Shown here in pieces: positions 1 to 64,000 of a stretch of DNA of 64,000 nt (the stretch's first letter is position 1; every line of letters starts with the position of its first letter). The stretch is taken from NCBI GenBank assembly GCA_903910585.1, contig CAIWAH010000183.1, positions 23,446 through 87,445 of the forward strand, in the 5' to 3' direction. Position numbers and translations under genes: made by a program. This stretch comes from an uncultured Verrucomicrobiota bacterium. GTDB lineage: Bacteria; Verrucomicrobiota; Verrucomicrobiia; Limisphaerales; UBA9464. Under the pieces are notes generated by a model, which saw only the letters and a program-made list of their open reading frames with translations, did not search any database and was not told where the DNA came from.

Positions 1-181
1 ATACGTGGACCCTGACTCCAATGTCCCGCAGCATCCCCTCCAGAGGTCCAGGGCGCAGTTGGATCACATGTGGCTCGAAAGCATCCCTGTCCAGTGCGCG
101 CAGGCATTCGATCATCAGCGTCTCTGCACCGCCTTTTTCCCCGACACACGAAATCCACGCGATGGGAATAGGCGTCTTCAT
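1..181 (-). CDS. Glycosyltransferase family 4-like protein, N-terminal part (runs off the window)
   Basis: Only the first 60 codons are inside the window; the gene continues past base 1. The start ATG at 181 overlaps the stop of the upstream STAS gene in an ATGA tetranucleotide, so the two genes are probably translationally coupled. The peptide begins with a short hydrophobic beta strand (PIPIAWIS) followed by the glycine-rich turn GEKGGAETLM and then a helix and EPHVIQLRPG. This is the nucleotide-sugar/acceptor Rossmann start typical of GT-B glycosyltransferases (group 1, GT4), whose first loop reads GGxE. Seen: start, overlap and motif. Inferred: a sugar transferase in polysaccharide or glycolipid synthesis. 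The substrate cannot be told from this fragment. Confidence 0.6.
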   Translation of the reverse strand, partial: MKTPIPIAWISCVGEKGGAETLMIECLRALDRDAFEPHVIQLRPGPLEGMLRDIGVRVHV

Positions 182-699
182 TCGTGCGACTGTTCCCCCA
201 GCTGCTGCTCAAGCATGCGGGTGAGCTCGCTGAATCTCGCCACATTCTCGGGCCGCAGCGCCATCAGCAGGCGGTGCGCTTCGAGACAGCATTGCGCGGT
301 GTCCGTTCGGCTGCCTCCCGCTGGAACCAATGTTGCCTCGGATTCAGTCTGGATTTGTGGCGATTCTGGCAACACGCCAACCAACGGAAGCACTCCGAGA
401 CTGTCCAAGAGATCCTTAACCCGCTCATTCGGACGAAAGAGCACGAGGGTCGGGTTTGATTGGGTGCGTCCCGACACGGACCGACATGAGGCCAGATGGG
501 CTAGAACACCGGAAAAAGTGCTGTCCATCAACAGACATGCGGACAGATCAAGGCAGATTTGCTGAGCGCCATCGGCCAGGAGGCGTTCCACCAAAATCTT
601 GAAATCGCGTGCCCCTTCCACCGCAGCCCGGCCGACTATTCGAATATAGCCGGTCGGCGGTTCGGAGAAGTAACTTAGTTGGCAGCCGGGCAATGGCAT
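178..699 (-). CDS. STAS-domain protein (anti-sigma factor antagonist-like)
   Basis: A 173-residue soluble protein. Residues about 15-100 follow the STAS pattern: a first beta strand (YIRIVGRAAV), a helix with the segment FKILVERLL, then QICLDLSACLLMDSTFSGVLAHLA. In that last segment the DSTFSG turn matches the conserved D-S-(S/T) phosphorylatable loop of SpoIIAA-like proteins. The C-terminal 70 residues are an unassigned tail rich in Glu/Gln. Known family role: binding of anti-sigma factors or switch kinases by a phosphorylatable loop serine; here the serine in DST is the candidate. The stop overlaps the start of the glycosyltransferase gene, so this protein may regulate a surface polysaccharide locus lying beyond the window edge. 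That link is inference from context. Confidence 0.7.
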   Translation of the reverse strand: MPLPGCQLSYFSEPPTGYIRIVGRAAVEGARDFKILVERLLADGAQQICLDLSACLLMDSTFSGVLAHLASCRSVSGRTQSNPTLVLFRPNERVKDLLDSLGVLPLVGVLPESPQIQTESEATLVPAGGSRTDTAQCCLEAHRLLMALRPENVARFSELTRMLEQQLGEQSHE

Positions 700-742
700 C
701 TGTTGCGAAACATGCGGAGGGTCAACCGAGGGTCAAGCGCCT

Positions 743-1222
743 TTAGGGTGTCACGGCCAACCGCTCGTCCTCATCGGCTCGTTTCATGAGCACCCCCTGC
801 TCTTTGTAGGCGCGGAGAACGAAATGAGTGGCCGTCGAAAGCACCCCTTGCAGCGTGCTGAGTTTCTCGGAAACAAAACTTGCCACCTCACGCAGATTGG
901 AACCCTCAACCTCCACCAGCAGATCGTATCCCCCGGACATCAGGTGGCATGAACGAACCTCGGCATACTTGGCGATCCGTTCCGCCAATTTGTCGAACCC
1001 GCCACCGCGTTCCGGCGTGATACGGACTTCGATGACGGCACGAACCAAATCCCGACCCAGCTTGTCTTCATTCAGGACCGCCCGGTAGCCCAGGATTACC
1101 TGGTCGGCACTCAACAACTTTAGGCGGGATCGGACTTCCGCCTCGGACAACCCCAGCATTCCGGCCAGTTCGTCGGGTGCAAGCGAGGCGTTTGAGGAGA
1201 TGAGCTTAAGCAGCGGATCCAT
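743..1222 (-). CDS. Lrp/AsnC-family transcriptional regulator
   Basis: A 159-residue protein with an N-terminal winged helix-turn-helix (about residues 1-50, LAPDELAGMLGLSEAEVRSRL) and a C-terminal RAM/AsnC ligand-binding alpha-beta domain (about 65-145) with the typical HLMSGGYDLLVEVEG turn. Family members sense amino acids and often control a neighbouring divergent gene. The gene is divergent from a lysine 2,3-aminomutase-like gene, with about 120 bp between the preferred start codons, so regulation of that gene, possibly in response to lysine or another amino acid, is a reasonable inference. No operator could be picked out by eye. Confidence 0.9.
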   Translation of the reverse strand: MDPLLKLISSNASLAPDELAGMLGLSEAEVRSRLKLLSADQVILGYRAVLNEDKLGRDLVRAVIEVRITPERGGGFDKLAERIAKYAEVRSCHLMSGGYDLLVEVEGSNLREVASFVSEKLSTLQGVLSTATHFVLRAYKEQGVLMKRADEDERLAVTP

Positions 1223-1344
1223 TTCGGCGCGATTGAATTGGGATGGTCACGTCAACGAAAGCGCAAACTTGGGTATTGCGCGCCAGCCAAGGCTCCCGGT
1301 TGCTTGACGCAAACCCGCTCCCGCCTAACGTCCCCATCATCTCA

Positions 1345-2628
1345 ATGGACTCGCTGTCTTGCCCCGCCAAATCCGTGAGCGATTGGAGTCCCTCAGCCAC
1401 ATCCCTGAAGTCGTTCATTTCCAGTGGCCGTGGGAAGTGGAGTTCAGTCCCTGATGCCGACTGGAACGATTGGCGGTGGCAACTGAAGCACCGCGTCACG
1501 TCGTTGGATCAGTTGGAGTCGCTGCTCCCCACCCTGACCCGGGAGGAACGGGCGGGAGCGGTGCTGGCGCGCTCAAAGCTGGCGGTCGCGATCACGCCGC
1601 ACTTTTTCAGCCTCATTGACCCGGCAAATCCGAATTGCCCCATCCGCCGCCAAGTCATCCCCCGAATCGAAGAAGGGAACACAGCCCCGTGGGAAACGGA
1701 CGACCCGGTTGGCGAAGATTCTCATTCACCGGTGCCGGGGCTGGTCCACCGTTATCCCGACCGCGTGCTGTTTTTGGTCACGGACCGCTGTGCCGCCTAT
1801 TGCCGTTATTGCACCCGTTCCCGCCTGGTAAGCAATGCCGCCGGATATGACTTCCATCCGGAGTTCGACCGGCAGATCGCCTACATTGAGCAGCACCCGG
1901 AAATCCGCGATGTGCTCCTCAGCGGCGGGGACGCGCTGCTGCTCAGCGACGACAAACTGGAGCATCTGCTCGCCCGGCTCCGTCGCATCCCGCACATCGA
2001 GTTTCTCCGCATCGGCTCGCGCATCCCCATATTTTTGCCGCAGCGAATCACGCCGGAACTGTGCGCCATGCTGAAGCGTTATCATCCGCTGTTCATGAGT
2101 GTGCATGTGAATCACCCCAATGAACTCACGACCGAGGTCCGTGATGCCTTGGGACGGCTCGCCGACGCGGGAATCCCCCTCGGCAACCAGTCGGTGCTGC
2201 TCAGGCACGTCAACGACAGCGTGGACGTCATGAAGGCTCTGACGCACAAGCTGCTGATGTGCCGGGTGCGGCCCTACTACCTTTACCAGTGTGACCTGAT
2301 TCAGGGCTCGGCGCACTTGCGGGCCAGCGTGCGCAAGGGCTTGGAGATCATCCGGGGGCTGCGCGGTCACACGACAGGATATGCCGTTCCCCAATACGTC
2401 ATTGATGCTCCGGGCGGCGGCGGGAAAGTGCCGGTCAATCCGGAATACGTTCTCAGCCACAACCACGACCGGGTGGTGATCCGCAACTACGAAGGCAAGG
2501 TGTTCGAATATCCCGAAGCCGCCGATGGAACCCCCATCATCCTTCCAGCGAGGGAAGGCCTGCCCAACTTCGGCTTTGTCCCCACGCCCGCGTCCCGCCG
2601 GTCCAGGTATTTCCCCAAGTTTGCGTGA
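1345..2628 (+). CDS. kamA: KamA family radical SAM protein (lysine 2,3-aminomutase type)
   Basis: Radical S-adenosylmethionine enzyme. The cluster motif CAAYCRYC (CxxxCxxC, residues about 149-156 from the chosen start) would bind the 4Fe-4S cluster, and LLSGGDALLL is the following glycine-rich SAM loop. The C-terminal part has the KamA segments SVHVNHPNE, GNQSVLL, PYYLYQCDLIQG and YVIDAPGGGGK. Family reaction: PLP-dependent interconversion of L-lysine and L-beta-lysine; shorter relatives (EpmB) act in EF-P modification. At about 428 residues with the long C-terminus it fits KamA better than EpmB. The frame is open back to an ATG at 1243, but that would leave only 20 bp to the divergent regulator, so the ATG at 1345 is preferred. 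Exact substrate (lysine or glutamate) is not certain. Confidence 0.85.
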   Translation: MDSLSCPAKSVSDWSPSATSLKSFISSGRGKWSSVPDADWNDWRWQLKHRVTSLDQLESLLPTLTREERAGAVLARSKLAVAITPHFFSLIDPANPNCPIRRQVIPRIEEGNTAPWETDDPVGEDSHSPVPGLVHRYPDRVLFLVTDRCAAYCRYCTRSRLVSNAAGYDFHPEFDRQIAYIEQHPEIRDVLLSGGDALLLSDDKLEHLLARLRRIPHIEFLRIGSRIPIFLPQRITPELCAMLKRYHPLFMSVHVNHPNELTTEVRDALGRLADAGIPLGNQSVLLRHVNDSVDVMKALTHKLLMCRVRPYYLYQCDLIQGSAHLRASVRKGLEIIRGLRGHTTGYAVPQYVIDAPGGGGKVPVNPEYVLSHNHDRVVIRNYEGKVFEYPEAADGTPIILPAREGLPNFGFVPTPASRRSRYFPKFA

Positions 2629-2659
2629 AAACGGACCGGCCGATCCTCCGGACCGTCAG

Positions 2660-4282
2660 CTAGACGACGGCCAGAGGCTGATGGTGCTGCCGCTGATGGG
2701 CGGCCGCGATGAATCCCTTGAACAGCGGATGCGGCTTGTTCGGCTTGCTGAGAAACTCCGGATGGAACTGTGACGCGATGTAGAACGGGTGCGCGGGCAG
2801 TTCGACGATCTCGACGAGCGCATTGTCCGGCGTCGTGCCGCTGAAAACGAACCCGGCAGCCTCGTATCGGGCCCGGTAGGCATTGTTGAACTCGTAACGA
2901 TGCCGGTGCCGTTCGCTGATGAAGAAGGCACCGTAGAGCTTCAGCGCCAACGATCCCTCCTTCAACTGGCATTCCTGGGCACCCAGGCGCATGGAACCAC
3001 CCTTGCGCTTCACATGCCGCTGGGTTTCCTGGAGGTGAATGACCGGATCCGGACTTTGCGCGTTGAATTCGGTGGAATGCGCCTCGGGCAAACCCAGGAC
3101 GTTGCGGGCGAATTCGATGGATGCGATTTGCATGCCCAAGCACAGGCCGAGATAGGGAATCTTGTTTTCCCGGGCATACTGCGCCGCCCTGATCTTGCCT
3201 TCGACTCCGCGCTCACCGAAGCCGCCGGGAACGAGGATCCCGCCCAAGTCCTTGAGGAGCTTTTCGCCGCCGGGCTTCTCCACGTCTTCCGCCTCGATGT
3301 GCTCGATCTGGACACCGCAGTCGTTGGCGACTCCGCCGTGCTTGAGCGCCTCATAGACGGATTTGTAGGCATCCTGCAGCTCGATGTATTTGCCTACCAC
3401 GCCGATGCGGACGCGGTGCTGCGGGGCGACCAGCCGCCGAATGATGTCCTGCCAATGCCCCATGTTCGCGGACGGCACCTCCAGCTGAAGCTGCCGGCAC
3501 ACGAGGTCATCCATGCGCTCCCGCTGAAGCATGAGCGGCACCTCGTAGATCGAGTGGTCCACGTCCTTTTCCTCGATCACCGCCTCGAACGGGACATTGC
3601 AGAACATGCTCAGCTTTTGCCGCAGCTCCTTGTTCAGGGCGTGCTCGGTGCGACAGACCAGCAGGTTCGGGGCAAGGCCGATTTCCCGCAGCTTGGCGAC
3701 ACTCTGCTGGCTGGGCTTGGTCTTCAGTTCGCCCGCCGCCTTGATGTAGGGGATGTAGGTGACGTGGATGAAGCACACGTTGTGCGGGCCGACCTCGAGG
3801 GCAAATTCCCGGATCGCCTCCAGGAACGGCAACCCCTCGATGTCGCCCACGGTGCCGCCGATTTCGGTGATCAGCACGTCCGCCTTCGTGTCGTCGGCGA
3901 GCAACGTGATGCGCCGCTGGATCTCGTCGGTGACGTGGGGAATCACCTGAACCGTTTTGCCCAGGTAAACGCCGTCGCGCTCATTGTCGAGCACCTGCTG
4001 ATACACCTGGCCGCTGGTGGTGGCGTTTTTACGGCTGAGCTTGGTGTTCGTGAAACGCTCGTAGTGTCCGAGATCCAGGTCGGTCTCCGCGCCGTCATCG
4101 AGCACATACACCTCGCCGTGCTGGTAGGGAGACATCGTGCCCGGATCCAGGTTCAGGTAGGGATCGAACTTCTGGAGCGTGACCTTCAGCCCGCGGTTCT
4201 CCAGCAGCGTGCCCAGCGCCGCCGCCGTCAGGCCCTTGCCCAGCGAACTGACCACACCGCCCGTGACGAACACATACTTCAT
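2660..4282 (-). CDS. pyrG: CTP synthase
   Basis: Glutamine-dependent amidation of UTP to CTP, the last step of pyrimidine nucleotide synthesis. The protein from the ATG at 4282 is 540 residues, the usual family length. It starts [18 protein letters not shown], the diagnostic N-terminal P-loop of the synthetase domain (residues 1 to about 267). The class I glutamine amidotransferase domain follows, with GLCLGMQ and the nucleophile Cys near residue 381, and the late His-Glu pair in [10 protein letters not shown]. The frame remains open 32 codons further upstream, but the conserved start fixes 4282. It converges on kamA with about 30 bp between the stops and is divergent from the exported hydrolase gene at 4354. 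Confidence 0.97.
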
Positions 4283-4353
4283 GGGCTTGCACGTTCTCCG
4301 GGCGGCCAGCTCGGTGGCCAGCAGAAATTCTTGCCGTCCCTGCGAAATTCTCA

Positions 4354-5742
4354 TTGCAGCCCTTGCCTGAACGGGCAACGCCTTACCCCACCTTGAGTAT
4401 CCCCTTCCCCTTTCAGATCAGTCGTCGTGAGGCACTCCGCCGGCTGATGGTTCTGGGCGCGCCCCTGCTGATTGGCAATGGGTGCCACGTGAACCCCGGC
4501 CCCGCCACCGCACTTCTGCCCCTACACGGAAGCCACCGATTCTCCACCGAGGAAGCGCGCCTGCTGGACGCGCTGGAACGGACCGCCGTGCGTTTCTTCC
4601 AGGAAGCCGCCCATCCGACTACGGGGTTGGTGATGGACCGGAAGCTCGCGGACGGCCAACCCGATGCCCGCACGATCGGCAGCATCGCGGCCACCGGCTT
4701 CGGCCTTTCGGTGCTGTGCCTTGGCCACGCCCGTGGCCACGCGGCCCGGGATGAACTGAAATCCCAAGTCCGCCGCACGCTCCGCTGGCTGCACGACCAA
4801 CAACCGCACGAGCACGGCTTCTTTTACCACTTCTTCCACTTCGGCACCGGCGAGCGCATCTGGAAATGCGAGCTCTCGTCCGTGGATTCCGCCCTGCTTT
4901 TCTGCGGCGCCCTGCACGCCCGAAACCATTTCCACGACGACGCCGAAATCGTCCAGCTGGCGACCGCAATCTACGAGCGGGCGGACTGGAACTGGTTCCT
5001 CAACGGCAAGCTCACGCTGTCGATGGGCTGGAAGCCGGAGTCCGGCTTTCTCGCGTCGCACTGGGATCACTTTTGCGAACTGATGCTCATCAACCTGCTC
5101 GGCCTTGGGTCGCCGACTCACCCGTTGAAGCCGGAGACCTGGCGCGCCTGGAGCCGGCCGGTTCGGGAGATTGGCGCGGAGAAGTTCGTGTGGTCCCCTG
5201 CCCCGCTGTTTGTGCATCAGTTCTCGCACGCCTGGTTCGATTTCCGCGGCCGCACGGACGCCGGCACCGACTGGTTTGCCAATTCCGTCGGCGCCACCCG
5301 GGCGCACTTGCAGTGGAGCCTGCAACAGAAGCACCGCTTCCCGCGCTGGTCCGAAGACCTCTGGGGCGTCACCTCCAGCGATTCGGCGAAGGGCTACGTC
5401 GGTTGGGGCGGACCGCCCGATAGCGGGCCACTTGATGGCACCATTGTGCCCTGCGCCGCGGCCGGGTCTCTGCCGTTCCTCCCGGAGCCCTGCCTCCGCA
5501 CCCTGCGTCACCAGCGCGAGGTCCACGGCGCCCAGGTCTGGAAACGCTACGGCTTTGTGGATGCGTGGAATCCGCACACCAACTGGGTCAATCCCGACGT
5601 CATCGGCATTGATGTCGGCATCACTGCACTGATGGCCGCCAATCTGCGCGATGAATTCATCTGGCGCAGTTTCGGCACGGACCCGGCGGTGACTGCCGGC
5701 TTTCAGCGGGCCGGATTTGTCCCGTCACCGGTCAAAGCGTAG
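4354..5742 (+). CDS. Exported glucoamylase-like glycoside hydrolase (GH144-type fold)
   Basis: A 462-residue protein. Residues 20-45 read [17 protein letters not shown] then GNGC, which looks like a twin-arginine signal ending in a lipobox cysteine, so a Tat-exported lipoprotein is likely. The mature part is helix-rich with the 'putative glucoamylase' pattern (Pfam PF10091): [96 protein letters not shown] and [11 protein letters not shown]. Characterised relatives cleave beta-1,2-glucans; others are untested, so the substrate is unknown. An in-frame later ATG near 4447 would remove the twin arginines, so the upstream start is kept. Confidence 0.8.
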
Positions 5743-5772
5743 GCAGAGTCCGTCGGCGCTGCCGCCACGCCG

Positions 5773-6171
5773 TCATGGCTTCGAGGCGTCACCCCGGATG
5801 TATTTGTGGCAGGCGACACAACTGGTCGTGAGCTGGCCGTTGGCGGCATTGGCCCCCTCCACATCCTTGGCTTTCGCCGCCGTCACCAATTCACCCGCCG
5901 CCCGCTGGAACTCGGTCAGGAACAGGGCGTATTCGGGCGTCTGCCGCGCGAGCCAGCCACTGCCGCCACTCAGTTCCACCAACTTGACCGCATTGCCTTC
6001 CAGCCGGCCGAAGTCCTGCGTCACCAAGCCGGACAGCAGGCGATCGGCATACTTCAGCTTACGCCGCATGGCTGCCGCGGTGGCATCGTCCCGGCCCGAC
6101 GGCGCCGGGGCTGCGAGCACCACTGCCGCCAGAAGCATCCAGCGGAGTCCGGACCGAGCTTTCAGTTTCAT
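5773..6171 (-). CDS. Small periplasmic c-type cytochrome
   Basis: A 132-residue protein from the ATG at 6171, which begins an evident Sec signal peptide (MKLKARSGLRW followed by a run of Leu/Ala/Val and AAPAPSG). A single haem-binding motif CVACH lies near the C-terminus in SCVACHKYIRGD. Four-helix organisation with the haem motif close to the end is the layout of cytochrome c'/c556-like proteins. It converges on the glycoside hydrolase gene. The haem attachment motif and signal are seen; electron-transfer or gas-binding role is inferred from the family. The frame is open to an ATG at 6234, but that start would bury the signal peptide. Confidence 0.75.
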   Translation of the reverse strand: MKLKARSGLRWMLLAAVVLAAPAPSGRDDATAAAMRRKLKYADRLLSGLVTQDFGRLEGNAVKLVELSGGSGWLARQTPEYALFLTEFQRAAGELVTAAKAKDVEGANAANGQLTTSCVACHKYIRGDASKP

Positions 6172-6281
6172 GGTGGCGTCCTTTCGGTTCGGATTCACAG
6201 TCGGCCGGGACGCGAGGCGACGCTGTCCGGTCATTGCCGAATCGTGACCGGAAGTTGCGAACCCGGTTCGGGAAAATCGGT

Positions 6282-6311
6282 TTGCGCCCCCGGTGACCGG
6301 GAAACTAGCCT
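6282..6311 (+). promoter_or_regulatory. Possible housekeeping promoter of the DUF5069 gene
   Basis: TTGCGC (6282-6287) and TAGCCT (6306-6311) are separated by 18 bp and sit about 40 bp before the ATG at 6351. Both boxes match sigma-70 consensus only partly. The same CTAGCCT-S-CCG block occurs upstream of grpE. Confidence 0.3.
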
Positions 6312-6350
6312 CCCGGCCGATTCATCTCCGCAGTCGAGATCACTTTTACC

Positions 6351-6797
6351 ATGAGCGATACCTACGTTCCTCTCATCAGCTCCGGCGTGGCCGGCCCGCT
6401 GGGCGTCCTCCACCTCCCGCGCCTCTGGCAGAAGGCTTCCCTCGAAGCCCGCGGCAAGCTCGCCGCCGGTTATCCCGGCATCGGCCAGGGCTACGACATG
6501 ATGGTGATCAACGCCCTCGGCCTGAACGCCGACGCCGTGCGCGCCTTCATCACCGAGAGCAAGCCGACCTATCCGCAGTTCGAGGCGTGGATCAAGGCCC
6601 AGCCCGGCGTGAAGCTGGCGAAGGCCAACATCCACAAGCTCAACGTGAGCATTGCCGGCTACATCCACAACGACGAGACCCGCAAGGGCATCCTCGCCGC
6701 CAACGGCCTGAACGACGACGGCTCGGTGCTGCCGGACGCCATCAACCTCAACAACCTCGACGACTGGTTCGAGTTCCACCAGGCGGTGCTGAAGTAA
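6351..6797 (+). CDS. DUF5069-family protein
   Basis: A 148-residue soluble protein with no signal peptide or membrane segment. The segment GPLGVLHLPRLWQKASLEARGKL near the N-terminus, the central YDMMVINALGLNADAVRAFI and the C-terminal DAINLNNLDDWFEFH are what I recall of the DUF5069 family, which is frequent in Verrucomicrobia and Planctomycetes and has no known function. A strong terminator follows at 6827, so it is probably a single-gene transcript. Codon use is very strongly biased to C/G-ending codons (GCC, AAC, ATC, GGC), which hints at high expression; this is an impression from reading, not a calculation. Confidence 0.75.
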   Translation: MSDTYVPLISSGVAGPLGVLHLPRLWQKASLEARGKLAAGYPGIGQGYDMMVINALGLNADAVRAFITESKPTYPQFEAWIKAQPGVKLAKANIHKLNVSIAGYIHNDETRKGILAANGLNDDGSVLPDAINLNNLDDWFEFHQAVLK

Positions 6798-6826
6798 GCT
6801 TCGGCCAATCCTTCTCCTCTTCCACA

Positions 6827-6855
6827 CGGCGCGGGCTCAAATCCGCGCCGTTTTT
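6827..6855 (+). terminator. Rho-independent terminator after the DUF5069 gene
   Basis: Perfect 8-bp GC stem (CGGCGCGG 6827-6834 with CCGCGCCG 6843-6850), 8-nt loop, then five T. It lies 30 bp after the stop codon at 6797. Confidence 0.85.
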
Positions 6856-7000
6856 CTTCGGGAGACGGTTTTCGACGAGCCGCTGCGGCAATTCACCGAG
6901 GCTTAGCGCCAACCGCCAACGCCACCACCGCGAGCGAGAGAGTCTTGGAGATCATGGTTTTCAGCTACCGGAAGCAGCGGTCGCCGGCAATTCCGGATTC

Positions 7001-7300
7001 CAAGCCCGCGGGTGCATCTGGACATCGTGTGCGCGCGGGCGGGCAGCAAAGTGCTGCCGGTAGCTTACCGGCAGACCCCGTGAATCGGGGCCCACGACTT
7101 ACGGTGAATGCCCGTTGCGGGCTTCAGCTCTGGCCGGAGGCCACGGCACCGCATGTGGGCCGTCGCCCAGAAGCCTTCGGCCAGCTCCGTCAGCCACGCT
7201 CAATTCGTGGCTACACCGCCGCTGCCGGTTGGAAACCGACAGCACTTTCGGGCCGGCCTAGGGCGGACGCACTCGGTGTCCAGATGCACCCCAAGCCCGC
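7001..7300. mobile_element. MITE-like non-autonomous element with 23-bp inverted ends and 9-bp target duplication
   Basis: The 594-bp gap between the DUF5069 stop and the gene at 7392 has no credible gene. Within it, 7010-7032 and 7269-7291 are inverted repeats matching at 21 of 23 positions (outer end GGGTGCATCTGGACA). Immediately outside lies a perfect direct repeat CAAGCCCGC (7001-7009 and 7292-7300), the expected footprint of a 9-bp target duplication. The 282-bp interior is a string of hairpins: GGCAGCA/TGCTGCC (7042-7058), CCGGTA/TACCGG (7057-7071), CCCCG/CGGGG (7076-7090), AGCCACG/CGTGGCT (7192-7212) and an imperfect stem at 7222-7242. No transposase is encoded, so it would need one supplied in trans. 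The transposase family is not identified. Confidence 0.6.
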
Positions 7301-7391
7301 CCCAATGCGACGCGGCCATTGACACCGTCGCATCGCCGGCCGTGAAGTGCGGTCCGCGACGCCGCTCGTTCCACAGCGGTGTCCCGTCCTG

Positions 7392-8045
7392 ATGTTGTCC
7401 TCCCGCTGGATTCTGCTGCTGCTGGCAGTTTGCGCCATGGCCCGGCTTTCAGCCGACGAATGGTGGGCTTGGGCCACCGTGGACATGTGGCGGTCGGCTC
7501 CGTTCACCGGTTCGGTCTTCCTCGGCAACCGGTTCGACTTCGAGGATGGCGCCGTGGTCCAGATCGTTTCGCCCCGGCTGAAATACGAGGTGGCTTCCTG
7601 GCTGGATACCGGTCTCGGCCTTTCGCTGCTGAACATTGACACGCCGGTTGCCCACGATGAGCACCTCCAGGGCCGACCGGAGTTGGAGCTGAACCCCAAG
7701 TTCCGGCTCACCGAGCATCTGCGGCTCGACTGGCGAAACCGCATGGAGTGGCGCTGGAATGAGGGTGACGCGCCCACCAGCCATCGCAGCCGGCATCGGT
7801 TGCAACTGGCCTACACGTTTCCCAGTCCGCTGGGCCCGATCACCCGCGTCTTCGCGAACAACGAATGGCTCATTGATCTGCATGGCCACGGCTGGAGTGA
7901 GAATCGCCTGGTGCCTGCGGGCGTCACGTTCCGCCTCTCAAAGCAGGCCGACCTCGACGTGTTTTACCTGCTGCTGTCCACCCGGCCCCGCGACGACTGG
8001 CAGGCGGAGTCAGTGATCGGCACCCATCTGCGCTGCCGGTTCTGA
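7392..8045 (+). CDS. DUF2490-like outer-membrane beta-barrel protein
   Basis: A 217-residue protein from the ATG at 7392. It has a clear Sec signal peptide (MLSSRWILLLLAVCAMARLSA, cleavage before DEWWAW). The mature part consists of alternating strands with aromatic girdle residues: RPELELNPKFRLTEHLRLDWRNRMEWRW, HRLQLAYTF, RVFANNEWLID, RLVPAGVTFRL and the C-terminal IGTHLRCRF ending in Phe, as in outer-membrane barrels. The pattern resembles DUF2490. The function is unknown. Upstream in-frame ATG at 7347 would place the signal internally, so 7392 is chosen. It precedes the AAA operon by 46 bp in the same direction and may share its transcript. Confidence 0.65.
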   Translation: MLSSRWILLLLAVCAMARLSADEWWAWATVDMWRSAPFTGSVFLGNRFDFEDGAVVQIVSPRLKYEVASWLDTGLGLSLLNIDTPVAHDEHLQGRPELELNPKFRLTEHLRLDWRNRMEWRWNEGDAPTSHRSRHRLQLAYTFPSPLGPITRVFANNEWLIDLHGHGWSENRLVPAGVTFRLSKQADLDVFYLLLSTRPRDDWQAESVIGTHLRCRF

Positions 8046-8091
8046 ACGGAGGCGCATTGACCCGGCGGCGCCCGCCACGACAGCCTCCGCC

Positions 8092-9483
8092 ATGGCCAGT
8101 CCCGATTCCGAAGCCATCGCGCAGCTCCGCGAAGCCGTCCAGCTTTCACCCAAGAACCTGCCGCTCCGCCAGGCGCTCGCCGATGCGTTGCTCGCCGCCA
8201 GCCGGCCAGCCGAGGCCGAAACCGAATACCGCGCCGGCCTCGCCCTCGCCGCCGAGCACGCGGGACTGAAGCTCGGACTGGCCCGCGCCTTTCACGCGCA
8301 GGGCAAGCACAGCCACGCCCTGGTCGTCTGCGAAGACCTGGTGAAACGGCCCGATTGCCCGCCCCGGGCCTTCGTGCTGCACGCTCGCATCCTCGCCGGC
8401 ATCGGCGAGGTCGAGCAGGCCGTCGAGCAATACAAACGCGGCGTCGAAAAGGACCGTGCGGTCGCCGACGAGGAGTTCGCCCAACGCCTCGGCATCCGGA
8501 TCGAACCGGAGGCCCAGGAAGACGAGGATGACGACGATCCCTTCGGCACCGACGACGATGAATTGGTGGATGGCAAACTGCGCGCCTCCCGGCAGGGCGA
8601 GGAGGAATCCGAGGCTCCCGCAGAAGTGGAGCGCCCCAAGATCCGCTTCGATGACGTCGGCGGCATGGACGCGCTGAAGGAGGAAATCCGCCTCAAGATC
8701 ATCTACCCGCTCACCCATGCCGAAATGTATCGCGCCTACGGCAAGAGCATCGGCGGCGGCATCCTGCTCTACGGCCCGCCCGGCTGCGGCAAGACCCACC
8801 TCGCCCGCGCCACCGCCGGCGAGATCAAGGCTGGCTTCATCAGCATCGGCATCCACGACGTGCTCGACATGTGGATCGGCCAGAGCGAACGCCGCCTGCA
8901 CGAGATCTTCGAGCAGGCCCGTCGCAACCAGCCCTGCGTGCTGTTCTTCGACGAGGTGGACGCCCTCGGCGCCAGCCGCACCGACATGAAGCAGTCTGCC
9001 GGCCGCCACCTGATCAACCAGTTCCTCAGCGAACTCGACGGTGTGAAATCCAGCAACGACGGCCTGCTGATCCTCGGCGCGACCAATGCCCCGTGGCATC
9101 TCGACTCCGCGTTCCGCCGGCCCGGCCGCTTTGACCGCATCCTCTTCGTCCCGCCGCCCGACGCTGCGGCCCGCGCTGCCGTGCTCCGGCTGCATCTCAA
9201 GGGCAAGCCCTCCGAGGATGTGGACTACGACCACGTCGCGAAGAAGACCGACGGCTTCTCCGGCGCGGACCTCAAGGCGGTGATGGACGTGACCATCGAG
9301 AACAAGCTGCGCGAGGCGATGAAGTCCGGCGTGCCCGCGCCCATCCGCACCAAGGACCTGGTGAACGCCGCCGGCACGCTGAAGCCGACCACGCGCGAAT
9401 GGTTTGCCACGGCGCGCAACTACGCGCTCTACGCCAACCAAGGCGGCGCGTATGACGACATTTTGAAGTTCATCGAACGGTGA
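8092..9483 (+). CDS. TPR-AAA ATPase (26S protease/CDC48-like AAA module)
   Basis: A 463-residue protein. Residues about 1-125 form TPR-like helical repeats (AIAQLREAVQLSPKNLPLRQALADALLAA, then repeats ending near VEQYKRGVEKD). An acidic linker follows (EDEDDDDPFGTDDDE, about 142-160). The AAA module occupies about 180-440 with FDDVGGMDALKEEI, Walker A GPPGCGKTH (about 226-234), Walker B VLFFDEVDALGAS, the second region of homology around GATNAPWHLDSAFRRPGRFDR with the paired arginine fingers, and the sensor-2 GFSGADL. There is no protease or membrane segment. It would work as a hexameric remodelling ATPase with the TPR part recruiting substrate. Its stop overlaps the start of the next gene (TGATG), so it heads a tightly coupled operon. 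Confidence 0.88.
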   Translation: MASPDSEAIAQLREAVQLSPKNLPLRQALADALLAASRPAEAETEYRAGLALAAEHAGLKLGLARAFHAQGKHSHALVVCEDLVKRPDCPPRAFVLHARILAGIGEVEQAVEQYKRGVEKDRAVADEEFAQRLGIRIEPEAQEDEDDDDPFGTDDDELVDGKLRASRQGEEESEAPAEVERPKIRFDDVGGMDALKEEIRLKIIYPLTHAEMYRAYGKSIGGGILLYGPPGCGKTHLARATAGEIKAGFISIGIHDVLDMWIGQSERRLHEIFEQARRNQPCVLFFDEVDALGASRTDMKQSAGRHLINQFLSELDGVKSSNDGLLILGATNAPWHLDSAFRRPGRFDRILFVPPPDAAARAAVLRLHLKGKPSEDVDYDHVAKKTDGFSGADLKAVMDVTIENKLREAMKSGVPAPIRTKDLVNAAGTLKPTTREWFATARNYALYANQGGAYDDILKFIER

Positions 9484-10871
9484 TGAGTGCGAGAACGGCA
9501 CGGGCAATCCTTTGGTTTGATCGTGGCTCCGTCATTGAAGCGGAGGCGGAACTGCGCGCCGCCCTGGCCGAAGGCGAGGATACGGCGGAAACCCGGGCCA
9601 TGCTTGCGCTCTGCTTGCTCCGGTCCGGTCTGCCTGAGCCGGCGGCCCAAGAGATCAAATCAGGCTTGGCCAAGGACCCGGGCTGCGCCTTCGTGCATTA
9701 CGCCAATTCTTACGTCGAAGAGGCGGAATTGGAGTTCGTGCAGATTCCGTTTCTGGGGCTCAGTCCACTGGATGGAGCCAAGGCGCGAGCCTGCCTTAAA
9801 AGCATCGTCCGCGCCGTGGAATTGGAGCCCGACGAAGTTCGCTTCCTGCTTCGCCTGGCAGAGGTTCAACGAGTGCTATTCAACCGTTGGCGGGAGGCTC
9901 TGAGCGCGGCGGAGCAGGCTCTCGCATTGGAGCCGAATCATCCGGGAGCGGCCATTGAACGGGCCACAGCGTTGAGTCATTTGCGTAGGAAAGCCGAAGC
10001 CCGCGAGACACTGGCCTCGGCGCTGGCAGCTAATCCGGACTCATCCGGAGCCCATGCCGGCGTAGGTTGGGCTCTTCTGCACGCCGGTGACCATGCGAAG
10101 GCGAAAGCACTCTTCGACGAGGCGTTGCGCCTGAATGCCGTCAGTGATTGGGCTCAGGCGGGCGCCTTGGAGGCGGCCAAGCATCGCTATCGAAGCTACC
10201 GGGTGATTGCGACCGTGAAATATTGGTTCATCCACCAACCCGTCCTACTTCGCCTCATTTACGGATTGTCCGCGGTCGTGGGTGCTGGCGCTTTGCTTGT
10301 GGGAATCATGAAGGCGTTCGATCCGGTTGTGCGTCCACGGCTGGGAAATGAAGGCACCGCACTAGTGATGGTTCCGCTCATGTTTGCAGTGATCCTTTCA
10401 GTGATGTTTCACGACGCCATCTTTGCCTGGCTTGTCCGTCGGCAACCAGCCGGGCAAACCAGTTCGGCAGCAGTTCAACGAACCGCCGTTTCCGAACAAC
10501 TCGGCATTCTAATCCCAGGCTTGATAGGAGCCACCGTGTTGGGGCTCCTAAAGTGGCGAGCACCGAGTTCGCTGCCGGTTCTCTTTGGGCTGCTGCCTGG
10601 AGTCTGGTCGCTGTGGCTTGCCTTCGCCAAAACCCCACCTGGAAACCTGCGACTGTGGCTCACGGCCTACGCAGTGCTGTTGCTCATCATCGGGCCGCTG
10701 ACAGCGACTTCATGGCGAGAATGGTTTGCCGCACACGATAGGATGTGGAGTTTCGTGGCCATGATCGCCCCGATCGTGCCGCCGGGCATAGTCCATGAAT
10801 TCGCTGAACGCGCCCGGAGACAGCAAGCTCATGACGATGCAGTGGCCGCAGTTAGCAGAGAACCACATTAA
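9483..10871 (+). CDS. TPR-repeat integral membrane protein (paralogue 1)
   Basis: A 462-residue protein whose ATG overlaps the stop of the AAA gene by one base; a GTG one codon earlier is the alternative. Residues 1 to about 235 are TPR-type helix pairs (AEAELRAALAEGEDTAETRAMLALCLL, AEQALALEPNHPGAAIERATALSHL, AKALFDEALRLNAVSDWAQAGALEA). The C-terminal half has about six hydrophobic segments: LLRLIYGLSAVVGAGALLVG, TALVMVPLMFAVILSVMF, LGILIPGLIGATVLGLL, LPVLFGLLPGVWSLWLAF, LTAYAVLLLIIGPL and MWSFVAMIAPIVPP. It shares this layout and repeat phrasing with the next gene, so the two arose by duplication. Its codons are noticeably less GC-biased than those of its neighbours (for example TTG, CAA, AAT). 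No function can be assigned beyond a TPR scaffold anchored in the membrane. Confidence 0.75.
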   Translation: MSARTARAILWFDRGSVIEAEAELRAALAEGEDTAETRAMLALCLLRSGLPEPAAQEIKSGLAKDPGCAFVHYANSYVEEAELEFVQIPFLGLSPLDGAKARACLKSIVRAVELEPDEVRFLLRLAEVQRVLFNRWREALSAAEQALALEPNHPGAAIERATALSHLRRKAEARETLASALAANPDSSGAHAGVGWALLHAGDHAKAKALFDEALRLNAVSDWAQAGALEAAKHRYRSYRVIATVKYWFIHQPVLLRLIYGLSAVVGAGALLVGIMKAFDPVVRPRLGNEGTALVMVPLMFAVILSVMFHDAIFAWLVRRQPAGQTSSAAVQRTAVSEQLGILIPGLIGATVLGLLKWRAPSSLPVLFGLLPGVWSLWLAFAKTPPGNLRLWLTAYAVLLLIIGPLTATSWREWFAAHDRMWSFVAMIAPIVPPGIVHEFAERARRQQAHDDAVAAVSREPH

Positions 10872-10878
10872 CTTTTCC

Positions 10879-12153
10879 ATGTCCGCCAACTCCCTCGAAG
10901 CCCGGTTCGCCCGCGCCGAGCTGCTCTACCAGCAGTCGCGGCACGAACTGGCCGCCCACGAATTGCGCCAGATCCTGGCGGTCGCCCCGGAGAATCCGCC
11001 GGCGCACGCGCTGCTGGCGCTCTGTTTCGTCGAACAGAAGCAGTTCGCCGAGGCCCAGCGCGAGGCGGAGATCGCGGTCGGTCAGGGGCCGGATTTCGCC
11101 TTTGCGCACTATGCCCGGGCCCGGGTGCTGGAGGAGCGGAATGACTTCGACGGCGCGGCGGCCGCCATCGGCGAGGCCATCCGGCTGGAACCGACCGATG
11201 CGGATTTCCACGCGATGCACGCGCAGATCCGGTTCAACCGGAAGGAATGGCCGCTCGCGTTGGCCGCCGCGGAGACCGGACTCCAGTTCGACCCGGAACA
11301 CGTCGCCGCGAACAACCTGCGGGCAATGGCTCTGGTGAAGCTGGGCCGCCAGGCCGAAGCCGGACAGACCATTGACGCGACCCTGGCGCGCAGTCCGGAG
11401 AACTCCTTCACGCACGCGAACCGCGGCTGGACGTTGCTGGAGTCCGGCGACCGGAAAAAGGCACTGGAACACTTCCAGGAATCGCTCCGGCTGGATCCAA
11501 CGAACGACTGGGCCCGCTCCGGCGTGGTCGAGGCGCTCAAGGCGGGCAACCCGATCTACGCGTTGATGCTGCGCTACTTCCTGTGGATGCAGAAGCTGAG
11601 TCAGGGCATGCAGTGGGCGGTCATCATCGGGCTGTTCGTCGGCAACAAGCTGCTCGGGGCCTGGGCCGCCGCCAATCCGGCGATGAAGCAGTGGGTGCTG
11701 CCCATCCAGTTGGTTTATCTCGCCTTCGTGCTGCTCACCTGGCTGGCCCAGCCGATTTTCAACCTGCTGCTGCGGCTCAACCGCTACGGACGCCTGGCGC
11801 TTTCGGAGGAGCAGACCCGCTCGGCCAACCTCGTGGGAGCCTGCCTGTTCACCGGCTTGGCCGCCCTGGGAATCGCCCTCGCCACCGGTTTCCCGCCCTG
11901 GCTGTTCGTGCTGATGCTGATTTCCTTCGGCCTGGCGCTGCCGATTTCCGCGGTGTTCGACTGCCACCGGGGCTGGCCACGCAACGTGATGATGACCTAC
12001 GCCGGGGCGATGGGCTTGGCCGGCTTGGGGGCCGTGGTGCTGGTCGCGGCAGACAAACCGCTTGGCATGGGGCTGCTCGGGCTCTTTTTCATGGGGATCT
12101 TCATCAACGGATTCCTCGCCAACATCCTGATGAGCCAGCGGCCTAGGCGCTGA
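10879..12153 (+). CDS. TPR-repeat integral membrane protein (paralogue 2)
   Basis: A 424-residue protein from the ATG at 10879, 7 bp after the preceding stop; the frame is open back to 10795 inside the previous gene. Residues about 1-210 are five or more TPR units (ARAELLYQQSRHELAAHELRQILAVAPENPPAHALLALCFVEQKQFAEAQREAEIA and later LLESGDRKKALEHFQESLRLDPTNDWARSGVVEALKA, split here by domain). The C-terminal half has about six membrane segments (AVIIGLFVGNKLLGAW, LPIQLVYLAFVLLTWLA, GACLFTGLAALGIALATG, LFVLMLISFGLALPIS, MMTYAGAMGLAGLGAVVLVA, GMGLLGLFFMGIFINGFLA). It parallels the upstream protein in architecture. The shared ending of the TPR part (DEALRLN..SDWAQAG versus QESLRLD..NDWARSG) shows common descent. 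Confidence 0.78.
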   Translation: MSANSLEARFARAELLYQQSRHELAAHELRQILAVAPENPPAHALLALCFVEQKQFAEAQREAEIAVGQGPDFAFAHYARARVLEERNDFDGAAAAIGEAIRLEPTDADFHAMHAQIRFNRKEWPLALAAAETGLQFDPEHVAANNLRAMALVKLGRQAEAGQTIDATLARSPENSFTHANRGWTLLESGDRKKALEHFQESLRLDPTNDWARSGVVEALKAGNPIYALMLRYFLWMQKLSQGMQWAVIIGLFVGNKLLGAWAAANPAMKQWVLPIQLVYLAFVLLTWLAQPIFNLLLRLNRYGRLALSEEQTRSANLVGACLFTGLAALGIALATGFPPWLFVLMLISFGLALPISAVFDCHRGWPRNVMMTYAGAMGLAGLGAVVLVAADKPLGMGLLGLFFMGIFINGFLANILMSQRPRR

Positions 12154-12174
12154 ACCTCCAAGTCCAGGCTTCCC

Positions 12175-14289
12175 GTGGAACTTCGTGACTTTGCCGAGCA
12201 GGTGCTGTTCGCGACGACGCTCGCGGACAAGCTCGCCTGCCCCGAAGTCATCACCGACGAGCGCCCCGGACCAGCCCTCGCGACACCAACGATGCCGGGA
12301 CGGCCAGCCGAACTGAGCTTCAAGGCCCAGGGCGCCGGCAAAGGCGAGTTCCCCGGCACCCACCAGCTCGAAAACCCCACCGAGCGCGGCCGCCTGCTGC
12401 ATTTCTTCGCGAACCACGAACTGCTCGCGACCGAACTCATGGCGCTGGTGCTGCTGAAGTTTCCCGACGCGCCGACCGCCTTCCGCCGCGGGGTGCTCCA
12501 GACCCTGCGCGACGAACAGGAACACACGCGCCTCTACGTGGAGCGGATGCGGGCGTGCGGACTGGCGTTCGGCGACCTGCCCGTCAGCGGATTTTTCTGG
12601 CGGGCCGTATCCGGCATGGAAAGCCCGATGGATTATGTCGCCGGGCTGAGCCTGACGTTCGAGCAGGCGAATCTCGACTTTGCGCGCCACTTTTCGCAGG
12701 GCTTTGCCACGGTCGGCGATGCGGAATCGGCGGCGCTGCTGGAGCGAATTTACCGCGACGAAATCGGCCACGTCGCCTACGGCCTCAAGTGGTTCCGCCG
12801 CTGGAAGAATCCGACGGAAACCGATTGGGACGCCTTCTGCCGGCAACTGAAGTTCCCGCTCACGCCCCGACGCGCCAAGGGCTTCTCGGTGAATTTCGCC
12901 GGCCGTCAGGCAGCCGGTCTGGAGCCGGACTTCATCGCCCAGCTCGAAGTCTATTCGCAGTCCAAAGGCCGCACGCCGAACGTGTTCTGGTTCAATCCGC
13001 TTTCCGAGGCCGGCCTCGCGCAGGGCGGGCCGTTCGTGCCGTCCAAGCCACAGGCCCAGCTCGTGCACGATCTGGCGACGTTGCCGCAGTTTCTTGCCCG
13101 GGAAGACGACGTGGTGCTCGTGCCCCGGCGGCCATCGGTTGAATTCCTGAGCGGACTCAAGCGGGCCGGTTTCCTGCTGCCGGAGTTCGTCGAGCTCGAA
13201 GGCGGACGGCTGCCCCGCACGCTCACCGGGCGAAAGCTGGGTGAACTGCGCCCGTGGGCATGGGGGCCGGACAGCGCGGAGCTTCTCGCTCCCCTGTTCA
13301 GCCAATGCGCGACACCGCCCCAACCGGCCGTGGAAAGCAGCCATCTCGCCTTGGCGGAGCTGTATTCCAAAGCCTGGAGCGCCGATTTCCTGCGCGAGTG
13401 GTCCGCCGGGATTCGGAGCGCGGAGGACGAATTTCCCGGGCAATTTCTCTGCCCGCCGGAAGACATCGGCGTCGCCGTTCGGAGCGGTTCCGAAGCCCTG
13501 GAGGCGATCCAGTCCATCCGGTGTCGCGGACACCATCGGGTGGTCGCCAAGCAGGCTCTCGGACTCGCCGGACAAAATGCGCTGCGTCTGTGGGAACCCG
13601 AGTTGCTGCCCAACCAGATTCGCTGGCTGGAAGGGCTCTTCGCAGCCGGTCGCACGGTCATCATCGAACCATGGCTGGATCGGCTCGCAGACTTTTCCGT
13701 GCAAACGGAGATGACTTCGCGCGGGCTCGAACTGCTCGGCTATGCCGGCCTGATCAACGATCAACGTGGGCAGTTTCAGGCCAACACGGCGGCCCCGGAC
13801 TTTTCCCGGCGGTTGCCGACCGCGGTGACAGAAGTGTTCCGTGGCCAATCCGAAGTCGCCCGGCGCCTGCCACGGCTCTATCCCGAAACCCTTCTGCCCC
13901 GGCTGGAATCGCGGCTGAAGGCCGCCGGATTCCTTGGGCCGCTGGGAATTGACGCCTTCGTTTATCGCGACCGCGAGGGTGGCGTTCGCCTCAAAGCCGT
14001 CGTGGAGATCAATCCCCGCTACACGATGGGGCGCCTTGCACTGGAGCTGATGCGTTTTGTCGCCCCCGGCAGTTCGGGGGAATTCCGGCTCGTGAATCGC
14101 GCCGCGCTGCGCGCCTGGGGAGCCGCTGACTTCCCCGCATTCGCCCGGCAGCTTCAGGACACGGAACCGGTGCTCCTCGAGGGCGTTCCCCATCCGCGCC
14201 TCCGCCGCGGAACCGTCTGCCTCACGGACCCGCGCACTGCCGCGGCTTGCCTTGCCATCTGGCGGGCTTCCGCCCGCGTCGAGACTTGA
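12175..14289 (+). CDS. DUF455 ferritin-like domain fused to an ATP-grasp-like domain
   Basis: A 704-residue protein starting at GTG 12175, 21 bp after the TPR gene. Residues about 1-270 form a ferritin-like DUF455 domain whose helices carry di-iron type ligands: HELLATELMALVL, RDEQEHTRLYVERM and YRDEIGHVAYGLKW (ExxH and DExxH). The C-terminal part (about 290-700) resembles an ATP-grasp: a basic stretch HHRVVAKQALG for nucleotide binding, VIIEPWLDRLADFSVQTEM, and the metal/ATP motif KAVVEINPRYTMGRLALELM. Such fusions are annotated in several phyla but, as far as I know, none is characterised. The fusion pairs a likely metal-dependent oxidase or hydroxylase with a carboxylate-amine ligase, which suggests small-molecule or peptide modification. 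That function is inference. Confidence 0.8.
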   Translation: MELRDFAEQVLFATTLADKLACPEVITDERPGPALATPTMPGRPAELSFKAQGAGKGEFPGTHQLENPTERGRLLHFFANHELLATELMALVLLKFPDAPTAFRRGVLQTLRDEQEHTRLYVERMRACGLAFGDLPVSGFFWRAVSGMESPMDYVAGLSLTFEQANLDFARHFSQGFATVGDAESAALLERIYRDEIGHVAYGLKWFRRWKNPTETDWDAFCRQLKFPLTPRRAKGFSVNFAGRQAAGLEPDFIAQLEVYSQSKGRTPNVFWFNPLSEAGLAQGGPFVPSKPQAQLVHDLATLPQFLAREDDVVLVPRRPSVEFLSGLKRAGFLLPEFVELEGGRLPRTLTGRKLGELRPWAWGPDSAELLAPLFSQCATPPQPAVESSHLALAELYSKAWSADFLREWSAGIRSAEDEFPGQFLCPPEDIGVAVRSGSEALEAIQSIRCRGHHRVVAKQALGLAGQNALRLWEPELLPNQIRWLEGLFAAGRTVIIEPWLDRLADFSVQTEMTSRGLELLGYAGLINDQRGQFQANTAAPDFSRRLPTAVTEVFRGQSEVARRLPRLYPETLLPRLESRLKAAGFLGPLGIDAFVYRDREGGVRLKAVVEINPRYTMGRLALELMRFVAPGSSGEFRLVNRAALRAWGAADFPAFARQLQDTEPVLLEGVPHPRLRRGTVCLTDPRTAAACLAIWRASARVET

Positions 14290-14493
14290 GCCGGTTCGCG
14301 CTTCGCGGCCGGCAAGAATCCCCAGTTCCATTCATGCACCGACCTCCCAGCGGTGGGTCTGTTTCATTTCGGCAGGGTGGACAAAAAGCAACAGCGTCCC
14401 GACGGCCGGAAACTTAACTGAAAAATTTTTCAGCAAACGATGACCCCGATTTTGAAGGGGTTGCGGCTACCGGGCCGGCCGGACCCCGGGGCG

Positions 14494-14509
14494 TGGCACC
14501 ACCGGTGCT
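14494..14509 (+). promoter_or_regulatory. Sigma-54 (-24/-12) promoter of glnB-amtB
   Basis: TGGCAC at 14494-14499 and GTGCT at 14505-14509 match the RpoN consensus (TGGCAYR-N4-TTGCW), with GG and GC in the invariant spacing and one T replaced by G. The start of transcription would fall near 14521, about 80 nt before the glnB ATG. The 312-bp gap 14290-14601 holds nothing else I can support; an NtrC-type enhancer site was not recognised by eye. Confidence 0.7.
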
Positions 14510-14541
14510 TAAAGGGCGTCAGTCCGGTCCGTGTGTCGTAA

Positions 14542-14940
<399 letters not shown>

Positions 14941-14974
14941 AACCCACTTTCAACCCTTCACTGCAATCACTCCC

Positions 14975-16378
14975 ATGAAGAAACTGCTATTCCTGTTTGC
15001 CTGCCTGCTCCTGGCGTTCACCGCCGTGGATGTCCGCGCTGCGGATCCCAGCGTCGAGGAACGACTCGCCGACATCGAGGCCTACATCAACAACGGCGCC
15101 CGCGCCACGGCTGGCAATACCAACGTGACCACCAAGATTTCCGGCCCCGGCCCCGGTCACAATGCCTGGCAGATGACCTCCACGGCCCTGGTGCTGTTCA
15201 TGACGCTGCCCGGTTTGGCACTGTTCTACGGCGGCCTGGTGCGCAAGAAGAACATCCTCTCCGTCCTCGCCCAGTGCATGGGCATCGCTGGCCTGGTGAC
15301 CATCCTCTGGTGGGCCTGCGGCTACAGCCTGTCATTTGGCGCCGGCAACGCCTTCATCGGTGACCTGGCCTACAAGTTCCTCGATGGCGTGAATCCGGGC
15401 GCAGTGGGCGCGGGCTACCACTGGATCAGCGACTCCATGTGGGCGATGTTCCAGCTGACCTTCGCGATCATCACGCCGGCGCTGATCCTCGGCGCGATTG
15501 CGGAACGCATGAAGTTCCTCGCGGTGCTGGTATTCGTCGGCCTCTGGATGTTCGCGGTCTACTTCCCGTTCGCCCACATGGTGTGGTCCACGACCGGTTT
15601 CATGTGCGGTCCGCTGAACCCGGGCGCCACGATCAAGGCGATCGACTTCGCCGGCGGCACCGTGGTGCACATGACCTCCGGTTGGTCGGCACTCGTCCTC
15701 TGCATCATCCTCGGCAAGCGCAAGGGCTTCGGCAAGGAACCCATGACCCCGCACTCGATGACGCTCTGCATGGTCGGCACCGGCATGCTATGGGTCGGCT
15801 GGTATGGCTTCAACGCCGGCTCGGCACTGGGCGCTGATGCGATCGCTTCGAACGCCTTCACCACGACGACACTGGCCGCCGCCACCGCCGGTTTCGTGTG
15901 GGCGGTTCTGGAATGGATCCTCCGTGGCAAGCCCAGTGTGCTCGGTTTCTGCTCCGGCATCGTTGCCGGTCTGGTTGTCATCACTCCCGGCTGCGGCTTC
16001 GTGACCGCCACCTCCTCGGTAATCATCGGCGTGCTCGCCGGTCTGGTTCCGTTCCTCGCCTGCTCTTACCTGAAGAAGATGCTCGGCTATGACGACGCGC
16101 TCGACACCTTCGGTGTGCACGGTGTCGGCGGCACGATGGGCGCCATCCTCACCGGCGTCTTTGCCGACGAGAAGGCCAACTCGGTGGTGGCAGGGCTCAA
16201 GCAGGGCCTGCTCGGCGCGCAGCTCAAGGCGGTCGTCCTGACCATCGTCTGGAGCGTGGTGGCGACCGTGGTGATCGCCTACATCGTCAAGGCGGTCATC
16301 GGCCTCCGCCCGTCCGAAGAAGTGGAAGTGTCCGGCCTCGACCTCGCCGAGCATGGCGAGGAAGGCTACCACGGCTGA
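14975..16378 (+). CDS. amtB: Ammonium transporter (Amt/Mep/Rh family)
   Basis: A 467-residue protein with an N-terminal signal sequence (MKKLLFLFACLLLAFTAVDVRAAD), a short periplasmic stretch and then eleven membrane spans. Family hallmarks are present: LVLFMTLPGLALFYGGLVRKKN, the Trp-rich ammonium-recruiting region, DFAGGTVVHMTSGWSALVLC with the first pore histidine (VVHM), and FGVHGVGGTMGAILTGVFA with the second pore histidine region. The transporter conducts ammonium/ammonia across the inner membrane and is plugged by GlnB/GlnK, which is encoded just upstream. A strong terminator follows at 16403, closing a two-gene operon. Confidence 0.97.
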   Translation: MKKLLFLFACLLLAFTAVDVRAADPSVEERLADIEAYINNGARATAGNTNVTTKISGPGPGHNAWQMTSTALVLFMTLPGLALFYGGLVRKKNILSVLAQCMGIAGLVTILWWACGYSLSFGAGNAFIGDLAYKFLDGVNPGAVGAGYHWISDSMWAMFQLTFAIITPALILGAIAERMKFLAVLVFVGLWMFAVYFPFAHMVWSTTGFMCGPLNPGATIKAIDFAGGTVVHMTSGWSALVLCIILGKRKGFGKEPMTPHSMTLCMVGTGMLWVGWYGFNAGSALGADAIASNAFTTTTLAAATAGFVWAVLEWILRGKPSVLGFCSGIVAGLVVITPGCGFVTATSSVIIGVLAGLVPFLACSYLKKMLGYDDALDTFGVHGVGGTMGAILTGVFADEKANSVVAGLKQGLLGAQLKAVVLTIVWSVVATVVIAYIVKAVIGLRPSEEVEVSGLDLAEHGEEGYHG

Positions 16379-16402
16379 TTTCTGGCAGTGTGTGTAAACG
16401 AG

Positions 16403-16431
16403 CCGCGTCCGGGTGTCCGGACGCGGTTTTT
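16403..16431 (+). terminator. Rho-independent terminator of glnB-amtB
   Basis: Perfect 10-bp stem CCGCGTCCGG (16403-16412) with CCGGACGCGG (16417-16426), a 4-nt loop and five T. It starts 24 bp after the amtB stop. Confidence 0.93.
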
Positions 16432-16464
16432 GCTTCTCCGGGACTCCGAAAACGAAGCCGATAA

Positions 16465-17316
16465 TCACCGGACTTCGATGACCAGGGCCGTGGTGTTGTC
16501 CCGCCCGCTGGCCGCCACCGAATCCAGCACCAACCGCTGCGCGGGATTGGTTCCGTCCGCGCTGGTCGGGTTTCTGAAAACATCCTCAATGGCGTGGTTG
16601 TAGAGTCCATCCGTCAGACCGTCGGAGCACAGCAGGAACCGGTCACCAGGCTCCAGACCCACGGCGCCCAGTTGCGGGTCCACGAACTGGTTGGAACCGC
16701 CCAAGGATTTCTGGAGCACGTGTCGCCGGGGGTGCGTCCGGGCCTCCCGTTCGTTGATCTGGCCATTCCGGAACAACCAGCCCACGTAGGTATCGTCGTG
16801 ACTCAGCTGGCGAATGCCGCCGGCGGCGGGGAGGTAGTAAAGGCGGCTGTCGCCGACATGGGCGAAATAGAGCCATTTCGGCGAGAACCAGCCCAGGGTC
16901 ATCGTGGTTTCCATGCCCCGGCATTCCTCGTAGCTGTTGCCGACGTAGGCGAGCGCCTTGTGGACCTGCGTGAACAGTTCGGTCAGCACGTCGCCGGCAC
17001 CGGCATCCAGTCCTTTGGCCGACTGCTGGAAGGAGCGGGGCAGCAGGGTGGTGATCTTTTCCACCGCAATCCGACTGGCAAACTCGCCCGCCTTGGCTCC
17101 CCCCATGCCGTCGCAGACCGCGAAGGCGAAATCCGTGGTCGCAAGCGGGGCCTCGCCCAACCGCCCCAGACGGTGGACTTCCTGGGCGTCAAACCGCAGG
17201 GCAAGGAACGAATCCTCGTTGTTGGCGCGGACCCGGCCCTTGTCGGTCCAACCGAACCAGCGGAGTTCCCTCGCAACAGGATCAGGAACCGGGAGTTTTT
17301 TGGCGTTTTTCTTCAA
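16465..17316 (-). CDS. PP2C-family Ser/Thr protein phosphatase
   Basis: A 283-residue stand-alone PPM/PP2C catalytic domain. Metal-binding and signature motifs are all visible: WTDKGRVRANNEDSF (first Asp region), FAVCDGMGGAKAGEFAS, LYFAHVGDSRLYYL, LSHDDTYVGW, FLLCSDGLTDGLYN and the final SGRDNTTALVIEVR. It would remove phosphate from Ser/Thr in a Mn/Mg-dependent reaction in the cytosol. The gene start overlaps the end of the upstream kinase-like gene by 35 bp, so the two are co-transcribed as an antagonistic pair. They lie between glnB-amtB and glnA, which hints at, but does not prove, a link to nitrogen control. Confidence 0.93.
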   Translation of the reverse strand: MKKNAKKLPVPDPVARELRWFGWTDKGRVRANNEDSFLALRFDAQEVHRLGRLGEAPLATTDFAFAVCDGMGGAKAGEFASRIAVEKITTLLPRSFQQSAKGLDAGAGDVLTELFTQVHKALAYVGNSYEECRGMETTMTLGWFSPKWLYFAHVGDSRLYYLPAAGGIRQLSHDDTYVGWLFRNGQINEREARTHPRRHVLQKSLGGSNQFVDPQLGAVGLEPGDRFLLCSDGLTDGLYNHAIEDVFRNPTSADGTNPAQRLVLDSVAASGRDNTTALVIEVR

Positions 17317-17692
17317 AGCCGGGAAGCAGGGTCGCGAACTCGAAATCGATCAGGCAGAACCGTCCGTCCGCGGGCCGGTAAGTAACATTGCGCATGTCCG
17401 GATCGTCGTGACGCACCCCGAACTGCTCCAGTTCCGCGAACAGTTCCTGGCGGCGGGGTTCATCCAGATGCTGGACCCGGGAGCCGCAGTTGGTGGTCAC
17501 GATCTGGAGCCTGTCCCGGTCCGCCGCCAGCAGTTTGGGAACAAACTTGCAGCCGCGCTCGTCGAGCGCCTGCAACACCCTGACCTCATTCTCGAACCGG
17601 GTCTGGGCGTCCGGGCCGAGATAGTTCTTCACCACCCGGCCATCGAAGCCGAGATAAACGGTCGCCCGCAGCGTGTCCTTGACCTTGAGCAT
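17282..17692 (-). CDS. Small, reduced protein-kinase-like protein
   Basis: About 136 residues from the ATG at 17692 (frame open to 17788, but the extra residues look non-homologous). The order of features follows a minimal kinase: RATVYLGFDGRVVKNYLGP with a candidate ATP-binding Lys (Lys22), a helix FENEVRVLQAL with the partner Glu, GVRHDDPDMRNV in the position of the catalytic loop (HxDxxxxN), and FCLIDFEFATLL in place of the DFG metal loop. It is half the length of a normal kinase, and DFE replaces DFG, as in Bud32/RIO/lipopolysaccharide-kinase relatives. It overlaps the PP2C gene. Catalytic activity is uncertain; it may be a pseudokinase or a phosphotransferase for a small substrate. Confidence 0.6.
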   Translation of the reverse strand: MLKVKDTLRATVYLGFDGRVVKNYLGPDAQTRFENEVRVLQALDERGCKFVPKLLAADRDRLQIVTTNCGSRVQHLDEPRRQELFAELEQFGVRHDDPDMRNVTYRPADGRFCLIDFEFATLLPGFEEKRQKTPGS

Positions 17693-17937
17693 GCCGAGAA
17701 TTGGTGCGGCGGAATTGTGCCGCGGGCAAACCGGCGACTTCAACGTCAGGATCAGGCTTGTTGGCTCTTTTTTAGCAGCCCTGCTCAATTCGCGACAGAG
17801 TGCCCAAGCGAATGCAACGGATTGGAGGTCATCGTCGAATCCATGAAAACTTTTGCAGGTTGGAAATGACCGGGTTAACGCCTTTCGGAGGCCGTTCTTG
17901 CGTCAGCAGAGCCCCCGTGCATGCTTCGGCCGCGGGG

Positions 17938-17953
17938 CGGCATCGTGCGTGCT
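17938..17953 (+). promoter_or_regulatory. Sigma-54 (-24/-12) promoter of glnA
   Basis: CGGCAT (17938-17943) and GTGCT (17949-17953) give the RpoN GG-N10-GC spacing and end about 50 bp before the glnA ATG. It shares the unusual GTGCT -12 element with the glnB promoter. The 310-bp gap 17693-18002 contains no gene that I can support. Confidence 0.55.
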
Positions 17954-18002
17954 ACCCCAGTTCCTGACAGAGGAACGCATCAAAATTCCTCCATTCACAT
18001 CC

Positions 18003-19052
18003 ATGGCCAAATACAAATTAGAATACATCTGGCTGGACGGCTATGAGCCGACGGCGAATCTGCGCAGCAAGACCCAGATCAAGGAGTTCAAGAGCTTCCC
18101 GAAACTGGAAGAGCTTCCGTGGTGGGGCTTCGACGGCAGCTCGACCCGCCAGGCCGAAGGCCGCAGTTCGGACTGCATGCTCAAGCCGGTTGCCGTGTTC
18201 CCTGACGGCGCCCGCAAGAACGGCGCGCTGGTGATGTGCGAAGTTTACATGCCGGACAAGAAGACGCCCCATCCGAGCAACGGGCGGGCGACCATTCCCG
18301 ATGATCCGGGTGCCTGGTTTGGCTTTGAGCAGGAATATTTCCTCTACAAGAACGGCCGTCCCCTCGGATTCCCCGAAGGCAGCGCGAATTTCCCCTATCC
18401 GCAGGGCCTCTACTACACTGGTGTCGGCTACGACGCGGTGGGCTGCATCGCCCGGGAGATCGTCGAGGAGCATCTCGACCTGTGCCTTGAGGCCGGCATC
18501 AACCACGAAGGCATCAATGCCGAAGTGGCGAAGGGCCAGTGGGAGTTCCAGATCTTCGGCAAGGGCTCACGCTCCGCAGCCGACCAGGTCTGGGTCGCCC
18601 GCTACCTGATGATGCGCCTCTGCGAAAGCTACGGCGTGGACGTCAACTGGCACTGCAAGCCGCTGGGCAAGGACGTGGATTGGAACGGCTCCGGCATGCA
18701 CTCCAATTTCTCGACGACTTACATGCGCGAAGTCGGCGGCAAGGAATACTTCGAGGCCCTCATGGCGGCGTTCGACAAATACAAGAACGAGCACATCGCG
18801 GTGTATGGTCCGGACAACCACCTGCGGCTCACCGGCCTCCACGAGACCCAGTCGATCGACAAGTTCAACTACGGCATCGCCAACCGCGGCGCCTCGATTC
18901 GCGTCCCGCACAGCTTCGTGGACAACGGCTACCGGGGCTACCTGGAAGACCGCCGCCCGAACTCCCAGGGCGATCCCTACAAGATTGCCGGACGCATCCT
19001 GCAGACCATTCAGACCGTGCCCACGCCGGCCGTGAAAAAGGGCAAGAAGTAA
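18003..19052 (+). CDS. glnA: Glutamine synthetase, GSII (eukaryote-like) type
   Basis: ATP-dependent condensation of glutamate and ammonium to glutamine, the entry point of ammonium assimilation. The 349-residue protein has the short GSII form, not the about 470-residue GSI. Motifs: YIWLDGYEPTANLRSKTQI (beta-grasp N-domain), LPWWGFDGSSTRQAEG, GFEQEYFLYKNGRPLGFP (metal Glu ligands), GINHEGINAEVAKGQWEFQI, WNGSGMHSNFSTTYMR and ASIRVP with the phosphate-binding Arg. The frame is open upstream to 17853 but the conserved start at ATG 18003 fits. GSII enzymes are not adenylylated, so control is likely at transcription by the sigma-54-like element 50 bp upstream and perhaps through PII. Confidence 0.96.
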   Translation: MAKYKLEYIWLDGYEPTANLRSKTQIKEFKSFPKLEELPWWGFDGSSTRQAEGRSSDCMLKPVAVFPDGARKNGALVMCEVYMPDKKTPHPSNGRATIPDDPGAWFGFEQEYFLYKNGRPLGFPEGSANFPYPQGLYYTGVGYDAVGCIAREIVEEHLDLCLEAGINHEGINAEVAKGQWEFQIFGKGSRSAADQVWVARYLMMRLCESYGVDVNWHCKPLGKDVDWNGSGMHSNFSTTYMREVGGKEYFEALMAAFDKYKNEHIAVYGPDNHLRLTGLHETQSIDKFNYGIANRGASIRVPHSFVDNGYRGYLEDRRPNSQGDPYKIAGRILQTIQTVPTPAVKKGKK

Positions 19053-19080
19053 CCCGAGGAACCGTTACTCAAAACCGAAA

Positions 19081-19109
19081 CGGCGCAGGTTTTCGCCTGC
19101 GCCGTTTTT
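19081..19109. terminator. Bidirectional terminator between glnA and the DUF1501 gene
   Basis: Perfect stem CGGCGCAGG (19081-19089) with CCTGCGCCG (19096-19104), loop TTTTCG, then five T on the plus strand and an A run before the stem, so it can serve both converging genes. Confidence 0.93.
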
Positions 19110-19135
19110 CTTTGCTGCCGCCGGTATCCGCCCCC

Positions 19136-20812
19136 TCAGACGAAGTCCGGCTCGCCCACCACGGTGGTATTGTCCCTCGTCTGCACGCCCTTGTTCTTGA
19201 GGCTTTCCGCTGCGACCGCGTATCCGGGGATGATCCGATCAAGCTGTTCCTGCGTCGCTCCAAGGTGGTTCCGGATGAGCTTGCCGAGGACCGAGCGGTA
19301 ATCCGTGTTCCGCTGCAGATAACGCCCCGTGGCCTTGAAGAACGTGCCGTTGGGGCCGGTTTGCCAAGGCACCGACTGGTCCCCGGAGCCACCGCAATTG
19401 AACACGCCCGAGCGAATCACCTCGCCGAGCGGGCCGGCCTCAAAGCCCTTGATGCCGCCGCCGGCCACAAACATGACGCTGGCCTCCGCGTGGTCGGTGC
19501 CATTGTCCGAGTTTTCAACGGACGTGCGGCCGAACTCGGACAGGGTGACCACGGCAACGTCATCCCACCGGCACTTGTCGGCGTAGCGGGTGAAATACTT
19601 GTTGAGGGCGTAAACGGCCCAGCCGACCCGCCGCAGGAGATTGGCATGGGAGCCGGTGTGGGAGCCGCGCAAACCGTCGGCCGACGGTTGGTCCGCCTGC
19701 TCGCTGTGGGTGTCCCAGCCGTCAATCGAGACGCCGGCAACGAGTGCGTCGGTCTTGTTCAGCACCATCGCCGCCGCCTTGAGCCGCGTGAAGAAGTCGT
19801 AGCTGCTCGTGGGCACCACGTATTTGTCGGCCCGCGTGGCCGTCGAGCTTCGTCGCCAGCCTCCGTTCTTCTCGTTGGTCGTCGGGAACAGGTAGTAACC
19901 GCCCCCGTTGGCGTTGGCGTAGTCGGTGTCGCCGTCGGTGGCGATGTCGTCCCGATACGTGTTGCCGGCCTCCGAGAAATCCATGCTGGCGAAGATCTCG
20001 AGCGAACTGGCGAGGTTGCCATACTGCAGCCGGAGAAACTCCCGTTCCCGCTTGTTCGCGAACTCCGCCTGGTTGGCTGCAGCCAGAAACGCATCGGCCT
20101 TGGCATTTCCCTGGGTGGTATTGGGAATCGCCAGAAGATTGAAGCGGGTCGGATCGCTGACGTTGGTCATCGCCGCCTTGGAGCCACGCAGGATCAGCGG
20201 CAACGACGAACCGATGCTGACGCCGGTCAGCGGAGCCGTGTAAGCCAACCCCGACTCCACCATGGCACGATAAAGGATGCCGTCCTTGGTGTTGTTGTCG
20301 TTCGGCGCCCCGGTCTCCCAGTAATTCTGCGAGTCGAAATGGGACCGGCTCTGCCGCGGATAGCCGACCCGGTGGATGGCGGCCAGGTCACCTGAGTTAT
20401 ACACCGGCGAAAGGAACTTCAGCGACGGGTGGAGCGCCGCGAAACCGTTGCCGAGGCTGAGGCCGTAGGGATGCGCGTAGGTGCCCGCAACCGAACCGGC
20501 CTCCGGAAACACCGCCCGGCCAAGCGCGGTGTAGAGCTGCACCGGATCCTTTTTGATCTCCAAGTCCACCCGGTTAGGCGGGCCGTAGGCGGAATCGCCA
20601 AAGGGAATCAGCGTGTTCAGGCCGTCATTGGCGCCGCGCAGGAAGATGAACAGCAGCTTCTTCACCCGGCCATTGGATCCGGGCAAACCGATCGAGCCCT
20701 CGGCCAAGGCCCGTTTCATGACAAACGGGACATCGGTCAGCGACGCCAGCGCGGTGCCCAGACCGAGCTTGGCCGAGTGCGACAAGAAAGAGCGGCGAGA
20801 GAGGATGTTCAT
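19136..20812 (-). CDS. DUF1501 secreted protein (Tat substrate)
   Basis: A 558-residue DUF1501 protein. The N-terminus NILSRRSFLSHSAKLGLGTALASL is a textbook twin-arginine signal (SRRSFL). The mature part begins KKLLFIFLRGANDGLNTLIPFGD, and later has GVSIDGWDTHSEQ and VVTLSEFGRTSVENSDNGTDHAEASVMFVAGGGIKG. These Asp/His clusters resemble the alkaline-phosphatase/sulfatase fold to which DUF1501 is related. The molecular function is not established. It lies 37 bp downstream of a DUF1800 gene; the two families are almost always adjacent in Planctomycetes and Verrucomicrobia and are presumed to act together outside the cytoplasmic membrane. Confidence 0.92.
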   Translation of the reverse strand: MNILSRRSFLSHSAKLGLGTALASLTDVPFVMKRALAEGSIGLPGSNGRVKKLLFIFLRGANDGLNTLIPFGDSAYGPPNRVDLEIKKDPVQLYTALGRAVFPEAGSVAGTYAHPYGLSLGNGFAALHPSLKFLSPVYNSGDLAAIHRVGYPRQSRSHFDSQNYWETGAPNDNNTKDGILYRAMVESGLAYTAPLTGVSIGSSLPLILRGSKAAMTNVSDPTRFNLLAIPNTTQGNAKADAFLAAANQAEFANKREREFLRLQYGNLASSLEIFASMDFSEAGNTYRDDIATDGDTDYANANGGGYYLFPTTNEKNGGWRRSSTATRADKYVVPTSSYDFFTRLKAAAMVLNKTDALVAGVSIDGWDTHSEQADQPSADGLRGSHTGSHANLLRRVGWAVYALNKYFTRYADKCRWDDVAVVTLSEFGRTSVENSDNGTDHAEASVMFVAGGGIKGFEAGPLGEVIRSGVFNCGGSGDQSVPWQTGPNGTFFKATGRYLQRNTDYRSVLGKLIRNHLGATQEQLDRIIPGYAVAAESLKNKGVQTRDNTTVVGEPDFV

Positions 20813-20849
20813 GGAATCTCAGGGCAGAAGTTGCAGGGCTCGAATCGGG

Positions 20850-23384
20850 TCACTGTTCGTGGAATCGCTGCGTGGACATCAGAAAGGCCACCATCCCGCG
20901 GACCCGCAGGTCGTAGGCCGACGTGCCCACCGCCAGGCCGCTGAAAGGCGAGGCCGACACACCATCGTCCGCGGTGTTGAGGAATTGCGCGGCCAACGTC
21001 CGGAAGCCGTCGAGATTGGCCGAGCCCTCCGCGGGATAGAGCAGGCTGGAAAAATACCCGGCCACCGCTTCGGCATCCGACAGTTTGTCTGCGGGCACCT
21101 TTTTGCGCAGCAATCCGACCGGATCGATCACCGTCGCCGTGCCGGCATCAGATTTTCCAGTCATGCTCACGGGCATCAGTGCCGACTGCACGAAACGGAT
21201 GCGCTCGGTCAAAGTGCCGGCGCTGATCCACGCCGGAGCATCCTCCGGGTAACCGTCCGGCTCGGCCCGATCAAACAGCCGGAGGCGGCCGGCGCGGTTG
21301 ATGATTCCGGCCAACGCGTAGCCGTCGCTGTCCGAGGTATAGGAGCCGTCCTCGTTCTGGGAGCGGAGCGACCGGACCGTGCTCACCGCGAACTCGAACG
21401 GCGTTTTGACCTTCTGCAGCGTGCCCGCCTGCGAACGGAACAGGTCCGAGTTGAGGATTACCCGGAGCACGTCGCGAATCTGGCCTTTGGGACTGCCGGA
21501 ATCCCAGGCCAACATGCACTGATACACCAGGTCTTCCTCGGGAGTGTGCAGGTCGTCTGCAAAATCGTATCCGAGCGCGAAGCCGTCGTGGACGAGCAAC
21601 CGGCAGAGCTTCACGGAGATGAACTCCATCGTGAACGGCTGGTTCGCCATGTGAGTGATGATGGCGTAACCCTCCCGGATGCCGTTGGTGCCCGACTGCC
21701 CGGCCGCGAGGACCAAGCCGTAGGGTTTGCCGGCCCATCGCGATCCAAACCGCGCCGGAATCAATTTCGGCTGGGCGGTGTCCACCGTTCCGTCCGCCTT
21801 GGTCTGATGGAAAATGTATTTGGCGGCCACGTTGTGCCGGGCGCCCTTGTAGTTGAACGCCCATAGGCCCTGCAGGTTCGGGCTGGCGTTCAGTTCGGTC
21901 GTGTTGGTGAGCGTTGCGTCGATGTAGTTGGTGGAACGGACCGCAAACGGGTTGAACTCGTCGTTCGTGCTGACCAACTCGATCGTCCAGCCGGTCCAAG
22001 CCCGGGAAATCTGCACGATGTCCTGCTGGTCGTAGCCGTTGTCCACGCCAAAGCAGAACAGCTCGCAGAGCTCGCGGGCGTAGTTCTCGTTGGCGATCCG
22101 GGTGCCATTTCCAAGGGAGCCGACCGTGTCCAGATAAATGATCATTGCCGGGCTTTCGGCGCTGATCCGCAACAGGTCGAGGAATGACGTGGTCGGGCGG
22201 AGCAGCGCTTCCTGCCACCGGAGGTTTTCAACGAGTTCCGCCCGCGTGGAGATGGGATCGGATTGGGTGGAGTCGTAACCGCGGTTGTCAAAATAGTCCC
22301 GGGTCTTGGAGATCTGCGTGACAAAGTGGTTCTCCAGAAACTGCCGCAGCACCTCGACGAGTTGCCGCTTTGCCTGAACCGCGTGGAGAATGTGCCACGC
22401 CCGGAGGTCGGTCAGCGTTCCCGTGCCCGCTTGGAGGGAGGAAAAAATCGGCGCCGGCGAGTTGTTCTGGCCGGATAGCGGAACGCTCGTCGTCACCCCG
22501 CTACCTCCCATTCGCACCACCAGTTCCGAATCCTCGTTGGAGGTCCGATACCAGAAGCTCAGCGTCACCGGTGTGCCCCGGGCAATGGTGGGTGATATGG
22601 TTTGCGCGATCGCTGTGCTCTGGCTTTCCCCAGCCGCGGAGGCCACGACATGGAGGCAGGAGCCACCGCTTTGGGCAAAGTCCGCGGTCACGGCTGACGC
22701 CTCCAAGTTCGCGGCCACCGTCCACGAACCGGCCAGCCCGGTCTCAAAGTCGCCGTTGGTCAGAAGATTGGTCTGGCTGCCATTGTCGGTGGCGCCAACG
22801 ACAAACCGGACGTTGTCCACATAGGCGTCACCCGGACCATCCATGAAGATGTAGATGCGGGTCTGACCGCCGGATGTTGTCGCGGCGCCGGTCACCGTCA
22901 CCTTTTTCCATTTCGGGGCCGAATCGAGCACGTCGAGTGTCTCGGCGATGTTTTCCGGCGCCAGCTGTTCGGCGATGAAAGCATCCGGCCCGATTGCGCG
23001 AACCCGGTCCAGTTCATCCGGCGTCGGTCCGTAGGCGATCCGATGAAGCAGGTTGACCACCGCAGCATCGTTCGACGGCATCGGCACGGAATCCACCCGG
23101 AAGAACCCCTGCGCATAGGTCAGATCGCCGCCCGTCAAGCTGAGGCCCGCCCGGGTGGCGTCGGTCGGCGCGAACGGTCCCAGCACATCTGGTCCGGACA
23201 GGAGCCGATAATCGGCCGCGCCTGGCGCGGGGCTGAACCCCACCTTGGCCTTTTCCCCGACCGCCTCGATGGATTGGATGACGGGCGAATCCGGATTCTG
23301 TCCGCTGCACAAAAAAGAGACACCGAGGGTCAGGGCGCCCACGGCGAGGGATTCCACCCATGCAGACAACCAGCGGGTTTTCAT
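20850..23384 (-). CDS. DUF1800 secreted protein with an inserted carbohydrate-binding-like domain
   Basis: An 844-residue protein from the ATG at 23384 with a Sec signal (MKTRWLSAWVESLAVGALTLGVSFL, cleavage near SGQ). After a beta-sandwich stretch comes the DUF1800 start (AAVVNLLHRIAYGPTPDELDRVRAIG). The helical DUF1800 body (LREWHILHAVQ-like ALHILHA, NENYARELCELFCFGVDNGYDQQDI, ARHNVAAKYIFHQ, FISVKLCRLLVHDGF, and the C-terminal FLMSTQRFHEQ) resumes only after about 150 residues. The interruption (roughly residues 150-320) contains GGQTRIYIFMDGPGDAYVDNVRF and LLTNGDFETGLAGSWTV, phrases of a carbohydrate-binding jelly-roll module. Function unknown; partner of the DUF1501 protein next to it. Confidence 0.88.
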   Translation of the reverse strand: MKTRWLSAWVESLAVGALTLGVSFLCSGQNPDSPVIQSIEAVGEKAKVGFSPAPGAADYRLLSGPDVLGPFAPTDATRAGLSLTGGDLTYAQGFFRVDSVPMPSNDAAVVNLLHRIAYGPTPDELDRVRAIGPDAFIAEQLAPENIAETLDVLDSAPKWKKVTVTGAATTSGGQTRIYIFMDGPGDAYVDNVRFVVGATDNGSQTNLLTNGDFETGLAGSWTVAANLEASAVTADFAQSGGSCLHVVASAAGESQSTAIAQTISPTIARGTPVTLSFWYRTSNEDSELVVRMGGSGVTTSVPLSGQNNSPAPIFSSLQAGTGTLTDLRAWHILHAVQAKRQLVEVLRQFLENHFVTQISKTRDYFDNRGYDSTQSDPISTRAELVENLRWQEALLRPTTSFLDLLRISAESPAMIIYLDTVGSLGNGTRIANENYARELCELFCFGVDNGYDQQDIVQISRAWTGWTIELVSTNDEFNPFAVRSTNYIDATLTNTTELNASPNLQGLWAFNYKGARHNVAAKYIFHQTKADGTVDTAQPKLIPARFGSRWAGKPYGLVLAAGQSGTNGIREGYAIITHMANQPFTMEFISVKLCRLLVHDGFALGYDFADDLHTPEEDLVYQCMLAWDSGSPKGQIRDVLRVILNSDLFRSQAGTLQKVKTPFEFAVSTVRSLRSQNEDGSYTSDSDGYALAGIINRAGRLRLFDRAEPDGYPEDAPAWISAGTLTERIRFVQSALMPVSMTGKSDAGTATVIDPVGLLRKKVPADKLSDAEAVAGYFSSLLYPAEGSANLDGFRTLAAQFLNTADDGVSASPFSGLAVGTSAYDLRVRGMVAFLMSTQRFHEQ

Positions 23385-23604
23385 AGTTCTTACGCGCAAC
23401 ACTCCTAGCAACCGCGGGGCCGGGGCAATCACAGTTGGTGAATTCCCTGGTCGTAGTGGCTAAGTTGCCCTGGGTGATCAATGACGGTCAGCGTGAGCCG
23501 GACACTGGCCGTTGGCACGTCCCCAAAAGTAATTATCTGCCGCAATCCGCGCGGCCCCTCCCAATCGCGGGCAGTTGGGTCAGGTGGACATCGGCCGGAA
23601 CCGC

Positions 23605-24552
23605 TTAGGTCCCAGCCACTTCTCCGCTACGTCCACCGTTCAGCAGAAACAGGACCGCCATACGCACCGCCAAGCCGTTGGTGACCTGTTCCAAGATCAC
23701 CGATTGATCTCCATCGGCTATGTCGCTCTCGATCTCGACGCCGCGGTTGATCGGCCCGGGATGCATGATCAGGGCGTCCGGCTTCACCCACTTCATCCGG
23801 GCGGGATTCAGCCCAAAGAGTGCGGCGTATTCCCCAATGCTCGGGAACATGGTCACACGCTGGCGTTCGTGCTGGATCCGCAGAAGATTGACCACATCGG
23901 CGTCCCGCAGGGCTTCTTCAAGGTTCCATGTCACCCGGATGTTGGGGTCCAGCGACTCCAACTGCCGGGGAACCAGCGTGGGCGGACCGCACAAAGTGAC
24001 CTTGGCCCCCAATCGGACCAGTGCCCAGATGTTCGACCGGGCCACCCGGCTGTAGAGAATGTCACCGAGGATGGTGACGTTCAGCCCGGCCAGCCGGCCC
24101 TTCTTTTCCCGAATCGTGAAGGTGTCGAGCAACCCTTGGGTGGGATGCTCATGGGCGCCGTCGCCGGCATTGACGACGTGGGCCCGGGCGAATCGCGAAA
24201 GGAAATGGGGGGCTCCGCTCGCGCTGTGGCGCAGGATTACAAAGTCCGCCTGCAACGCCTCCAGATTGCGCACGGTGTCCTTCAGGGTTTCCCCCTTTTT
24301 CAGCGAACTCGCTTCCGCCGTGAAATTGATCACATCCGCGCTCAGACGGACCGCCGCGAGCTCGAAGCTAATGCGGGTTCGCGTGCTGGGTTCGACGAAC
24401 AGGTTGACGACCGTCTTGCCCAGCAAGGCCGGAAACTTCTTCTTCGGGCGTTCCCCGAGCGACTTGAAGTGGCGGGCCGTGTCGAGGATCAGCGTCAGTT
24501 CCTCGGCCGAAAGCGATTGCAGGTCGAGCAGATGGCGGCGGTTCCAGTTCAT
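23605..24552 (-). CDS. pyrB: Aspartate carbamoyltransferase catalytic subunit
   Basis: Second step of pyrimidine synthesis: carbamoyl phosphate plus aspartate to carbamoyl aspartate. The 315-residue protein has the carbamoyl-phosphate motif STRTR (residues 56-60), the HPTQ loop (HEHPTQGLLD, about 135-144), a basic segment NFTAEASSLKKGETLKDT and the C-terminal HPGPINRGVEIESDIADG. The start codon overlaps the stop of pyrR by 4 bp (ATGA), as in pyrR-pyrB operons, so expression should follow the PyrR attenuator upstream. No regulatory chain gene (pyrI) is nearby. Confidence 0.96.
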   Translation of the reverse strand: MNWNRRHLLDLQSLSAEELTLILDTARHFKSLGERPKKKFPALLGKTVVNLFVEPSTRTRISFELAAVRLSADVINFTAEASSLKKGETLKDTVRNLEALQADFVILRHSASGAPHFLSRFARAHVVNAGDGAHEHPTQGLLDTFTIREKKGRLAGLNVTILGDILYSRVARSNIWALVRLGAKVTLCGPPTLVPRQLESLDPNIRVTWNLEEALRDADVVNLLRIQHERQRVTMFPSIGEYAALFGLNPARMKWVKPDALIMHPGPINRGVEIESDIADGDQSVILEQVTNGLAVRMAVLFLLNGGRSGEVAGT

Positions 24553-25082
24553 GATTTCAGCTCCTGCAGGGTGACCGTATCGTTGCCACCGTCCTCGGTC
24601 AGGGACACCTCGACGCGTTGCGAGCGTGAAGTGGGCACATTCTTGCCGACGAAATCGGCCCGGACCGGCAACTCGCGGTGACCGCGGTCCACCAGCACTG
24701 CCAATTGCACCCGGTTGGGGCGTCCGAAATCGTGCAGCGCATCCAGCGCCGCCCGTGTGGTCCGCCCGCTGTAGAGCACGTCGTCCACCAGCACCACCGT
24801 CCGGCCGTTCACGTCAAACGGAAGTTCGGTCGGCCGCAACATCGGCGCGGACCGGCGATCGAGGTCGTCCCGATGCAGGGCGACATCCAGAAACCCGGCC
24901 GGCACCGCATGGCCGTAGATTGTGCTGAGCTGGGCGGCGAGCCGGCGGGCAAGGAACACGCCGCCGGTCTGGATGCCGACCAAAACCAGATCGGTCCCGG
25001 CCGGATTACGTTCGGCGATCTCATGGGCCATGCGGGCGATCGTTCGTCCGAGGGCGGTGGAATCGAGCAAAAGGGCACTCAT
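24549..25082 (-). CDS. pyrR: Bifunctional pyr operon RNA-binding attenuator/uracil phosphoribosyltransferase
   Basis: A 177-residue PyrR from the ATG at 25082. The PRPP-binding motif VVLVDDVLYSGRTTRAALDAL is intact, preceded by the flexible-loop region LDVALHRDD and followed by RVQLAVLVDRGHRELPVRADFVGKNVPT. PyrR binds UMP and a leader-RNA hairpin and promotes termination ahead of pyr genes; it also has modest uracil phosphoribosyltransferase activity. Both the RNA-binding hairpin and a terminator-like stem are found in the 125 bp just upstream, and pyrB overlaps its stop, so the protein should control its own operon. The frame is open to 25265 but that would include the leader. Confidence 0.94.
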   Translation of the reverse strand: MSALLLDSTALGRTIARMAHEIAERNPAGTDLVLVGIQTGGVFLARRLAAQLSTIYGHAVPAGFLDVALHRDDLDRRSAPMLRPTELPFDVNGRTVVLVDDVLYSGRTTRAALDALHDFGRPNRVQLAVLVDRGHRELPVRADFVGKNVPTSRSQRVEVSLTEDGGNDTVTLQELKS

Positions 25083-25087
25083 TGCGC

Positions 25088-25123
25088 AAAAATGAAAGGC
25101 CGGCCCCACTCGGGGAGCCGGCC
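25088..25123 (-). terminator. Attenuator terminator stem in the pyrR leader
   Basis: On the minus strand the GC-rich stem (GGCCGGC with a one-base bulge and a CCCC/GGGG upper helix, 25098-25123) is followed by TTTCATTTTTG ending 6 nt before the pyrR ATG. Position and shape fit the terminator arm of a PyrR attenuation system. Confidence 0.65.
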
Positions 25124-25162
25124 GGCAAACGTTGCTTTCAGTTTCAGTTTCATGTGCGCCTT

Positions 25163-25182
25163 CGGGGCCTCGCAGGACCCCG
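25163..25182 (-). promoter_or_regulatory. PyrR-binding RNA hairpin (anti-antiterminator)
   Basis: The minus-strand leader reads CGGGG-TCCTGCGAGG-CCCCG: a GC stem closing on TCCTGCGAGG, which fits the PyrR recognition consensus UCCNGNGAGG exactly. It lies about 40 nt upstream of the terminator stem. Confidence 0.75.
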
Positions 25183-25207
25183 TTAAAGGTGCATTCAGTG
25201 AGCTGCT

Positions 25208-25426
25208 TCAGTGCCCGACCAACTGCCGGGCCCGCCGCCAATCGGCGCGATATTTGGTGATCCAATCCACCAGGGCACGTTCAAAGCCGATGTCGTGCCC
25301 CGCCTTTTCCGACTCGATCCACTTGTGCTTCAGGATCTCCTCCCGCTCTGCCTGGAACTCCCGGTAGAGCGTGGTGTTGACCAGCAGCGACTGCGCTGAG
25401 CGTCGCGGTTCAGATTCATTGCCCAT
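25208..25426 (-). CDS. Small conserved-looking hypothetical protein
   Basis: A 72-residue, charged, helix-forming protein starting at ATG 25426 (MGNESEPRRSAQSLLVNTTL). The body YREFQAEREEILKHKWIESEKAGHDIGFERALVDWITKYRADWRR has the rhythm of a conserved helical domain, and I recall similar small proteins in Verrucomicrobia, but I cannot name a family. There is no signal, membrane span or cysteine. It ends 125 bp before the pyrR start, with the PyrR leader between, and could share the pyr transcript or stop before it. The frame stays open to 25534 but upstream residues look non-coding. Confidence 0.5.
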   Translation of the reverse strand: MGNESEPRRSAQSLLVNTTLYREFQAEREEILKHKWIESEKAGHDIGFERALVDWITKYRADWRRARQLVGH

Positions 25427-25578
25427 AGCACTACTCCAACCCTTCGCGGTAACGAAACCGTAACGCGGGTGACCCGGGAGTAAACGGGAAATTCCGGGGA
25501 TGCCCCGCCCCGAACACGTCGGCATCAAAGGCACAATCCTCCCGTGACGACCGGCGAAGGGTTCGCCTCAATCGGGCC

Positions 25579-26784
25579 GTGGCCGGCGAGTCGGAACACC
25601 AGGTCAGGGGAAGGATCCGGGAAGTCTTCTGGGCTTTCCTGCGCCTTGGCCTGACCAGCTTCGGCGGACCGAGCGCCCACATCGGCTACTTCCACGACGA
25701 ATTCGTGAAACGCCGCCATTGGTTGGACGAGGCCGCCTATGCCGATCTGGTGGCGCTTTGCCAGTTCCTGCCCGGACCGGCCAGCAGCCAGCTCGGATTT
25801 GCCATGGGAAAGGCCCGCGCAGGTTGGGGCGGTGCCATCGCTGCCTGGGCCGGTTTCACCCTGCCGTCCGCGGCAATCATGATCTGCCTGGCAATGGGGC
25901 TGGCCCGGGTGCAGCCCACCGCATTGGCTCCATGGCTGCACGGGTTGAAGCTGGCCGCCGTCGCGGTGGTGGCGCAGGCGGTGGGGACCATGGCCGGCAA
26001 GCTCTCGCGGGGAAAAACTCGTCTGCCCATCACCCTCGCAGCCGGAGCATTGGTGCTGATGTGGGACTCCGCCGCAGCCCAATTGGTGGCCTTGGTTCTT
26101 GCGGCCGCCATCGCGTCCCGTTGGAACGACGATTCGACCTCCACGCTCTCCATTCCGGGTTCCCATCCCAAACCGGGTCCCCTCCCCGGACTCACGCTGC
26201 TGGCGCTATTCGGCGCGCTGCTGGTCGGACTTCCGTTCCTCGCCTTCATTACGGGTTCCCGGGATTTGCAACTCCTTGACCGGTTTTATCGGGCTGGCGC
26301 CTTGGTATTCGGCGGAGGCCACGTCGTGTTGCCTTTCCTCCAATCAGCCGTTGTGACTCCAGGTTGGGTCAGTCCGGACGAATTCCTGGCCGGCTACGGA
26401 TTCGCGCAGGCACTCCCCGGTCCGCTGTTCACCTTTGCCGCTTACCTTGGAGTCGCCTCCCATCCCGGACCCGGCTCGGTGTTCGCAGGCCTTGCGGCGT
26501 TATCGGCCGTCTTTTTGCCGGGCCTCCTCCTGGTCGCGGGGGTGTTGCCTTCGTGGGATCGCTGGCGCGGCGACCGGAGGCTGCGGGCGGCCTTGGACGG
26601 CGCCAACGCCGCGGTGGTCGGCGTGCTGTTCGCAACTTTGGTCACCCCCCTTGCGACCACGACGCTGCGCCGGCCGGCCGATTGGCTTGTTGCTTTGGGC
26701 GGAACCGCGCTCCTCGGATTGAAGCTCCCTTCGTGGGCCGTGGTTCCGTTGTGCGCTACGGCCAGTTGGCTCGTCGGACGCTGA
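25579..26784 (+). CDS. chrA: Chromate-type anion transporter (CHR family, two-domain)
   Basis: A 401-residue membrane protein starting at GTG 25579. It contains the two homologous CHR domains of long-chain ChrA: the first from REVFWAFLRLGLTSFGGPSAHIGYFHDEFV with CQFLPGPASSQLGFAMGKARAGWGGAIAAW, the second from FYRAGALVFGGGHVVLPFLQSAVV with GYGFAQALPGPLFTFAAYLG. The repeated FGGP/FGGG and LPGP motifs are diagnostic. Characterised members export chromate by proton antiport, but many are uncharacterised anion transporters, so chromate as substrate is family-based. It is divergent from the small gene at 25426. Confidence 0.92.
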   Translation: MAGESEHQVRGRIREVFWAFLRLGLTSFGGPSAHIGYFHDEFVKRRHWLDEAAYADLVALCQFLPGPASSQLGFAMGKARAGWGGAIAAWAGFTLPSAAIMICLAMGLARVQPTALAPWLHGLKLAAVAVVAQAVGTMAGKLSRGKTRLPITLAAGALVLMWDSAAAQLVALVLAAAIASRWNDDSTSTLSIPGSHPKPGPLPGLTLLALFGALLVGLPFLAFITGSRDLQLLDRFYRAGALVFGGGHVVLPFLQSAVVTPGWVSPDEFLAGYGFAQALPGPLFTFAAYLGVASHPGPGSVFAGLAALSAVFLPGLLLVAGVLPSWDRWRGDRRLRAALDGANAAVVGVLFATLVTPLATTTLRRPADWLVALGGTALLGLKLPSWAVVPLCATASWLVGR

Positions 26785-26903
26785 CGCCGGCTTGCTATGG
26801 CCGCGGGAACTACCGTGTCCCGTTTCCGCAACCATGCCCGCTGGTTCCATCGGCCAAGGATTTCCCCCTTTCACCCGGACCGTCGGTCAGCCATTTCTCC
26901 CGT

Positions 26904-27875
26904 ATGTCGCATCTCGCCCGCGCCCGGGAAGTCTTCGCCATTGAGATCGCCGCCTTGAGATCCGTGGCAAAGTCGCTCGACGCCCACTTTGATCGGGCCG
27001 TCGGACTGGTCGTCGACGCCATGTCCCGGGGCCGCAAACTCGTGGTCGTCGGGATCGGCAAATCCGGAAACATCGGGCGGAAAATCGCCGCCACCCTCAG
27101 CAGCACGGGCACCACGGCCGTGGTGTTGAACTCGGTGGACGCGCTCCACGGCGATCTGGGCATCGTCAACGAAGGCGACGTCATCCTCGCACTGAGCTAT
27201 TCCGGCGAATCGGAGGAACTCGTGCATCTGCTCCCGGCACTGAAGCGATTCGGAGTTTGCCTGATCGCACTGACCGGTTCCCCCAAGAGCACGCTGGGCA
27301 GCCACGCGGACGTCGTCCTGAACTGCCGGGTGCCCAAGGAAGCATGCCCGTTCAACCTGGCCCCCACGTCGAGCACCACGGCGACGCTGGTGCTCGGCGA
27401 CGCCCTCGCCATGGCGGTGATGGCCGCCCGCGGCTTCAAGGTGAAGGACTTTGCCCAGCGTCACCCCGCCGGCGCCATTGGCCGGGCCATGCTGTTGAAA
27501 GTCGGCGAAATCATGCGCCGGGGCGAACGCAACGCGGTGGCGCCGGCGGGCCTGACGGTCAAGGAAGCGCTCCTCGTCATGACCCGGGCCAAGTCCGGTT
27601 CGGTGGCGGTGGTGAATTCCCGCGGCAAACTCATCGGCGTGTTCACGGATGGCGACCTGCGCCGGCGCATGGCGGACGACGAGCACGCCCTGAGCCGGGT
27701 GCTCCGGGACGTGATGACTCCGAAACCCGTCTGCATTCGTGACGACGCGCTGGCAGCCGAGGCGGTGCGCCTGTTCAACGAGCGGAACATCGACGACCTG
27801 ATCGTGGTGAACGCCAAACGCGAACCGGTCGGCCTGGTGGATTCCCAAGACCTGCCGAAACTCAAGCTGATGTAG
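26904..27875 (+). CDS. kdsD: KpsF/GutQ-type sugar-phosphate isomerase (arabinose-5-phosphate isomerase)
   Basis: A 323-residue protein from the ATG at 26904. Residues about 1-200 form a SIS domain (RKLVVVGIGKSGNIGRKIAATLSSTGT, HGDLGIVNEGDVILALSYSGESEELV, FNLAPTSSTTATLVLGDALA), followed by two CBS domains (VGEIMRRGERNAV to the end, with MTRAKSGSVAVVNSRGKLIGVFTDGDLRRRM and ERNIDDLIVVNAKREPVGLVDSQDL). This is the architecture of arabinose-5-phosphate isomerase, the first dedicated step to KDO for lipopolysaccharide. No other KDO gene is in the window. The frame is open upstream into chrA, but homology starts at 26904. Confidence 0.93.
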   Translation: MSHLARAREVFAIEIAALRSVAKSLDAHFDRAVGLVVDAMSRGRKLVVVGIGKSGNIGRKIAATLSSTGTTAVVLNSVDALHGDLGIVNEGDVILALSYSGESEELVHLLPALKRFGVCLIALTGSPKSTLGSHADVVLNCRVPKEACPFNLAPTSSTTATLVLGDALAMAVMAARGFKVKDFAQRHPAGAIGRAMLLKVGEIMRRGERNAVAPAGLTVKEALLVMTRAKSGSVAVVNSRGKLIGVFTDGDLRRRMADDEHALSRVLRDVMTPKPVCIRDDALAAEAVRLFNERNIDDLIVVNAKREPVGLVDSQDLPKLKLM

Positions 27876-27926
27876 TCCTTGGCTCGGGACGTTTCGGGGC
27901 CGTCCGCTTCAGTGCGCCAACACCGG

Positions 27927-28754
27927 CTATTCGGCCCGCCGGATGTCCACGGTCACTTCCATTCGCCGGTCAAGGGTGCCCTTGTAATGCCCGCTCACCG
28001 GCGTCACGTCGGCGTAATCCCGGCCGACCGCGATCTTCACGTAGTTTTCGTCCACGGCACAATTATGGGTCGGATCCAGGCCGCGCCAGCCGACGTCCGG
28101 CACGAAGACTTCAATCCAGGCATGGGTCGCACTGGCCGATTCGGTGGCCAGATAGCCGCTGACATAGAGCGCCGGAATCTTCAGCGACCGGCAGAGCCCA
28201 AGCATCACATGGGCGAAGTCCTGGCAGACGCCCTGCCGTTGCTGGATGACCTGGCGCATGTGGGTGTGGACATGGGTGCTCAGGGGCGTGTAGCGGAAAC
28301 TGCCATGGATGAAGCGCATGACCGCCACAGCCGCCTGCCAGATGTCCGCCGTGCCCTGGGTGGAATCCACCGCGAGACGCCACGCTTCCGGATCCCACTC
28401 CACGTAGCGGCTGGGCAGGAGGTAATCGAAGCAGCGCTCCGTCCGGTCGCATTCCGGCAGCCGGCTCAGCGCGGCCGGCGTGGCGTCGAGCGGCAACGCG
28501 ATGGAACGGGTGCTGACGGTCGTGAGCGCCTCCACCAGCACCGACGTGTGCGGTTCGGGAATCTCAAAGTGGTGCACGACGTTCTTGTAGAAATCCTCGT
28601 AGTGCCGCAGCCGGCTCGGCGGGAGAATCTTCAGCAGGAACGACTCCACCGTCTGGTGCTCGTTTGTCACCGGCTTCAGCCGGATCTCATTGAAACTCTC
28701 CCGCACCGGAGAGGCATAGGCGTAGCGGGTGCGGTGGACGATCTGGAAACGCAT
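27927..28754 (-). CDS. Transglutaminase-like cysteine peptidase family protein (first of two)
   Basis: A 275-residue cytosolic protein. An N-terminal beta domain (MRFQIVHRTRYAYASPVRESFNEIRLKP) of the bacterial transglutaminase-like N type is followed by the catalytic core. The core has RQGVCQDFAHVMLGLCRSLKIPALYVSGYL with the nucleophile Cys, THAWIEVFVPDVGW with the His, and LDPTHN with the Asp. The closing VAVGRDYADVTPVSGHYKG is typical. It is the last gene of a three-gene operon with a second transglutaminase-like gene and a circularly permuted ATP-grasp/alpha-E gene. This gene set has been predicted from comparative genomics to make and trim peptide conjugates; no substrate is known. Confidence 0.9.
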   Translation of the reverse strand: MRFQIVHRTRYAYASPVRESFNEIRLKPVTNEHQTVESFLLKILPPSRLRHYEDFYKNVVHHFEIPEPHTSVLVEALTTVSTRSIALPLDATPAALSRLPECDRTERCFDYLLPSRYVEWDPEAWRLAVDSTQGTADIWQAAVAVMRFIHGSFRYTPLSTHVHTHMRQVIQQRQGVCQDFAHVMLGLCRSLKIPALYVSGYLATESASATHAWIEVFVPDVGWRGLDPTHNCAVDENYVKIAVGRDYADVTPVSGHYKGTLDRRMEVTVDIRRAE

Positions 28755-28838
28755 GCAGTTGACCGAAAAGCTGGGGCCGATTCTGGAGAAGGCGCCGCGG
28801 GACCGAAGCGGATTATTCGCCGCGACGGTGAAATTCCA

Positions 28839-29762
28839 TCATTGGTCCATCGCCTCCCGGAGCTCGGCGTCGTCGTCTTCCGGAATTTCGCCGAGCGGCT
28901 CGACATCCACGCTCACCTTCACGTCATGGTGCCCGCCGCCGGTGATGATGCCGCTGACCGGGCTCACATCGCTGAAGTCGCGGCCGTAGGCGACGGTGAT
29001 GTGCTCTTCGGCCGGGAGCAGATTGTTGGTCGGATCGAAGTCCACCCAGCCCACGCTCGGGCAATAGACGGAGAACCACGCATGCGACGCATCCGCGCCC
29101 ACCAGCCGCTCCTTGCCCGGTGGCGCGTGGGTCCGCAGATAGCCGCTGACATAGCGGGCCGGCAGCCCCAGGGAGCGGATCGAGGCGATCGCGAGGTGGG
29201 CGAAATCCTGACACACGCCCCGCCGCCGGGCCCATACCTCCTCCAACGGCGTCGCCACGCTCGTGGCCACCGGATCGTATTTGAAATCGCGGAAGATCCG
29301 CTGGTTCAGATGGGCCACTCCGACGAGCAGCGGAGTTCCGGCGGGAAAACTCTCCCGCGCATAGTCCGCCAGCTCCGGTGCGGTGCGCACCATCGGCGAG
29401 TCGAAGCAGAACTGGTAGGGGTCCACGACCTCCGGTGAAACCGGATCACGGAACAGTTCCGCGACCTCGGCCCACACCGGCGACAGCGTCAGCGCCGGCG
29501 GCGTGCTGGCGGTCATGCTGACCACGCTGACCGCCTCAACCTCAAGCCGGCTGTGGATTTCCTGGATCGCAAAGAAGCAAACCCGGTTGCCGAAGTAGTC
29601 GGTCCGGTTTTTCCGCACGGCCGGCTCGGGGCTGATGCGCAGACTGAACCGGCTCCGCGACTGCACCGCCGTGAAGCGCGGATTCACCCGGGCGGAGTGG
29701 TGCGAAACCGTCACCGGCTCGGAGTAGTCGTAGGTCGTGCGATGGACGATGCGGTAGGTCAT
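28839..29762 (-). CDS. Transglutaminase-like cysteine peptidase family protein (second of two)
   Basis: A 307-residue paralogue of the neighbouring transglutaminase-like gene, with the same N-terminal beta domain (MTYRIVHRTTYDYSEPVTVSHHSARVNPR) and the catalytic Cys in RRGVCQDFAHLAIASIRSLGLPARYVSGYL. The His is in SHAWFSVYCPSVGW and the Asp in DFDPTNN. The tail GRDFSDVSPVSGIITGGGHHDVKVSVDVEP is followed by an acidic end. It starts 7 bp after the stop of the ATP-grasp/alpha-E gene, so translation is probably coupled. Members of this family act as peptidases or transamidases; here both copies keep the triad. Confidence 0.92.
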   Translation of the reverse strand: MTYRIVHRTTYDYSEPVTVSHHSARVNPRFTAVQSRSRFSLRISPEPAVRKNRTDYFGNRVCFFAIQEIHSRLEVEAVSVVSMTASTPPALTLSPVWAEVAELFRDPVSPEVVDPYQFCFDSPMVRTAPELADYARESFPAGTPLLVGVAHLNQRIFRDFKYDPVATSVATPLEEVWARRRGVCQDFAHLAIASIRSLGLPARYVSGYLRTHAPPGKERLVGADASHAWFSVYCPSVGWVDFDPTNNLLPAEEHITVAYGRDFSDVSPVSGIITGGGHHDVKVSVDVEPLGEIPEDDDAELREAMDQ

Positions 29763-29769
29763 CGGAACT

Positions 29770-32376
29770 TCACCGGGAACGCGAGATGGTTGAATGGGCG
29801 AAGTAGTTCACGGCGATGGCGTCGGACAACCGCGGCAGATCCCGCAACGTTTCTGCCAGCACCCGTCCCACGTCGCTTTCGTGCCAGCGCGACCGGAGCC
29901 GGTTGATGGGCCGCGGATCGAGCAGGCGCAACCGGGTCACACATTCGATCAGCACCCGCTGGCCCGCACTCGGAAGCGCGTTCTCGCGTTCGCGGGGGAG
30001 TTTCTCGAAGTGCTTCACGAGCTGGTTGAACTGGAACAGGAGCGAGCGCGGATTGGTGTCATCCAGCAGCACCAGATCATACACGGCCGCCATGTTGGGC
30101 ATGAGGTTGTAGCGGGTCCGGTAGGTGATCGAGCTGTCGGCCACATCCAGCACCGCCTCCAGCACGCTCGGATTGTCCGCCTCCGGCGAATGCAATGCAG
30201 CATTCAGCAGCGAGCAAAGGTAGATCGCCCGTTCCAGCCGTCCGCCCATGTCGAGGAACCGCCAGCCCTGCGCGCGCGTCATGTTCTCCCGCGCCAAGCC
30301 GTGGAATGACGCCAGCTGAAGCAGGCTCTGGTTCAACACCCCGATGGCATCTCCGGCGAGCATCACCAGGCTGGAGGTAGGCGTGGCCAGCCGGTCGTCC
30401 AGTTGCCGGAGCACCCGCCACAGGTCATTGGAACTGCGGTCCCGCACCAGCATTCCCAGACGCTGAAGCTGTCCGGCCAGACTGCGCAGGCTGCCTGCCC
30501 GGGAAGGATCGAAGATTGCCGCCAGCAGCCCGGCCTCCAGCGCCTCGGCATTGGTGCGCAGTTCCGGCTGATCCTCGGTTGCCGGCAATTGCCCCTGCGC
30601 AACCAGCGTGTTCAGCAACGGCTCCAGCAGCGGGAATGCGTGCCCGGTGCTTTCCGGGCTGAACCGCAGCAACGTCGCCCGCAGCAGGCGCGCCGTCGCA
30701 TCGGTCCGCTCCGCATAACGGCCGAGCCAAAAATAGTTGTCCGCCAGTCGCGACGGAAGGTTGTTGCCGACCCGCCGCAGTTCAACCTCCTGGCCGGCGA
30801 CACTGAGCAGCGTCACGTCTTCCACCGGACCGTCCGACAGAATCCAAGTGTCCTTGGCCGCGCCGCCCCGTTGCATCGAGATGAATCGTCCGCCCGCATC
30901 CGGCGCCACCCTCGCCAGACCGCCCGGCATGACGCGGTAACCGTCCGGAGTCGCGACGAGATAGACCCGCAAGGCGACCGGCCGGGAGACCAATCCTTCC
31001 CCGCTCCATGAAGGCGCGGCTGACAGCTCGACCTTCTCCTGGGCCACCCACCGGTGGGGCTGAAAGCGGATCTGCCGCAGCAGTTCCTCCCGTGCGGCGG
31101 CCGTGAGGGCCGCAGACGGATCCACTCCGCGTAGCCGCGAGCGGAAGGCGGGCTTCACGAACAGCTCGTCCAGATGCTCCGCCACATAGCTTTCCGCCGA
31201 CTTCTGGCCGCACCACCACGTGGCGACCGACGGAAGTTTCATCTCCTCGCCCAGCACATGCCGGCAAAGCCCCGGCAGGAACGCCATGAACGCCGGACTT
31301 TGGAAGAGGCCTCCCCCCAGCGCGTTGGCCACCGTGACGTTGCCGGCCCGCACCGCCTCGACCAAGCCCGGCACGCCGAGCATGGACTCGTTCCGCAGCT
31401 CCAGCGGATCGCAGAAATCGTCGTCCACGCGTCGCAGGATCACGTCCACCGGCTCGAGCCCGCTGAGGGTTTTCAGGAATACCCGGTCGTCCCGCACGGT
31501 GAGGTCCTGTCCTTCGCACAGGGAATAGCCGAGGTAGCGGGCAAGGTAGGCCTGCTCGAAATAGGTTTCGTTGAACGGCCCGGGCGTCAGCAGCACCACG
31601 CGCGGCCGGTCGGTCCTGCGCGGGGCCAATTCCGAAAGCATCGCCTGGGCATCCCGATAGAAGCCGGCCAGCCGGCGGACACCGCCTTCGCGGAACGCCT
31701 CCGGCAGGATGCGGGAAGTGACCAACCGGTCCGCGAGCGTGTAGCCGGTGCCGGTGGGAATCTGGGTCCGATCGGAAATGACCCACCAACGCCCGTCCGG
31801 CGAACGGGCCAGGTCCGCCGCGTAGAAATGCAGGAAACAGGTCTCTCCCGGCTGGCTGCCATGGAGCGGTCGCAGGAAGTCCGGCTGCGCGAACACCAGC
31901 GCGGGAGGCAGCCACGAACTGCGGATCAGCTCCTGCGGGCCGTAGCAGTCGGCCATGATCCGGTTGAGCAACTGCGCCCGCTGGATCAGTCCCGCCTCGA
32001 TCTTCCGCCACTCTTCCGCGCCGAGAATGAACGGCACGGGATCCAACTGCCACGGACGTTCCATGCCCAGCGGATCACCATAGACATTGTAGGTGATGCC
32101 CTGCTCATGCACGAGGCGGCGGCAGGTTTCGGCCCGGCGTTTGAGCTCATCGGGACCCAACTCCTCCAACCCCCGTATCAGGGTTTCGTAATTTGGGCGC
32201 ACCCGGCCATCCGCCCCGAGCAACTCGTCATAGCTGCCGGGCTCGGTCCGATAGCGCTGCAGCAACGGGCGCCGTTGCTCCGCGGCGGAAGATTTGACCG
32301 TGGCCTCTGTCACGTGGGCGCCATTGTGCCGAGCGGAAGGGGCGGAATGCCAGCGGGTAAGCGGACTTTGCGTCAC
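29770..32376 (-). CDS. Circularly permuted ATP-grasp protein fused to an alpha-E domain
   Basis: An 868-residue fusion. The N-terminal half is a circularly permuted type 2 ATP-grasp: YDELLGADGRVRPNYETLIRGLEELGPDEL, ITYNVYGDPLGMERPWQLDPVPFILGAEEW, GTGYTLADRLVTSRILPEAF and RPVALRVYLVATPDGYRVMPGGLARVA. From about residue 540 comes the helical alpha-E (DUF403) domain, starting LPSRLADNYFWLGRYAERTDATARLLRATLLR and including MTRAQGWRFLDMGGRLERAIYLCSLL. The two halves are often separate genes; fusion is also known. It would form amide bonds using ATP, with transglutaminase-like partners encoded downstream. A GTG at 32313 is an alternative start. Confidence 0.92.
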   Translation of the reverse strand: MTQSPLTRWHSAPSARHNGAHVTEATVKSSAAEQRRPLLQRYRTEPGSYDELLGADGRVRPNYETLIRGLEELGPDELKRRAETCRRLVHEQGITYNVYGDPLGMERPWQLDPVPFILGAEEWRKIEAGLIQRAQLLNRIMADCYGPQELIRSSWLPPALVFAQPDFLRPLHGSQPGETCFLHFYAADLARSPDGRWWVISDRTQIPTGTGYTLADRLVTSRILPEAFREGGVRRLAGFYRDAQAMLSELAPRRTDRPRVVLLTPGPFNETYFEQAYLARYLGYSLCEGQDLTVRDDRVFLKTLSGLEPVDVILRRVDDDFCDPLELRNESMLGVPGLVEAVRAGNVTVANALGGGLFQSPAFMAFLPGLCRHVLGEEMKLPSVATWWCGQKSAESYVAEHLDELFVKPAFRSRLRGVDPSAALTAAAREELLRQIRFQPHRWVAQEKVELSAAPSWSGEGLVSRPVALRVYLVATPDGYRVMPGGLARVAPDAGGRFISMQRGGAAKDTWILSDGPVEDVTLLSVAGQEVELRRVGNNLPSRLADNYFWLGRYAERTDATARLLRATLLRFSPESTGHAFPLLEPLLNTLVAQGQLPATEDQPELRTNAEALEAGLLAAIFDPSRAGSLRSLAGQLQRLGMLVRDRSSNDLWRVLRQLDDRLATPTSSLVMLAGDAIGVLNQSLLQLASFHGLARENMTRAQGWRFLDMGGRLERAIYLCSLLNAALHSPEADNPSVLEAVLDVADSSITYRTRYNLMPNMAAVYDLVLLDDTNPRSLLFQFNQLVKHFEKLPRERENALPSAGQRVLIECVTRLRLLDPRPINRLRSRWHESDVGRVLAETLRDLPRLSDAIAVNYFAHSTISRSR

Positions 32377-32423
32377 TCATTTTGGGGCACGAGGACGGAA
32401 ATCCAGTTGCCTGGACCACCCGC

Positions 32424-32456
32424 CCGGCGTAATTACGCCGGCCGTCGTTAACGACG
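32424..32456. promoter_or_regulatory. Two tandem perfect palindromes upstream of tRNA-Thr and of the ATP-grasp operon
   Basis: CCGGCGTAATTACGCCGG (32424-32441, 18 bp) and CGTCGTTAACGACG (32443-32456, 14 bp) are both perfect and are one base apart. They fall in the 85-bp divergent gap between the operon start at 32376 and the tRNA gene at 32462. They look like operator sites, but no cognate regulator is evident. Confidence 0.45.
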
Positions 32457-32461
32457 CGGTG

Positions 32462-32536
32462 GCCAGCTTAGCTCAGCGGTAGAGCAACGGTTTTGTAAAC
32501 CGTCGGTCGTCGGTTCAATCCCGACAGCTGGCTCCA
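32462..32536 (+). tRNA. trnT: tRNA-Thr (anticodon TGT)
   Basis: Full cloverleaf: acceptor GCCAGCT/AGCTGGC, D stem GCTC/GAGC, anticodon stem ACGGT/ACCGT around loop TTTGTAA (anticodon TGT, reading ACA and related codons), T stem GTCGG/CCGAC with loop TTCAATC, discriminator T and an encoded CCA. Its 3' part is repeated at 36954-37001. Confidence 0.96.
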
Positions 32537-32585
32537 TTGATTATCAACGGGTTGAATGGTTTTTGGGAAATGCCCGTTGACTGGC

Positions 32586-32604
32586 GCGCAACAACGGCGC
32601 AACA
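32586..32604 (+). repeat. Paired GCGCAACA repeats near the left island end
   Basis: GCGCAACA at 32586-32593 and 32597-32604, 50 bp inside the tRNA end. The same pair recurs near the right end at 36843-36860, as expected of integrase arm-type binding sites. The role is inferred. Confidence 0.4.
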
Positions 32605-32612
32605 TTCCATTA

Positions 32613-32790
32613 ATGCCCGCCCCGTCCCGCATTGATTCGCAATCGGCCGGCGGTCCCATCCTCGTCAAACTCGGGCGCACGACCGTGCGCATCTATCCCC
32701 GGGACGCGGAGCGGGGGCGCAGTGCGGGCTATTACGTCGCCAGCTGTGCCTCGGGCAAACGCCGGCTGCTGTGGTTCAACGATCCCCGGG
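32613..32790 (+). pseudogene. Truncated integrase-like N-terminus
   Basis: From ATG 32613 the frame encodes a non-conserved start, then LVKLGRTTVRIYPRDAERG and GYYVASCASGKRRLLWFNDP. This matches the N-terminal arm-binding start of Verrucomicrobial tyrosine integrases as I recall it (VxIYxxxxR..SxxVxYxxxGKRRRxxFxDxxxA). After about 60 codons the similarity stops and the sequence continues in another frame with unrelated coding potential, so the core and catalytic domains (R..HxxR..Y) are gone. Its place directly downstream of the tRNA attachment repeat is where an island integrase would sit. Family assignment rests on a short stretch. Confidence 0.45.
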
Positions 32791-32892
32791 CAAGCTGCGT
32801 CCGAAGGTTTACGGCGAGCGGCTCCAGCAGGAGATCACCGGCACCCTGACCATCGAGGAGGCGTTGCGGCAGCTGCCGCCGCCTACCGGTTA
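32789..32892 (+). pseudogene. C-terminal fragment resembling a phage terminase small subunit
   Basis: Frame ending at TAG 32890-32892 reads GKLRPKVYGERLQQEITG followed by TLTIEEALRQLPPPTG and stop. The KLxPKxYGxRLxxEITG phrase is what I recall from the end of Sf6-type terminase small subunits (..ASKLKPKKYGD...). It begins abruptly where the integrase-like frame stops, which suggests an internal deletion that joined the two ends of a prophage. This is a tentative identification from about 30 residues. Confidence 0.3.
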
Positions 32893-32952
32893 GGCCGTGG
32901 GGAGCGGCGCAATGCACTCCGGCACGTGGTTTTTCGGGCTGCCGACGAGGGC
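32890..32952 (-). repeat. Duplicated 3' end of the SRAP gene (copy 1)
   Basis: 63 bp matching 35235-35297 at 61 positions. On the minus strand it encodes the last 20 residues of the SRAP protein (ALVGSPKNHVPECIAPLPTA, stop). The two copies flank the FGE-like gene as direct repeats 2345 bp apart. Confidence 0.8.
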
Positions 32953-33007
32953 GGTTATGCGGCGCAACGATGCCCTCCTATCAATCATCTATTCCTGTCT
33001 TCGCAGT

Positions 33008-35191
33008 TCACCTAACGGGGGCGAGGGCGGGACGGAAACCAAGGTCAGCACCCCGCCCGACAGGCATTAGCTTACCCCTCCTCGCCGCCCGCGAATCCGA
33101 TGCGCCGTCAAGCCAACCACCGCCACGGATCACGCGGTTGGAACCTAAACTAGGTCCCACTGGATCGGTGACCACCTCCCCTTCATAGTCCCCATACCAG
33201 TCTCCACACCATTCCCATACGTTCCCAATCATGTCGTGCAACCCCCACTCGTTGGGTTCTTTTCCCATTACTGTGTGGGTCTTACTCTCTGAGGTGCCTG
33301 AATGCCATGCAATAGCGCCCAATTCGCCGTAGCGTCCTTCCGTGGTCCCTGCCCTTGCCGCATACTCCCACTCTGCTTCTGTAGGCAGACGATAAGCTTG
33401 CTGGGTCGTTATTCGACCTACCGCTCGCCCAAGCTCCGTAAGCCTCTGGCAATATGAAACAGCATCGCTCCAACTGACTTGTTCCACCGGTAGTTCTGCC
33501 CCGATGAAATAGGAGGGATTGCCCCCCATGACAGCCGCATACTCTGCCTGCGTCACCTCATGATTCGACAGCCAGAATCCCTCCGACAGCGTCACTGTGC
33601 GCCGAGATTCAACCATGGATCGATCCGGTTCGTCATCAGGACTTCCCATGATAAAACGTCCCGGTGGAATCCAAACAAAGCCCGCAGCCGAAAACACCTC
33701 CAACTTGGCTCCAACGCTAGCGACGCTTCCTGCGGCATTGCTCACCATTACCTTATAGTCGCCCACATCAGTCGGCATCACCCGGTGAATTGTTAGCATT
33801 GGCGAGGTCGCCCCTGGCATATTTGTGCCATTCCGTTGCCACTGATAGTTCAATGGAGGGGTGCCCGAGGCAGAGATACGAAACGTTGCAGACTGCCCCG
33901 CCGCAACTGTGATGGCCTGCGGTTGAAATACAATTGATGGTCCAACGAACGAATTCAGTGCAGGGCGAAATCCGATGAAATTCAGCCGAAGTTCCGGCAG
34001 GAGCCAATTCCGCTCGGCCGATCGCGCGTCTCCTGCATCACGATACCACCCTCCTCCACGAAACATGCGAAACACACCAGAATCAGGCCCCAATGGATCG
34101 GTGACGGCGCCGGCTGGGTAGTCACCTTTCCAGTCGGCACACCACTCAAATACGTTGCCGATCATGTCATACAAACCCCACGCATTGGGTTGCATTCCTC
34201 TCACCACATGGGTCTTCGCGCCTGCATTGATGGCATACCACGCAATCGTATCCAATTGTCCGTGCCGAGCCCCCTCCGTTTCCGCCCTCGCCGCATACTC
34301 CCATTCTGCCTCGGTTGGCAACCTGTAGGCCTGTTGCGGGCCGATTCGGCCGGCCGCTCGCTCAAGTTCCGTCAATCTCTGACAATATAATACAGCATCG
34401 TTCCAGCTCACCTGCTCCACCGGCAATTCCGATCCGACAAAATGGGATGGCTCGCGAGCCATCACACTTTTATACTCTGCCTGTGTTACTTCATGGTCTG
34501 ACAGCCAAAATCCTTGCGTTAGTGTTACGGTGTGCCGCCCTTCGTCTGCATCACGGTCTGGTTCGTCAGGTGGGCTTCCCATCGAAAATGTTCCAGGTGG
34601 AACCCAGATAAAGCCGATGGGTCCGACTGCCGCGGAGTCTGGCAAAGCCCGGTAATATCGAGCATTGGTTCCCGGCATCACTTTCAGCTGCGTCGTTTCG
34701 TCCGCACCCACCACGAGATTGTTCCAAGGCATCCACGGCCCGATCAAATCCGGTGCCCAGTCGACTCGGGTTGGCTTACCTACAGGTCCTGCCACTGTCA
34801 GTTTCGGAATCCCATCTGCCGGACTCAGATCCAGCTTCAGCACAAGCGGCTTCTCCGGCGGTGCAACAATCACCCGTGGAGGTTGGAGATAATTAGTCCC
34901 AGGACGGGTAACGACAATTCTTACGACGGCACCATTCGCAACTTCCGCTCGGGCGGCTGCTCCGGAGCCGCGAAACGGAAAACCCACCACTTGGAACCGA
35001 ACTGTCGGTTCTGTGTGGTAGCCGGTTCCACCATTTATTACATTGATGGAGGTGATTCGCCCTACGGCATCTATCGATGCGACCGCACTAGCCGTGATGG
35101 GTTCCGCGGCAGGGCAGCGCGCAAGCTGAACCCAAGCCAGCATGCTAAGCAGACAGCGCACGTTTATCACTGTCCTATTTCGGCATCGCAA
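33008..35191 (-). CDS. Secreted protein with two formylglycine-generating-enzyme-like (SUMF1) domains
   Basis: A 727-residue protein. Residues 1 to about 29 are a signal peptide (basic start, VRCLLSMLAWVQLARC, cleavage near AAEP). Residues about 32-112 form a beta module beginning IDAVGRITSINVINGGTGYHTEP that is also present in the giant protease of this window. Two FGE-sulfatase domains follow (about 190-410 and 510-725), each with FIMGSP/FSMGSP, EVTQAEY, LPVEQVSW, YRLPTEAEWEYAARA, MIGNVWEWC and RGGGW. An Ig-like domain (FQPQAITVAAGQSATFRISASG, DVGDYKVMVSNAAGSV) lies between. The paired Cys of true FGE are not obvious, so it may be a binding protein. Codon choice is clearly lower in GC than the neighbours, suggesting recent transfer. 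Confidence 0.85.
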   Translation of the reverse strand: MRCRNRTVINVRCLLSMLAWVQLARCPAAEPITASAVASIDAVGRITSINVINGGTGYHTEPTVRFQVVGFPFRGSGAAARAEVANGAVVRIVVTRPGTNYLQPPRVIVAPPEKPLVLKLDLSPADGIPKLTVAGPVGKPTRVDWAPDLIGPWMPWNNLVVGADETTQLKVMPGTNARYYRALPDSAAVGPIGFIWVPPGTFSMGSPPDEPDRDADEGRHTVTLTQGFWLSDHEVTQAEYKSVMAREPSHFVGSELPVEQVSWNDAVLYCQRLTELERAAGRIGPQQAYRLPTEAEWEYAARAETEGARHGQLDTIAWYAINAGAKTHVVRGMQPNAWGLYDMIGNVFEWCADWKGDYPAGAVTDPLGPDSGVFRMFRGGGWYRDAGDARSAERNWLLPELRLNFIGFRPALNSFVGPSIVFQPQAITVAAGQSATFRISASGTPPLNYQWQRNGTNMPGATSPMLTIHRVMPTDVGDYKVMVSNAAGSVASVGAKLEVFSAAGFVWIPPGRFIMGSPDDEPDRSMVESRRTVTLSEGFWLSNHEVTQAEYAAVMGGNPSYFIGAELPVEQVSWSDAVSYCQRLTELGRAVGRITTQQAYRLPTEAEWEYAARAGTTEGRYGELGAIAWHSGTSESKTHTVMGKEPNEWGLHDMIGNVWEWCGDWYGDYEGEVVTDPVGPSLGSNRVIRGGGWLDGASDSRAARRGKLMPVGRGADLGFRPALAPVR

Positions 35192-35234
35192 ACTCGCTTG
35201 TCAACGGAACGTCGCAGCGGAGGAAATGTAGCGA

Positions 35235-35297
35235 TTAGGCCGTGGGGAGCGGCGCAATGCACTCCGGCACGTCGTTCTTCGGGCTGCCGACGAGGGC
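35235..35297 (-). repeat. 63-bp repeat, 3' end of the SRAP gene (copy 2)
   Basis: The intact counterpart of the repeat at 32890-32952, with two mismatches. Both copies start at the SRAP stop codon. Confidence 0.8.
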
Positions 35298-35918
35298 TGG
35301 CACGGCGTAGCGGGTCAGGTGTTCGTCCGGATACGGCCGCAGGAGGCCGGCGAGGACTTCCGCCGTGGTCGCCTCGTCCAGCCATTGTTGGCGGGCGTCC
35401 CCTTCGAGAATCACCGGCATCCGGTCGTGGATGGGGGCGGCCACGCGGTTCGGCGTCGTGGTCAGGATGGTGAACGTCTCCAGCGGCTCGGCGGTGGCGT
35501 CCTCGGGGTTGCGCCAGTGTTCCCACAGGCCGGCGAACAGGAACGGTTGCCGGTCCGGGCGCACAAACCGCCATGGCTGCTTCAGCTTCGGCCCGAGCGG
35601 CTGCCATTCGTAGAAGCCATCCGCGGGGACCAGGCAGCGCCGCTTCCTGAAGGCCGACCGGAAGGCCGGCTTCTCCGCCACGGTCTCGGAGCGGGCGTTG
35701 ATCAGCGAATAGGCGATTTTCTCGTCCTTGGCCCACCAGGGCACCAGGCCCCAGCGCAGTTCGCTGATAACCGGCAGGCCATGCTCCAGCCGGATCACCG
35801 GCGCGCGCTGGGAAGGGGCAATGTTGTAGAGCGGCCGGCCCTTCCATTCGAGGCGGACGCCGGAAATCTCGTCGAAGGCGTAGCTCGTCCGGTCTGCGAG
35901 GGTGTAACGGCCGCACAT
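35235..35918 (-). CDS. SRAP-domain protein (YedK/HMCES-type abasic-site crosslinker)
   Basis: A 227-residue protein from the ATG at 35918. It begins MCGRYTL, so that Cys2 becomes the N-terminal nucleophile after Met removal. Other hallmarks: YNIAPSQRAPVIR, LRWGLVPWWAKDEKIAYSLINARSETVAEKPAFRSAF (active-site Asn and Glu), RCLVPADGFYEWQ and PIHDRMPVIL with the conserved His. The family forms a covalent thiazolidine with abasic sites in single-stranded DNA. The frame continues upstream to 35954, but only 35918 gives the required Met-Cys start. It lies inside the tRNA-Thr island, and SRAP genes are common on phages and islands. A 63-bp copy of its end is found at 32890. Confidence 0.95.
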   Translation of the reverse strand: MCGRYTLADRTSYAFDEISGVRLEWKGRPLYNIAPSQRAPVIRLEHGLPVISELRWGLVPWWAKDEKIAYSLINARSETVAEKPAFRSAFRKRRCLVPADGFYEWQPLGPKLKQPWRFVRPDRQPFLFAGLWEHWRNPEDATAEPLETFTILTTTPNRVAAPIHDRMPVILEGDARQQWLDEATTAEVLAGLLRPYPDEHLTRYAVPALVGSPKNDVPECIAPLPTA

Positions 35919-36048
35919 GGGCTCAAGGGCAGGACTTCCGGCGTTCCCGGTCAAGCAGCGCGGTGAGGCCCGGCACAGAATGCTGCGGCGACCGGTTATT
36001 CGTCCGGCAAAGTCGCGGCTTTACACCGGCCCGGGTTGAACACAGCTT

Positions 36049-36363
36049 GTGTGCGTGCGTCTGATCAAGCCATCCACCCTGCGGCAGTGGGCGCGGCGAC
36101 ATGCCGACGCCGAAACCGCCCTGGCGGTGTGGCAGGCGCTGATCGAGGCCGGGGATTTCCCGCACTTCACCGCGTTGCGGCGGGTGTTTCCCGCGGCCGA
36201 TCAGGTGACGGTGGAAAGCGGGCGCACCGTGACGGTGTTCAACCTCCGGGGGAACCGTTACCGCCTGGTGGCCGCCGTCCACTACAACCGCTCGCTGGTG
36301 TATGCGCTGCGGTTCCTGACGCACGCGGATTACAGCAAAGACCGATGGAAGGATGACCTATGA
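36049..36363 (+). CDS. higB: HigB-type mRNA interferase toxin
   Basis: A 104-residue RelE-superfamily toxin starting at GTG 36049 (a second GTG at 36055 is possible). The pattern IKPSTLRQWARRHADAETALAVWQALIEAGDF, FNLRGNRYRLVAAVHYNRSLVYALRFLTHADYSKDRWKDDL matches the HigB_toxin family (PF09907), in which the final HADYdkxxWk motif is conserved. Such toxins cleave mRNA on the ribosome. The stop overlaps the start of higA in ATGA. The pair lies in the tRNA-Thr island and may stabilise it. Confidence 0.92.
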   Translation: MCVRLIKPSTLRQWARRHADAETALAVWQALIEAGDFPHFTALRRVFPAADQVTVESGRTVTVFNLRGNRYRLVAAVHYNRSLVYALRFLTHADYSKDRWKDDL

Positions 36364-36803
36364 GCATTGCCACCAAGCCCAGCCGCGAGCGCATCCGCTT
36401 CGCGAAGTTCGCCGACGTGCCGGAAGGTTACCGTGAACTGTGCGCGTTCTACCTGCCGCGCCCTGTTCACTCGGCCGCGGAGGCCAAGGAAGCCACGGCC
36501 ATGCTGGAGGCGCTTGCCGGCTTTCCGCTGAACGAGGACCAGTCCGACTACCTTGAAGCGGTCGCCCACTTTCTCGACGAATACGACCGCGCCCGCAACC
36601 CGCCGCCCGCCAAGCCGGCGGCCGGTGACGTGCTCGCGAGTCTCCTGGAAGAGCGCGGACTGACGGCGGCCGACCTTTCGCGCATCCTGGGCACCAGCCG
36701 CAACGTCGGCGGGATGCTGCTCCGGGGGGAGCGCCGGCTGACCTTGGACCACATCCGCACGCTCGGCCGCCATTTCGGTGTCAGTCCAGCCGTGTTCATC
36801 TGA
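36360..36803 (+). CDS. higA: HigA-type antitoxin with helix-turn-helix
   Basis: A 147-residue antitoxin. The N-terminal half (EAKEATAMLEALAGFPLNEDQSDYLEAVAHFLDEYD) is the HigA dimerisation/toxin-binding region. The C-terminal half has an Xre-type helix-turn-helix (GDVLASLLEERGLTAADLSRILGTSRNVGGMLLRGERRLTLDHIRTLGRHFGVSPAVFI). It neutralises HigB and would repress its own operon. The start overlaps higB by 4 bp, ensuring coupled synthesis. Confidence 0.93.
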   Translation: MSIATKPSRERIRFAKFADVPEGYRELCAFYLPRPVHSAAEAKEATAMLEALAGFPLNEDQSDYLEAVAHFLDEYDRARNPPPAKPAAGDVLASLLEERGLTAADLSRILGTSRNVGGMLLRGERRLTLDHIRTLGRHFGVSPAVFI

Positions 36804-36842
36804 GGCTCCTAGGCCGGCCGGCACTGTTCTCATCTGTAATCC

Positions 36843-36860
36843 GCGCAACACGGCGCAACA
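36843..36860 (+). repeat. Paired GCGCAACA repeats near the right island end
   Basis: GCGCAACA at 36843-36850 and 36853-36860. They mirror the pair at 32586-32604 with nearly the same spacing. The rest of the 276-bp gap 36804-37079 holds only the tRNA remnant and no gene. Confidence 0.4.
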
Positions 36861-36953
36861 GTGAAATCGTCCGAAGGTGCGAAACCGCGCGATTTCAGAA
36901 CTTTGAAAACCCCATATTTGCTGGGGAATTCGCATGGTCCAGAAAGTTGCCGT

Positions 36954-37001
36954 GGTTTTGTAAACCGTGGGTCGTCGGTTCGACCCCGACTACTGGCTCC
37001 A
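36954..37001 (+). repeat. Partial tRNA-Thr copy (attachment-site remnant)
   Basis: 48 nt from the anticodon stem-loop to the CCA end, matching the intact tRNA-Thr at 43 of 48 positions. The T arm is perfect but there are no 5' acceptor or D-arm sequences, so it cannot be a functional tRNA. It marks the right end of the island. Confidence 0.85.
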
Positions 37002-37079
37002 CTTGTCGCTCAACTTCGCGTCGCGGCATCCCGTTTGGTTTCGCTGCCGCCGGATCGTTTTCGCTGCTACGCTTCGGCC

Positions 37080-37667
37080 ATGCGGATCGGGCTCTATGGC
37101 GGATCATTTGATCCGGTGCATTGCGGACACCTGCTGGTGGCCCGGGCAGCGCTGGAAGAGTTGGCGCTCGACCGGCTGGTCTTCATCCCCGCCGCCCAAT
37201 CACCGTTCAAACCGGGCCGAGTGCCGGCTCCGGACGCGTTGCGCCTGCGGATGCTTCGGACCGCGCTCGCCGGCGAGCCCCGCTATCGGGTCGATGACGT
37301 CGAACTTCGGCGCGGCGGTGTCAGCTACACGGTGGACACCGTGCGCCACTTCGCGCAGGCCCACCCGAACACCACCCTGTGCTGGCTCATCGGCGCGGAT
37401 CACGTCCCCACCCTGCCCCAATGGCGTGAAGCGGATAACCTCGCCCAATTGGTCGAGTTCATCGTCATTCCCCGGCCGGGGGAGCCGGCGGCATCGCTTC
37501 CCGCTCCGTGGCGGCTCACCTATTTGAAGGGTTGGCCGCTCAAGGTTTCTTCTTCGGAGATCCGGATGCGGGCGGCTCGCGGTCTCCCCATCCACCACCT
37601 TGTTCCCGCCATTGCGGCGGACATCATCGCCGAAGAGGGACTCTATCGTTCCGAAGCCGCCACCTGA
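37080..37667 (+). CDS. nadD: Nicotinate-nucleotide adenylyltransferase
   Basis: ATP-dependent adenylation of nicotinate mononucleotide in NAD synthesis. The 195-residue protein starts MRIGLYGGSFDPVHCGHLLVARAAL, with the nucleotidyltransferase GSFDPVHxGH signature. Later come VFIPAAQSPFKPG, WLIGADHVPTLPQWREADNLAQLVEFIVIPRPG and the second motif KVSSSEIRMRAARGLPIHHLVP (ISSTxIR type). The frame is open upstream to 36861 across the tRNA remnant, but the conserved start is at 37080. It is the first chromosomal gene after the island. Confidence 0.96.
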   Translation: MRIGLYGGSFDPVHCGHLLVARAALEELALDRLVFIPAAQSPFKPGRVPAPDALRLRMLRTALAGEPRYRVDDVELRRGGVSYTVDTVRHFAQAHPNTTLCWLIGADHVPTLPQWREADNLAQLVEFIVIPRPGEPAASLPAPWRLTYLKGWPLKVSSSEIRMRAARGLPIHHLVPAIAADIIAEEGLYRSEAAT

Positions 37668-37680
37668 AGTCGCCGGCGGC

Positions 37681-38619
37681 TCACCGCTGCAGTTCGACCA
37701 CCTGAACGGACGCCAGAAGTTCGCGCCAGCGTCGTCGCCGGGGCAGTTTGCCCGGAGCCACTTCGGTGGCCGCACAACCGGTCGCCACCGCCCACCGAAG
37801 CAATTCGGCGGGATCTTCCTTTGCGGCAGCCATAACAGCCCCGGCCAGCATGGCGTCGCCCGCTCCCACGGTGTTACGCACCACGACCGCCGGCGCGGCT
37901 GCCTGCAAATGAACTTCAGCGCGGGCATGCACCAACAAGGCGCCTTGGGCACCACGAGAGAGCAGGACATATCCTCCGGTCTCCGTGGAAAGTTTTCTGG
38001 CAGCCGTCATTTGGGCACCCAAATCCGGCAGTGGTAGCCCGGCCCATTGAACCAGCTCGTGTTCGTTGGGCTTGACCAGATAAGGCCGGTGCTGAAGGGC
38101 CAACCGGAAGGGCTCTCGATCGCAGTCGAGGAACAACCTTCCTGAAGATTTGGCCACGGCGGCAGCGATCCGGGCGTAGCTGTCGACGGGCGCGCCAAAC
38201 GCGAGGGTTCCAGAGATCACCGCCAGATCCGACTGGACCGCAAGCTGACGTGCCCGGGCGACCAGCCGTTTGGAGATCCCGAGGTTGAACCGCGGCACAG
38301 TCTGGTTGAAGCGATACTGCGGACCGCGGTCCGGCGTGACGACGACATTGACCCGGTTGGCAGCCGCGATGGGAAACCGGGTGAAACGGATTCCCTCACG
38401 GCGGAGTCCCGCCGCCAGTTCGCGGCCGGTATCGCCGCCCAGCGGAAGAAACAGCCGGACCGGAAACCCCAGCCACCGAAGCCAGCGCGCGACATTGATC
38501 CCCTTTCCGCCCGGCCAGCGCACTTCGCCGGCAATTTCATTCTTCTCCTCGGCCCGGACCACCTCAACCCGCCATTCGCAATCCACCGCGGGGTTCAGGG
38601 CAATGACCAGCGCGCTCAC
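37681..38619 (-). CDS. PfkB-family sugar kinase (1-phosphofructokinase-like)
   Basis: A 312-residue ribokinase-fold kinase. It opens ALVIALNPAVDCEWRV, and has the PfkB-1 motif GGKGINVARWLRWLGFPVRLFLPLGGDTG, LVKPNEHELVQWAGLPLPD and the C-terminal anion-hole motif NTVGAGDAMLAG with the catalytic Asp. The N-PAVD start and the NPNExE-like segment place it with FruK/LacC/PfkB-type 1-phosphofructokinase or tagatose-6-phosphate kinases. It starts 6 bp after the stop of the giant protease gene on the same strand, so it may be read through from that operon, although a functional link is not obvious. Confidence 0.88.
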   Translation of the reverse strand: MSALVIALNPAVDCEWRVEVVRAEEKNEIAGEVRWPGGKGINVARWLRWLGFPVRLFLPLGGDTGRELAAGLRREGIRFTRFPIAAANRVNVVVTPDRGPQYRFNQTVPRFNLGISKRLVARARQLAVQSDLAVISGTLAFGAPVDSYARIAAAVAKSSGRLFLDCDREPFRLALQHRPYLVKPNEHELVQWAGLPLPDLGAQMTAARKLSTETGGYVLLSRGAQGALLVHARAEVHLQAAAPAVVVRNTVGAGDAMLAGAVMAAAKEDPAELLRWAVATGCAATEVAPGKLPRRRRWRELLASVQVVELQR

Positions 38620-38625
38620 GGGCGA

Positions 38626-41600
38626 CTAGGGATTCGGAATCTGGATGACCCGGTAATAGATCGTGCCGGACGACAGGTAGTTGGTGGTGACGTTCATCGG
38701 CGCGAACGGAATAAGGGCCAGACCGAAGTCGCCGGTCACCACCGCCGGCTGAACTTCCGGCCGCCACACCAGCGGCGTCGCACTCAGATCGGGAGTCGTC
38801 TGAACCTGATAGAGTTCACCCGGGACGGCATTCCACGTGATGAATGGCGTCTGGCCGGCAGCGGTGGGGAAGTTGTAGGTAATCACCGTGGGAATGTCGC
38901 TGACCAGCAGACCATTCTGGCGGGAAGCGGCGCGCACCGTAAAGGCAACCGCGTTGGTGGTCACCGCAGGCAACCGGACCTGCACAAACCACGTCCCTCC
39001 CATTTGCGGGAACTGGGCATCGGTGGCGACGATGACTTCGTTCTCCAACCCGGGCTTGAGGTTGCGCAGCACGGTTGCGCTCTGGTCCGGCGGGTTGTCC
39101 TTGGAAACGAACAGGTCGGCATCTCCATCCAGACCGTAGAGCTCGAACAGGATTCGCGAGGTAAAATCGAAGGGCACCTCGAAGCGGTAGAGCAGATTCG
39201 TCGGACCGCCCGAAACCAACTCCGGCTGTGGCACGGAATCGACGAGGAATCGGATATTGTTGTCCGGCAACGTGAAGTTCGCCACCACCGTGTAAGTGAC
39301 CGGCAAGGGATCCCGAGGCACCACAGCGAGGAACCAGCGGCCCGGATTGAGCAACTGGGGCGCGCGATCGCCGGAAAGGACGATTGTCTCATCCGCCGTG
39401 CCAGCGTTGGTGCTGGCGAATTCGAACGAGTCGGCCGTCGGCAACGGCAGCCCGGCACGGACGTAAAGGTCCACGTTGCCCGAGAGGTTGGTCAGGCCAA
39501 GCGCGAGGGACGACACCTGGTTGGTGATGTCGATGTAATAGTAGTCGATGACCCCGCTGTTGGTGATTCCGCCGTTGGCGGGAACGCCGTTGGTCAGGGC
39601 GGCCACATTGGCGAAAACCTCCAGCGCATAGATCGTGTAAACCAAGCGGTTGGTCGGATTGGGGTCCGACGGATAGACGCCCAGATACCAGGTTCCCGGT
39701 GACAGCGGCACGGGCACGCTCAGCGGATCAATCTCGATGGACTCACCGGTCAGTCCGACATTCGTGCTCGCATAGTCGAACGTGTTCCGACTCGGCAAGC
39801 TGGGGCCCTGGCGAACCACCAGATCCACGTCCCCGGTCAGATTGGAGATCGAGAAGCGGACACCCAACGCATCCGGAGACACGTCGAACGCATAGTAATC
39901 CATCATTCCCTGATTCGCGTTGGTCGCCGTCACCGCCACATCGTTGGTCAGCACGACGATGGGCAGACCGAAGTCCACCCGGATGGTGAAGTCGTTGTTC
40001 TGGCCCGGCAGGGCGTTTTGGACGCCAAGGTAATAGCGCTGCCCGGGACGCAGTTGCGGCAGGACGTTGGTGAACAGCGTCGCTGATTGCTCCACATCCT
40101 GAACGCCGGTCAGCAGGTAGTAATCGTCGGTCTGCAGGCCGTCGGGCAATCCGGTTTGGCTGTAGAGAAGATTCAACGGTCCGCCGGAAACACTGACGAG
40201 CGAATTGGTGACCGCGTAAACCTCAGGCGGAACCTCCACGATGAAATAGGTAATCGCACTGCCGGAAACGTTCGTGGAGAAGGGAACTCCCTGGGTGAGC
40301 CGGTAAGCGGGCGGATTCGTCGGCGCAAAGGTCAGCTCCATCTGCCACTTCAGGATCTCCCCCACCTCACCGGCTCGGCTATCCGTGACTTCCAGACGCC
40401 ACTGCCCGACGGCCGATCCCTTGGCGAGCGGCCGGAGCGGTTCTTCGGGGACGTAAACCCCGGTGGGCTCCTCGACCAACCGGATTTCGTCCAGGAACGT
40501 CTCTGCTGGGCGCGGTGAAGCCGGGGGCGCCGCCACGATCACCCGGGGCGGTTGCAGGTAGTTGGTGCCGGGACGGACGACCACAATCCGGCTGACCGCC
40601 CCGTTTTCAATTTCCGCCCGGGCGGTGGCTCCGGACCCGCGGAACGGAAAGCCGATCACCTGAAACCGCACCGCAGGCGCCGTTTCGTAGCCCGCACCAC
40701 CGTCAACCACGTTGATGCCCGTGATGCGCCCAACCGCATCCACCGTGGCTACCGCCGTGGCTCCGCGGGTTGGATTGGTCTCACTGGCCGGATTGGCGAT
40801 GTCGAAGGTGATCGTGTTCGTCGTGGCCTGCACCACGGCAGCGTTCGTTTGCCAATTGTCTTCCGCCAGGAAGCTCGAAACCTCCGTCCCATCCGCAAAA
40901 ACCAATACGGGACTGGCCTGTCCCGCCGACAGCGGAACCTTCCGGTAACCGACACTCAGCGTGTAGAACCGTCCCGGGACCGTGGAGAACGTGCGGCGAA
41001 TCCGGGTTCCGACGCCGCCGCCCAAGTTGGGGAACAGCTCGATGCAACTGGTCCCCGTGAGGGCGTCATCGGGGAAGAAATCCCACTGCACCGTATTGCT
41101 GACCACCGTCCATCCATCCACCAGTTCCCCGACGGTGTAGAACTGGTCGCCGCTCCGTGGTCCGTCAAAGGTCGATGCCGCAATCAGGCGCGTGCGGGTA
41201 TCGGTCACGAATGGCGGTTCGGCGAACTTGATGACCTGGGAATTGAGATTGGTCAGTTCGGAGAAGACCGCGAACAGCGTGTTCGTGACGGTCGCTCCCG
41301 GGGTGACCAACCCGCCCGCAGAGGCAACCCGAAGATCCACCTGATTGGTTTCCAGCACCGAAATGTTGGTCAAAATCACACTGAACGATCCCGGCCCGTT
41401 CCCGATGGGCGGCGGATAGTTGGCCACCAACACCGGTCCGACATGACCGTTGGTCCCGGACCATCCGGCAATGATCACCGGATCGTTGGTGCCGGCATTG
41501 ACCCAACCTTCAAGCGTGAAACCGGCGCCGCGGACGACATCCAGCGGCTGGCCGGGTTCGGGCACCGGGGCAACAGCAGTGCCGCTGAGCGAAATTGCCT

Positions 41601-44600
41601 GCCCAATCAGTCCCGGGGCAGCTCCCCCGCCGGAAAGCGCCAGGTCCCGGTCGGCGATGAGCTCGTTGCCATCGCCTTCAAACGGCCACAAGGCCACCAA
41701 ACCGGCTTCGGCCTCAAAAGCACCCTTGCCCACCCCGTCCTCCACCCCATAGCGATAGAGGTCGCGGATGTTGTCGGCAGTCAGCACGCGGCTCCAAAGC
41801 CCGAAATCATCCAGCACGACCGGCCGGGAGTTCCCCGTGGTGCCGTCAGTGCCGAATTGCAGCGAGTTGGTCGTGTCCGGCAGGAAGTCCACGAAGTTCT
41901 GTTCCGCCACCCGCAGGCCGTTGACGTAGATCTGGGCGCGTCCCGAGCTTCGTTCGAACGTCATCGCCACATGGGCAAACACCCCATTGGTGGTGATCAG
42001 TTCGCGCCCAAAGGCGACGGCATTCGTCCGTCCGCGGTTCTCGACCAGCACTGTCGAGTCTCCCTGCGGGTTGATCAGACGTATGGACAGATCGGAAAGC
42101 CGGGGATGCTCCATCCGCAGCCCGGCACCGATGGCGGTCACCGGACGCGAGTCGTCCACGGTCACGGCGGAGTAGGTCACCGCATGATCGGTGAGGGGCA
42201 AATTGATCGGGCCTGACTCAAAATTTTTCGTCAGCCGGCCATCCAGCCCCCGTTCCACCCGCGCACGAATGCGATAGCAGACCTCGAAGCCGTTCGGGTT
42301 GTAAACCGCCACAAAGTAGCGGCCGGGAGTCAGCGGCGGGACATCGCGGATGCCAATCGTGAGCTCGCCTCCGCCGGGCGGGAAGACGGTGGCATACTTG
42401 TCGTTGTTCGCCGGATTGACCAAATCGGGGAACGCCTCGCGCCGGACATAGATTTCCAGCGGGCCGTCGAGGGTTTCATTCTGACGATTGGTCAGCGTGA
42501 TGGTCAGCCGGGTCGCATCTGCCGGGATGTTGATCACCTCAAGTTCGATGAGGCGGGCCCGGACACAACGCTCCACAAACTGGGCCCCGAAATCATTCGG
42601 CATCAGCTGAAGGTCGAGGTAGTTGATCGCGCCGGAATTGCCGAACGCATTGTCCACCGAATTGAAGAACCAGGCGCCGCCGCCGGTGAGACCCATGAAT
42701 TCATTGAGCGTCCCGGGACCGTCCGATGGCCGGGTGTTGGAAAGCCGCGAGTAGTCGCCGCTGCCGGAGTCGTCGTAGCGCACGTAAACGTTCGCCCCCG
42801 AGTCGAGGTCCAGCAGGGGCCCATGGTTGTTCAGGACCGTGGACAGCGAGCGCAGCTCCAGTTCTCCCAGCAAATCCCTGAAGTTGTCGTGCGTGGTGGA
42901 CACGGTCGGAGTCACCCGGCGCAGTTCCTGACTGATGAGGCTGATGGCCAGCCATTGGCCCACTCCCGGGTTGGAGGGCGTGCCGTCCGACAGCTGCCGA
43001 AGTGAAATCGCCAGGGGATGCGGAAACCCATTCTCGTCAAGCGACGTAAAGGGCTGATCGGTGCTGAGACCGACGAAGGCGAATTCGCCTCCCTGCTGGT
43101 CCTCTGATTTGACCCCAACGTAGAAAACGACGCCCTCGCCCAACGGCACGTTGGTAAATGTCAGCAGCTCGGTTGCATCCCGGTTGCGGGATTTCGCAGC
43201 CCCCGCCACGGCGACCGGATCCAACGTCAGCATTCCCGGATCGCGGGAGACATACAGGTCAAGATCGGGCCCGTTCGTTCGGGTTCGGGACAGGTTGGAG
43301 TCAGGCAGGCTGGGAAAGACCACGAACGCGACGTTGCTGCCGCTGGTCAGGTAGTTGGTGACCGTCTCGGCGACACCGTCCGTCACGGTCCCATTGGTCG
43401 TGATGCTGAAGACGTTCAGGTTGGTGAACGGGACGTTCGTGAAGGTGAAGAAGCGCCACTGGTTGGTGGTGCCCCGCTGATCCCCGACCAGCGGCGAATT
43501 GGCACCCGCCTTCTGATTGAACAGCGCCACCCCGTTGGTGATGCCCGCCGGCGCCGTCGGAGACGCGATTCCCAAGGTGATGGCGTTCACCAACTGCATG
43601 TCCTTCACCTCGCCTGCCGTGTCACCTTCGGCCAACTCGGCATCGCTGGAGATCACCAGCGAGAAATCCTGGGCCACTTTGGAGGGGTTATCCCAACGGG
43701 CATTGACGTTGACCCGGTGCGCGACCACCCAGACGGCGTATTCACCCGCGGTCGGGCTTTGCAGGATGATCCGCTCCACGTTGTTGACCCGGTCCGGTCC
43801 CACGGGTTCATTGGTGGTCTGGGCCCGCGAAAATCCCGTGCCCGGAGAGAGGTCATTCCCAAAAAACACCTCCCCGCTGACGGTGTTGGACAGCACCAGA
43901 TCGAGGTCGTTGACCAATTTGGTGGACGCGGCCGGATTGCCCGGAGGATCCGTCCAGACCAGTGACAGGCGAAGCGGGGCGTTGGTCTGTGTCACGTCCA
44001 GCTTCAGAGTCGCCGCTTCCCCCGTCGCCAGACCGGACCCCTCAACTGCGGCCAACGGCTTGTCGTCGCCGGTTACACCAATGCCCGAACGCAACGCCCG
44101 CGGCAGCGTGGGCATTCCCCAGCCGCCGAAATTGAACGACTCCTTGGTGTCCGGTTCGTAGGTTTCACTCGTGGCCACCGAACCGTTGATCAGCAAAGCC
44201 TTGTAGGTCGCAGCGGACGGAAACACCCCGACCTTCTGCTCAAAATACTGCTGCATCTGGGCCAGCAAACCGGAAATCGCCGGAGCCGACATCGAGGTGC
44301 CCGATTCAAAGCGGTAGGCGGGCGCATTGGATTTTTCCAGCTCACCAAAAAGATAGTAGGAGTCGGGGAATTCTCCGGTAAAGGGATCGGCCGGATACTG
44401 GTTGGTGATGTCCCACCGCGAAGAGCGGGCCGACAGGATAAACGATCCCGGTGCCACGACGTCAGGCTTGAATCGGCCCGAGCTCCCCTCGATTTCCACA
44501 CCGACATTGCCGCGGCTGGAGAAGCCGGCGACCTGATGCGCGGTGTCGGTATACGGCATCAGCACTTCATTGGTGAAGTAGGTGGTGTTGGTCTCCGAAT

Positions 44601-46182
44601 AGCCGCGGTCGGGAAACGCAGTCGAACCGATCTTCACGGCCACAAAATTGGTGTCGTAAACAATCGCGTTGGTGATGTTCCGCGGACTCTCCAGCGCACC
44701 AACGGTGATCACGTTTTTGGCGTTGCCGGGTGAAGCGATGGAATCAGGAATCCCACCCACACCGGCATCTCCACCGGAGCCCTCATTGCCGGCACTGAAC
44801 ACATAAAGGATCGGCTGGTCGCCACGCTCTCCGGGAAGAGCGTCCCGCACCGCGGCATCGTAGCTGGCCGATTTCGAGGTATATTCGCGCGTCGTATAGC
44901 CCCAACTGTTATTCGAGATGAGCGGGCGGTTCCGGGACGCACGGCCCGGCGCCTTGGCCGCCTCTTCCTGCAAATAGGTGTCGCCGGAGGGCGGCCCCTG
45001 GATCAGGTCCACCGGCAAAACCCAAAGGCGCGCCTTCGGGGCCCGGCCCTGAACGCTCGCACCATTGGTCGAACCCTGCGGGGTGCCGGCCAAGGTGCCG
45101 GACGCGGTGCCGTCGCCCGCGATGGTTCCGGCCACGTGGGTGCCGTGACCGTCGAAATCGGCCAGCACCGTCGCGGCCAGCTCCGGAATTGTGCTCACGC
45201 GCCCGGTCAAATCGGGGTGCGTTTGGTCAACCCCCGAGTCGTTGATGTTGACCAGCACCCCGGAGCCATCGAGTTCAAGATAGGGTCCGGTGTTGTCGAG
45301 GTTGGTCACCGATCCCAGGGCCACGCCGCTGAGGTCGTTCGCCAGCGCCCGCGGCGTCCACCGCTCGACCATCAGGACTCCGGGCAACCGGGCCAGTTCG
45401 GCCACCCGGTTTTCCAGCCCGGCAACCGTCACCAACTGACCAAACGGTCCCCGTTCCCGGAACACCTCGGTGCCGCCCAACGCCGCAATCGCGGGCATGG
45501 TGTTCGCCGGATCCACCACCGTGACGATCAGTTGCTGCCGCTCAGGCGCAGAATCGCCGGCGAGCGTTTGATCCAACAGTTCGGGCTCCAGTTTGAATGC
45601 TGGCGCGAATGGCAAAACCGCCGCCACTTCCGGACTGCCCGCGGCCTGCTCCATCGCGGAACGGCTGCCGCGGACCAAGTAGGCGTTGTTGGGAATGTAG
45701 GAGACGATTTCGAGCCCCGCGTCCCGCAGTTGCCGTCGCAGCGACTCGGTCAGAACGCTCCTCGACTGCACCACGTAGGCTCCCGGATCCTCGCCGGCTT
45801 CCAAGCCAGCCGGAAGCTGAAGCGGAACTCCATTCGCGGTGTCCACCAAAGCATTGCGCAGGTTCAGCGCCCGATCATTTCGCACCAACTCATCCACCGC
45901 GGCGGCCGTGTTGCGGAAACGGTTGGTGAACTTCGCGTCAGGAAAGGCCCGCGCCTGACCCGGTTGCCACGGCTCGACGGAAACCCATTTGTGAGCCACC
46001 GGCACGACCGGAGCCTGCGGAAGTGCGACCGCCGGTTCGGACTTCGGTGCGACCGCGGCCTGGTTCTCCCCGGCATCCCGGCTCCGGCGATGGGCGACTC
46101 GCTCGCCTGCCCGCCAGGTCAGCAGACCGCACAGCAGAACCAACCCGATCAGGGCAAATCGTTGACGACGGGGAGCAGGCAT
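38626..46182 (-). CDS. Giant subtilisin-family (S8) surface protein, 2518 residues
   Basis: An N-terminal membrane anchor or signal (about residues 8-24, RFALIGLVLLCGLLTW) is followed by a propeptide-like region to about 290. The S8 protease domain (about 300-660) has an intact triad: Asp315 (INDSGVD), His346 (GHGTHVAG) and Ser630 (GTSMSAP). The rest is beta-rich: LamG/concanavalin-like domains, a P/proprotein domain split in two by an insertion, the IDAVGRIT-type module shared with the FGE-like protein, and at least four PPC-like pre-peptidase repeats near the C-terminus (NLTGDVDLVVRQG, NLSGNVDLYVRAG, GLDGDADLFVSKD). It lies 24 bp after the Verru_Chthon A gene and is transcribed with the pseudopilin cassette, which suggests that it is the cargo or surface client of that system. 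Confidence 0.9.
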   Translation of the reverse strand: MPAPRRQRFALIGLVLLCGLLTWRAGERVAHRRSRDAGENQAAVAPKSEPAVALPQAPVVPVAHKWVSVEPWQPGQARAFPDAKFTNRFRNTAAAVDELVRNDRALNLRNALVDTANGVPLQLPAGLEAGEDPGAYVVQSRSVLTESLRRQLRDAGLEIVSYIPNNAYLVRGSRSAMEQAAGSPEVAAVLPFAPAFKLEPELLDQTLAGDSAPERQQLIVTVVDPANTMPAIAALGGTEVFRERGPFGQLVTVAGLENRVAELARLPGVLMVERWTPRALANDLSGVALGSVTNLDNTGPYLELDGSGVLVNINDSGVDQTHPDLTGRVSTIPELAATVLADFDGHGTHVAGTIAGDGTASGTLAGTPQGSTNGASVQGRAPKARLWVLPVDLIQGPPSGDTYLQEEAAKAPGRASRNRPLISNNSWGYTTREYTSKSASYDAAVRDALPGERGDQPILYVFSAGNEGSGGDAGVGGIPDSIASPGNAKNVITVGALESPRNITNAIVYDTNFVAVKIGSTAFPDRGYSETNTTYFTNEVLMPYTDTAHQVAGFSSRGNVGVEIEGSSGRFKPDVVAPGSFILSARSSRWDITNQYPADPFTGEFPDSYYLFGELEKSNAPAYRFESGTSMSAPAISGLLAQMQQYFEQKVGVFPSAATYKALLINGSVATSETYEPDTKESFNFGGWGMPTLPRALRSGIGVTGDDKPLAAVEGSGLATGEAATLKLDVTQTNAPLRLSLVWTDPPGNPAASTKLVNDLDLVLSNTVSGEVFFGNDLSPGTGFSRAQTTNEPVGPDRVNNVERIILQSPTAGEYAVWVVAHRVNVNARWDNPSKVAQDFSLVISSDAELAEGDTAGEVKDMQLVNAITLGIASPTAPAGITNGVALFNQKAGANSPLVGDQRGTTNQWRFFTFTNVPFTNLNVFSITTNGTVTDGVAETVTNYLTSGSNVAFVVFPSLPDSNLSRTRTNGPDLDLYVSRDPGMLTLDPVAVAGAAKSRNRDATELLTFTNVPLGEGVVFYVGVKSEDQQGGEFAFVGLSTDQPFTSLDENGFPHPLAISLRQLSDGTPSNPGVGQWLAISLISQELRRVTPTVSTTHDNFRDLLGELELRSLSTVLNNHGPLLDLDSGANVYVRYDDSGSGDYSRLSNTRPSDGPGTLNEFMGLTGGGAWFFNSVDNAFGNSGAINYLDLQLMPNDFGAQFVERCVRARLIELEVINIPADATRLTITLTNRQNETLDGPLEIYVRREAFPDLVNPANNDKYATVFPPGGGELTIGIRDVPPLTPGRYFVAVYNPNGFEVCYRIRARVERGLDGRLTKNFESGPINLPLTDHAVTYSAVTVDDSRPVTAIGAGLRMEHPRLSDLSIRLINPQGDSTVLVENRGRTNAVAFGRELITTNGVFAHVAMTFERSSGRAQIYVNGLRVAEQNFVDFLPDTTNSLQFGTDGTTGNSRPVVLDDFGLWSRVLTADNIRDLYRYGVEDGVGKGAFEAEAGLVALWPFEGDGNELIADRDLALSGGGAAPGLIGQAISLSGTAVAPVPEPGQPLDVVRGAGFTLEGWVNAGTNDPVIIAGWSGTNGHVGPVLVANYPPPIGNGPGSFSVILTNISVLETNQVDLRVASAGGLVTPGATVTNTLFAVFSELTNLNSQVIKFAEPPFVTDTRTRLIAASTFDGPRSGDQFYTVGELVDGWTVVSNTVQWDFFPDDALTGTSCIELFPNLGGGVGTRIRRTFSTVPGRFYTLSVGYRKVPLSAGQASPVLVFADGTEVSSFLAEDNWQTNAAVVQATTNTITFDIANPASETNPTRGATAVATVDAVGRITGINVVDGGAGYETAPAVRFQVIGFPFRGSGATARAEIENGAVSRIVVVRPGTNYLQPPRVIVAAPPASPRPAETFLDEIRLVEEPTGVYVPEEPLRPLAKGSAVGQWRLEVTDSRAGEVGEILKWQMELTFAPTNPPAYRLTQGVPFSTNVSGSAITYFIVEVPPEVYAVTNSLVSVSGGPLNLLYSQTGLPDGLQTDDYYLLTGVQDVEQSATLFTNVLPQLRPGQRYYLGVQNALPGQNNDFTIRVDFGLPIVVLTNDVAVTATNANQGMMDYYAFDVSPDALGVRFSISNLTGDVDLVVRQGPSLPSRNTFDYASTNVGLTGESIEIDPLSVPVPLSPGTWYLGVYPSDPNPTNRLVYTIYALEVFANVAALTNGVPANGGITNSGVIDYYYIDITNQVSSLALGLTNLSGNVDLYVRAGLPLPTADSFEFASTNAGTADETIVLSGDRAPQLLNPGRWFLAVVPRDPLPVTYTVVANFTLPDNNIRFLVDSVPQPELVSGGPTNLLYRFEVPFDFTSRILFELYGLDGDADLFVSKDNPPDQSATVLRNLKPGLENEVIVATDAQFPQMGGTWFVQVRLPAVTTNAVAFTVRAASRQNGLLVSDIPTVITYNFPTAAGQTPFITWNAVPGELYQVQTTPDLSATPLVWRPEVQPAVVTGDFGLALIPFAPMNVTTNYLSSGTIYYRVIQIPNP

Positions 46183-46206
46183 AGACGCAGCAGGCGGAGG
46201 AAATTT

Positions 46207-49200
46207 TCAGGGAGTCTGGTAAAGGATCCGGTGATCCTCGACCCGGGTGGTCGGATTGACGGTGGAGCCCTCAAACCGCAGGAGGGTCTTGGTGGCCACC
46301 TCACCGGTGACCACGTAATTGGTGACGATTCCGTAGAACGGTCCCGGCCGCAGGTAGAACGAATTGGGCGCGGGCTTCAGCGACTGACCGTATGCGTAGA
46401 TGGTGACCAGCGGTTCGTCCGCCCGCAGCAGCGACAGGATCTGCTGGGGCAATCGTTCCACGACCTCATCGGTCACCAGATTTGCGCCGGCATCGGCCAC
46501 CACAAACGGAGCCCGGTCCGAGAGGGTGGGCACACTGAGAATCGCCCCGAGGTTGGTGAACGTGCCGCCGGGAGCGATCGGACCGGGAATTCCCGACGCC
46601 AGCGCGTTGGTGGTGGAGATCACTGACAACAGACCGGGCACGACCACCCCGTTGTTGGTGTAGCCGGAGATCACCTGCGCCACTTCGGGAGAATTCGGCT
46701 GCAGAATCAGCGCCTTGGGATCGTTGGGCGACGTGCGGTTGTCGAGCACCGGCACCCCGGAGAGCACCGCGGCCCACGAGGCCAGGTTGGTCTGGTTCAC
46801 CGCGAGCAATCCCTTGGCCGCGTTGTCGTTGATCGCCGTGGTGAAGAGGTCGAGCAGCTTCCAGTCGCTGATCGGATGGGTGTTGGCGTTCCCCGCCCAC
46901 GACGCCCAGTCGTTCATCTCGCCATAGAACAGCGCCAACCAAGGCGCCCCATCGAGCCCGTTCTGCTGCCGCAGATCGGCCACGGCCGACTTCAGGTAGA
47001 AGGTCTGCCACGGAGTGCCCCGATGGACTTTGCCCAGCCAGCCCAGATTCGCATACGAAGCATGCTCCAAATCCGCCGGCGCCCCGGGGGTTTGAACCAG
47101 GAATCGCCAATTGTCCGGTGTCGCGATCTGCGGATCTTTGAACGCAAGGTTGTTGCGCACATAGTCCGCCCCGGCAGTCGCCTGGGCCCCCAACTGGGGC
47201 ACCCGTCCCCACGGCGACCACGCCACCTGATACCGGTGTGGCTGAGCCATACTGGCTTTGCCGGTTGCCGGACTGGCGACAATTTGCTCGGTCCAAAAAT
47301 TGGTGGTCAACGTGTTCGGCCAACCCGAGGACGCCCGGAAGCCGACCGGACCGGTCACATAGTTGACCCACCGGCCGTTCTCAAAGTGCCAGTTGTTCGG
47401 CCAGGCGCTCCCGTTCTGGAGCAGGCGCACGCCATTGCGCTGCACTTCAGCGGCGTAGGCCCCGGGAAAGCCCGGCGACGCCAGTGCGACGGCCGTGTAG
47501 CCAGGCAGGAGGTCGTCCTTGTGGTAGTGAACCAACGGATCGTTCGCCATGCGGCGATCGGTGAACACGATCACCGGAGAAGGGTTGAAACCGACCTGAG
47601 CGGTGAGCCCGCCGTAGGTCCGGCGCAACGTGTCGATCGAGCTCCCGAAAATGCTCGGGCGGTTGGTTGAGTAGAGGAAGAAGTTGAGCCCGTCGACCGC
47701 AAGATTGCGGTCGGCGATCCTCACCCCCTGACCGCGCGCATCCCGCCACAGGAGGTCATAGTTGCCCTGCCCCAAAAACGATCCCAGCGACATCGCCAAC
47801 TGGTTGGTGATGCCCATGGTGCCGCCGGCCGCGAGGCGGTTCGTCATCCAGAAGCGGGACATCTCGCCTCCGGGCCGCTGGTCGCCGGAGGTTCCGGCGA
47901 TGGAAATTCCACCGGGCCCCACCTGGCCGCCGAGGTAGCGGGTGAGGTTCGTCTCGTAAACCACGCTCTCCATCGAGACCACGTCCAGCAATCGCTGCGG
48001 ATTCGCGGTGGTATAGACCGCAAAGATCAGATGGTTGGTCACCGCCAGCGCTAGCGCGGGCAGGCTGCCGACCTCCACATATCCGGCGTTCGTCGCCGAA
48101 GCCGGGAACGTCCGCCGATTCACGGGATCGAAAATGACATCGGCGAGCGTGTTCGTTGTCCGGAAGCCCACCACCTCTCCCGCTTTCCAGGTCCCCTTCG
48201 CCAGATCCCGGAAGGTCATCTGCCCCTGGGCCGGCGGAGCGAGGACCGGGGCGAGCGTGCCGTTGGGATTCTCCGCGTAGAGCGCATACCGGTTCGTCTG
48301 CCAGATCTGCACGCGCACCGGGACTGGGAAGTCAAAACTGTAGCTGTTCCACGCCTCCGTTCCGAACGTGTTGTTCAACGTGAGGCGATACTGGGAAAAC
48401 GTCCGGAAGCCCCGACCGTTGGCTCCCGTGAAGGGCAACTGCCCCACCGGCATCGTGGCGTTCGCGTTCGGCTTGGTCACCATGAGTCGCCGGGTCACTT
48501 GCACGGCGGTTTGCCAGAATCCCTCGTTGAAATTGGGCAGCCCTTTCTTCGCCCCCACCACCCAGGGAACGCCGATGACGTTGAGGTCCACCGTCGGGGT
48601 CACCCGGCCGGGCAGGCCGCGGTTGCCGTTGCGCACGACCAGCAGCGCCTGCTCGGGAGTGAGCCAGCGTTGGTTGATCGGGTTCAGGTTCACAACCAGC
48701 TCATAATCGCCGATGCGCAGCACATCCGGCGTGCGGTCATCCACATAGTAGCGGGGGCGATACACGTGCGGGGCCTGCAGCCGGAACTGGTTGGTGCCGT
48801 TGCCGGCGGGCGTGCCCAGGTCATGGTTTTTGGGGGCGTTGGCAAAGTCGTAGATGTTGGCCGCCAACTGCAGCAACCGGTGGGCCTGAGAGTCGTAGGT
48901 GTAGTTGGTCAGGATACCATCCGGCGTCCGGACGGTCCCAAAGACCGGAAACCCGTAAGGAGCATAGCCGGTTTCGTCGCGGGCCACATTCCGGCCGATT
49001 TCCTGCGACCGGACAATCGGCAGACCGTTGGTGAACTCCGTCAGCAACAGCCGGTCGGCGGCGTTGGTGAACCAGTTCAACGGCGTCCACGGTTCGAGCG
49101 CCGCAATCGAAGCGTTCGCCGGACGGTCGCCGTTGGGATCGTGGGCGTAGTTGAGGTTCAGTTTCGCCCGCCGGTAATAGGTGGGTTGGTTGGTTCCGCC

Positions 49201-50628
49201 ATTCACGCGGCCGTAGGCGGAATTGAACCCGGACTCAAAGCGGGCGTCCGGCGAGTCGGTGCCAAGCTGCGCCAGCGCCCGGTAATATGTGTAGGTGTTG
49301 TAGGTGCTGTTGACGTGTTCATCCCGGAACGCGGCCTTCGCCAGGGTGGAAGTGGCCTGGGCGGTCAGCCGGTCGCCCAAGTCCAGACTTTCGTCGAAGA
49401 ACTGGTTGAAATCGGTGAACCGGCGACGCTCGTCCGACCCGGACCACGGCTGGTCGGTGGGGTCATTGTCGACCGACGCCTGAAGCGAGGGGAACACCAC
49501 TTCCGAGTAGGTCTGGATCACGGGACCGTTGGCGTAGTTGTCCACCAAGTCAGAACTGAGGCGGTCTCCCTTGGAGCTGCCGATGATTCCGAACTCGTAG
49601 CCAAAGAAACGCTCGGCGGTGTCGGGTCGCGTGGCGTTGCGCCGGAAGCGGAGCAGCCGTTCCGCATCGGAAAACGCCCGCCCGGTGCTCAACGTGGCGA
49701 CGGCCGTCGAATAGGTGAAATCATTCAGCTGCCAGACGTTCGTGTTCAGGGCCCGGAAGAAGGCGGCGGAATTGAGTTCCCAGGAGCCCACCCCCTGATT
49801 GCGGAGATATCCGCTCGGGACGACTGCCCCGAGTGCGGGCAGCGCTTCGGCCGACTGCGGCAGCTTGGCGGCATTGCCGAGGAAATTTGCATCCAGCGAC
49901 CGTCCGGTCGGCAAGATCACGTAGGCGAAACGACCGATGAACCGGTTGGTGCCGGAATGCGGCATGTCCGGATGCTCCAACACCCCGATCCACTCGGGAT
50001 CGCCCACAAACTGCTCGCCGCCCCAGGCCGCATTGGTCCGCCCCAACTGGTCGGTGATCGCCAGAAACCCGTTGGTGTCCGGGCGGCGGTTGCGATTGAG
50101 ATCGAGGTAATACCGGAACTCCCAGGGAAAGCGGATGTTGGAGTTCGTCTGCACGAACACCGGCGGCCGCGGGCTGTAGAAGAGGTTGCCCAGCAGTCCG
50201 GCATACGCCTCACGGTCCGGCCCACTGTTTCCCAGATCGAAGTTGAACGGCGCCAGCGCCCCGCGGTTTTTCGAGTAGCCCACGTTGGTGAGGCTGGCAA
50301 ACGAGCCGGTGTTCCAAAAGTAGCCGAGGCTGAAATTGGTGTTCTGGAAATTCGTCGAAACCATCAGCCCGTAGGCAAAGCGGTTCGAACTGACAAACAT
50401 CCGCCCGATGAGCTCGCCCTTGGCCCGGCTGACCGCGGTGTCCGCCAGCAGGCGCGCGTCAATCTGCTCCCCGTAGGCCGTAACCGACAGCCGCTCGCGG
50501 CGGCTCATGGCCAGGAACGCCACGGCGGTGATGGTCACCACCGAGAGCATGATCAGGGTGATGACCAGGGCCACGCCATCACGACGGCGGGACTCGGGAA
50601 TTCGGACCGCTGGAAGGGCGCAGTTCAT
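46207..50628 (-). CDS. Verru_Chthon cassette protein A-like large pseudopilin-locus protein
   Basis: A 1473-residue protein with a single N-terminal hydrophobic segment (DGVALVITLIMLSVVTITAVAFLAMSRRERL, about residues 17-47), then a very long extracytoplasmic part. The N-terminal pattern and the tail AYGEQIDARLLADTAVSRAKGELIGR recall PilX/GspK-type minor pseudopilins. Its size, the G-V-A-L-V-I-x-L start and its place in the cassette match the A protein of the four-gene Verru_Chthon cassette (TIGR02600). The start overlaps the C gene by 4 bp (ATGA). The extracytoplasmic part is rich in Asn, Thr, Tyr and Pro and has few cysteines. Function unknown; presumably the tip or scaffold of a pseudopilus. 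Confidence 0.85.
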   Translation of the reverse strand: MNCALPAVRIPESRRRDGVALVITLIMLSVVTITAVAFLAMSRRERLSVTAYGEQIDARLLADTAVSRAKGELIGRMFVSSNRFAYGLMVSTNFQNTNFSLGYFWNTGSFASLTNVGYSKNRGALAPFNFDLGNSGPDREAYAGLLGNLFYSPRPPVFVQTNSNIRFPWEFRYYLDLNRNRRPDTNGFLAITDQLGRTNAAWGGEQFVGDPEWIGVLEHPDMPHSGTNRFIGRFAYVILPTGRSLDANFLGNAAKLPQSAEALPALGAVVPSGYLRNQGVGSWELNSAAFFRALNTNVWQLNDFTYSTAVATLSTGRAFSDAERLLRFRRNATRPDTAERFFGYEFGIIGSSKGDRLSSDLVDNYANGPVIQTYSEVVFPSLQASVDNDPTDQPWSGSDERRRFTDFNQFFDESLDLGDRLTAQATSTLAKAAFRDEHVNSTYNTYTYYRALAQLGTDSPDARFESGFNSAYGRVNGGTNQPTYYRRAKLNLNYAHDPNGDRPANASIAALEPWTPLNWFTNAADRLLLTEFTNGLPIVRSQEIGRNVARDETGYAPYGFPVFGTVRTPDGILTNYTYDSQAHRLLQLAANIYDFANAPKNHDLGTPAGNGTNQFRLQAPHVYRPRYYVDDRTPDVLRIGDYELVVNLNPINQRWLTPEQALLVVRNGNRGLPGRVTPTVDLNVIGVPWVVGAKKGLPNFNEGFWQTAVQVTRRLMVTKPNANATMPVGQLPFTGANGRGFRTFSQYRLTLNNTFGTEAWNSYSFDFPVPVRVQIWQTNRYALYAENPNGTLAPVLAPPAQGQMTFRDLAKGTWKAGEVVGFRTTNTLADVIFDPVNRRTFPASATNAGYVEVGSLPALALAVTNHLIFAVYTTANPQRLLDVVSMESVVYETNLTRYLGGQVGPGGISIAGTSGDQRPGGEMSRFWMTNRLAAGGTMGITNQLAMSLGSFLGQGNYDLLWRDARGQGVRIADRNLAVDGLNFFLYSTNRPSIFGSSIDTLRRTYGGLTAQVGFNPSPVIVFTDRRMANDPLVHYHKDDLLPGYTAVALASPGFPGAYAAEVQRNGVRLLQNGSAWPNNWHFENGRWVNYVTGPVGFRASSGWPNTLTTNFWTEQIVASPATGKASMAQPHRYQVAWSPWGRVPQLGAQATAGADYVRNNLAFKDPQIATPDNWRFLVQTPGAPADLEHASYANLGWLGKVHRGTPWQTFYLKSAVADLRQQNGLDGAPWLALFYGEMNDWASWAGNANTHPISDWKLLDLFTTAINDNAAKGLLAVNQTNLASWAAVLSGVPVLDNRTSPNDPKALILQPNSPEVAQVISGYTNNGVVVPGLLSVISTTNALASGIPGPIAPGGTFTNLGAILSVPTLSDRAPFVVADAGANLVTDEVVERLPQQILSLLRADEPLVTIYAYGQSLKPAPNSFYLRPGPFYGIVTNYVVTGEVATKTLLRFEGSTVNPTTRVEDHRILYQTP

Positions 50629-51569
50629 TGCTGGGCGGTGCGCAGGGCGATGCGCTGACGGAAGACGAGGATGTTGGCGAAGTTCCGCGCGAGGAAACTG
50701 GCCTGCAACGATTCCGGCAGGGACCGGAACTGGGCCAGCAGGCGCGGCGGCATGATTCCCAGCTCCACTTCGATGGCACTGGGCAGGGCGGCATTGCCGA
50801 AAGTCGTCAGGTTCTCAACGTCCGGGCCGCTCAGATAGAAGGGCACAACGTCGGCCGGAATGTCATTGGTCAGCAGCACGGTGCGGTCCAACACCACTCC
50901 GGACGCGGAATAGGGAAACACGCGGAAGAACACCACCCCGTCGATCAGGCGGCTCGCGTTGGTCCGCACCGCGGCATCCGGGCGGTCAAATTCCCGCCAG
51001 AAATTGTTGAAGGTGCGGAAGGCCGTGCCGGGGCGGATCAGCGTGGACGGCGAGAATTCGTCCACCCGGCCGAGGCTGTTGCCATTCGAATCCAGCACGG
51101 GACTCGAGCCCGCCACCTCGTAATGATACAGGGTGCCGATGGCATTGGTCACCCGTTGCAGCACGTCGTCAGCGTCCGCGACAAACAGGCCGAAACCGGG
51201 ACTCACGCCCACGTCCGGCCGGCAGAGGAGAAACAGCTCGTGGAACGCCGAATCACGCGTGAAGTCGTCACCGATGCCATTGATCACGCTCTCGGGGTAG
51301 GTGCGACGAATCACCAGATTGTTGGTCACCGCGGGAACCCGGGTGGCCCACGCCTTTTCGATGTCCCGGGTGATCAGCTCCATCGCCGCCCGGCCGGCTT
51401 CGGAAACGTCCGACTGGCCGGCGTTGTTGCGCAGCGCCTTCTGGGTCTGGTCGAACATCGAGTAGAGCGCCAGCACCACGATGGACATCAGGCCCACCGC
51501 CACCAGCACCTCCAGCAATGAGAAGCCGGAATTCCGACGTTCACGGGGGTTGTAGAGGGGCGAATTCAT
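50625..51569 (-). CDS. Verru_Chthon cassette protein C-like pseudopilin (PilW/GspJ type)
   Basis: A 314-residue protein with a prepilin cleavage/methylation motif (NSGFSLLEVLVAVGLMSIVVLALYSMF, cleavage after Gly15, Glu at +5). The helix continues with MFDQTQKALRNNAGQSDVSEAGRAAMELITRDIEKAW, like PilW/GspJ minor pseudopilins. The remainder is a beta-rich globular domain. It overlaps the A gene by 4 bp and follows the B gene by 13 bp, and its place in the cassette fits TIGR02599. A prepilin peptidase would be needed for processing and is not encoded in this window. Confidence 0.85.
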   Translation of the reverse strand: MNSPLYNPRERRNSGFSLLEVLVAVGLMSIVVLALYSMFDQTQKALRNNAGQSDVSEAGRAAMELITRDIEKAWATRVPAVTNNLVIRRTYPESVINGIGDDFTRDSAFHELFLLCRPDVGVSPGFGLFVADADDVLQRVTNAIGTLYHYEVAGSSPVLDSNGNSLGRVDEFSPSTLIRPGTAFRTFNNFWREFDRPDAAVRTNASRLIDGVVFFRVFPYSASGVVLDRTVLLTNDIPADVVPFYLSGPDVENLTTFGNAALPSAIEVELGIMPPRLLAQFRSLPESLQASFLARNFANILVFRQRIALRTAQQ

Positions 51570-51582
51570 GCGCAGTGGGCCG

Positions 51583-52434
51583 TCATTGCAGGACCAGGGA
51601 GGCGGTGTTCAGCCGGCGCCGCACGATGCGGCTCTTGAAGATCAGGGCATTGCGTTCGCCCGGCAGGATGTGTTCGACCAACTGTCCGGCGACCTGGGTG
51701 TGATAGGACTTCTGGTTGTTGCCGACCCGGAATTCTCCGGCGGACTGGTAAATCGGCCACTGGAACGTGAGCCGGACGTCGTAAACCGGGCGCTGACCGA
51801 AATCCCGCGCCACATACGGCGGCTGCAGTTCCGGCCCCGCCGGCAACAGGCTGATCTCGGCGGTCACCTGATAACGGAAGGCGAAGTCGAGCCGGTCCGT
51901 CCGCGGCGTGCCCGTCGCCACCGGGCGCACTTTTTCATCCAGTGGCCCCGTGAACGCCCGCAGCTGGGCAATCACCTGGTTCGTGCCAAACCGATTTTGC
52001 CGGACATCCAGTTTGGGCAGGGACAGCAGCCCGACGATGTCCTCCGGCAACAGCTGGCGACCCGAAGGAACCTGATCCAAGGCCGCCAACGCGGAATTGG
52101 CCGGCCAATCGAAGAACCGCCCGCGGAACGCCGCGATGGTCGCCGCCCCGTTGGTCGGCTGGTGGGTCACCACGATGTAGTCCAGATAGTTGGTCAGCTC
52201 CTGATACCGCATCGAACCGCCACGGATGGCATCCAGCAGGATTTGCGCTTCCTGATCGATGATCGTGTCCTCGCGGTTCTGCTTCTGGACGTTCAGGCCG
52301 GTCGGCATCACGCCCATGATGGCCACCATCGCGATGGCCACGATGGCGATGCACAGGGCGATTTCGACCATCGTGAACGCCGCCGTTCCCGGGGCGGCCA
52401 CCTGAATTCGCCGGCTGGTTGGAATCAGTCTCAT
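51583..52434 (-). CDS. Verru_Chthon cassette protein B-like pseudopilin (PilV/GspI type)
   Basis: A 283-residue protein. After an unusually long leader (about 19 residues, MRLIPTSRRIQVAAPGTA), the hydrophobic stretch AFTMVEIALCIAIVAIAMVAIMGVM carries the prepilin motif with Glu at +5. The cleavage residue looks to be Ala (GTA-FTMVE), not the usual Gly. The helix continues with LNVQKQNREDTIIDQEAQILLDAIRGG. Its place and size fit TIGR02598. It overlaps the D gene by 4 bp. Confidence 0.83.
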   Translation of the reverse strand: MRLIPTSRRIQVAAPGTAAFTMVEIALCIAIVAIAMVAIMGVMPTGLNVQKQNREDTIIDQEAQILLDAIRGGSMRYQELTNYLDYIVVTHQPTNGAATIAAFRGRFFDWPANSALAALDQVPSGRQLLPEDIVGLLSLPKLDVRQNRFGTNQVIAQLRAFTGPLDEKVRPVATGTPRTDRLDFAFRYQVTAEISLLPAGPELQPPYVARDFGQRPVYDVRLTFQWPIYQSAGEFRVGNNQKSYHTQVAGQLVEHILPGERNALIFKSRIVRRRLNTASLVLQ

Positions 52435-53327
52435 TTCGTCTCCGGCTTGAAGAGTTTGGAACGCCCGGTGAGCGCCGCGATCCGGAAGATGCTGTTGGTG
52501 CCGTTGTTGACCGGTGTCTGCACATAGTCCAGTGGCCGCGAAAAATCAGGGCCGCCGGGGACCTTTGAATTGGGATCCGGCGTCGGCAGGCGGGGAACAA
52601 ACACGCTGCCGAATCCCAGGGTGAGGAACTGGTTCGTGGGAATGGCCTCGAAGTTATACAGCCGGCCCGTGGAATCGAACGCAACGCAGGGAAGGGCAAA
52701 CCGGGGAATCGCATCCACCGGATCGCCCAGCCGGGGCGCAATCGGGAATGGGAACAGGCCGGTGGGCAGCTGCGAGATCAGGCCATTGGGAAACTCGGAC
52801 ACGCGTCCCGCCGGAATCACGCAGACCATGTTCGTCGGGAAGACGATTCCATCCGGCAGCTCCCGCCAATCGGTCAGATAACGGGGCCGGCGGACACCCG
52901 GCTGTTCGCCGACCGAGTGTTCGGTGTAGATTGCGTAGCTGGTGTAAAGGCCGGCCACCGTGTTGGTGAACGCCCGCAGGGCCCGGTCCTTCAGCTCAGG
53001 GAGGCCGTTCAGCGTGGCCGAGGAGTTCAGCGCGTTGGCATGGGCCCGGAGATTGTCGGAAGCCGTCTGGAATCCGTTGTCCCCGATGGTTTGCGGGACC
53101 GCGAACACGAGATACACCAGCGCGCGGTTCTTGATCGCGTATTGGCGGGCCAACCCGATGTCATCGGCCATCTGCCGCTCCGCCGCCGCCAGGGCGTTGC
53201 CCTGACCAAATCCCTTGAACGCGGGCACGCTAAGCGCCGCCAGCGCCCCGATGATGGCGAGCACGATCAGCAATTCGATCAGCGTGAACGCCCGAATCGT
53301 GGAGGCGGTTGAAGTGCGACGGCGCAT
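52431..53327 (-). CDS. Verru_Chthon cassette protein D-like pseudopilin (GspH type)
   Basis: A 298-residue protein with the prepilin segment IRAFTLIELLIVLAIIGALAALSVPAF (Glu at +5; residue before Phe is Ala). A helix ALAAAERQMADDIGLARQYAIKNRALVYLVF follows, the GspH pattern of a pseudopilin with a large globular part. It is first in the D-B-C-A order on the minus strand and starts 31 bp after a GspG-like pseudopilin. It fits TIGR02596. Confidence 0.84.
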   Translation of the reverse strand: MRRRTSTASTIRAFTLIELLIVLAIIGALAALSVPAFKGFGQGNALAAAERQMADDIGLARQYAIKNRALVYLVFAVPQTIGDNGFQTASDNLRAHANALNSSATLNGLPELKDRALRAFTNTVAGLYTSYAIYTEHSVGEQPGVRRPRYLTDWRELPDGIVFPTNMVCVIPAGRVSEFPNGLISQLPTGLFPFPIAPRLGDPVDAIPRFALPCVAFDSTGRLYNFEAIPTNQFLTLGFGSVFVPRLPTPDPNSKVPGGPDFSRPLDYVQTPVNNGTNSIFRIAALTGRSKLFKPETK

Positions 53328-53358
53328 GGTCTTGCGGGGTGCGGGCTGCGGTCGGGTA

Positions 53359-54147
53359 TCAGCGCCAGCTGTAGATGTTGTCCTTGTTCACACCAACTCC
53401 CGGCTCGGAGGCAAAGTCGATCTTGCCGTCCTCACCCAGCGAGATGACCAGGGCGCTGTCTGAAATCGTCCGGGCTCCATTCGCGACGGTGCGGTTGTCG
53501 AAGGGATCCTTCACCCGGTTGTCGTAATCCAGGTCCATGATCACGATGTAGGGATAGCCCCACGGATCGCGGAAAATCATGTCCGCTTCGGAAATTCCGC
53601 CCGGCGAGATTCCCTTGGCCACCTTGGCGTTCAAATAGACCTGCTTCTGCGGATTCAGATCGTGGTTGAAATTGACGGCCTGGCCGCCGGCATCGTTGAC
53701 CACTGCGTAGGCAACGCCGGCGGTTCCAGGCCGGAACGTGTTCGCTTCCAGCGCTTTGTCCGTCAGAATGGCCATCAGTTCCGCATTGCTGACCTGCCAG
53801 GGCCTGTTCGAGAGGTTTTCCACGGCATTGTAGGCATTCCGTTTGGAACTCAGCACCTGAGCCCCGTTCTGGGAAGTGCCGTAGGTGAAGTCAGGCACCT
53901 CCGGAGTGACCGCCGCCCGGGTGTTGCGGGAAACCGGCAGCCGGCCGGTGGTGGTTTGGTAGGCCTTGACCGCCCCTACAATGTTGGCCGCGTCCACCTT
54001 CGCCTGCTTTTTTCGGGCATTTTTGGAAACCCCGCTGAGAGCGGGCAACAGCATCCCGGCAAGGATGGCGATGATCGCGATCACAACCAGCAGCTCAATC
54101 AGCGTAAACCCGCGCTGCGGACGACGGGAGGAGAGGGAGAGTTTCAT
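53359..54147 (-). CDS. GspG-like pseudopilin
   Basis: A 262-residue protein with a classic type II/IV prepilin start: basic leader MKLSLSSRRPQRG, cleavage after Gly13, then FTLIELLVVIAIIAILAGMLLPAL. The helix KNARKKQAKVDAANIVGAVKAYQTTTGRLPVSR and the later DPWGYPYIVIMDLDYDNRVKDPF are typical of the major pseudopilin GspG family, including the conserved DPWG. It lies 24 bp after another GspG-like gene and begins a run of same-strand pseudopilin genes. Confidence 0.92.
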   Translation of the reverse strand: MKLSLSSRRPQRGFTLIELLVVIAIIAILAGMLLPALSGVSKNARKKQAKVDAANIVGAVKAYQTTTGRLPVSRNTRAAVTPEVPDFTYGTSQNGAQVLSSKRNAYNAVENLSNRPWQVSNAELMAILTDKALEANTFRPGTAGVAYAVVNDAGGQAVNFNHDLNPQKQVYLNAKVAKGISPGGISEADMIFRDPWGYPYIVIMDLDYDNRVKDPFDNRTVANGARTISDSALVISLGEDGKIDFASEPGVGVNKDNIYSWR

Positions 54148-54171
54148 GGGGTGAGAAATTGGGCGGCGAGA

Positions 54172-54978
54172 TCAGTTCTTCCAGTTGCCGATGATGCGGC
54201 GCTCGCCTTTGACGACGATCTCCGCCCACAGGTCGAAGCTGTTCGGGTTGTTGGTGGGATTGGTGGAAACGTAGCGCCACGGGTTGAGACCGGGATTCGA
54301 GGCCACCGGCGGCGGAAAACGGGAATCGTTCAGCGGCCACGATATGCCGGAACCCTTTTTGCCGGAGGCATCGCCCGAGTGACCGACCGCCATCAGCTCG
54401 AAGTCCACATATCCCGCCGAATTGGTTGAGCGAAACAGCTCACACACCTGACCGTCCTTGAACTCCCGGCTGAACAGCTTGCGCTTGGCCTGGCGATCCG
54501 CCGCAGTCAGTGTCGCCCCGCCTGAACCCGCAGGTCTTGGCACCGCATTCACCAAACCTTCCCTGCCAGTCAGGTCATCGATCTTTGCCGAAAGAATCTC
54601 CGTTTCGTCATCCGCCGTGAAAAAGCTCGCCCGCTGGTTGTCCACCAGCGCTCCGGTAAGTTCGTAGTAGAGGGTGTTCAGGATGGGGTCCACCGCAGTC
54701 GTTGGCTGACCGTTGTAATTGGTCGTGTAGGCGTGATCCGGCGGATAGACGCCAAAGCGGGACTTGTAGGATTCGATCGCCGTCACCAACCCCGCAAGTT
54801 CGGCGCGGACCCTGGCCTCCTTCATCTTCGCCGAAGCCACCGGCGCCAGACCGACCACCATGCCCGCCAGCACCGAGATGATGGCGATGACCGTCAGCAG
54901 TTCGATCAGGGTGAACGCCCCCCGGCGACCGCCTTCCCGGCGGCCGCAATGGGCGGAGCGTTTCATGGCTGTAAACAT
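54172..54978 (-). CDS. GspG-like pseudopilin (second copy)
   Basis: A 268-residue protein; ATG 54966 is an alternative start that leaves a shorter basic leader. The prepilin motif is GAFTLIELLTVIAIISVLAGMVVGLAPVASA, preceded by a very basic leader (GRREGGRRG). The helix AKMKEARVRAELAGLVTAIESYKSRFGVYPPDH has the GspG look, and the tail ends in LNPWRYVSTNP and FDLWAEIVVKGERRIIGNWKN. The cleavage residue is Ala before Phe, as in the D and B proteins. It is the first gene of the pseudopilin-protease run and lies downstream of the toxin-antitoxin pair. Confidence 0.9.
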   Translation of the reverse strand: MFTAMKRSAHCGRREGGRRGAFTLIELLTVIAIISVLAGMVVGLAPVASAKMKEARVRAELAGLVTAIESYKSRFGVYPPDHAYTTNYNGQPTTAVDPILNTLYYELTGALVDNQRASFFTADDETEILSAKIDDLTGREGLVNAVPRPAGSGGATLTAADRQAKRKLFSREFKDGQVCELFRSTNSAGYVDFELMAVGHSGDASGKKGSGISWPLNDSRFPPPVASNPGLNPWRYVSTNPTNNPNSFDLWAEIVVKGERRIIGNWKN

Positions 54979-55015
54979 ACGCGGTGAAAAATGTGGGTTG
55001 AGCCTCGCGGAATTC

Positions 55016-55297
55016 CTACCGGTCCTTCAATTCCTTTTCCATCCGTTCACTGAGCCATTGCTTGATCATGCTCTGGTAGTTCAGGTAGCGCTCCCGCGCC
55101 AACCGCTTGATCCGCGCCAACATCCGCGGGTCCATCCGCAACGTGATCGTGACCGACTCGGACTGCTCCGAGGCCATCGCCTTGGCCGCCTCCATGAGGC
55201 GCAGCTCAATCTGGGAATCCGCCCAAAACGCCGCTTCGGCCTGTTCGCTGTCGAACAGCGGGACCTCTTCCCAGGAACTGAGCACCGGCAATGACAT
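55016..55297 (-). CDS. CopG/BrnA-like antitoxin
   Basis: A 93-residue protein with an acidic N-terminal half (WEEVPLFDSEQAEAAFWADSQIELRL) and a C-terminal ribbon-helix-helix (ESVTITLRMDPRMLARIKRLARERYLNYQSMIKQWLSERMEKEL). This layout is that of CopG-type antitoxins partnered with BrnT toxins. It starts 3 bp after the toxin gene. It would bind the toxin and repress the pair's promoter. Confidence 0.85.
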   Translation of the reverse strand: MSLPVLSSWEEVPLFDSEQAEAAFWADSQIELRLMEAAKAMASEQSESVTITLRMDPRMLARIKRLARERYLNYQSMIKQWLSERMEKELKDR

Positions 55298-55300
55298 CGG

Positions 55301-55588
55301 TCACGACTCCAAATTCTGCCGCATCAACCGCTGATAGAAGAATTCTTCGGCGTCGGTGAACACCCTCGCGACAATCACCCGAATCATTCTTCCGTTCGTC
55401 CGATACACACTGAAAACCCCCTGCCCTCCCCCGGTTTTTCCCAAGTTGAAGTAGCGAGCCTGCACACTGAACCGAGGTGAATCAGGCAACAAGCGGACAG
55501 CAAATGGATCCTCAAACGACTCCTCGATTTCTCGGGTCGTCAGAGTTTCGCCCACCTCAAAGGGGGGATTATTCCAATCAAAGTCCAC
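55301..55588 (-). CDS. BrnT-like ribonuclease toxin
   Basis: A 95-residue protein starting MDFDWNNPPFEVGETLTTREIEESFEDPFAVRLLP and ending VFSVYRTNGRMIRVIVARVFTDAEEFFYQRL. The order (F-W near the start, a helix ExxxSFEDP, then R-x-R-V-I-x-A-R and E..FY) follows BrnT, a RelE-fold mRNA-cleaving toxin. The usual K-x-N-x-x-K-H start motif is missing, so it is a divergent member. The toxin gene precedes its antitoxin. Confidence 0.7.
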   Translation of the reverse strand: MDFDWNNPPFEVGETLTTREIEESFEDPFAVRLLPDSPRFSVQARYFNLGKTGGGQGVFSVYRTNGRMIRVIVARVFTDAEEFFYQRLMRQNLES

Positions 55589-55674
55589 GTTGCGACCTGT
55601 AAAGCCATAGCCAGTGCGGTGTAACTACTTTGTATTTACACGCGACTAGCTTTAGGCGTCAAACGGATTCCTAG

Positions 55675-55708
55675 AAAAAGAGCGGCCACCAGTTGTGGTG
55701 GCCGCTCT
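55675..55708 (-). terminator. Terminator of the pilus motor gene cluster
   Basis: Perfect 13-bp stem AGAGCGGCCACCA (55679-55691) with its complement at 55696-55708, 4-nt loop, and a T run on the minus strand (55675-55679). It follows the platform-protein gene stop at 55727. The 138-bp gap to the toxin gene holds nothing else. Confidence 0.93.
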
Positions 55709-55726
55709 GACAAAACATTTCCGGGC

Positions 55727-57097
55727 TCACTCGCCCTTGTCGCCGCCGCCTTCATTGCCACCCAGCTGGTCAATCAGGCTGATCAGCGGCAGAAACAGGG
55801 CGATGACGATGGACCCGACGATCACGGCCAAGAACACGATCATGATCGGCTCCAACAGCGAGGTCATCGCCGCCACGGCGTTGTCCACCTCGTCATCGTA
55901 GTTGTCGGCGATCTTCAGCAACATCTCCGGCAAGGCACCGGTCTGTTCACCGACGTCCACCATCGAGATCACCATGGGCGGGAATACCCCCGACTTCTCC
56001 AGTGGCGCGGTGATCGTCTCACCTTCCTTCACGCTTTCATGAATCGCCTGAACCGCGGCGGCCACGACCATGTTGCCGGCCGTTTCCCGCACGATGTTGA
56101 GCGCCTGAAGGATTGGCACACCGGAACTAACGAGGGTGCCCAAGGTTCGGCAGAACCGGGCGATGGCCACCTTGGAAATCACGTCACCCAAAACCGGCAG
56201 GTGCAGCTTGATCTTGTCCCAGATGTATTGGCCCTTCTTGGTCTTCAGGGCGACTTTGAACACCACGACGAATCCCACGATTCCCCAGATCACGGGGCCG
56301 GGGAAAATTGGCAATCCAAACGGGGCGGCATCGCCCAACAGAATCGTCTTCTCCTTGAGGGTGTTGGAGATGTTCAACACGAACAGCGTGAACTCCGGCA
56401 TTTTCCCGTCGCCGAGCAGGTCGGAGAAGATCTGCTGGAACTTCGGCACCACGACGATCATCAGCAGCGCCAGGATGCCGAGGGCCACGATCATGACCGC
56501 CACCGGGTAGAACATGGCGGCGATGACCTTGCCCTTGATCTTCTCCGCCTTCTCCATGAATTCCGCCAAGCGGTTGAGCACGACCTCAAGCACGCCGCCC
56601 AGCTCACCGGCGCGAACCATGTTCACGAACAGCTTGTTGAAGACTTTCGGATGCTGCGCCAAGCCTTCGGAAAAAGTGCTGCCGCCTTCGATCGAAAGCG
56701 AGAGATCACCGAGGATCCGCTTGAGAGTCGGATTGCGCTCCTGCTTTTGAAGCACGCGCATGCCGCGCAGGAGCGGCAGACCGGCATCCACCAGGGTAGC
56801 CAGCTGCCGGGTGAACGTGCACAGCACCTTGGCCTTCACCCCTCCCCCCATGCCGGGGATACGGATATTGATGTTGATTCCCTTCTTGGCGCCGCCCCCG
56901 CCGCCTTGTGCCGCCGCGGGTGCGCTGCCGCCCTTGGAATCCTTCTTCTCCTTCGGCTTCTCCGCTTCCACGACCTTGGTCGGGAAAAAGCCCATCTCCT
57001 TGAGCCGGTTGATGGCGTCATTCTGCGAGGCCACCTCCAAGGTCCCCTTGGTTTCCTTGCCCCGCGAATCCATCGCGACGTAATTGAACTTCGGCAT
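55727..57097 (-). CDS. PilC/GspF inner-membrane platform protein
   Basis: A 456-residue platform protein of type IV pili/type II secretion. Two GspF domains are visible: the first from VLCTFTRQLATLVDAGLPLLRGMRVLQKQE, the second from IARFCRTLGTLVSSGVPILQALNIVRETAGN. Three membrane segments are present (VIAAMFYPVAVMIVALGILALLMIVVVPKF, VIWGIVGFVVVFKVAL, IMIVFLAVIVGSIVIALFLPLISL). Residues about 45-90 are a low-complexity Lys/Ser/Ala/Gly-rich insertion (KKDSKGGSAPAAAQGGGGGAKK) not usual in GspF. It lies 23 bp after the PilB-like ATPase gene and ends the cluster at the terminator. Confidence 0.94.
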   Translation of the reverse strand: MPKFNYVAMDSRGKETKGTLEVASQNDAINRLKEMGFFPTKVVEAEKPKEKKDSKGGSAPAAAQGGGGGAKKGININIRIPGMGGGVKAKVLCTFTRQLATLVDAGLPLLRGMRVLQKQERNPTLKRILGDLSLSIEGGSTFSEGLAQHPKVFNKLFVNMVRAGELGGVLEVVLNRLAEFMEKAEKIKGKVIAAMFYPVAVMIVALGILALLMIVVVPKFQQIFSDLLGDGKMPEFTLFVLNISNTLKEKTILLGDAAPFGLPIFPGPVIWGIVGFVVVFKVALKTKKGQYIWDKIKLHLPVLGDVISKVAIARFCRTLGTLVSSGVPILQALNIVRETAGNMVVAAAVQAIHESVKEGETITAPLEKSGVFPPMVISMVDVGEQTGALPEMLLKIADNYDDEVDNAVAAMTSLLEPIMIVFLAVIVGSIVIALFLPLISLIDQLGGNEGGGDKGE

Positions 57098-57120
57098 AAC
57101 GATCCTTTCCAGACTGCGGC

Positions 57121-58818
57121 TCAGGTGTATTTCAAGATTTCCTCAACGGTGGATTCACCGTCGAAAATGTTGCGCAAACCGTCATCGCGCAGCGTCACCA
57201 TGCCCATTTCGATGGCCTTCTGGCGCAGAACGACAGTGGGAGCACGCTCATTGATCAGGGTGCGGATGGGGTCGGTCACCACCAGCAGCTCGTAAATGCC
57301 CTTGCGCCCCTTGTAGCCGGTGTCGTGGCAGGTCGGACATCCCCGGCCGTAGAAAAAGCTGCGGTCGCCGAGATCGTGCGGGGACAGATTGAGATGGGAG
57401 AGCTGGCTCTCCGTGGGCTCGAACGGTGTCCGGCAATTCTTGCAGACCTTCCGGACCAGCCGTTGCGCCAGCACGGCCAGCAGGGTTGAGGAAATCAGGA
57501 ACGGCTCCACCCCCATGTCCACGAGACGGGTCACAGCACCGGAGGCGTCGTTGGTGTGCAGGGTGGACAGCACCAAGTGGCCGGTCAGCGACGCCTGGAT
57601 GGCGATCTGCGCCGTTTCCAAGTCGCGCATTTCACCCAGCATGATGATGTCCGGATCCTGACGGAGGAACGCGCGCAGAGCCTTCATGAAGGTCAGGCCG
57701 CCGCCTTCGTTGACCTGCACCTGCATGATGCCCTCGATGTCAAACTCGACCGGGTCCTCGACCGTCAGCAACTTGGCGTCAATCGTGTTGATGCGTCTTA
57801 GACAGGAGTAAAGCGTGGTCGTTTTGCCGCAACCGGTTGGGCCGGTCACCGCAAAGATCCCGTTGGGCTGGTTGATCGTCTCGCCCACAAAGTCGAAGAT
57901 GGTCTTGGGCAGCCCAAGCGTCTCCAGCTCCAGATTGACCGCGCCCCGGTCCAGCACGCGCAACACCACCGATTCGCCGAATGCCGTGGGCAGCGTGGAA
58001 ACACGCAAATCGATCTGCTTTCCGGCGATGTTCACCGAAATGCGGCCGTCCTGCGGCAGACGGCGTTCGGAGATGTTCAGGTTCGCCATCACCTTGATGC
58101 GCGAGGTCACCGGGGCCGCCAAATGCTTCGGCGGCGGGGACATTTCGTAGAGTGCCCCGTCCACGCGATAGCGGATCTTGAACTCGTCCTCGAACGGCTC
58201 GAAGTGAATGTCGCTCGCCCGGTCCTGCACGGCCTGCATCAGGATCAGGTTCACAAACTTGACGATCGGCGCATCTCCCGCGCCGGCATCAATCGTGATG
58301 CCGCCGGTCTTCACCTCTTCCACCGGACCGGTGTCGGCCCCGAGCTCCTTCAGCATCTCCGAGTAACCCGAAGACGCCGCCTGGTTGGGGTAGAATTTCT
58401 CGAGCGCCTTCTGGATCGCAGCCGGATCCGCCACCACGAGCTGGATCTGGAACTTCACCGAGAAGCCGAGCTCGTCCACGGCCGCCGGATTCAGCGGATC
58501 CACCATCGCGACTTGCACGGTGTCGCCGTAGAGGGCGACCGGCACGCACTGATACATCCGGGCGCTTTCGGTCGGGACGGCCGCGATCACCTCCGGCGTC
58601 ATCGCCTCCTCGTCGATGGTGACAACCATCGTCCCCAGCTGATCCGCCACGATCTGGAGCAGCGAGTCGCCGTCGATGAGGCCGTAGTCCTGAATCACCT
58701 GGACCACCGGTTTGCCGCTGCGGAGGTGTTCCTGCATGACCTCCTCCATCTGGAGGTCGTCCAGCATTCCCCGCTCGCGGACGAGCGCCAACAGTGGATC
58801 GGATACGGCTTCTGACAT
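57121..58818 (-). CDS. PilB/GspE assembly ATPase (565 residues)
   Basis: Secretion/pilus extension ATPase. An N-terminal MshEN/GspE-N domain (about 1-150) is followed by the RecA-like motor with Walker [15 protein letters not shown] (about residues 325-338), the Asp box [18 protein letters not shown], Walker [14 protein letters not shown] and the His box [13 protein letters not shown] zinc-finger tetracysteine is formed by CKNC and CPTC ([26 protein letters not shown]). It is followed after 23 bp by the platform protein and preceded by pilT after 3 bp. Walker A has Cys in place of the usual Ser in GPTGSGKT. Confidence 0.94.
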
Positions 58819-58821
58819 AGG

Positions 58822-59928
58822 CTATTTCTGGCCGGCAGCCGCGGCGGCCGATTTCGCCAGCTTCACTTCCTGAAGTTTCATCACGATTGTGGTGGGGTCC
58901 TGCGCCTTGGTGATGACCTCTTCCTCGGCAATCATGCCCGCCTCGTATTTCTCCATCAGGAACGCGTCGAGCGTGACCATCCCAAATTTGGCACCCGTCT
59001 GGATGTCGGAGTTGATTCGGAAGGTCTTGTTGTCCCGGATCAGCGCGCCAATTGAGGGCGTGTTGATCATTATTTCAAACACCGCCACACGGCCCGGCTT
59101 GTCACACCGGGGCAGCAGCAGCTGCGAGATCACGGCTTGCAGCACCGTCGAAAGCTGGATGCGGATCATCTCCTGCTGGTTGGTCGGGAAGGCGTTGGTG
59201 ATACGGTCGATGGTCTTCGCGGCACCGGTCGTGTGCAGGGTGCCGAACACCAAGTGACCCGTTTCCGCCGCCGTGATCGCCGCCTCCATCGTCTCGAGGT
59301 CGCGCAGCTCACCCACCAGAATGCAGTCCGGGTCCTGACGCAGCGCGCGACGCAACGCCTCGGCGAAGTTGGGCACGTCCACGTTCACTTCCCGCTGCGT
59401 CACCACCGCCTTCTTGTGCTTGTGGTAATACTCGATGGGATCCTCGATCGTGATGATGTGGGCCTCATCACGCTCCTCGTTAATGATGTTGATCATCGAG
59501 GCAAGGGTCGTGGTCTTGCCTGAACCTGTCGGACCGGTCACCAGCACCAGTCCGCGCGGCTTCCAGAGCAGTTCCTTGACGCTCGGCGGGATGCCGATCT
59601 GCTCCATTGTCAGCAACTTCGAGGGAATCTGGCGCAGCACGAGGGCAAAATTGCCCTTTTCCTTGAAGGCGCTGACGCGGAAGCGGGCCAGTTCGCCGAA
59701 GGCGAAACCGAAGTCCGCACCACCCTTCTCGCGGATCTGCTGGATGTGGTCTTCCGAGGTGATGGACCGCATCAGCTCCTCGGTGTCCTCCGGCTTCAGG
59801 ACGGGGCCTTCCACCCGGTGCAAAATGCCGTGGAGACGGATGACCGGGGGGATACCCACCCGGATGTGCAGGTCAGCGGCACCTTCCGACACCACCAACT
59901 GCAACAGATCAGACATTTGATACGACAT
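58822..59928 (-). CDS. pilT: PilT twitching-motility retraction ATPase
   Basis: A 368-residue PilT: N-terminal PAS-like domain with [19 protein letters not shown], Walker [11 protein letters not shown] (residues 132-141), Asp box [25 protein letters not shown], Walker [14 protein letters not shown], His box [19 protein letters not shown] and the Arg-rich [19 protein letters not shown]. The C-terminal domain keeps [17 protein letters not shown]. It powers pilus disassembly. Its presence shows that the cluster belongs to a true retractable type IV pilus or serves one, and not only to a type II secretion system. It lies 70 bp downstream of the second PilB-like gene. Confidence 0.95.
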
Positions 59929-59998
59929 GGCGAAATCCTTGGACTCGAATTCTGGACTAGCGACCGGTCAATCCTCTCAGCAGTTACATTGCCACCGT

Positions 59999-61714
59999 TC
60001 AGTGGTCGGTGACCGTGGCGCGGATGACTTCCTCGGCGGTGGTCAACCCGGCGAGGACCTTTCTGGTTCCGTCCTCGCGCAGCGTCCGCATTCCCATCTC
60101 GCGGGCCTTGTTGCGCAGGACGTTGGCCGGAACCTTTTCAAAAATCAGGCGCCGGGCTTCGTCGTTGATGTTGAAAATCTCGAAGATGCCGAACCGACCG
60201 CGGTGGCCGGTGCGATTGCAATCCGGACACCCGCGGCCCTTCTTCGGCGTGGCCTGGGCCAGCATCTCCGGAGAAATGCCCAAGGCATGGCATTCGGAAT
60301 CCGACGGCGCGCTGGGTCCGATGCACTGCTTGCAGATCTTCCGCACGAGACGTTGGGCCATCAGGCATCTGGCGGAAGACGCTACCAAGAAGGGCTTTAC
60401 ACCGATGTCGATCAAGCGGGTCACCGCGCTTGGAGCATCGTTGGTGTGCAGCGTGGAGAACACTAGGTGACCGGTCAGCGAGGCGTTGATCGCAATCGAG
60501 GCCGTTTCCAAGTCACGAATTTCACCCAGCATAACCACGTTGGGCGCCTGACGCAGCATGGAGCGAAGGGCCGCCGCGAAGGTGAAACCGATGTGCTCGT
60601 GGACCTGAACCTGGTTGATGCCGGCCAGCATGTATTCCACCGGGTCCTCGACCGTGATGATCTTGCGGTCAGGCCGGTTGATGTAATTGAGACAGGAATA
60701 CAGCGTCGTCGTTTTGCCGGAACCGGTCGGACCGGTGACCAGCAGGATGCCGTCGGGCAGGGCCACCATCCGCTCGAAATTGGCCTGGTCGTCGGCGAAG
60801 AACCCAAGTTCGGCCAGACCCAGCTTCAGGCCGGACTTGTCGAGAATACGCATGACGATCGATTCGCCATGCTGGGTGGGCAGACAGTTGACGCGGAGGT
60901 CGATGAACTTGCCGCCCACGTTGCACTGGATACGGCCGTCCTGCGGAATGCGCTTTTCCGCAATCGACATGCCGGCCTGAATCTTGAGGCGGGCCACGAT
61001 GGGCGCCTGCAACCGTTTTGGCAGGTCGGGCTGTTCCACGCAGACACCATCAATGCGGAACCGCAGCCGGAAGCGCTTGGCCAAAGGCTCCAGATGAAGG
61101 TCGGACGCCCGCTTTTTGAATGCGTCAACGATCAGCTGGTTGACCAACTTGATGATCGGGGCGTCGGCATCCACCTCTTCCTCGTCCGCACCGACATCGC
61201 CCTTCATCGCGGACACCTCCACCTCGCCCTCGGTGATGTCCTGAATCATCTTCGCGATGCCGCCATCGTCCTTGGAGGATCCGCCGTAGTAGCGGCCAAT
61301 CGCCGACTCGATGTCGGACGCGCTGGTCACCCGGAGCTCGATCTCCTTGTTCAGCGCGTGCCGGAGTCCGTCCACCGAATCAATGTCCGAAGGATCGGCC
61401 AAAGCGACGACGACCGCGCCCGACTCGCTCTGGGCCACCGGCACGGCGTTGAAGCGTTTCGCCACGTGCCGCGGGACGAGGCCGATGACGTCATCTCCGA
61501 GTCGAAGATCGGCCAAATTGACGGCTTCCACCCCGAAATAGGTGGCCTTGGCCATCGTGACCATCATCGGTTCGAGCGAACCGCCCTTCACGATGGTGTC
61601 GAGCACTCCTTCACCGCTGGCTTCGGCTTCCGCCCGGCCGGCTTCCACCTGCTCGTGGGTCAACAGACCCATGTCGAGCATGGTATCAATCAGGTAGTCG
61701 TCTTTTGCTGCCAC
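59999..61714 (-). CDS. PilB/GspE assembly ATPase (second copy, 571 residues)
   Basis: A second extension-type ATPase. From GTG 61714 the protein starts VAAKDDYLIDTMLDMGLLTHEQV, the usual MshEN start; the frame is open to 61840 but the extra residues look non-coding. It has Walker [15 protein letters not shown] (about residue 326), Asp box VEDPVEYMLAGINQVQV, Walker B VVMLGEIRDLETA, His box [12 protein letters not shown] and the zinc tetracysteine CKQC and CPDC (GCPDCNRTGHRGRFG). It is only distantly alike the 565-residue copy, so the two probably drive different filaments or steps. Which one serves the pseudopilin cassette is unknown. Confidence 0.93.
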   Translation of the reverse strand: MAAKDDYLIDTMLDMGLLTHEQVEAGRAEAEASGEGVLDTIVKGGSLEPMMVTMAKATYFGVEAVNLADLRLGDDVIGLVPRHVAKRFNAVPVAQSESGAVVVALADPSDIDSVDGLRHALNKEIELRVTSASDIESAIGRYYGGSSKDDGGIAKMIQDITEGEVEVSAMKGDVGADEEEVDADAPIIKLVNQLIVDAFKKRASDLHLEPLAKRFRLRFRIDGVCVEQPDLPKRLQAPIVARLKIQAGMSIAEKRIPQDGRIQCNVGGKFIDLRVNCLPTQHGESIVMRILDKSGLKLGLAELGFFADDQANFERMVALPDGILLVTGPTGSGKTTTLYSCLNYINRPDRKIITVEDPVEYMLAGINQVQVHEHIGFTFAAALRSMLRQAPNVVMLGEIRDLETASIAINASLTGHLVFSTLHTNDAPSAVTRLIDIGVKPFLVASSARCLMAQRLVRKICKQCIGPSAPSDSECHALGISPEMLAQATPKKGRGCPDCNRTGHRGRFGIFEIFNINDEARRLIFEKVPANVLRNKAREMGMRTLREDGTRKVLAGLTTAEEVIRATVTDH

Positions 61715-61870
61715 AGGTCGATCCAATCCACCGTCCTTGCGGTGCCAAGCATGGGCGCCGGGGAACGAGTGCGGGTGAGTTAATGAACGCGAACAACGAA
61801 AGTCAAACGCTGAGCCCGAATCCGGTCTGTTTTCAGCCACTTACGGGAGACGGCCAAACATTTACACCCG

Positions 61871-62107
61871 TCAACACGAACTCGCAAGCGCCGCCGGCCA
61901 TACATTTTTCAGGTGGTCAGCGAAGATTGGAACCCCGCAGGCGCCGGGCATATCCCGGCTTTGGAGCAAAGCAGCCATCGTCGAGCCGAGCGACAGCGAG
62001 AATGCGCCGAGGCGCATCCAGCCGGTTGGGAAGTCAGCCCGAGAAAGTTTGGCCACCCAGCCCGTGACCATCCGGACCGATGGGCGCAGGAACGGTTTCA
62101 GCGCCAA
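61871..62107 (-). CDS. Doubtful small hypothetical protein downstream of sufT
   Basis: A 78-residue frame starting 12 bp after the sufT stop on the same strand. It has a modestly hydrophobic middle (RLGAFSLSLGSTMAALL) and no recognised family. Spacing favours a real downstream gene, but composition and lack of homology recall leave it uncertain. The 405-bp stretch 61715-62119 otherwise shows no gene; a promoter for the pilus cluster probably lies there but was not recognised. Confidence 0.25.
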   Translation of the reverse strand: MALKPFLRPSVRMVTGWVAKLSRADFPTGWMRLGAFSLSLGSTMAALLQSRDMPGACGVPIFADHLKNVWPAALASSC

Positions 62108-62119
62108 GGTAACCCGCCA

Positions 62120-62665
62120 CTACTCAATGCCGAGGAGGCGGCGACCTTCCGCGGTGATCATGCTTTGGTGCCACGGCGGATCCCAGACGATCTCCACACT
62201 CGCATCCTCCACTCCCGGCAGCATGAGGAGTTTTTGCTGCGCATCACCGGCGATGGTCGCGCCCATGCCACATCCGGGAGCGGTGAGGGTCATTTTGACG
62301 AACACCTTCTTGTTTCCGCTCGCCAATCCCTCAATGCCCATGTCGTAAACCAGCCCAAGGTCCACGATGTTCACCGGAATTTCCGGATCGTAGCAGGTCT
62401 TCAGCGTCTCCCAGACCATGCCCTCGGTGACCGTCTCGCCCGAACCGCCTGCGGTGGCCGCCGGTTGCTCGACGTTCATGCCGAGTGCATCGGCGTCCTT
62501 GCCCGAAATGCGAAACAATCCGCCGGAGGCGTGGACGGTATAGGTCCCCCCCAACGTCTGGGTGACGTCCACCTCGGTTCCCGCCGGCAAGGTAACCGGG
62601 TGGCCGGCCGGAATCTGGACGGCCGGGCAATCGCGACTCAACGTGACGGTCGAAAGCGTGGTCAT
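62120..62665 (-). CDS. sufT: SufT-like Fe-S cluster assembly factor (DUF59/MIP18 domain)
   Basis: A 181-residue protein from the ATG at 62665. The N-terminal part (SRDCPAVQIPAGHPVTLPAGTEVDVTQTLGGTYTVHASGGLFRI) is the short beta domain specific to SufT. The C-terminal DUF59/MIP18 domain has VWETLKTCYDPEIPVNIVDLGLVYDMGI, VKMTLTAPGCGMGATIAGDAQQKL with the reactive Cys, and VEIVWDPPWHQSMITAEGRRLLG. SufT is needed for Fe-S protein maturation under high demand. The frame continues to 62752 but the homologous part begins at 62665. It is divergent from grpE. Confidence 0.93.
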   Translation of the reverse strand: MTTLSTVTLSRDCPAVQIPAGHPVTLPAGTEVDVTQTLGGTYTVHASGGLFRISGKDADALGMNVEQPAATAGGSGETVTEGMVWETLKTCYDPEIPVNIVDLGLVYDMGIEGLASGNKKVFVKMTLTAPGCGMGATIAGDAQQKLLMLPGVEDASVEIVWDPPWHQSMITAEGRRLLGIE

Positions 62666-62754
62666 GACGGCCGACCGTAGCGCCTCGGCGCCGACCGCCA
62701 AGTGAATGCTCCAAAAAGTATGAACGCGCCACGCGACCCGCGCGGACAGCACTA

Positions 62755-62783
62755 TTGCCGGGGCCGGTGTCGCCTTCTAGCCT
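62755..62783 (+). promoter_or_regulatory. Possible housekeeping promoter of grpE-dnaJ
   Basis: TTGCCG (62755-62760), 17-bp spacer, TAGCCT (62778-62783), 30 bp before the grpE ATG. The box sequence CTAGCCTGCCG resembles that upstream of the DUF5069 gene. No CIRCE inverted repeat (TTAGCACTC-N9-GAGTGCTAA) is present. Confidence 0.3.
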
Positions 62784-62813
62784 GCCGCGCATTTTTGTCG
62801 CACACGTCGTCCA

Positions 62814-63362
62814 ATGAACGAAACGAAAGATACGCAGGTGCCGGCGCCGGACCAGGCCGCCGCGCCGCTGACAGCCGAACAGATTGAGGCCCTCCGCACC
62901 CAGGCCGCCCAAGCCGCCGATAACTACGACCGACTTCTCCGCCTCACCGCGGACTTCGACAATTTCAAGAAACGCGCGGCCCGGGAGCGGGACGAGACCC
63001 GGCGGGCCGCCATTGAGGGAGTGCTGACGAAGTTCCTGCCCGTCTTGGACAATTTCGACATGGCGCTCGCAGCCACCGGCCAGGCCAACGCCTCCGTGGA
63101 AACGCTCAAGGTCGGAATCACCATGATTCACAGCCAGTTGCGTCAGGTTTTCGGCGACAGCGGCGTGGAAACCATCGACGCCGTCGGGCAGCCGTTTGAC
63201 CCTGCCGTCCACGAAGCTGTTTCCCAACAGGAAACTTCGGAAGTCCCAGACGGCCAAGTAGTTCAGCAACTGCGAAAGGGGTATCGCCTCAAGGAAAAGC
63301 TCCTGCGCCCGGCCACGGTGGTGGTTGCCAAGAACGCTGCAACCCAACCGGTTCAATCCTGA
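62814..63362 (+). CDS. grpE: GrpE nucleotide-exchange factor
   Basis: Nucleotide-exchange factor for DnaK. The 182-residue protein has a long N-terminal helix (AEQIEALRTQAAQAADNYDRLLRLTADFDNFKKRAARERDETRRAA) and the C-terminal beta wing (VETIDAVGQPFDPAVHEAVSQQETSEVPDGQVVQQLRKGYRLKEKLLRPATVVVAK), which includes the conserved FDPxxHEAV and GYxLxxKLLRPAxVxV motifs. It is 3 bp before dnaJ, so grpE-dnaJ is an operon; dnaK is not in the window. Confidence 0.97.
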   Translation: MNETKDTQVPAPDQAAAPLTAEQIEALRTQAAQAADNYDRLLRLTADFDNFKKRAARERDETRRAAIEGVLTKFLPVLDNFDMALAATGQANASVETLKVGITMIHSQLRQVFGDSGVETIDAVGQPFDPAVHEAVSQQETSEVPDGQVVQQLRKGYRLKEKLLRPATVVVAKNAATQPVQS

Positions 63363-63365
63363 CCC

Positions 63366-64000
63366 ATGGCCGCCTCCAAACGCGACTACTACGAGGTTCT
63401 CGGGGTGGAAAAGACCATTTCCGCCGAAGACCTCAAAAAGGCCTATCGCAAGCTGGCCATCAAGTATCACCCGGACAAGAACCCCGGGGACAAGGCCGCC
63501 GAAGAGAAATTCAAGGAACTGGGCGAAGCCTACGAAGCCTTGAGCGACCCGCAGAAGCGCGCCGCCTACGACCAGTATGGCCACGCGGCGTTTGACCCGC
63601 GCGCCCGGGCGTCCGGCGCCGGTCGGGGTGGGTTCCACGACCCCAACGACATCTTCCGCCAGGCCTTCGGCGGAGGCGACCTTGGCTCCATCTTCGAGCA
63701 GTTCTTCGGAATGGGCGGCGAAGACCGCGATCCCACGGGACCGGCGCGGGGATCGGACCTGCGCTACGACATGGAGATCAGCCTCGAGGAGGCGGTCGCC
63801 GGCGTGGAAAAGGAGATCACCGTCAACAAGCCCGCCGCCTGCGACCAGTGCGACGGCTCAGGTGCCGAGCGGGGCAGCAAGCGCATCCGCTGCATCCAGT
63901 GCGCCGGCCGCGGGCGAGTGGTGGTTTCGCGCGGCATTTTCAGCATTCAGCAGGCCTGTCCCCGCTGCGAAGGCGCCGGTGAAGTCCTGGAACGCCCCTG
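63366..64000 (+). CDS. dnaJ: DnaJ co-chaperone (cut by the window end)
   Basis: J-domain co-chaperone that stimulates DnaK ATPase. The J domain (residues about 5-72) starts [12 protein letters not shown] and has the HPD triad at 35-37. A Gly/Phe-rich linker follows ([28 protein letters not shown]). The zinc-finger region shows three of the four CxxCxGxG motifs before the window ends ([24 protein letters not shown]). About 211 codons are visible. The type I architecture makes it the general DnaJ, not a specialised J protein. Confidence 0.97.

What the first reader, a model, noticed from the sequence alone, without database searches (positions are those of the whole stretch)
38626..54978. Pseudopilin cassette transcribed together with a 2518-residue subtilisin-family protein
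Six same-strand genes encode two GspG-like pseudopilins and the D, B, C and A proteins of the Verru_Chthon cassette. The last four are joined by 4-bp ATGA overlaps or gaps under 35 bp. The giant S8 protein starts 24 bp after A. Pilus motor genes lie just beyond. The cassette is known by name from sequence surveys, but to my knowledge has no assigned function. The linkage suggests a pseudopilus dedicated to exporting or displaying the giant protease.
Basis: partly seen in the sequence, partly recalled or inferred. Interest (0 to 1): 0.72.

Follow-up and report, generated by a model that had tools for sequence, protein, structure and literature searches.

The report
Giant protease built into pilus operon
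Most sampled genomes of one bacterial order keep a gene cluster that joins the tip proteins of a hair-like surface filament, often with its motors, to a giant protein-cutting enzyme, which is likely carried at the filament tip, where it would cut proteins outside the cell.

Summary
The linkage is real and deeply conserved. Six pilin-like genes and a 2518-aa subtilase lie as described. The Verru_Chthon labels are only sub-cut-off, N-terminal matches. Fold and order instead show a type IV filament set, G-G-H-I-J-K: C matches solved GspJ, an ortholog of A matches GspK with a giant insertion. A giant S8 protein follows A in 96 of 100 loci fetched from one Verrucomicrobiota order (probably Limisphaerales); the other 4 contigs end within 634 bases. 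Asp, His and Ser are invariant where readable. None of 40 loci outside the order, 12 of them true Verru_Chthon cassettes, has this S8 nearby. PilC/B/T lie upstream in 34 of 49 loci with room. The pilin-S8 operon is headed by a BrnT-like/CopG-like pair (56 of 57) and a promoter overlapped by a palindrome found nowhere else in the genome. Best reading: a retractable filament whose tip is predicted to carry the protease, in the gene position PilY1 has elsewhere. Secretion as a pseudopilus substrate stays open. Display, tip binding and repression are inferred, not shown.

The parts
59999..61840 (-). second PilB/GspE-type assembly ATPase
   Evidence: T2SSE + MshEN; PilB 600.4 vs cut-off 675.65, GspE 584 vs 630.25
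58822..59928 (-). PilT-type retraction ATPase
   Evidence: TIGR01420 441.4 bits, cut-off 319.1
57121..58818 (-). PilB/GspE-type assembly ATPase
   Evidence: T2SSE 1.2e-136; PilB 617.4 vs 675.65, GspE 617.3 vs 630.25
55727..57097 (-). PilC/GspF platform protein
   Evidence: T2SSF 1.7e-67; best NCBIfam hit PilC 4.2e-123, below cut-off; GspF 381.8 vs 424
55679..55708 (-). terminator-like hairpin after pilC (13 pairs, then TTTTCT)
   Evidence: the number of such sites in the region equals the shuffled expectation, but this one has the longest stem; a comparable hairpin in 17 of 38 relatives
55633..55662 (-). predicted promoter TTGACG-18-TAAATA
   Evidence: read from sequence; a -35 with at least 5 of 6 matches at 16-18 b in 36 of 39 regions, 1.6% in shuffles; not reported by the stricter scan
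55620..55640 (-). palindrome TGTAAATACAAAGTAGTTACA, predicted operator overlapping the -10
   Evidence: only place in the 5.33 Mb draft genome at up to 2 mismatches; conserved upstream of the pair
55301..55588 (-). BrnT-like small protein
   Evidence: PF04365 E 3.7e-4, 21.2 vs 34.5 bits; conserved in 56 of 57 named loci with room
55016..55297 (-). CopG/ribbon-helix-helix protein, predicted regulator
   Evidence: PF12441 45 vs cut-off 28; 56 of 57
54172..54978 (-). GspG-like pilin 1
   Evidence: N_methyl 9e-6, GspG 3.9e-7 below cut-off
53359..54147 (-). GspG-like pilin 2
   Evidence: N_methyl 2.9e-11, GspG 5.8e-12 below cut-off
52431..53327 (-). D: GspH/FimU-position minor pilin
   Evidence: TIGR02596 4e-10 and GspH 2.8e-7, both below cut-off
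51583..52434 (-). B: GspI/PilV-position minor pilin
   Evidence: TIGR02598 5.1e-5, GspI 0.061; mainly by position
50625..51569 (-). C: GspJ/PilW-type minor pilin
46207..50628 (-). A: giant GspK/PilX-type tip pilin, no Glu5
38626..46182 (-). giant subtilase (S8) with P-domain, LamG-like and PPC domains
   Evidence: triad invariant; nearest solved: KP-43 1wmd and SubHal 5fax
37681..38619 (-). PfkB-type hexose kinase, 6 bp after S8; possible passenger of the operon
   Evidence: TIGR03168 235.6 vs 216.4; a homolog in 27 of 100 loci

Best explanation
The locus encodes the assembly and retraction motors, platform protein, pilins and tip-pilin set of a type IV filament, followed in the same gene run by a giant subtilisin-family protease that is predicted to sit at the filament tip on the giant tip pilin A. 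Shown by sequence or calls: gene order PilT-PilB-PilC, BrnT-like/CopG-like pair, G-G-D-B-C-A, S8; the predicted GspJ fold of C and GspK fold of an A ortholog; loss of Glu5 in A; an invariant catalytic triad in S8; linkage of A and S8 across one Verrucomicrobiota order. Inferred: D-B-C-A (H-I-J-K positions) forms the priming tip complex; S8, in the gene position that PilY1 has after PilX, is inserted by its N-terminal hydrophobic segment, perhaps freed from it by removal of its propeptide, and binds A; PilB pushes it out through the secretin and PilT pulls it back, so protein substrates are cut at a distance or on contact. The CopG-like protein, probably with the BrnT-like protein, likely binds the palindrome over the promoter and sets expression of the whole pilin-protease operon.
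Against: No A-S8 contact was modelled or measured. S8 has no PilY1 domain, and PilY1 is rare in the whole phylum (2 of 276), so its near-absence here (3 of 168 matched) does not show replacement. The S8 N-terminus is hydrophobic in 86 of 88, but a strict AxA follows in only 14 of 88, so a membrane-anchored enzyme is possible. Motor linkage is not universal: 14 of 49 named loci with 9 kb upstream have no PilC, PilB or PilT there. PilB and PilC score below T4P cut-offs and close to T2SS ones, and the genome also has a GspD over its cut-off. A/S8 presence is not perfect: 142 both, 11 A only, 7 S8 only, 8 neither; families f29 and f34 have at best weak A matches and no S8 mid-region. Foldseek alone gave no significant match for A, and the model is of an ortholog with pLDDT 73.
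Confidence: 0.45

Rival explanations
1. The giant subtilase is a dedicated soluble substrate of a type II-like pseudopilus: A at the pseudopilus tip engages it in the periplasm and pushes it out through a GspD-type secretin.
For: Gene order equals gspG-H-I-J-K (E. coli K-12 order seen); A ortholog and C fold as GspK and GspJ; the nearer ATPase scores as high for GspE as for PilB; one genome secretin passes the GspD cut-off; subtilases with PPC domains are often secreted (recalled); in 14 of 49 named loci the motors are not next to the pilins.
Against: PilT, which type II systems lack (recalled), is part of the linked motor set; E. coli gspK is followed by gspL and gspM rather than a substrate; no gspC/L/M family showed up in the Pfam scans of the larger frames of the locus, but none was searched for genome-wide.
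Confidence: 0.27
2. S8 is an inner-membrane-anchored periplasmic protease that matures or recycles filament subunits (for example the giant A) and never leaves the cell.
For: N-terminal hydrophobic segment in 86 of 88 and lipobox in 0 of 88, strict AxA in only 14 of 88; co-occurrence with A.
Against: LamG-like, P- and PPC domains and a median of 2455 aa look like surface or secreted architecture; 7 genomes show the S8 mid-region without a detected A, though 4 of these matches are weak.
Confidence: 0.18
3. Operon membership is inherited synteny with no physical or functional tie between S8 and the filament.
For: Order-level vertical inheritance keeps many neighbours; a pfkB homolog is also found in 27 of 100 loci.
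Against: S8 follows A in each testable fetched locus, over 26 families by my count, mostly with short gaps, while the gene after S8 varies and the motors separate in 14 of 49 loci.
Confidence: 0.1

Closest known systems
Type IVa pilus minor pilin operon fimU-pilV-pilW-pilX-pilY1 (Pseudomonas, Myxococcus)
   Same: Minor pilins in H-I-J-K-type order followed by one very large non-pilin protein after the PilX-position gene; PilT present (PMC5979040 and PMC13190605 abstracts; the exact gene order is recalled)
   Different: The large protein is an S8 protease with intact triad, not PilY1 (no PF05567); the PilX-position protein is about 1,200-1,800 aa; in 34 of 49 loci pilT/B/C stand upstream
Type II secretion pseudopilus GspG-H-I-J-K
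   Same: Gene order and folds of C (GspJ) and an A ortholog (GspK)
   Different: PilT in the linked motor set; A carries a huge insertion (beta-rich region at model residues 550-865); a protease gene follows instead of gspL/M
Verru_Chthon cassette (TIGR02596, 02598, 02599, 02600)
   Same: Sub-cut-off N-terminal similarity; giant A protein
   Different: A over the cut-off occurs in 7 of 288 phylum genomes searched, all of other orders (of this order only the window's genome was searched with that model), and no S8 homolog in 12 of 12 such places
BrnT/BrnA toxin-antitoxin modules
   Same: BrnT-like gene first, ribbon-helix-helix gene second; BrnA controls its own operon (PMC11980606 passages)
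   Different: BrnT-like member below the Pfam cut-off; fixed in one place at the head of a filament operon in 56 of 57 loci
KP-43 and SubHal subtilases (1wmd, 5fax)
   Same: Match over residues 543-827, E 2e-29
   Different: About 430 aa against 2518 aa; not tied to filaments as far as recalled

Membership tests
Verru_Chthon cassette (TIGR02596/98/99/02600) | scores over the curated cut-offs | tested here: not met
   40.1/70, 23.5/51.4, 25.8/256.5, 32.8/332.3 bits
GspK/PilX tip pilins | GspK fold | tested here: met
GspK/PilX tip pilins | no Glu at mature position 5 | tested here: met
   I 67, V 6, T 6, L 1 of 80 readable among 96
GspK/PilX tip pilins | NCBIfam GspK cut-off | tested here: not met
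   14.5 vs 130 bits
GspJ/PilW | GspJ fold | tested here: met
GspJ/PilW | NCBIfam GspJ cut-off | tested here: not met
   24.7 vs 64.85 bits
Type IVa pilus system | PilT retraction ATPase | tested here: met
   441.4 vs 319.1; 168 of 168 order genomes over cut-off
Type IVa pilus system | PilB over cut-off | tested here: not met
   617.4 and 600.4 vs 675.65
Type IVa pilus system | PilQ secretin in the genome | tested here: inconclusive
   two Amuc_1098-type hits, 304.6 and 128.7 vs 750 bits, read from cut loci
Type II secretion system | GspD secretin in the genome | tested here: met
   one hit 360.3 vs 351.35 on another contig
Type II secretion system | GspE over cut-off | tested here: not met
   617.3 and 584 vs 630.25
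Type II secretion system | gspC/L/M partners | not tested
   no genome-wide search was made
PilY1 | PF05567 domain | tested here: not met
   no hit in S8 at E 0.1; none in own genome
Active S8 peptidase | Asp/His/Ser triad | tested here: met
   89/89, 89/89, 87/87 readable; activity itself not tested
BrnT/BrnA | PF04365 and PF14384 gathering scores | tested here: not met
   21.2 vs 34.5; 17.6 vs 26.1; PF12441 CopG_antitoxin 45 vs 28 is met
Surface display at the pilus tip | physical location of S8 | not testable with these tools
   needs microscopy or fractionation

The most novel reading that the evidence does not exclude
One bacterial order has evolved a retractable pilus armed at its tip with a 2,500-residue active protease on a 1,500-residue GspK-type tip pilin, and drives it with a toxin-antitoxin pair turned into a dedicated regulator that has a single private operator in the genome.
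Probability: 0.33. Interest if true: 0.88.

Novelty: new variant of a known kind. Interest (0 to 1): 0.7.

Why it matters
Tip proteins decide what a type IV filament touches and does; the well-described large one in this gene position is PilY1 (PMC13190605, abstract). A conserved protease in that position would make a pilus an enzyme-bearing tool, which could help these bacteria reach insoluble protein. The finding also gives a testable identity to relatives of the Verru_Chthon A and C proteins (GspK and GspJ folds), and shows an order-wide, fixed BrnT/CopG-like pair as a putative pilus regulator with a single operator, which a simple binding test can settle.

Tried and rejected
Verru_Chthon membership: rejected, sub-cut-off and N-terminal only. 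The CopG/BrnT genes as a stray mobile insertion: rejected, 56 of 57 named loci with room carry them in the same place, also the 14 loci whose motors lie elsewhere; none found by tblastn in 40 loci outside the order. PilY1 replacement argued from absence in the order: weakened, PilY1 is rare phylum-wide too. Separate S8 promoter: the scan gave one promoter-like site in 45900-57200, inside C, with 1.7 expected in shuffles; this neither finds nor excludes one. Terminator after pilC: clear in the window, but a script found a comparable hairpin in only 17 of 38 relatives.

Sequence search of solved structures with the C and A profiles: none, and one hit at E 0.09 to an unrelated protein. Foldseek with the A model gave no match under E 0.001, best rows arrestin and glycosidase beta domains; GspK came up only in the VIA second look at Foldseek's list. 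The S8 mid-region in 276 phylum genomes matched in 39, the window's own included; the others match mainly the barrel part just after S8. Operator patterns: 10 of 57 named and 4 of 18 other loci failed the full pattern, 6 of 57 and 2 of 18 the 9-mer core; several of these carry variant palindromes by eye, not counted. In one search two of 40 loci (L153, L171) printed no S8 field; one search repeated the search and found no hit in any of the 40. In one search the PilT count of 35 included one likely cross-hit (L256); one search gives 34.

Literature, all 10 searches, seen as listings with starts of abstracts unless said: 'Verru_Chthon' 0; Verrucomicrobia and pseudopilin 5; minor pilin, PilY1, PilX, operon, tip 36, 25 listed; Verrucomicrobia, type IV pili, subtilisin 1; PilY1, Verrucomicrobi, minor pilin 2; type IV pilus, subtilisin-like, tip, minor pilins 2, 1 listed; BrnT/BrnA terms 59, 10 listed; Amuc_1100 terms 2; Pedosphaera, pili, secretion system, protease 1; antitoxin, type IV pilus, minor pilin, ribbon-helix-helix 1. 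No listed title describes this locus; the library is open-access only, so absence is weak.

Full report
Observation. The window is on contig C183 of a 5.33 Mb, 411-contig draft genome. The seven genes lie on the minus strand at the stated coordinates with 4-bp overlaps D-B and C-A, 13 bp B-C, and 24 bp A-S8. N-terminal prepilin motifs are present in G1, G2, D and C by Pfam; B matches only pilin-type NCBIfam models. The Verru_Chthon models match D, B, C and A over 34-61 N-terminal residues and below cut-off.

The protease. S8 is 2518 aa with Pfam S8, two P-domain stretches, LamG-like and PPC domains. Four orthologs from other families share S8 plus P-domain, variably LamG and PPC. Nearest solved relatives are KP-43 and SubHal. 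Complete ortholog frames number 69, median 2455 aa, 67 of at least 1800; the shortest, 1225 aa in L050, is followed by an 1183-aa frame and is probably a split gene. Asp and His are invariant in 89 of 89 aligned rows (window included), Ser in 87 of 87 readable, Asn in 87 of 88.

Linkage. A was found in 47 of 50 family genomes and 153 of 168 order genomes. From those with listed coordinates and usable contigs I fetched 100 loci, by my count from 28 of 42 families; the choice favours stronger A matches. S8 follows A on the same strand in 88 of 96 loci by ORF walk, and by tblastn in 8 more of the 100 (two of these partial at a contig end); the remaining 4 end 634, 196, 166 and 21 bases after A. 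Titles there name Limisphaerales, Pedosphaera and Verrucomicrobia subdivision 3, besides odd labels (Akkermansia, one Omnitrophota), so the order is taken as Limisphaerales by inference. Across 168 genomes, A and the S8 mid-region are both seen in 142, A only 11 (G101 at a contig end, two of f29, six of f34, G156, G169), S8 only 7, neither 8 (Fisher p 2.3e-5, no correction for kinship). Outside the order, 12 places over the TIGR02600 cut-off and 28 N-terminal-only places show no S8 homolog by tblastn, 0 of 40.

Motors. PilT passes its cut-off and is in 168 of 168 order genomes. On the same contig and strand it lies 7.7-14 kb upstream of A in 43 of 83 genomes that had both an A coordinate I entered (86 of the 153) and a listed PilT row; rows were truncated and PilT has paralogs, so 43 is a lower bound, and one further genome had a PilT 20.6 kb downstream. 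PilC, PilB and PilT are all upstream in 34 of 49 named loci with at least 9 kb; one has PilC and PilB only; 14 have none, and all 14 still carry the BrnT/CopG-like pair. The genome also has Amuc_1098-type secretin hits below cut-off and a GspD over cut-off. Amuc_1098 is the PilQ of the Akkermansia pilus cluster (PMC10688800, passages). T4P and T2SS parts may therefore coexist, and I cannot exclude a type II role.

Head of the operon. Between PilC and G1 lie a BrnT-like and a CopG-like gene, present in the same place in 56 of 57 named loci with room, 60-86% identical for the CopG-like member. BrnA, a ribbon-helix-helix protein, controls brnTA in Brucella (PMC11980606, passages). Upstream is the palindrome TGTAAATACAAAGTAGTTACA (55620-55640), found at up to two mismatches nowhere else in the draft genome except as its own reverse reading. 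The 9-mer core is upstream of the pair in 39 of 39 aligned regions (38 relatives plus window), 51 of 57 named loci and 16 of 18 of the other set (overlapping genomes), with 0 of 2771 and 0 of 876 background windows. One locus, L227, lacks the pair and lacks the motif. A -35 box with at least 5 of 6 matches to TTGACA stands 16-18 b before the TAAATA inside the palindrome in 36 of 39 regions, 1.6% in shuffles, so the palindrome likely overlaps the promoter. Repression by the pair is inferred.

Mechanism and doubt. In minor pilin operons PilY1 is encoded with FimU and PilV-W-X, primes assembly and is placed at the tip (PMC5979040 abstract; PMC13190605 abstract and passages). S8 has the same gene position after a GspK/PilX-type pilin, and the linked motors include PilT, so tip carriage of an active protease is my first choice at 0.45. 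Its N-terminal hydrophobic segment with rare AxA (14 of 88) leaves room for a membrane-anchored enzyme, and the GspGHIJK resemblance for a secreted substrate. No experiment or complex model bears on this yet.

Noticed in passing
G000:C163:14871-15368 (locus L033): A secretin domain over the GspD cut-off lies in a 3964-aa open frame of the window's genome: a possible giant secretin-ended protein.
   Followed up: no
genomes outside the order, e.g. G191:C114, G243:C7, G225:C8, G234:C9: Open frames of about 3,800-4,500 aa match the barrel that follows S8; in the six genomes compared by coordinates (G191, G225, G234, G243, G261, G349) they lie on other contigs than the listed A-like gene.
   Followed up: partly
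L227: Natural exception: PilC is followed directly by G1, with neither the BrnT/CopG-like pair nor the palindrome.
   Followed up: partly
order families f29 and f34: Small genomes with weak or no A matches and no detected S8 mid-region: possible loss or deep divergence.
   Followed up: no
L148, L154, L155 and similar: In true Verru_Chthon loci a long open frame (1,556-1,634 aa in these three) ends just before A; not checked for being a real gene.
   Followed up: no
window 37681-38619: A PfkB-type hexose kinase starts 6 bp after S8; a homolog is found in 27 of 100 order loci.
   Followed up: partly
window 33008-35191: A 727-aa protein joins an immunoglobulin-like domain to a sulfatase-modifying-factor-type domain.
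   Followed up: no
L114, L118, L125, L128, L129, L137, between A and S8: Six of 88 loci have more than 250 b (350-555) between A and S8; in L128 the gap holds a 156-aa open frame.
   Followed up: no
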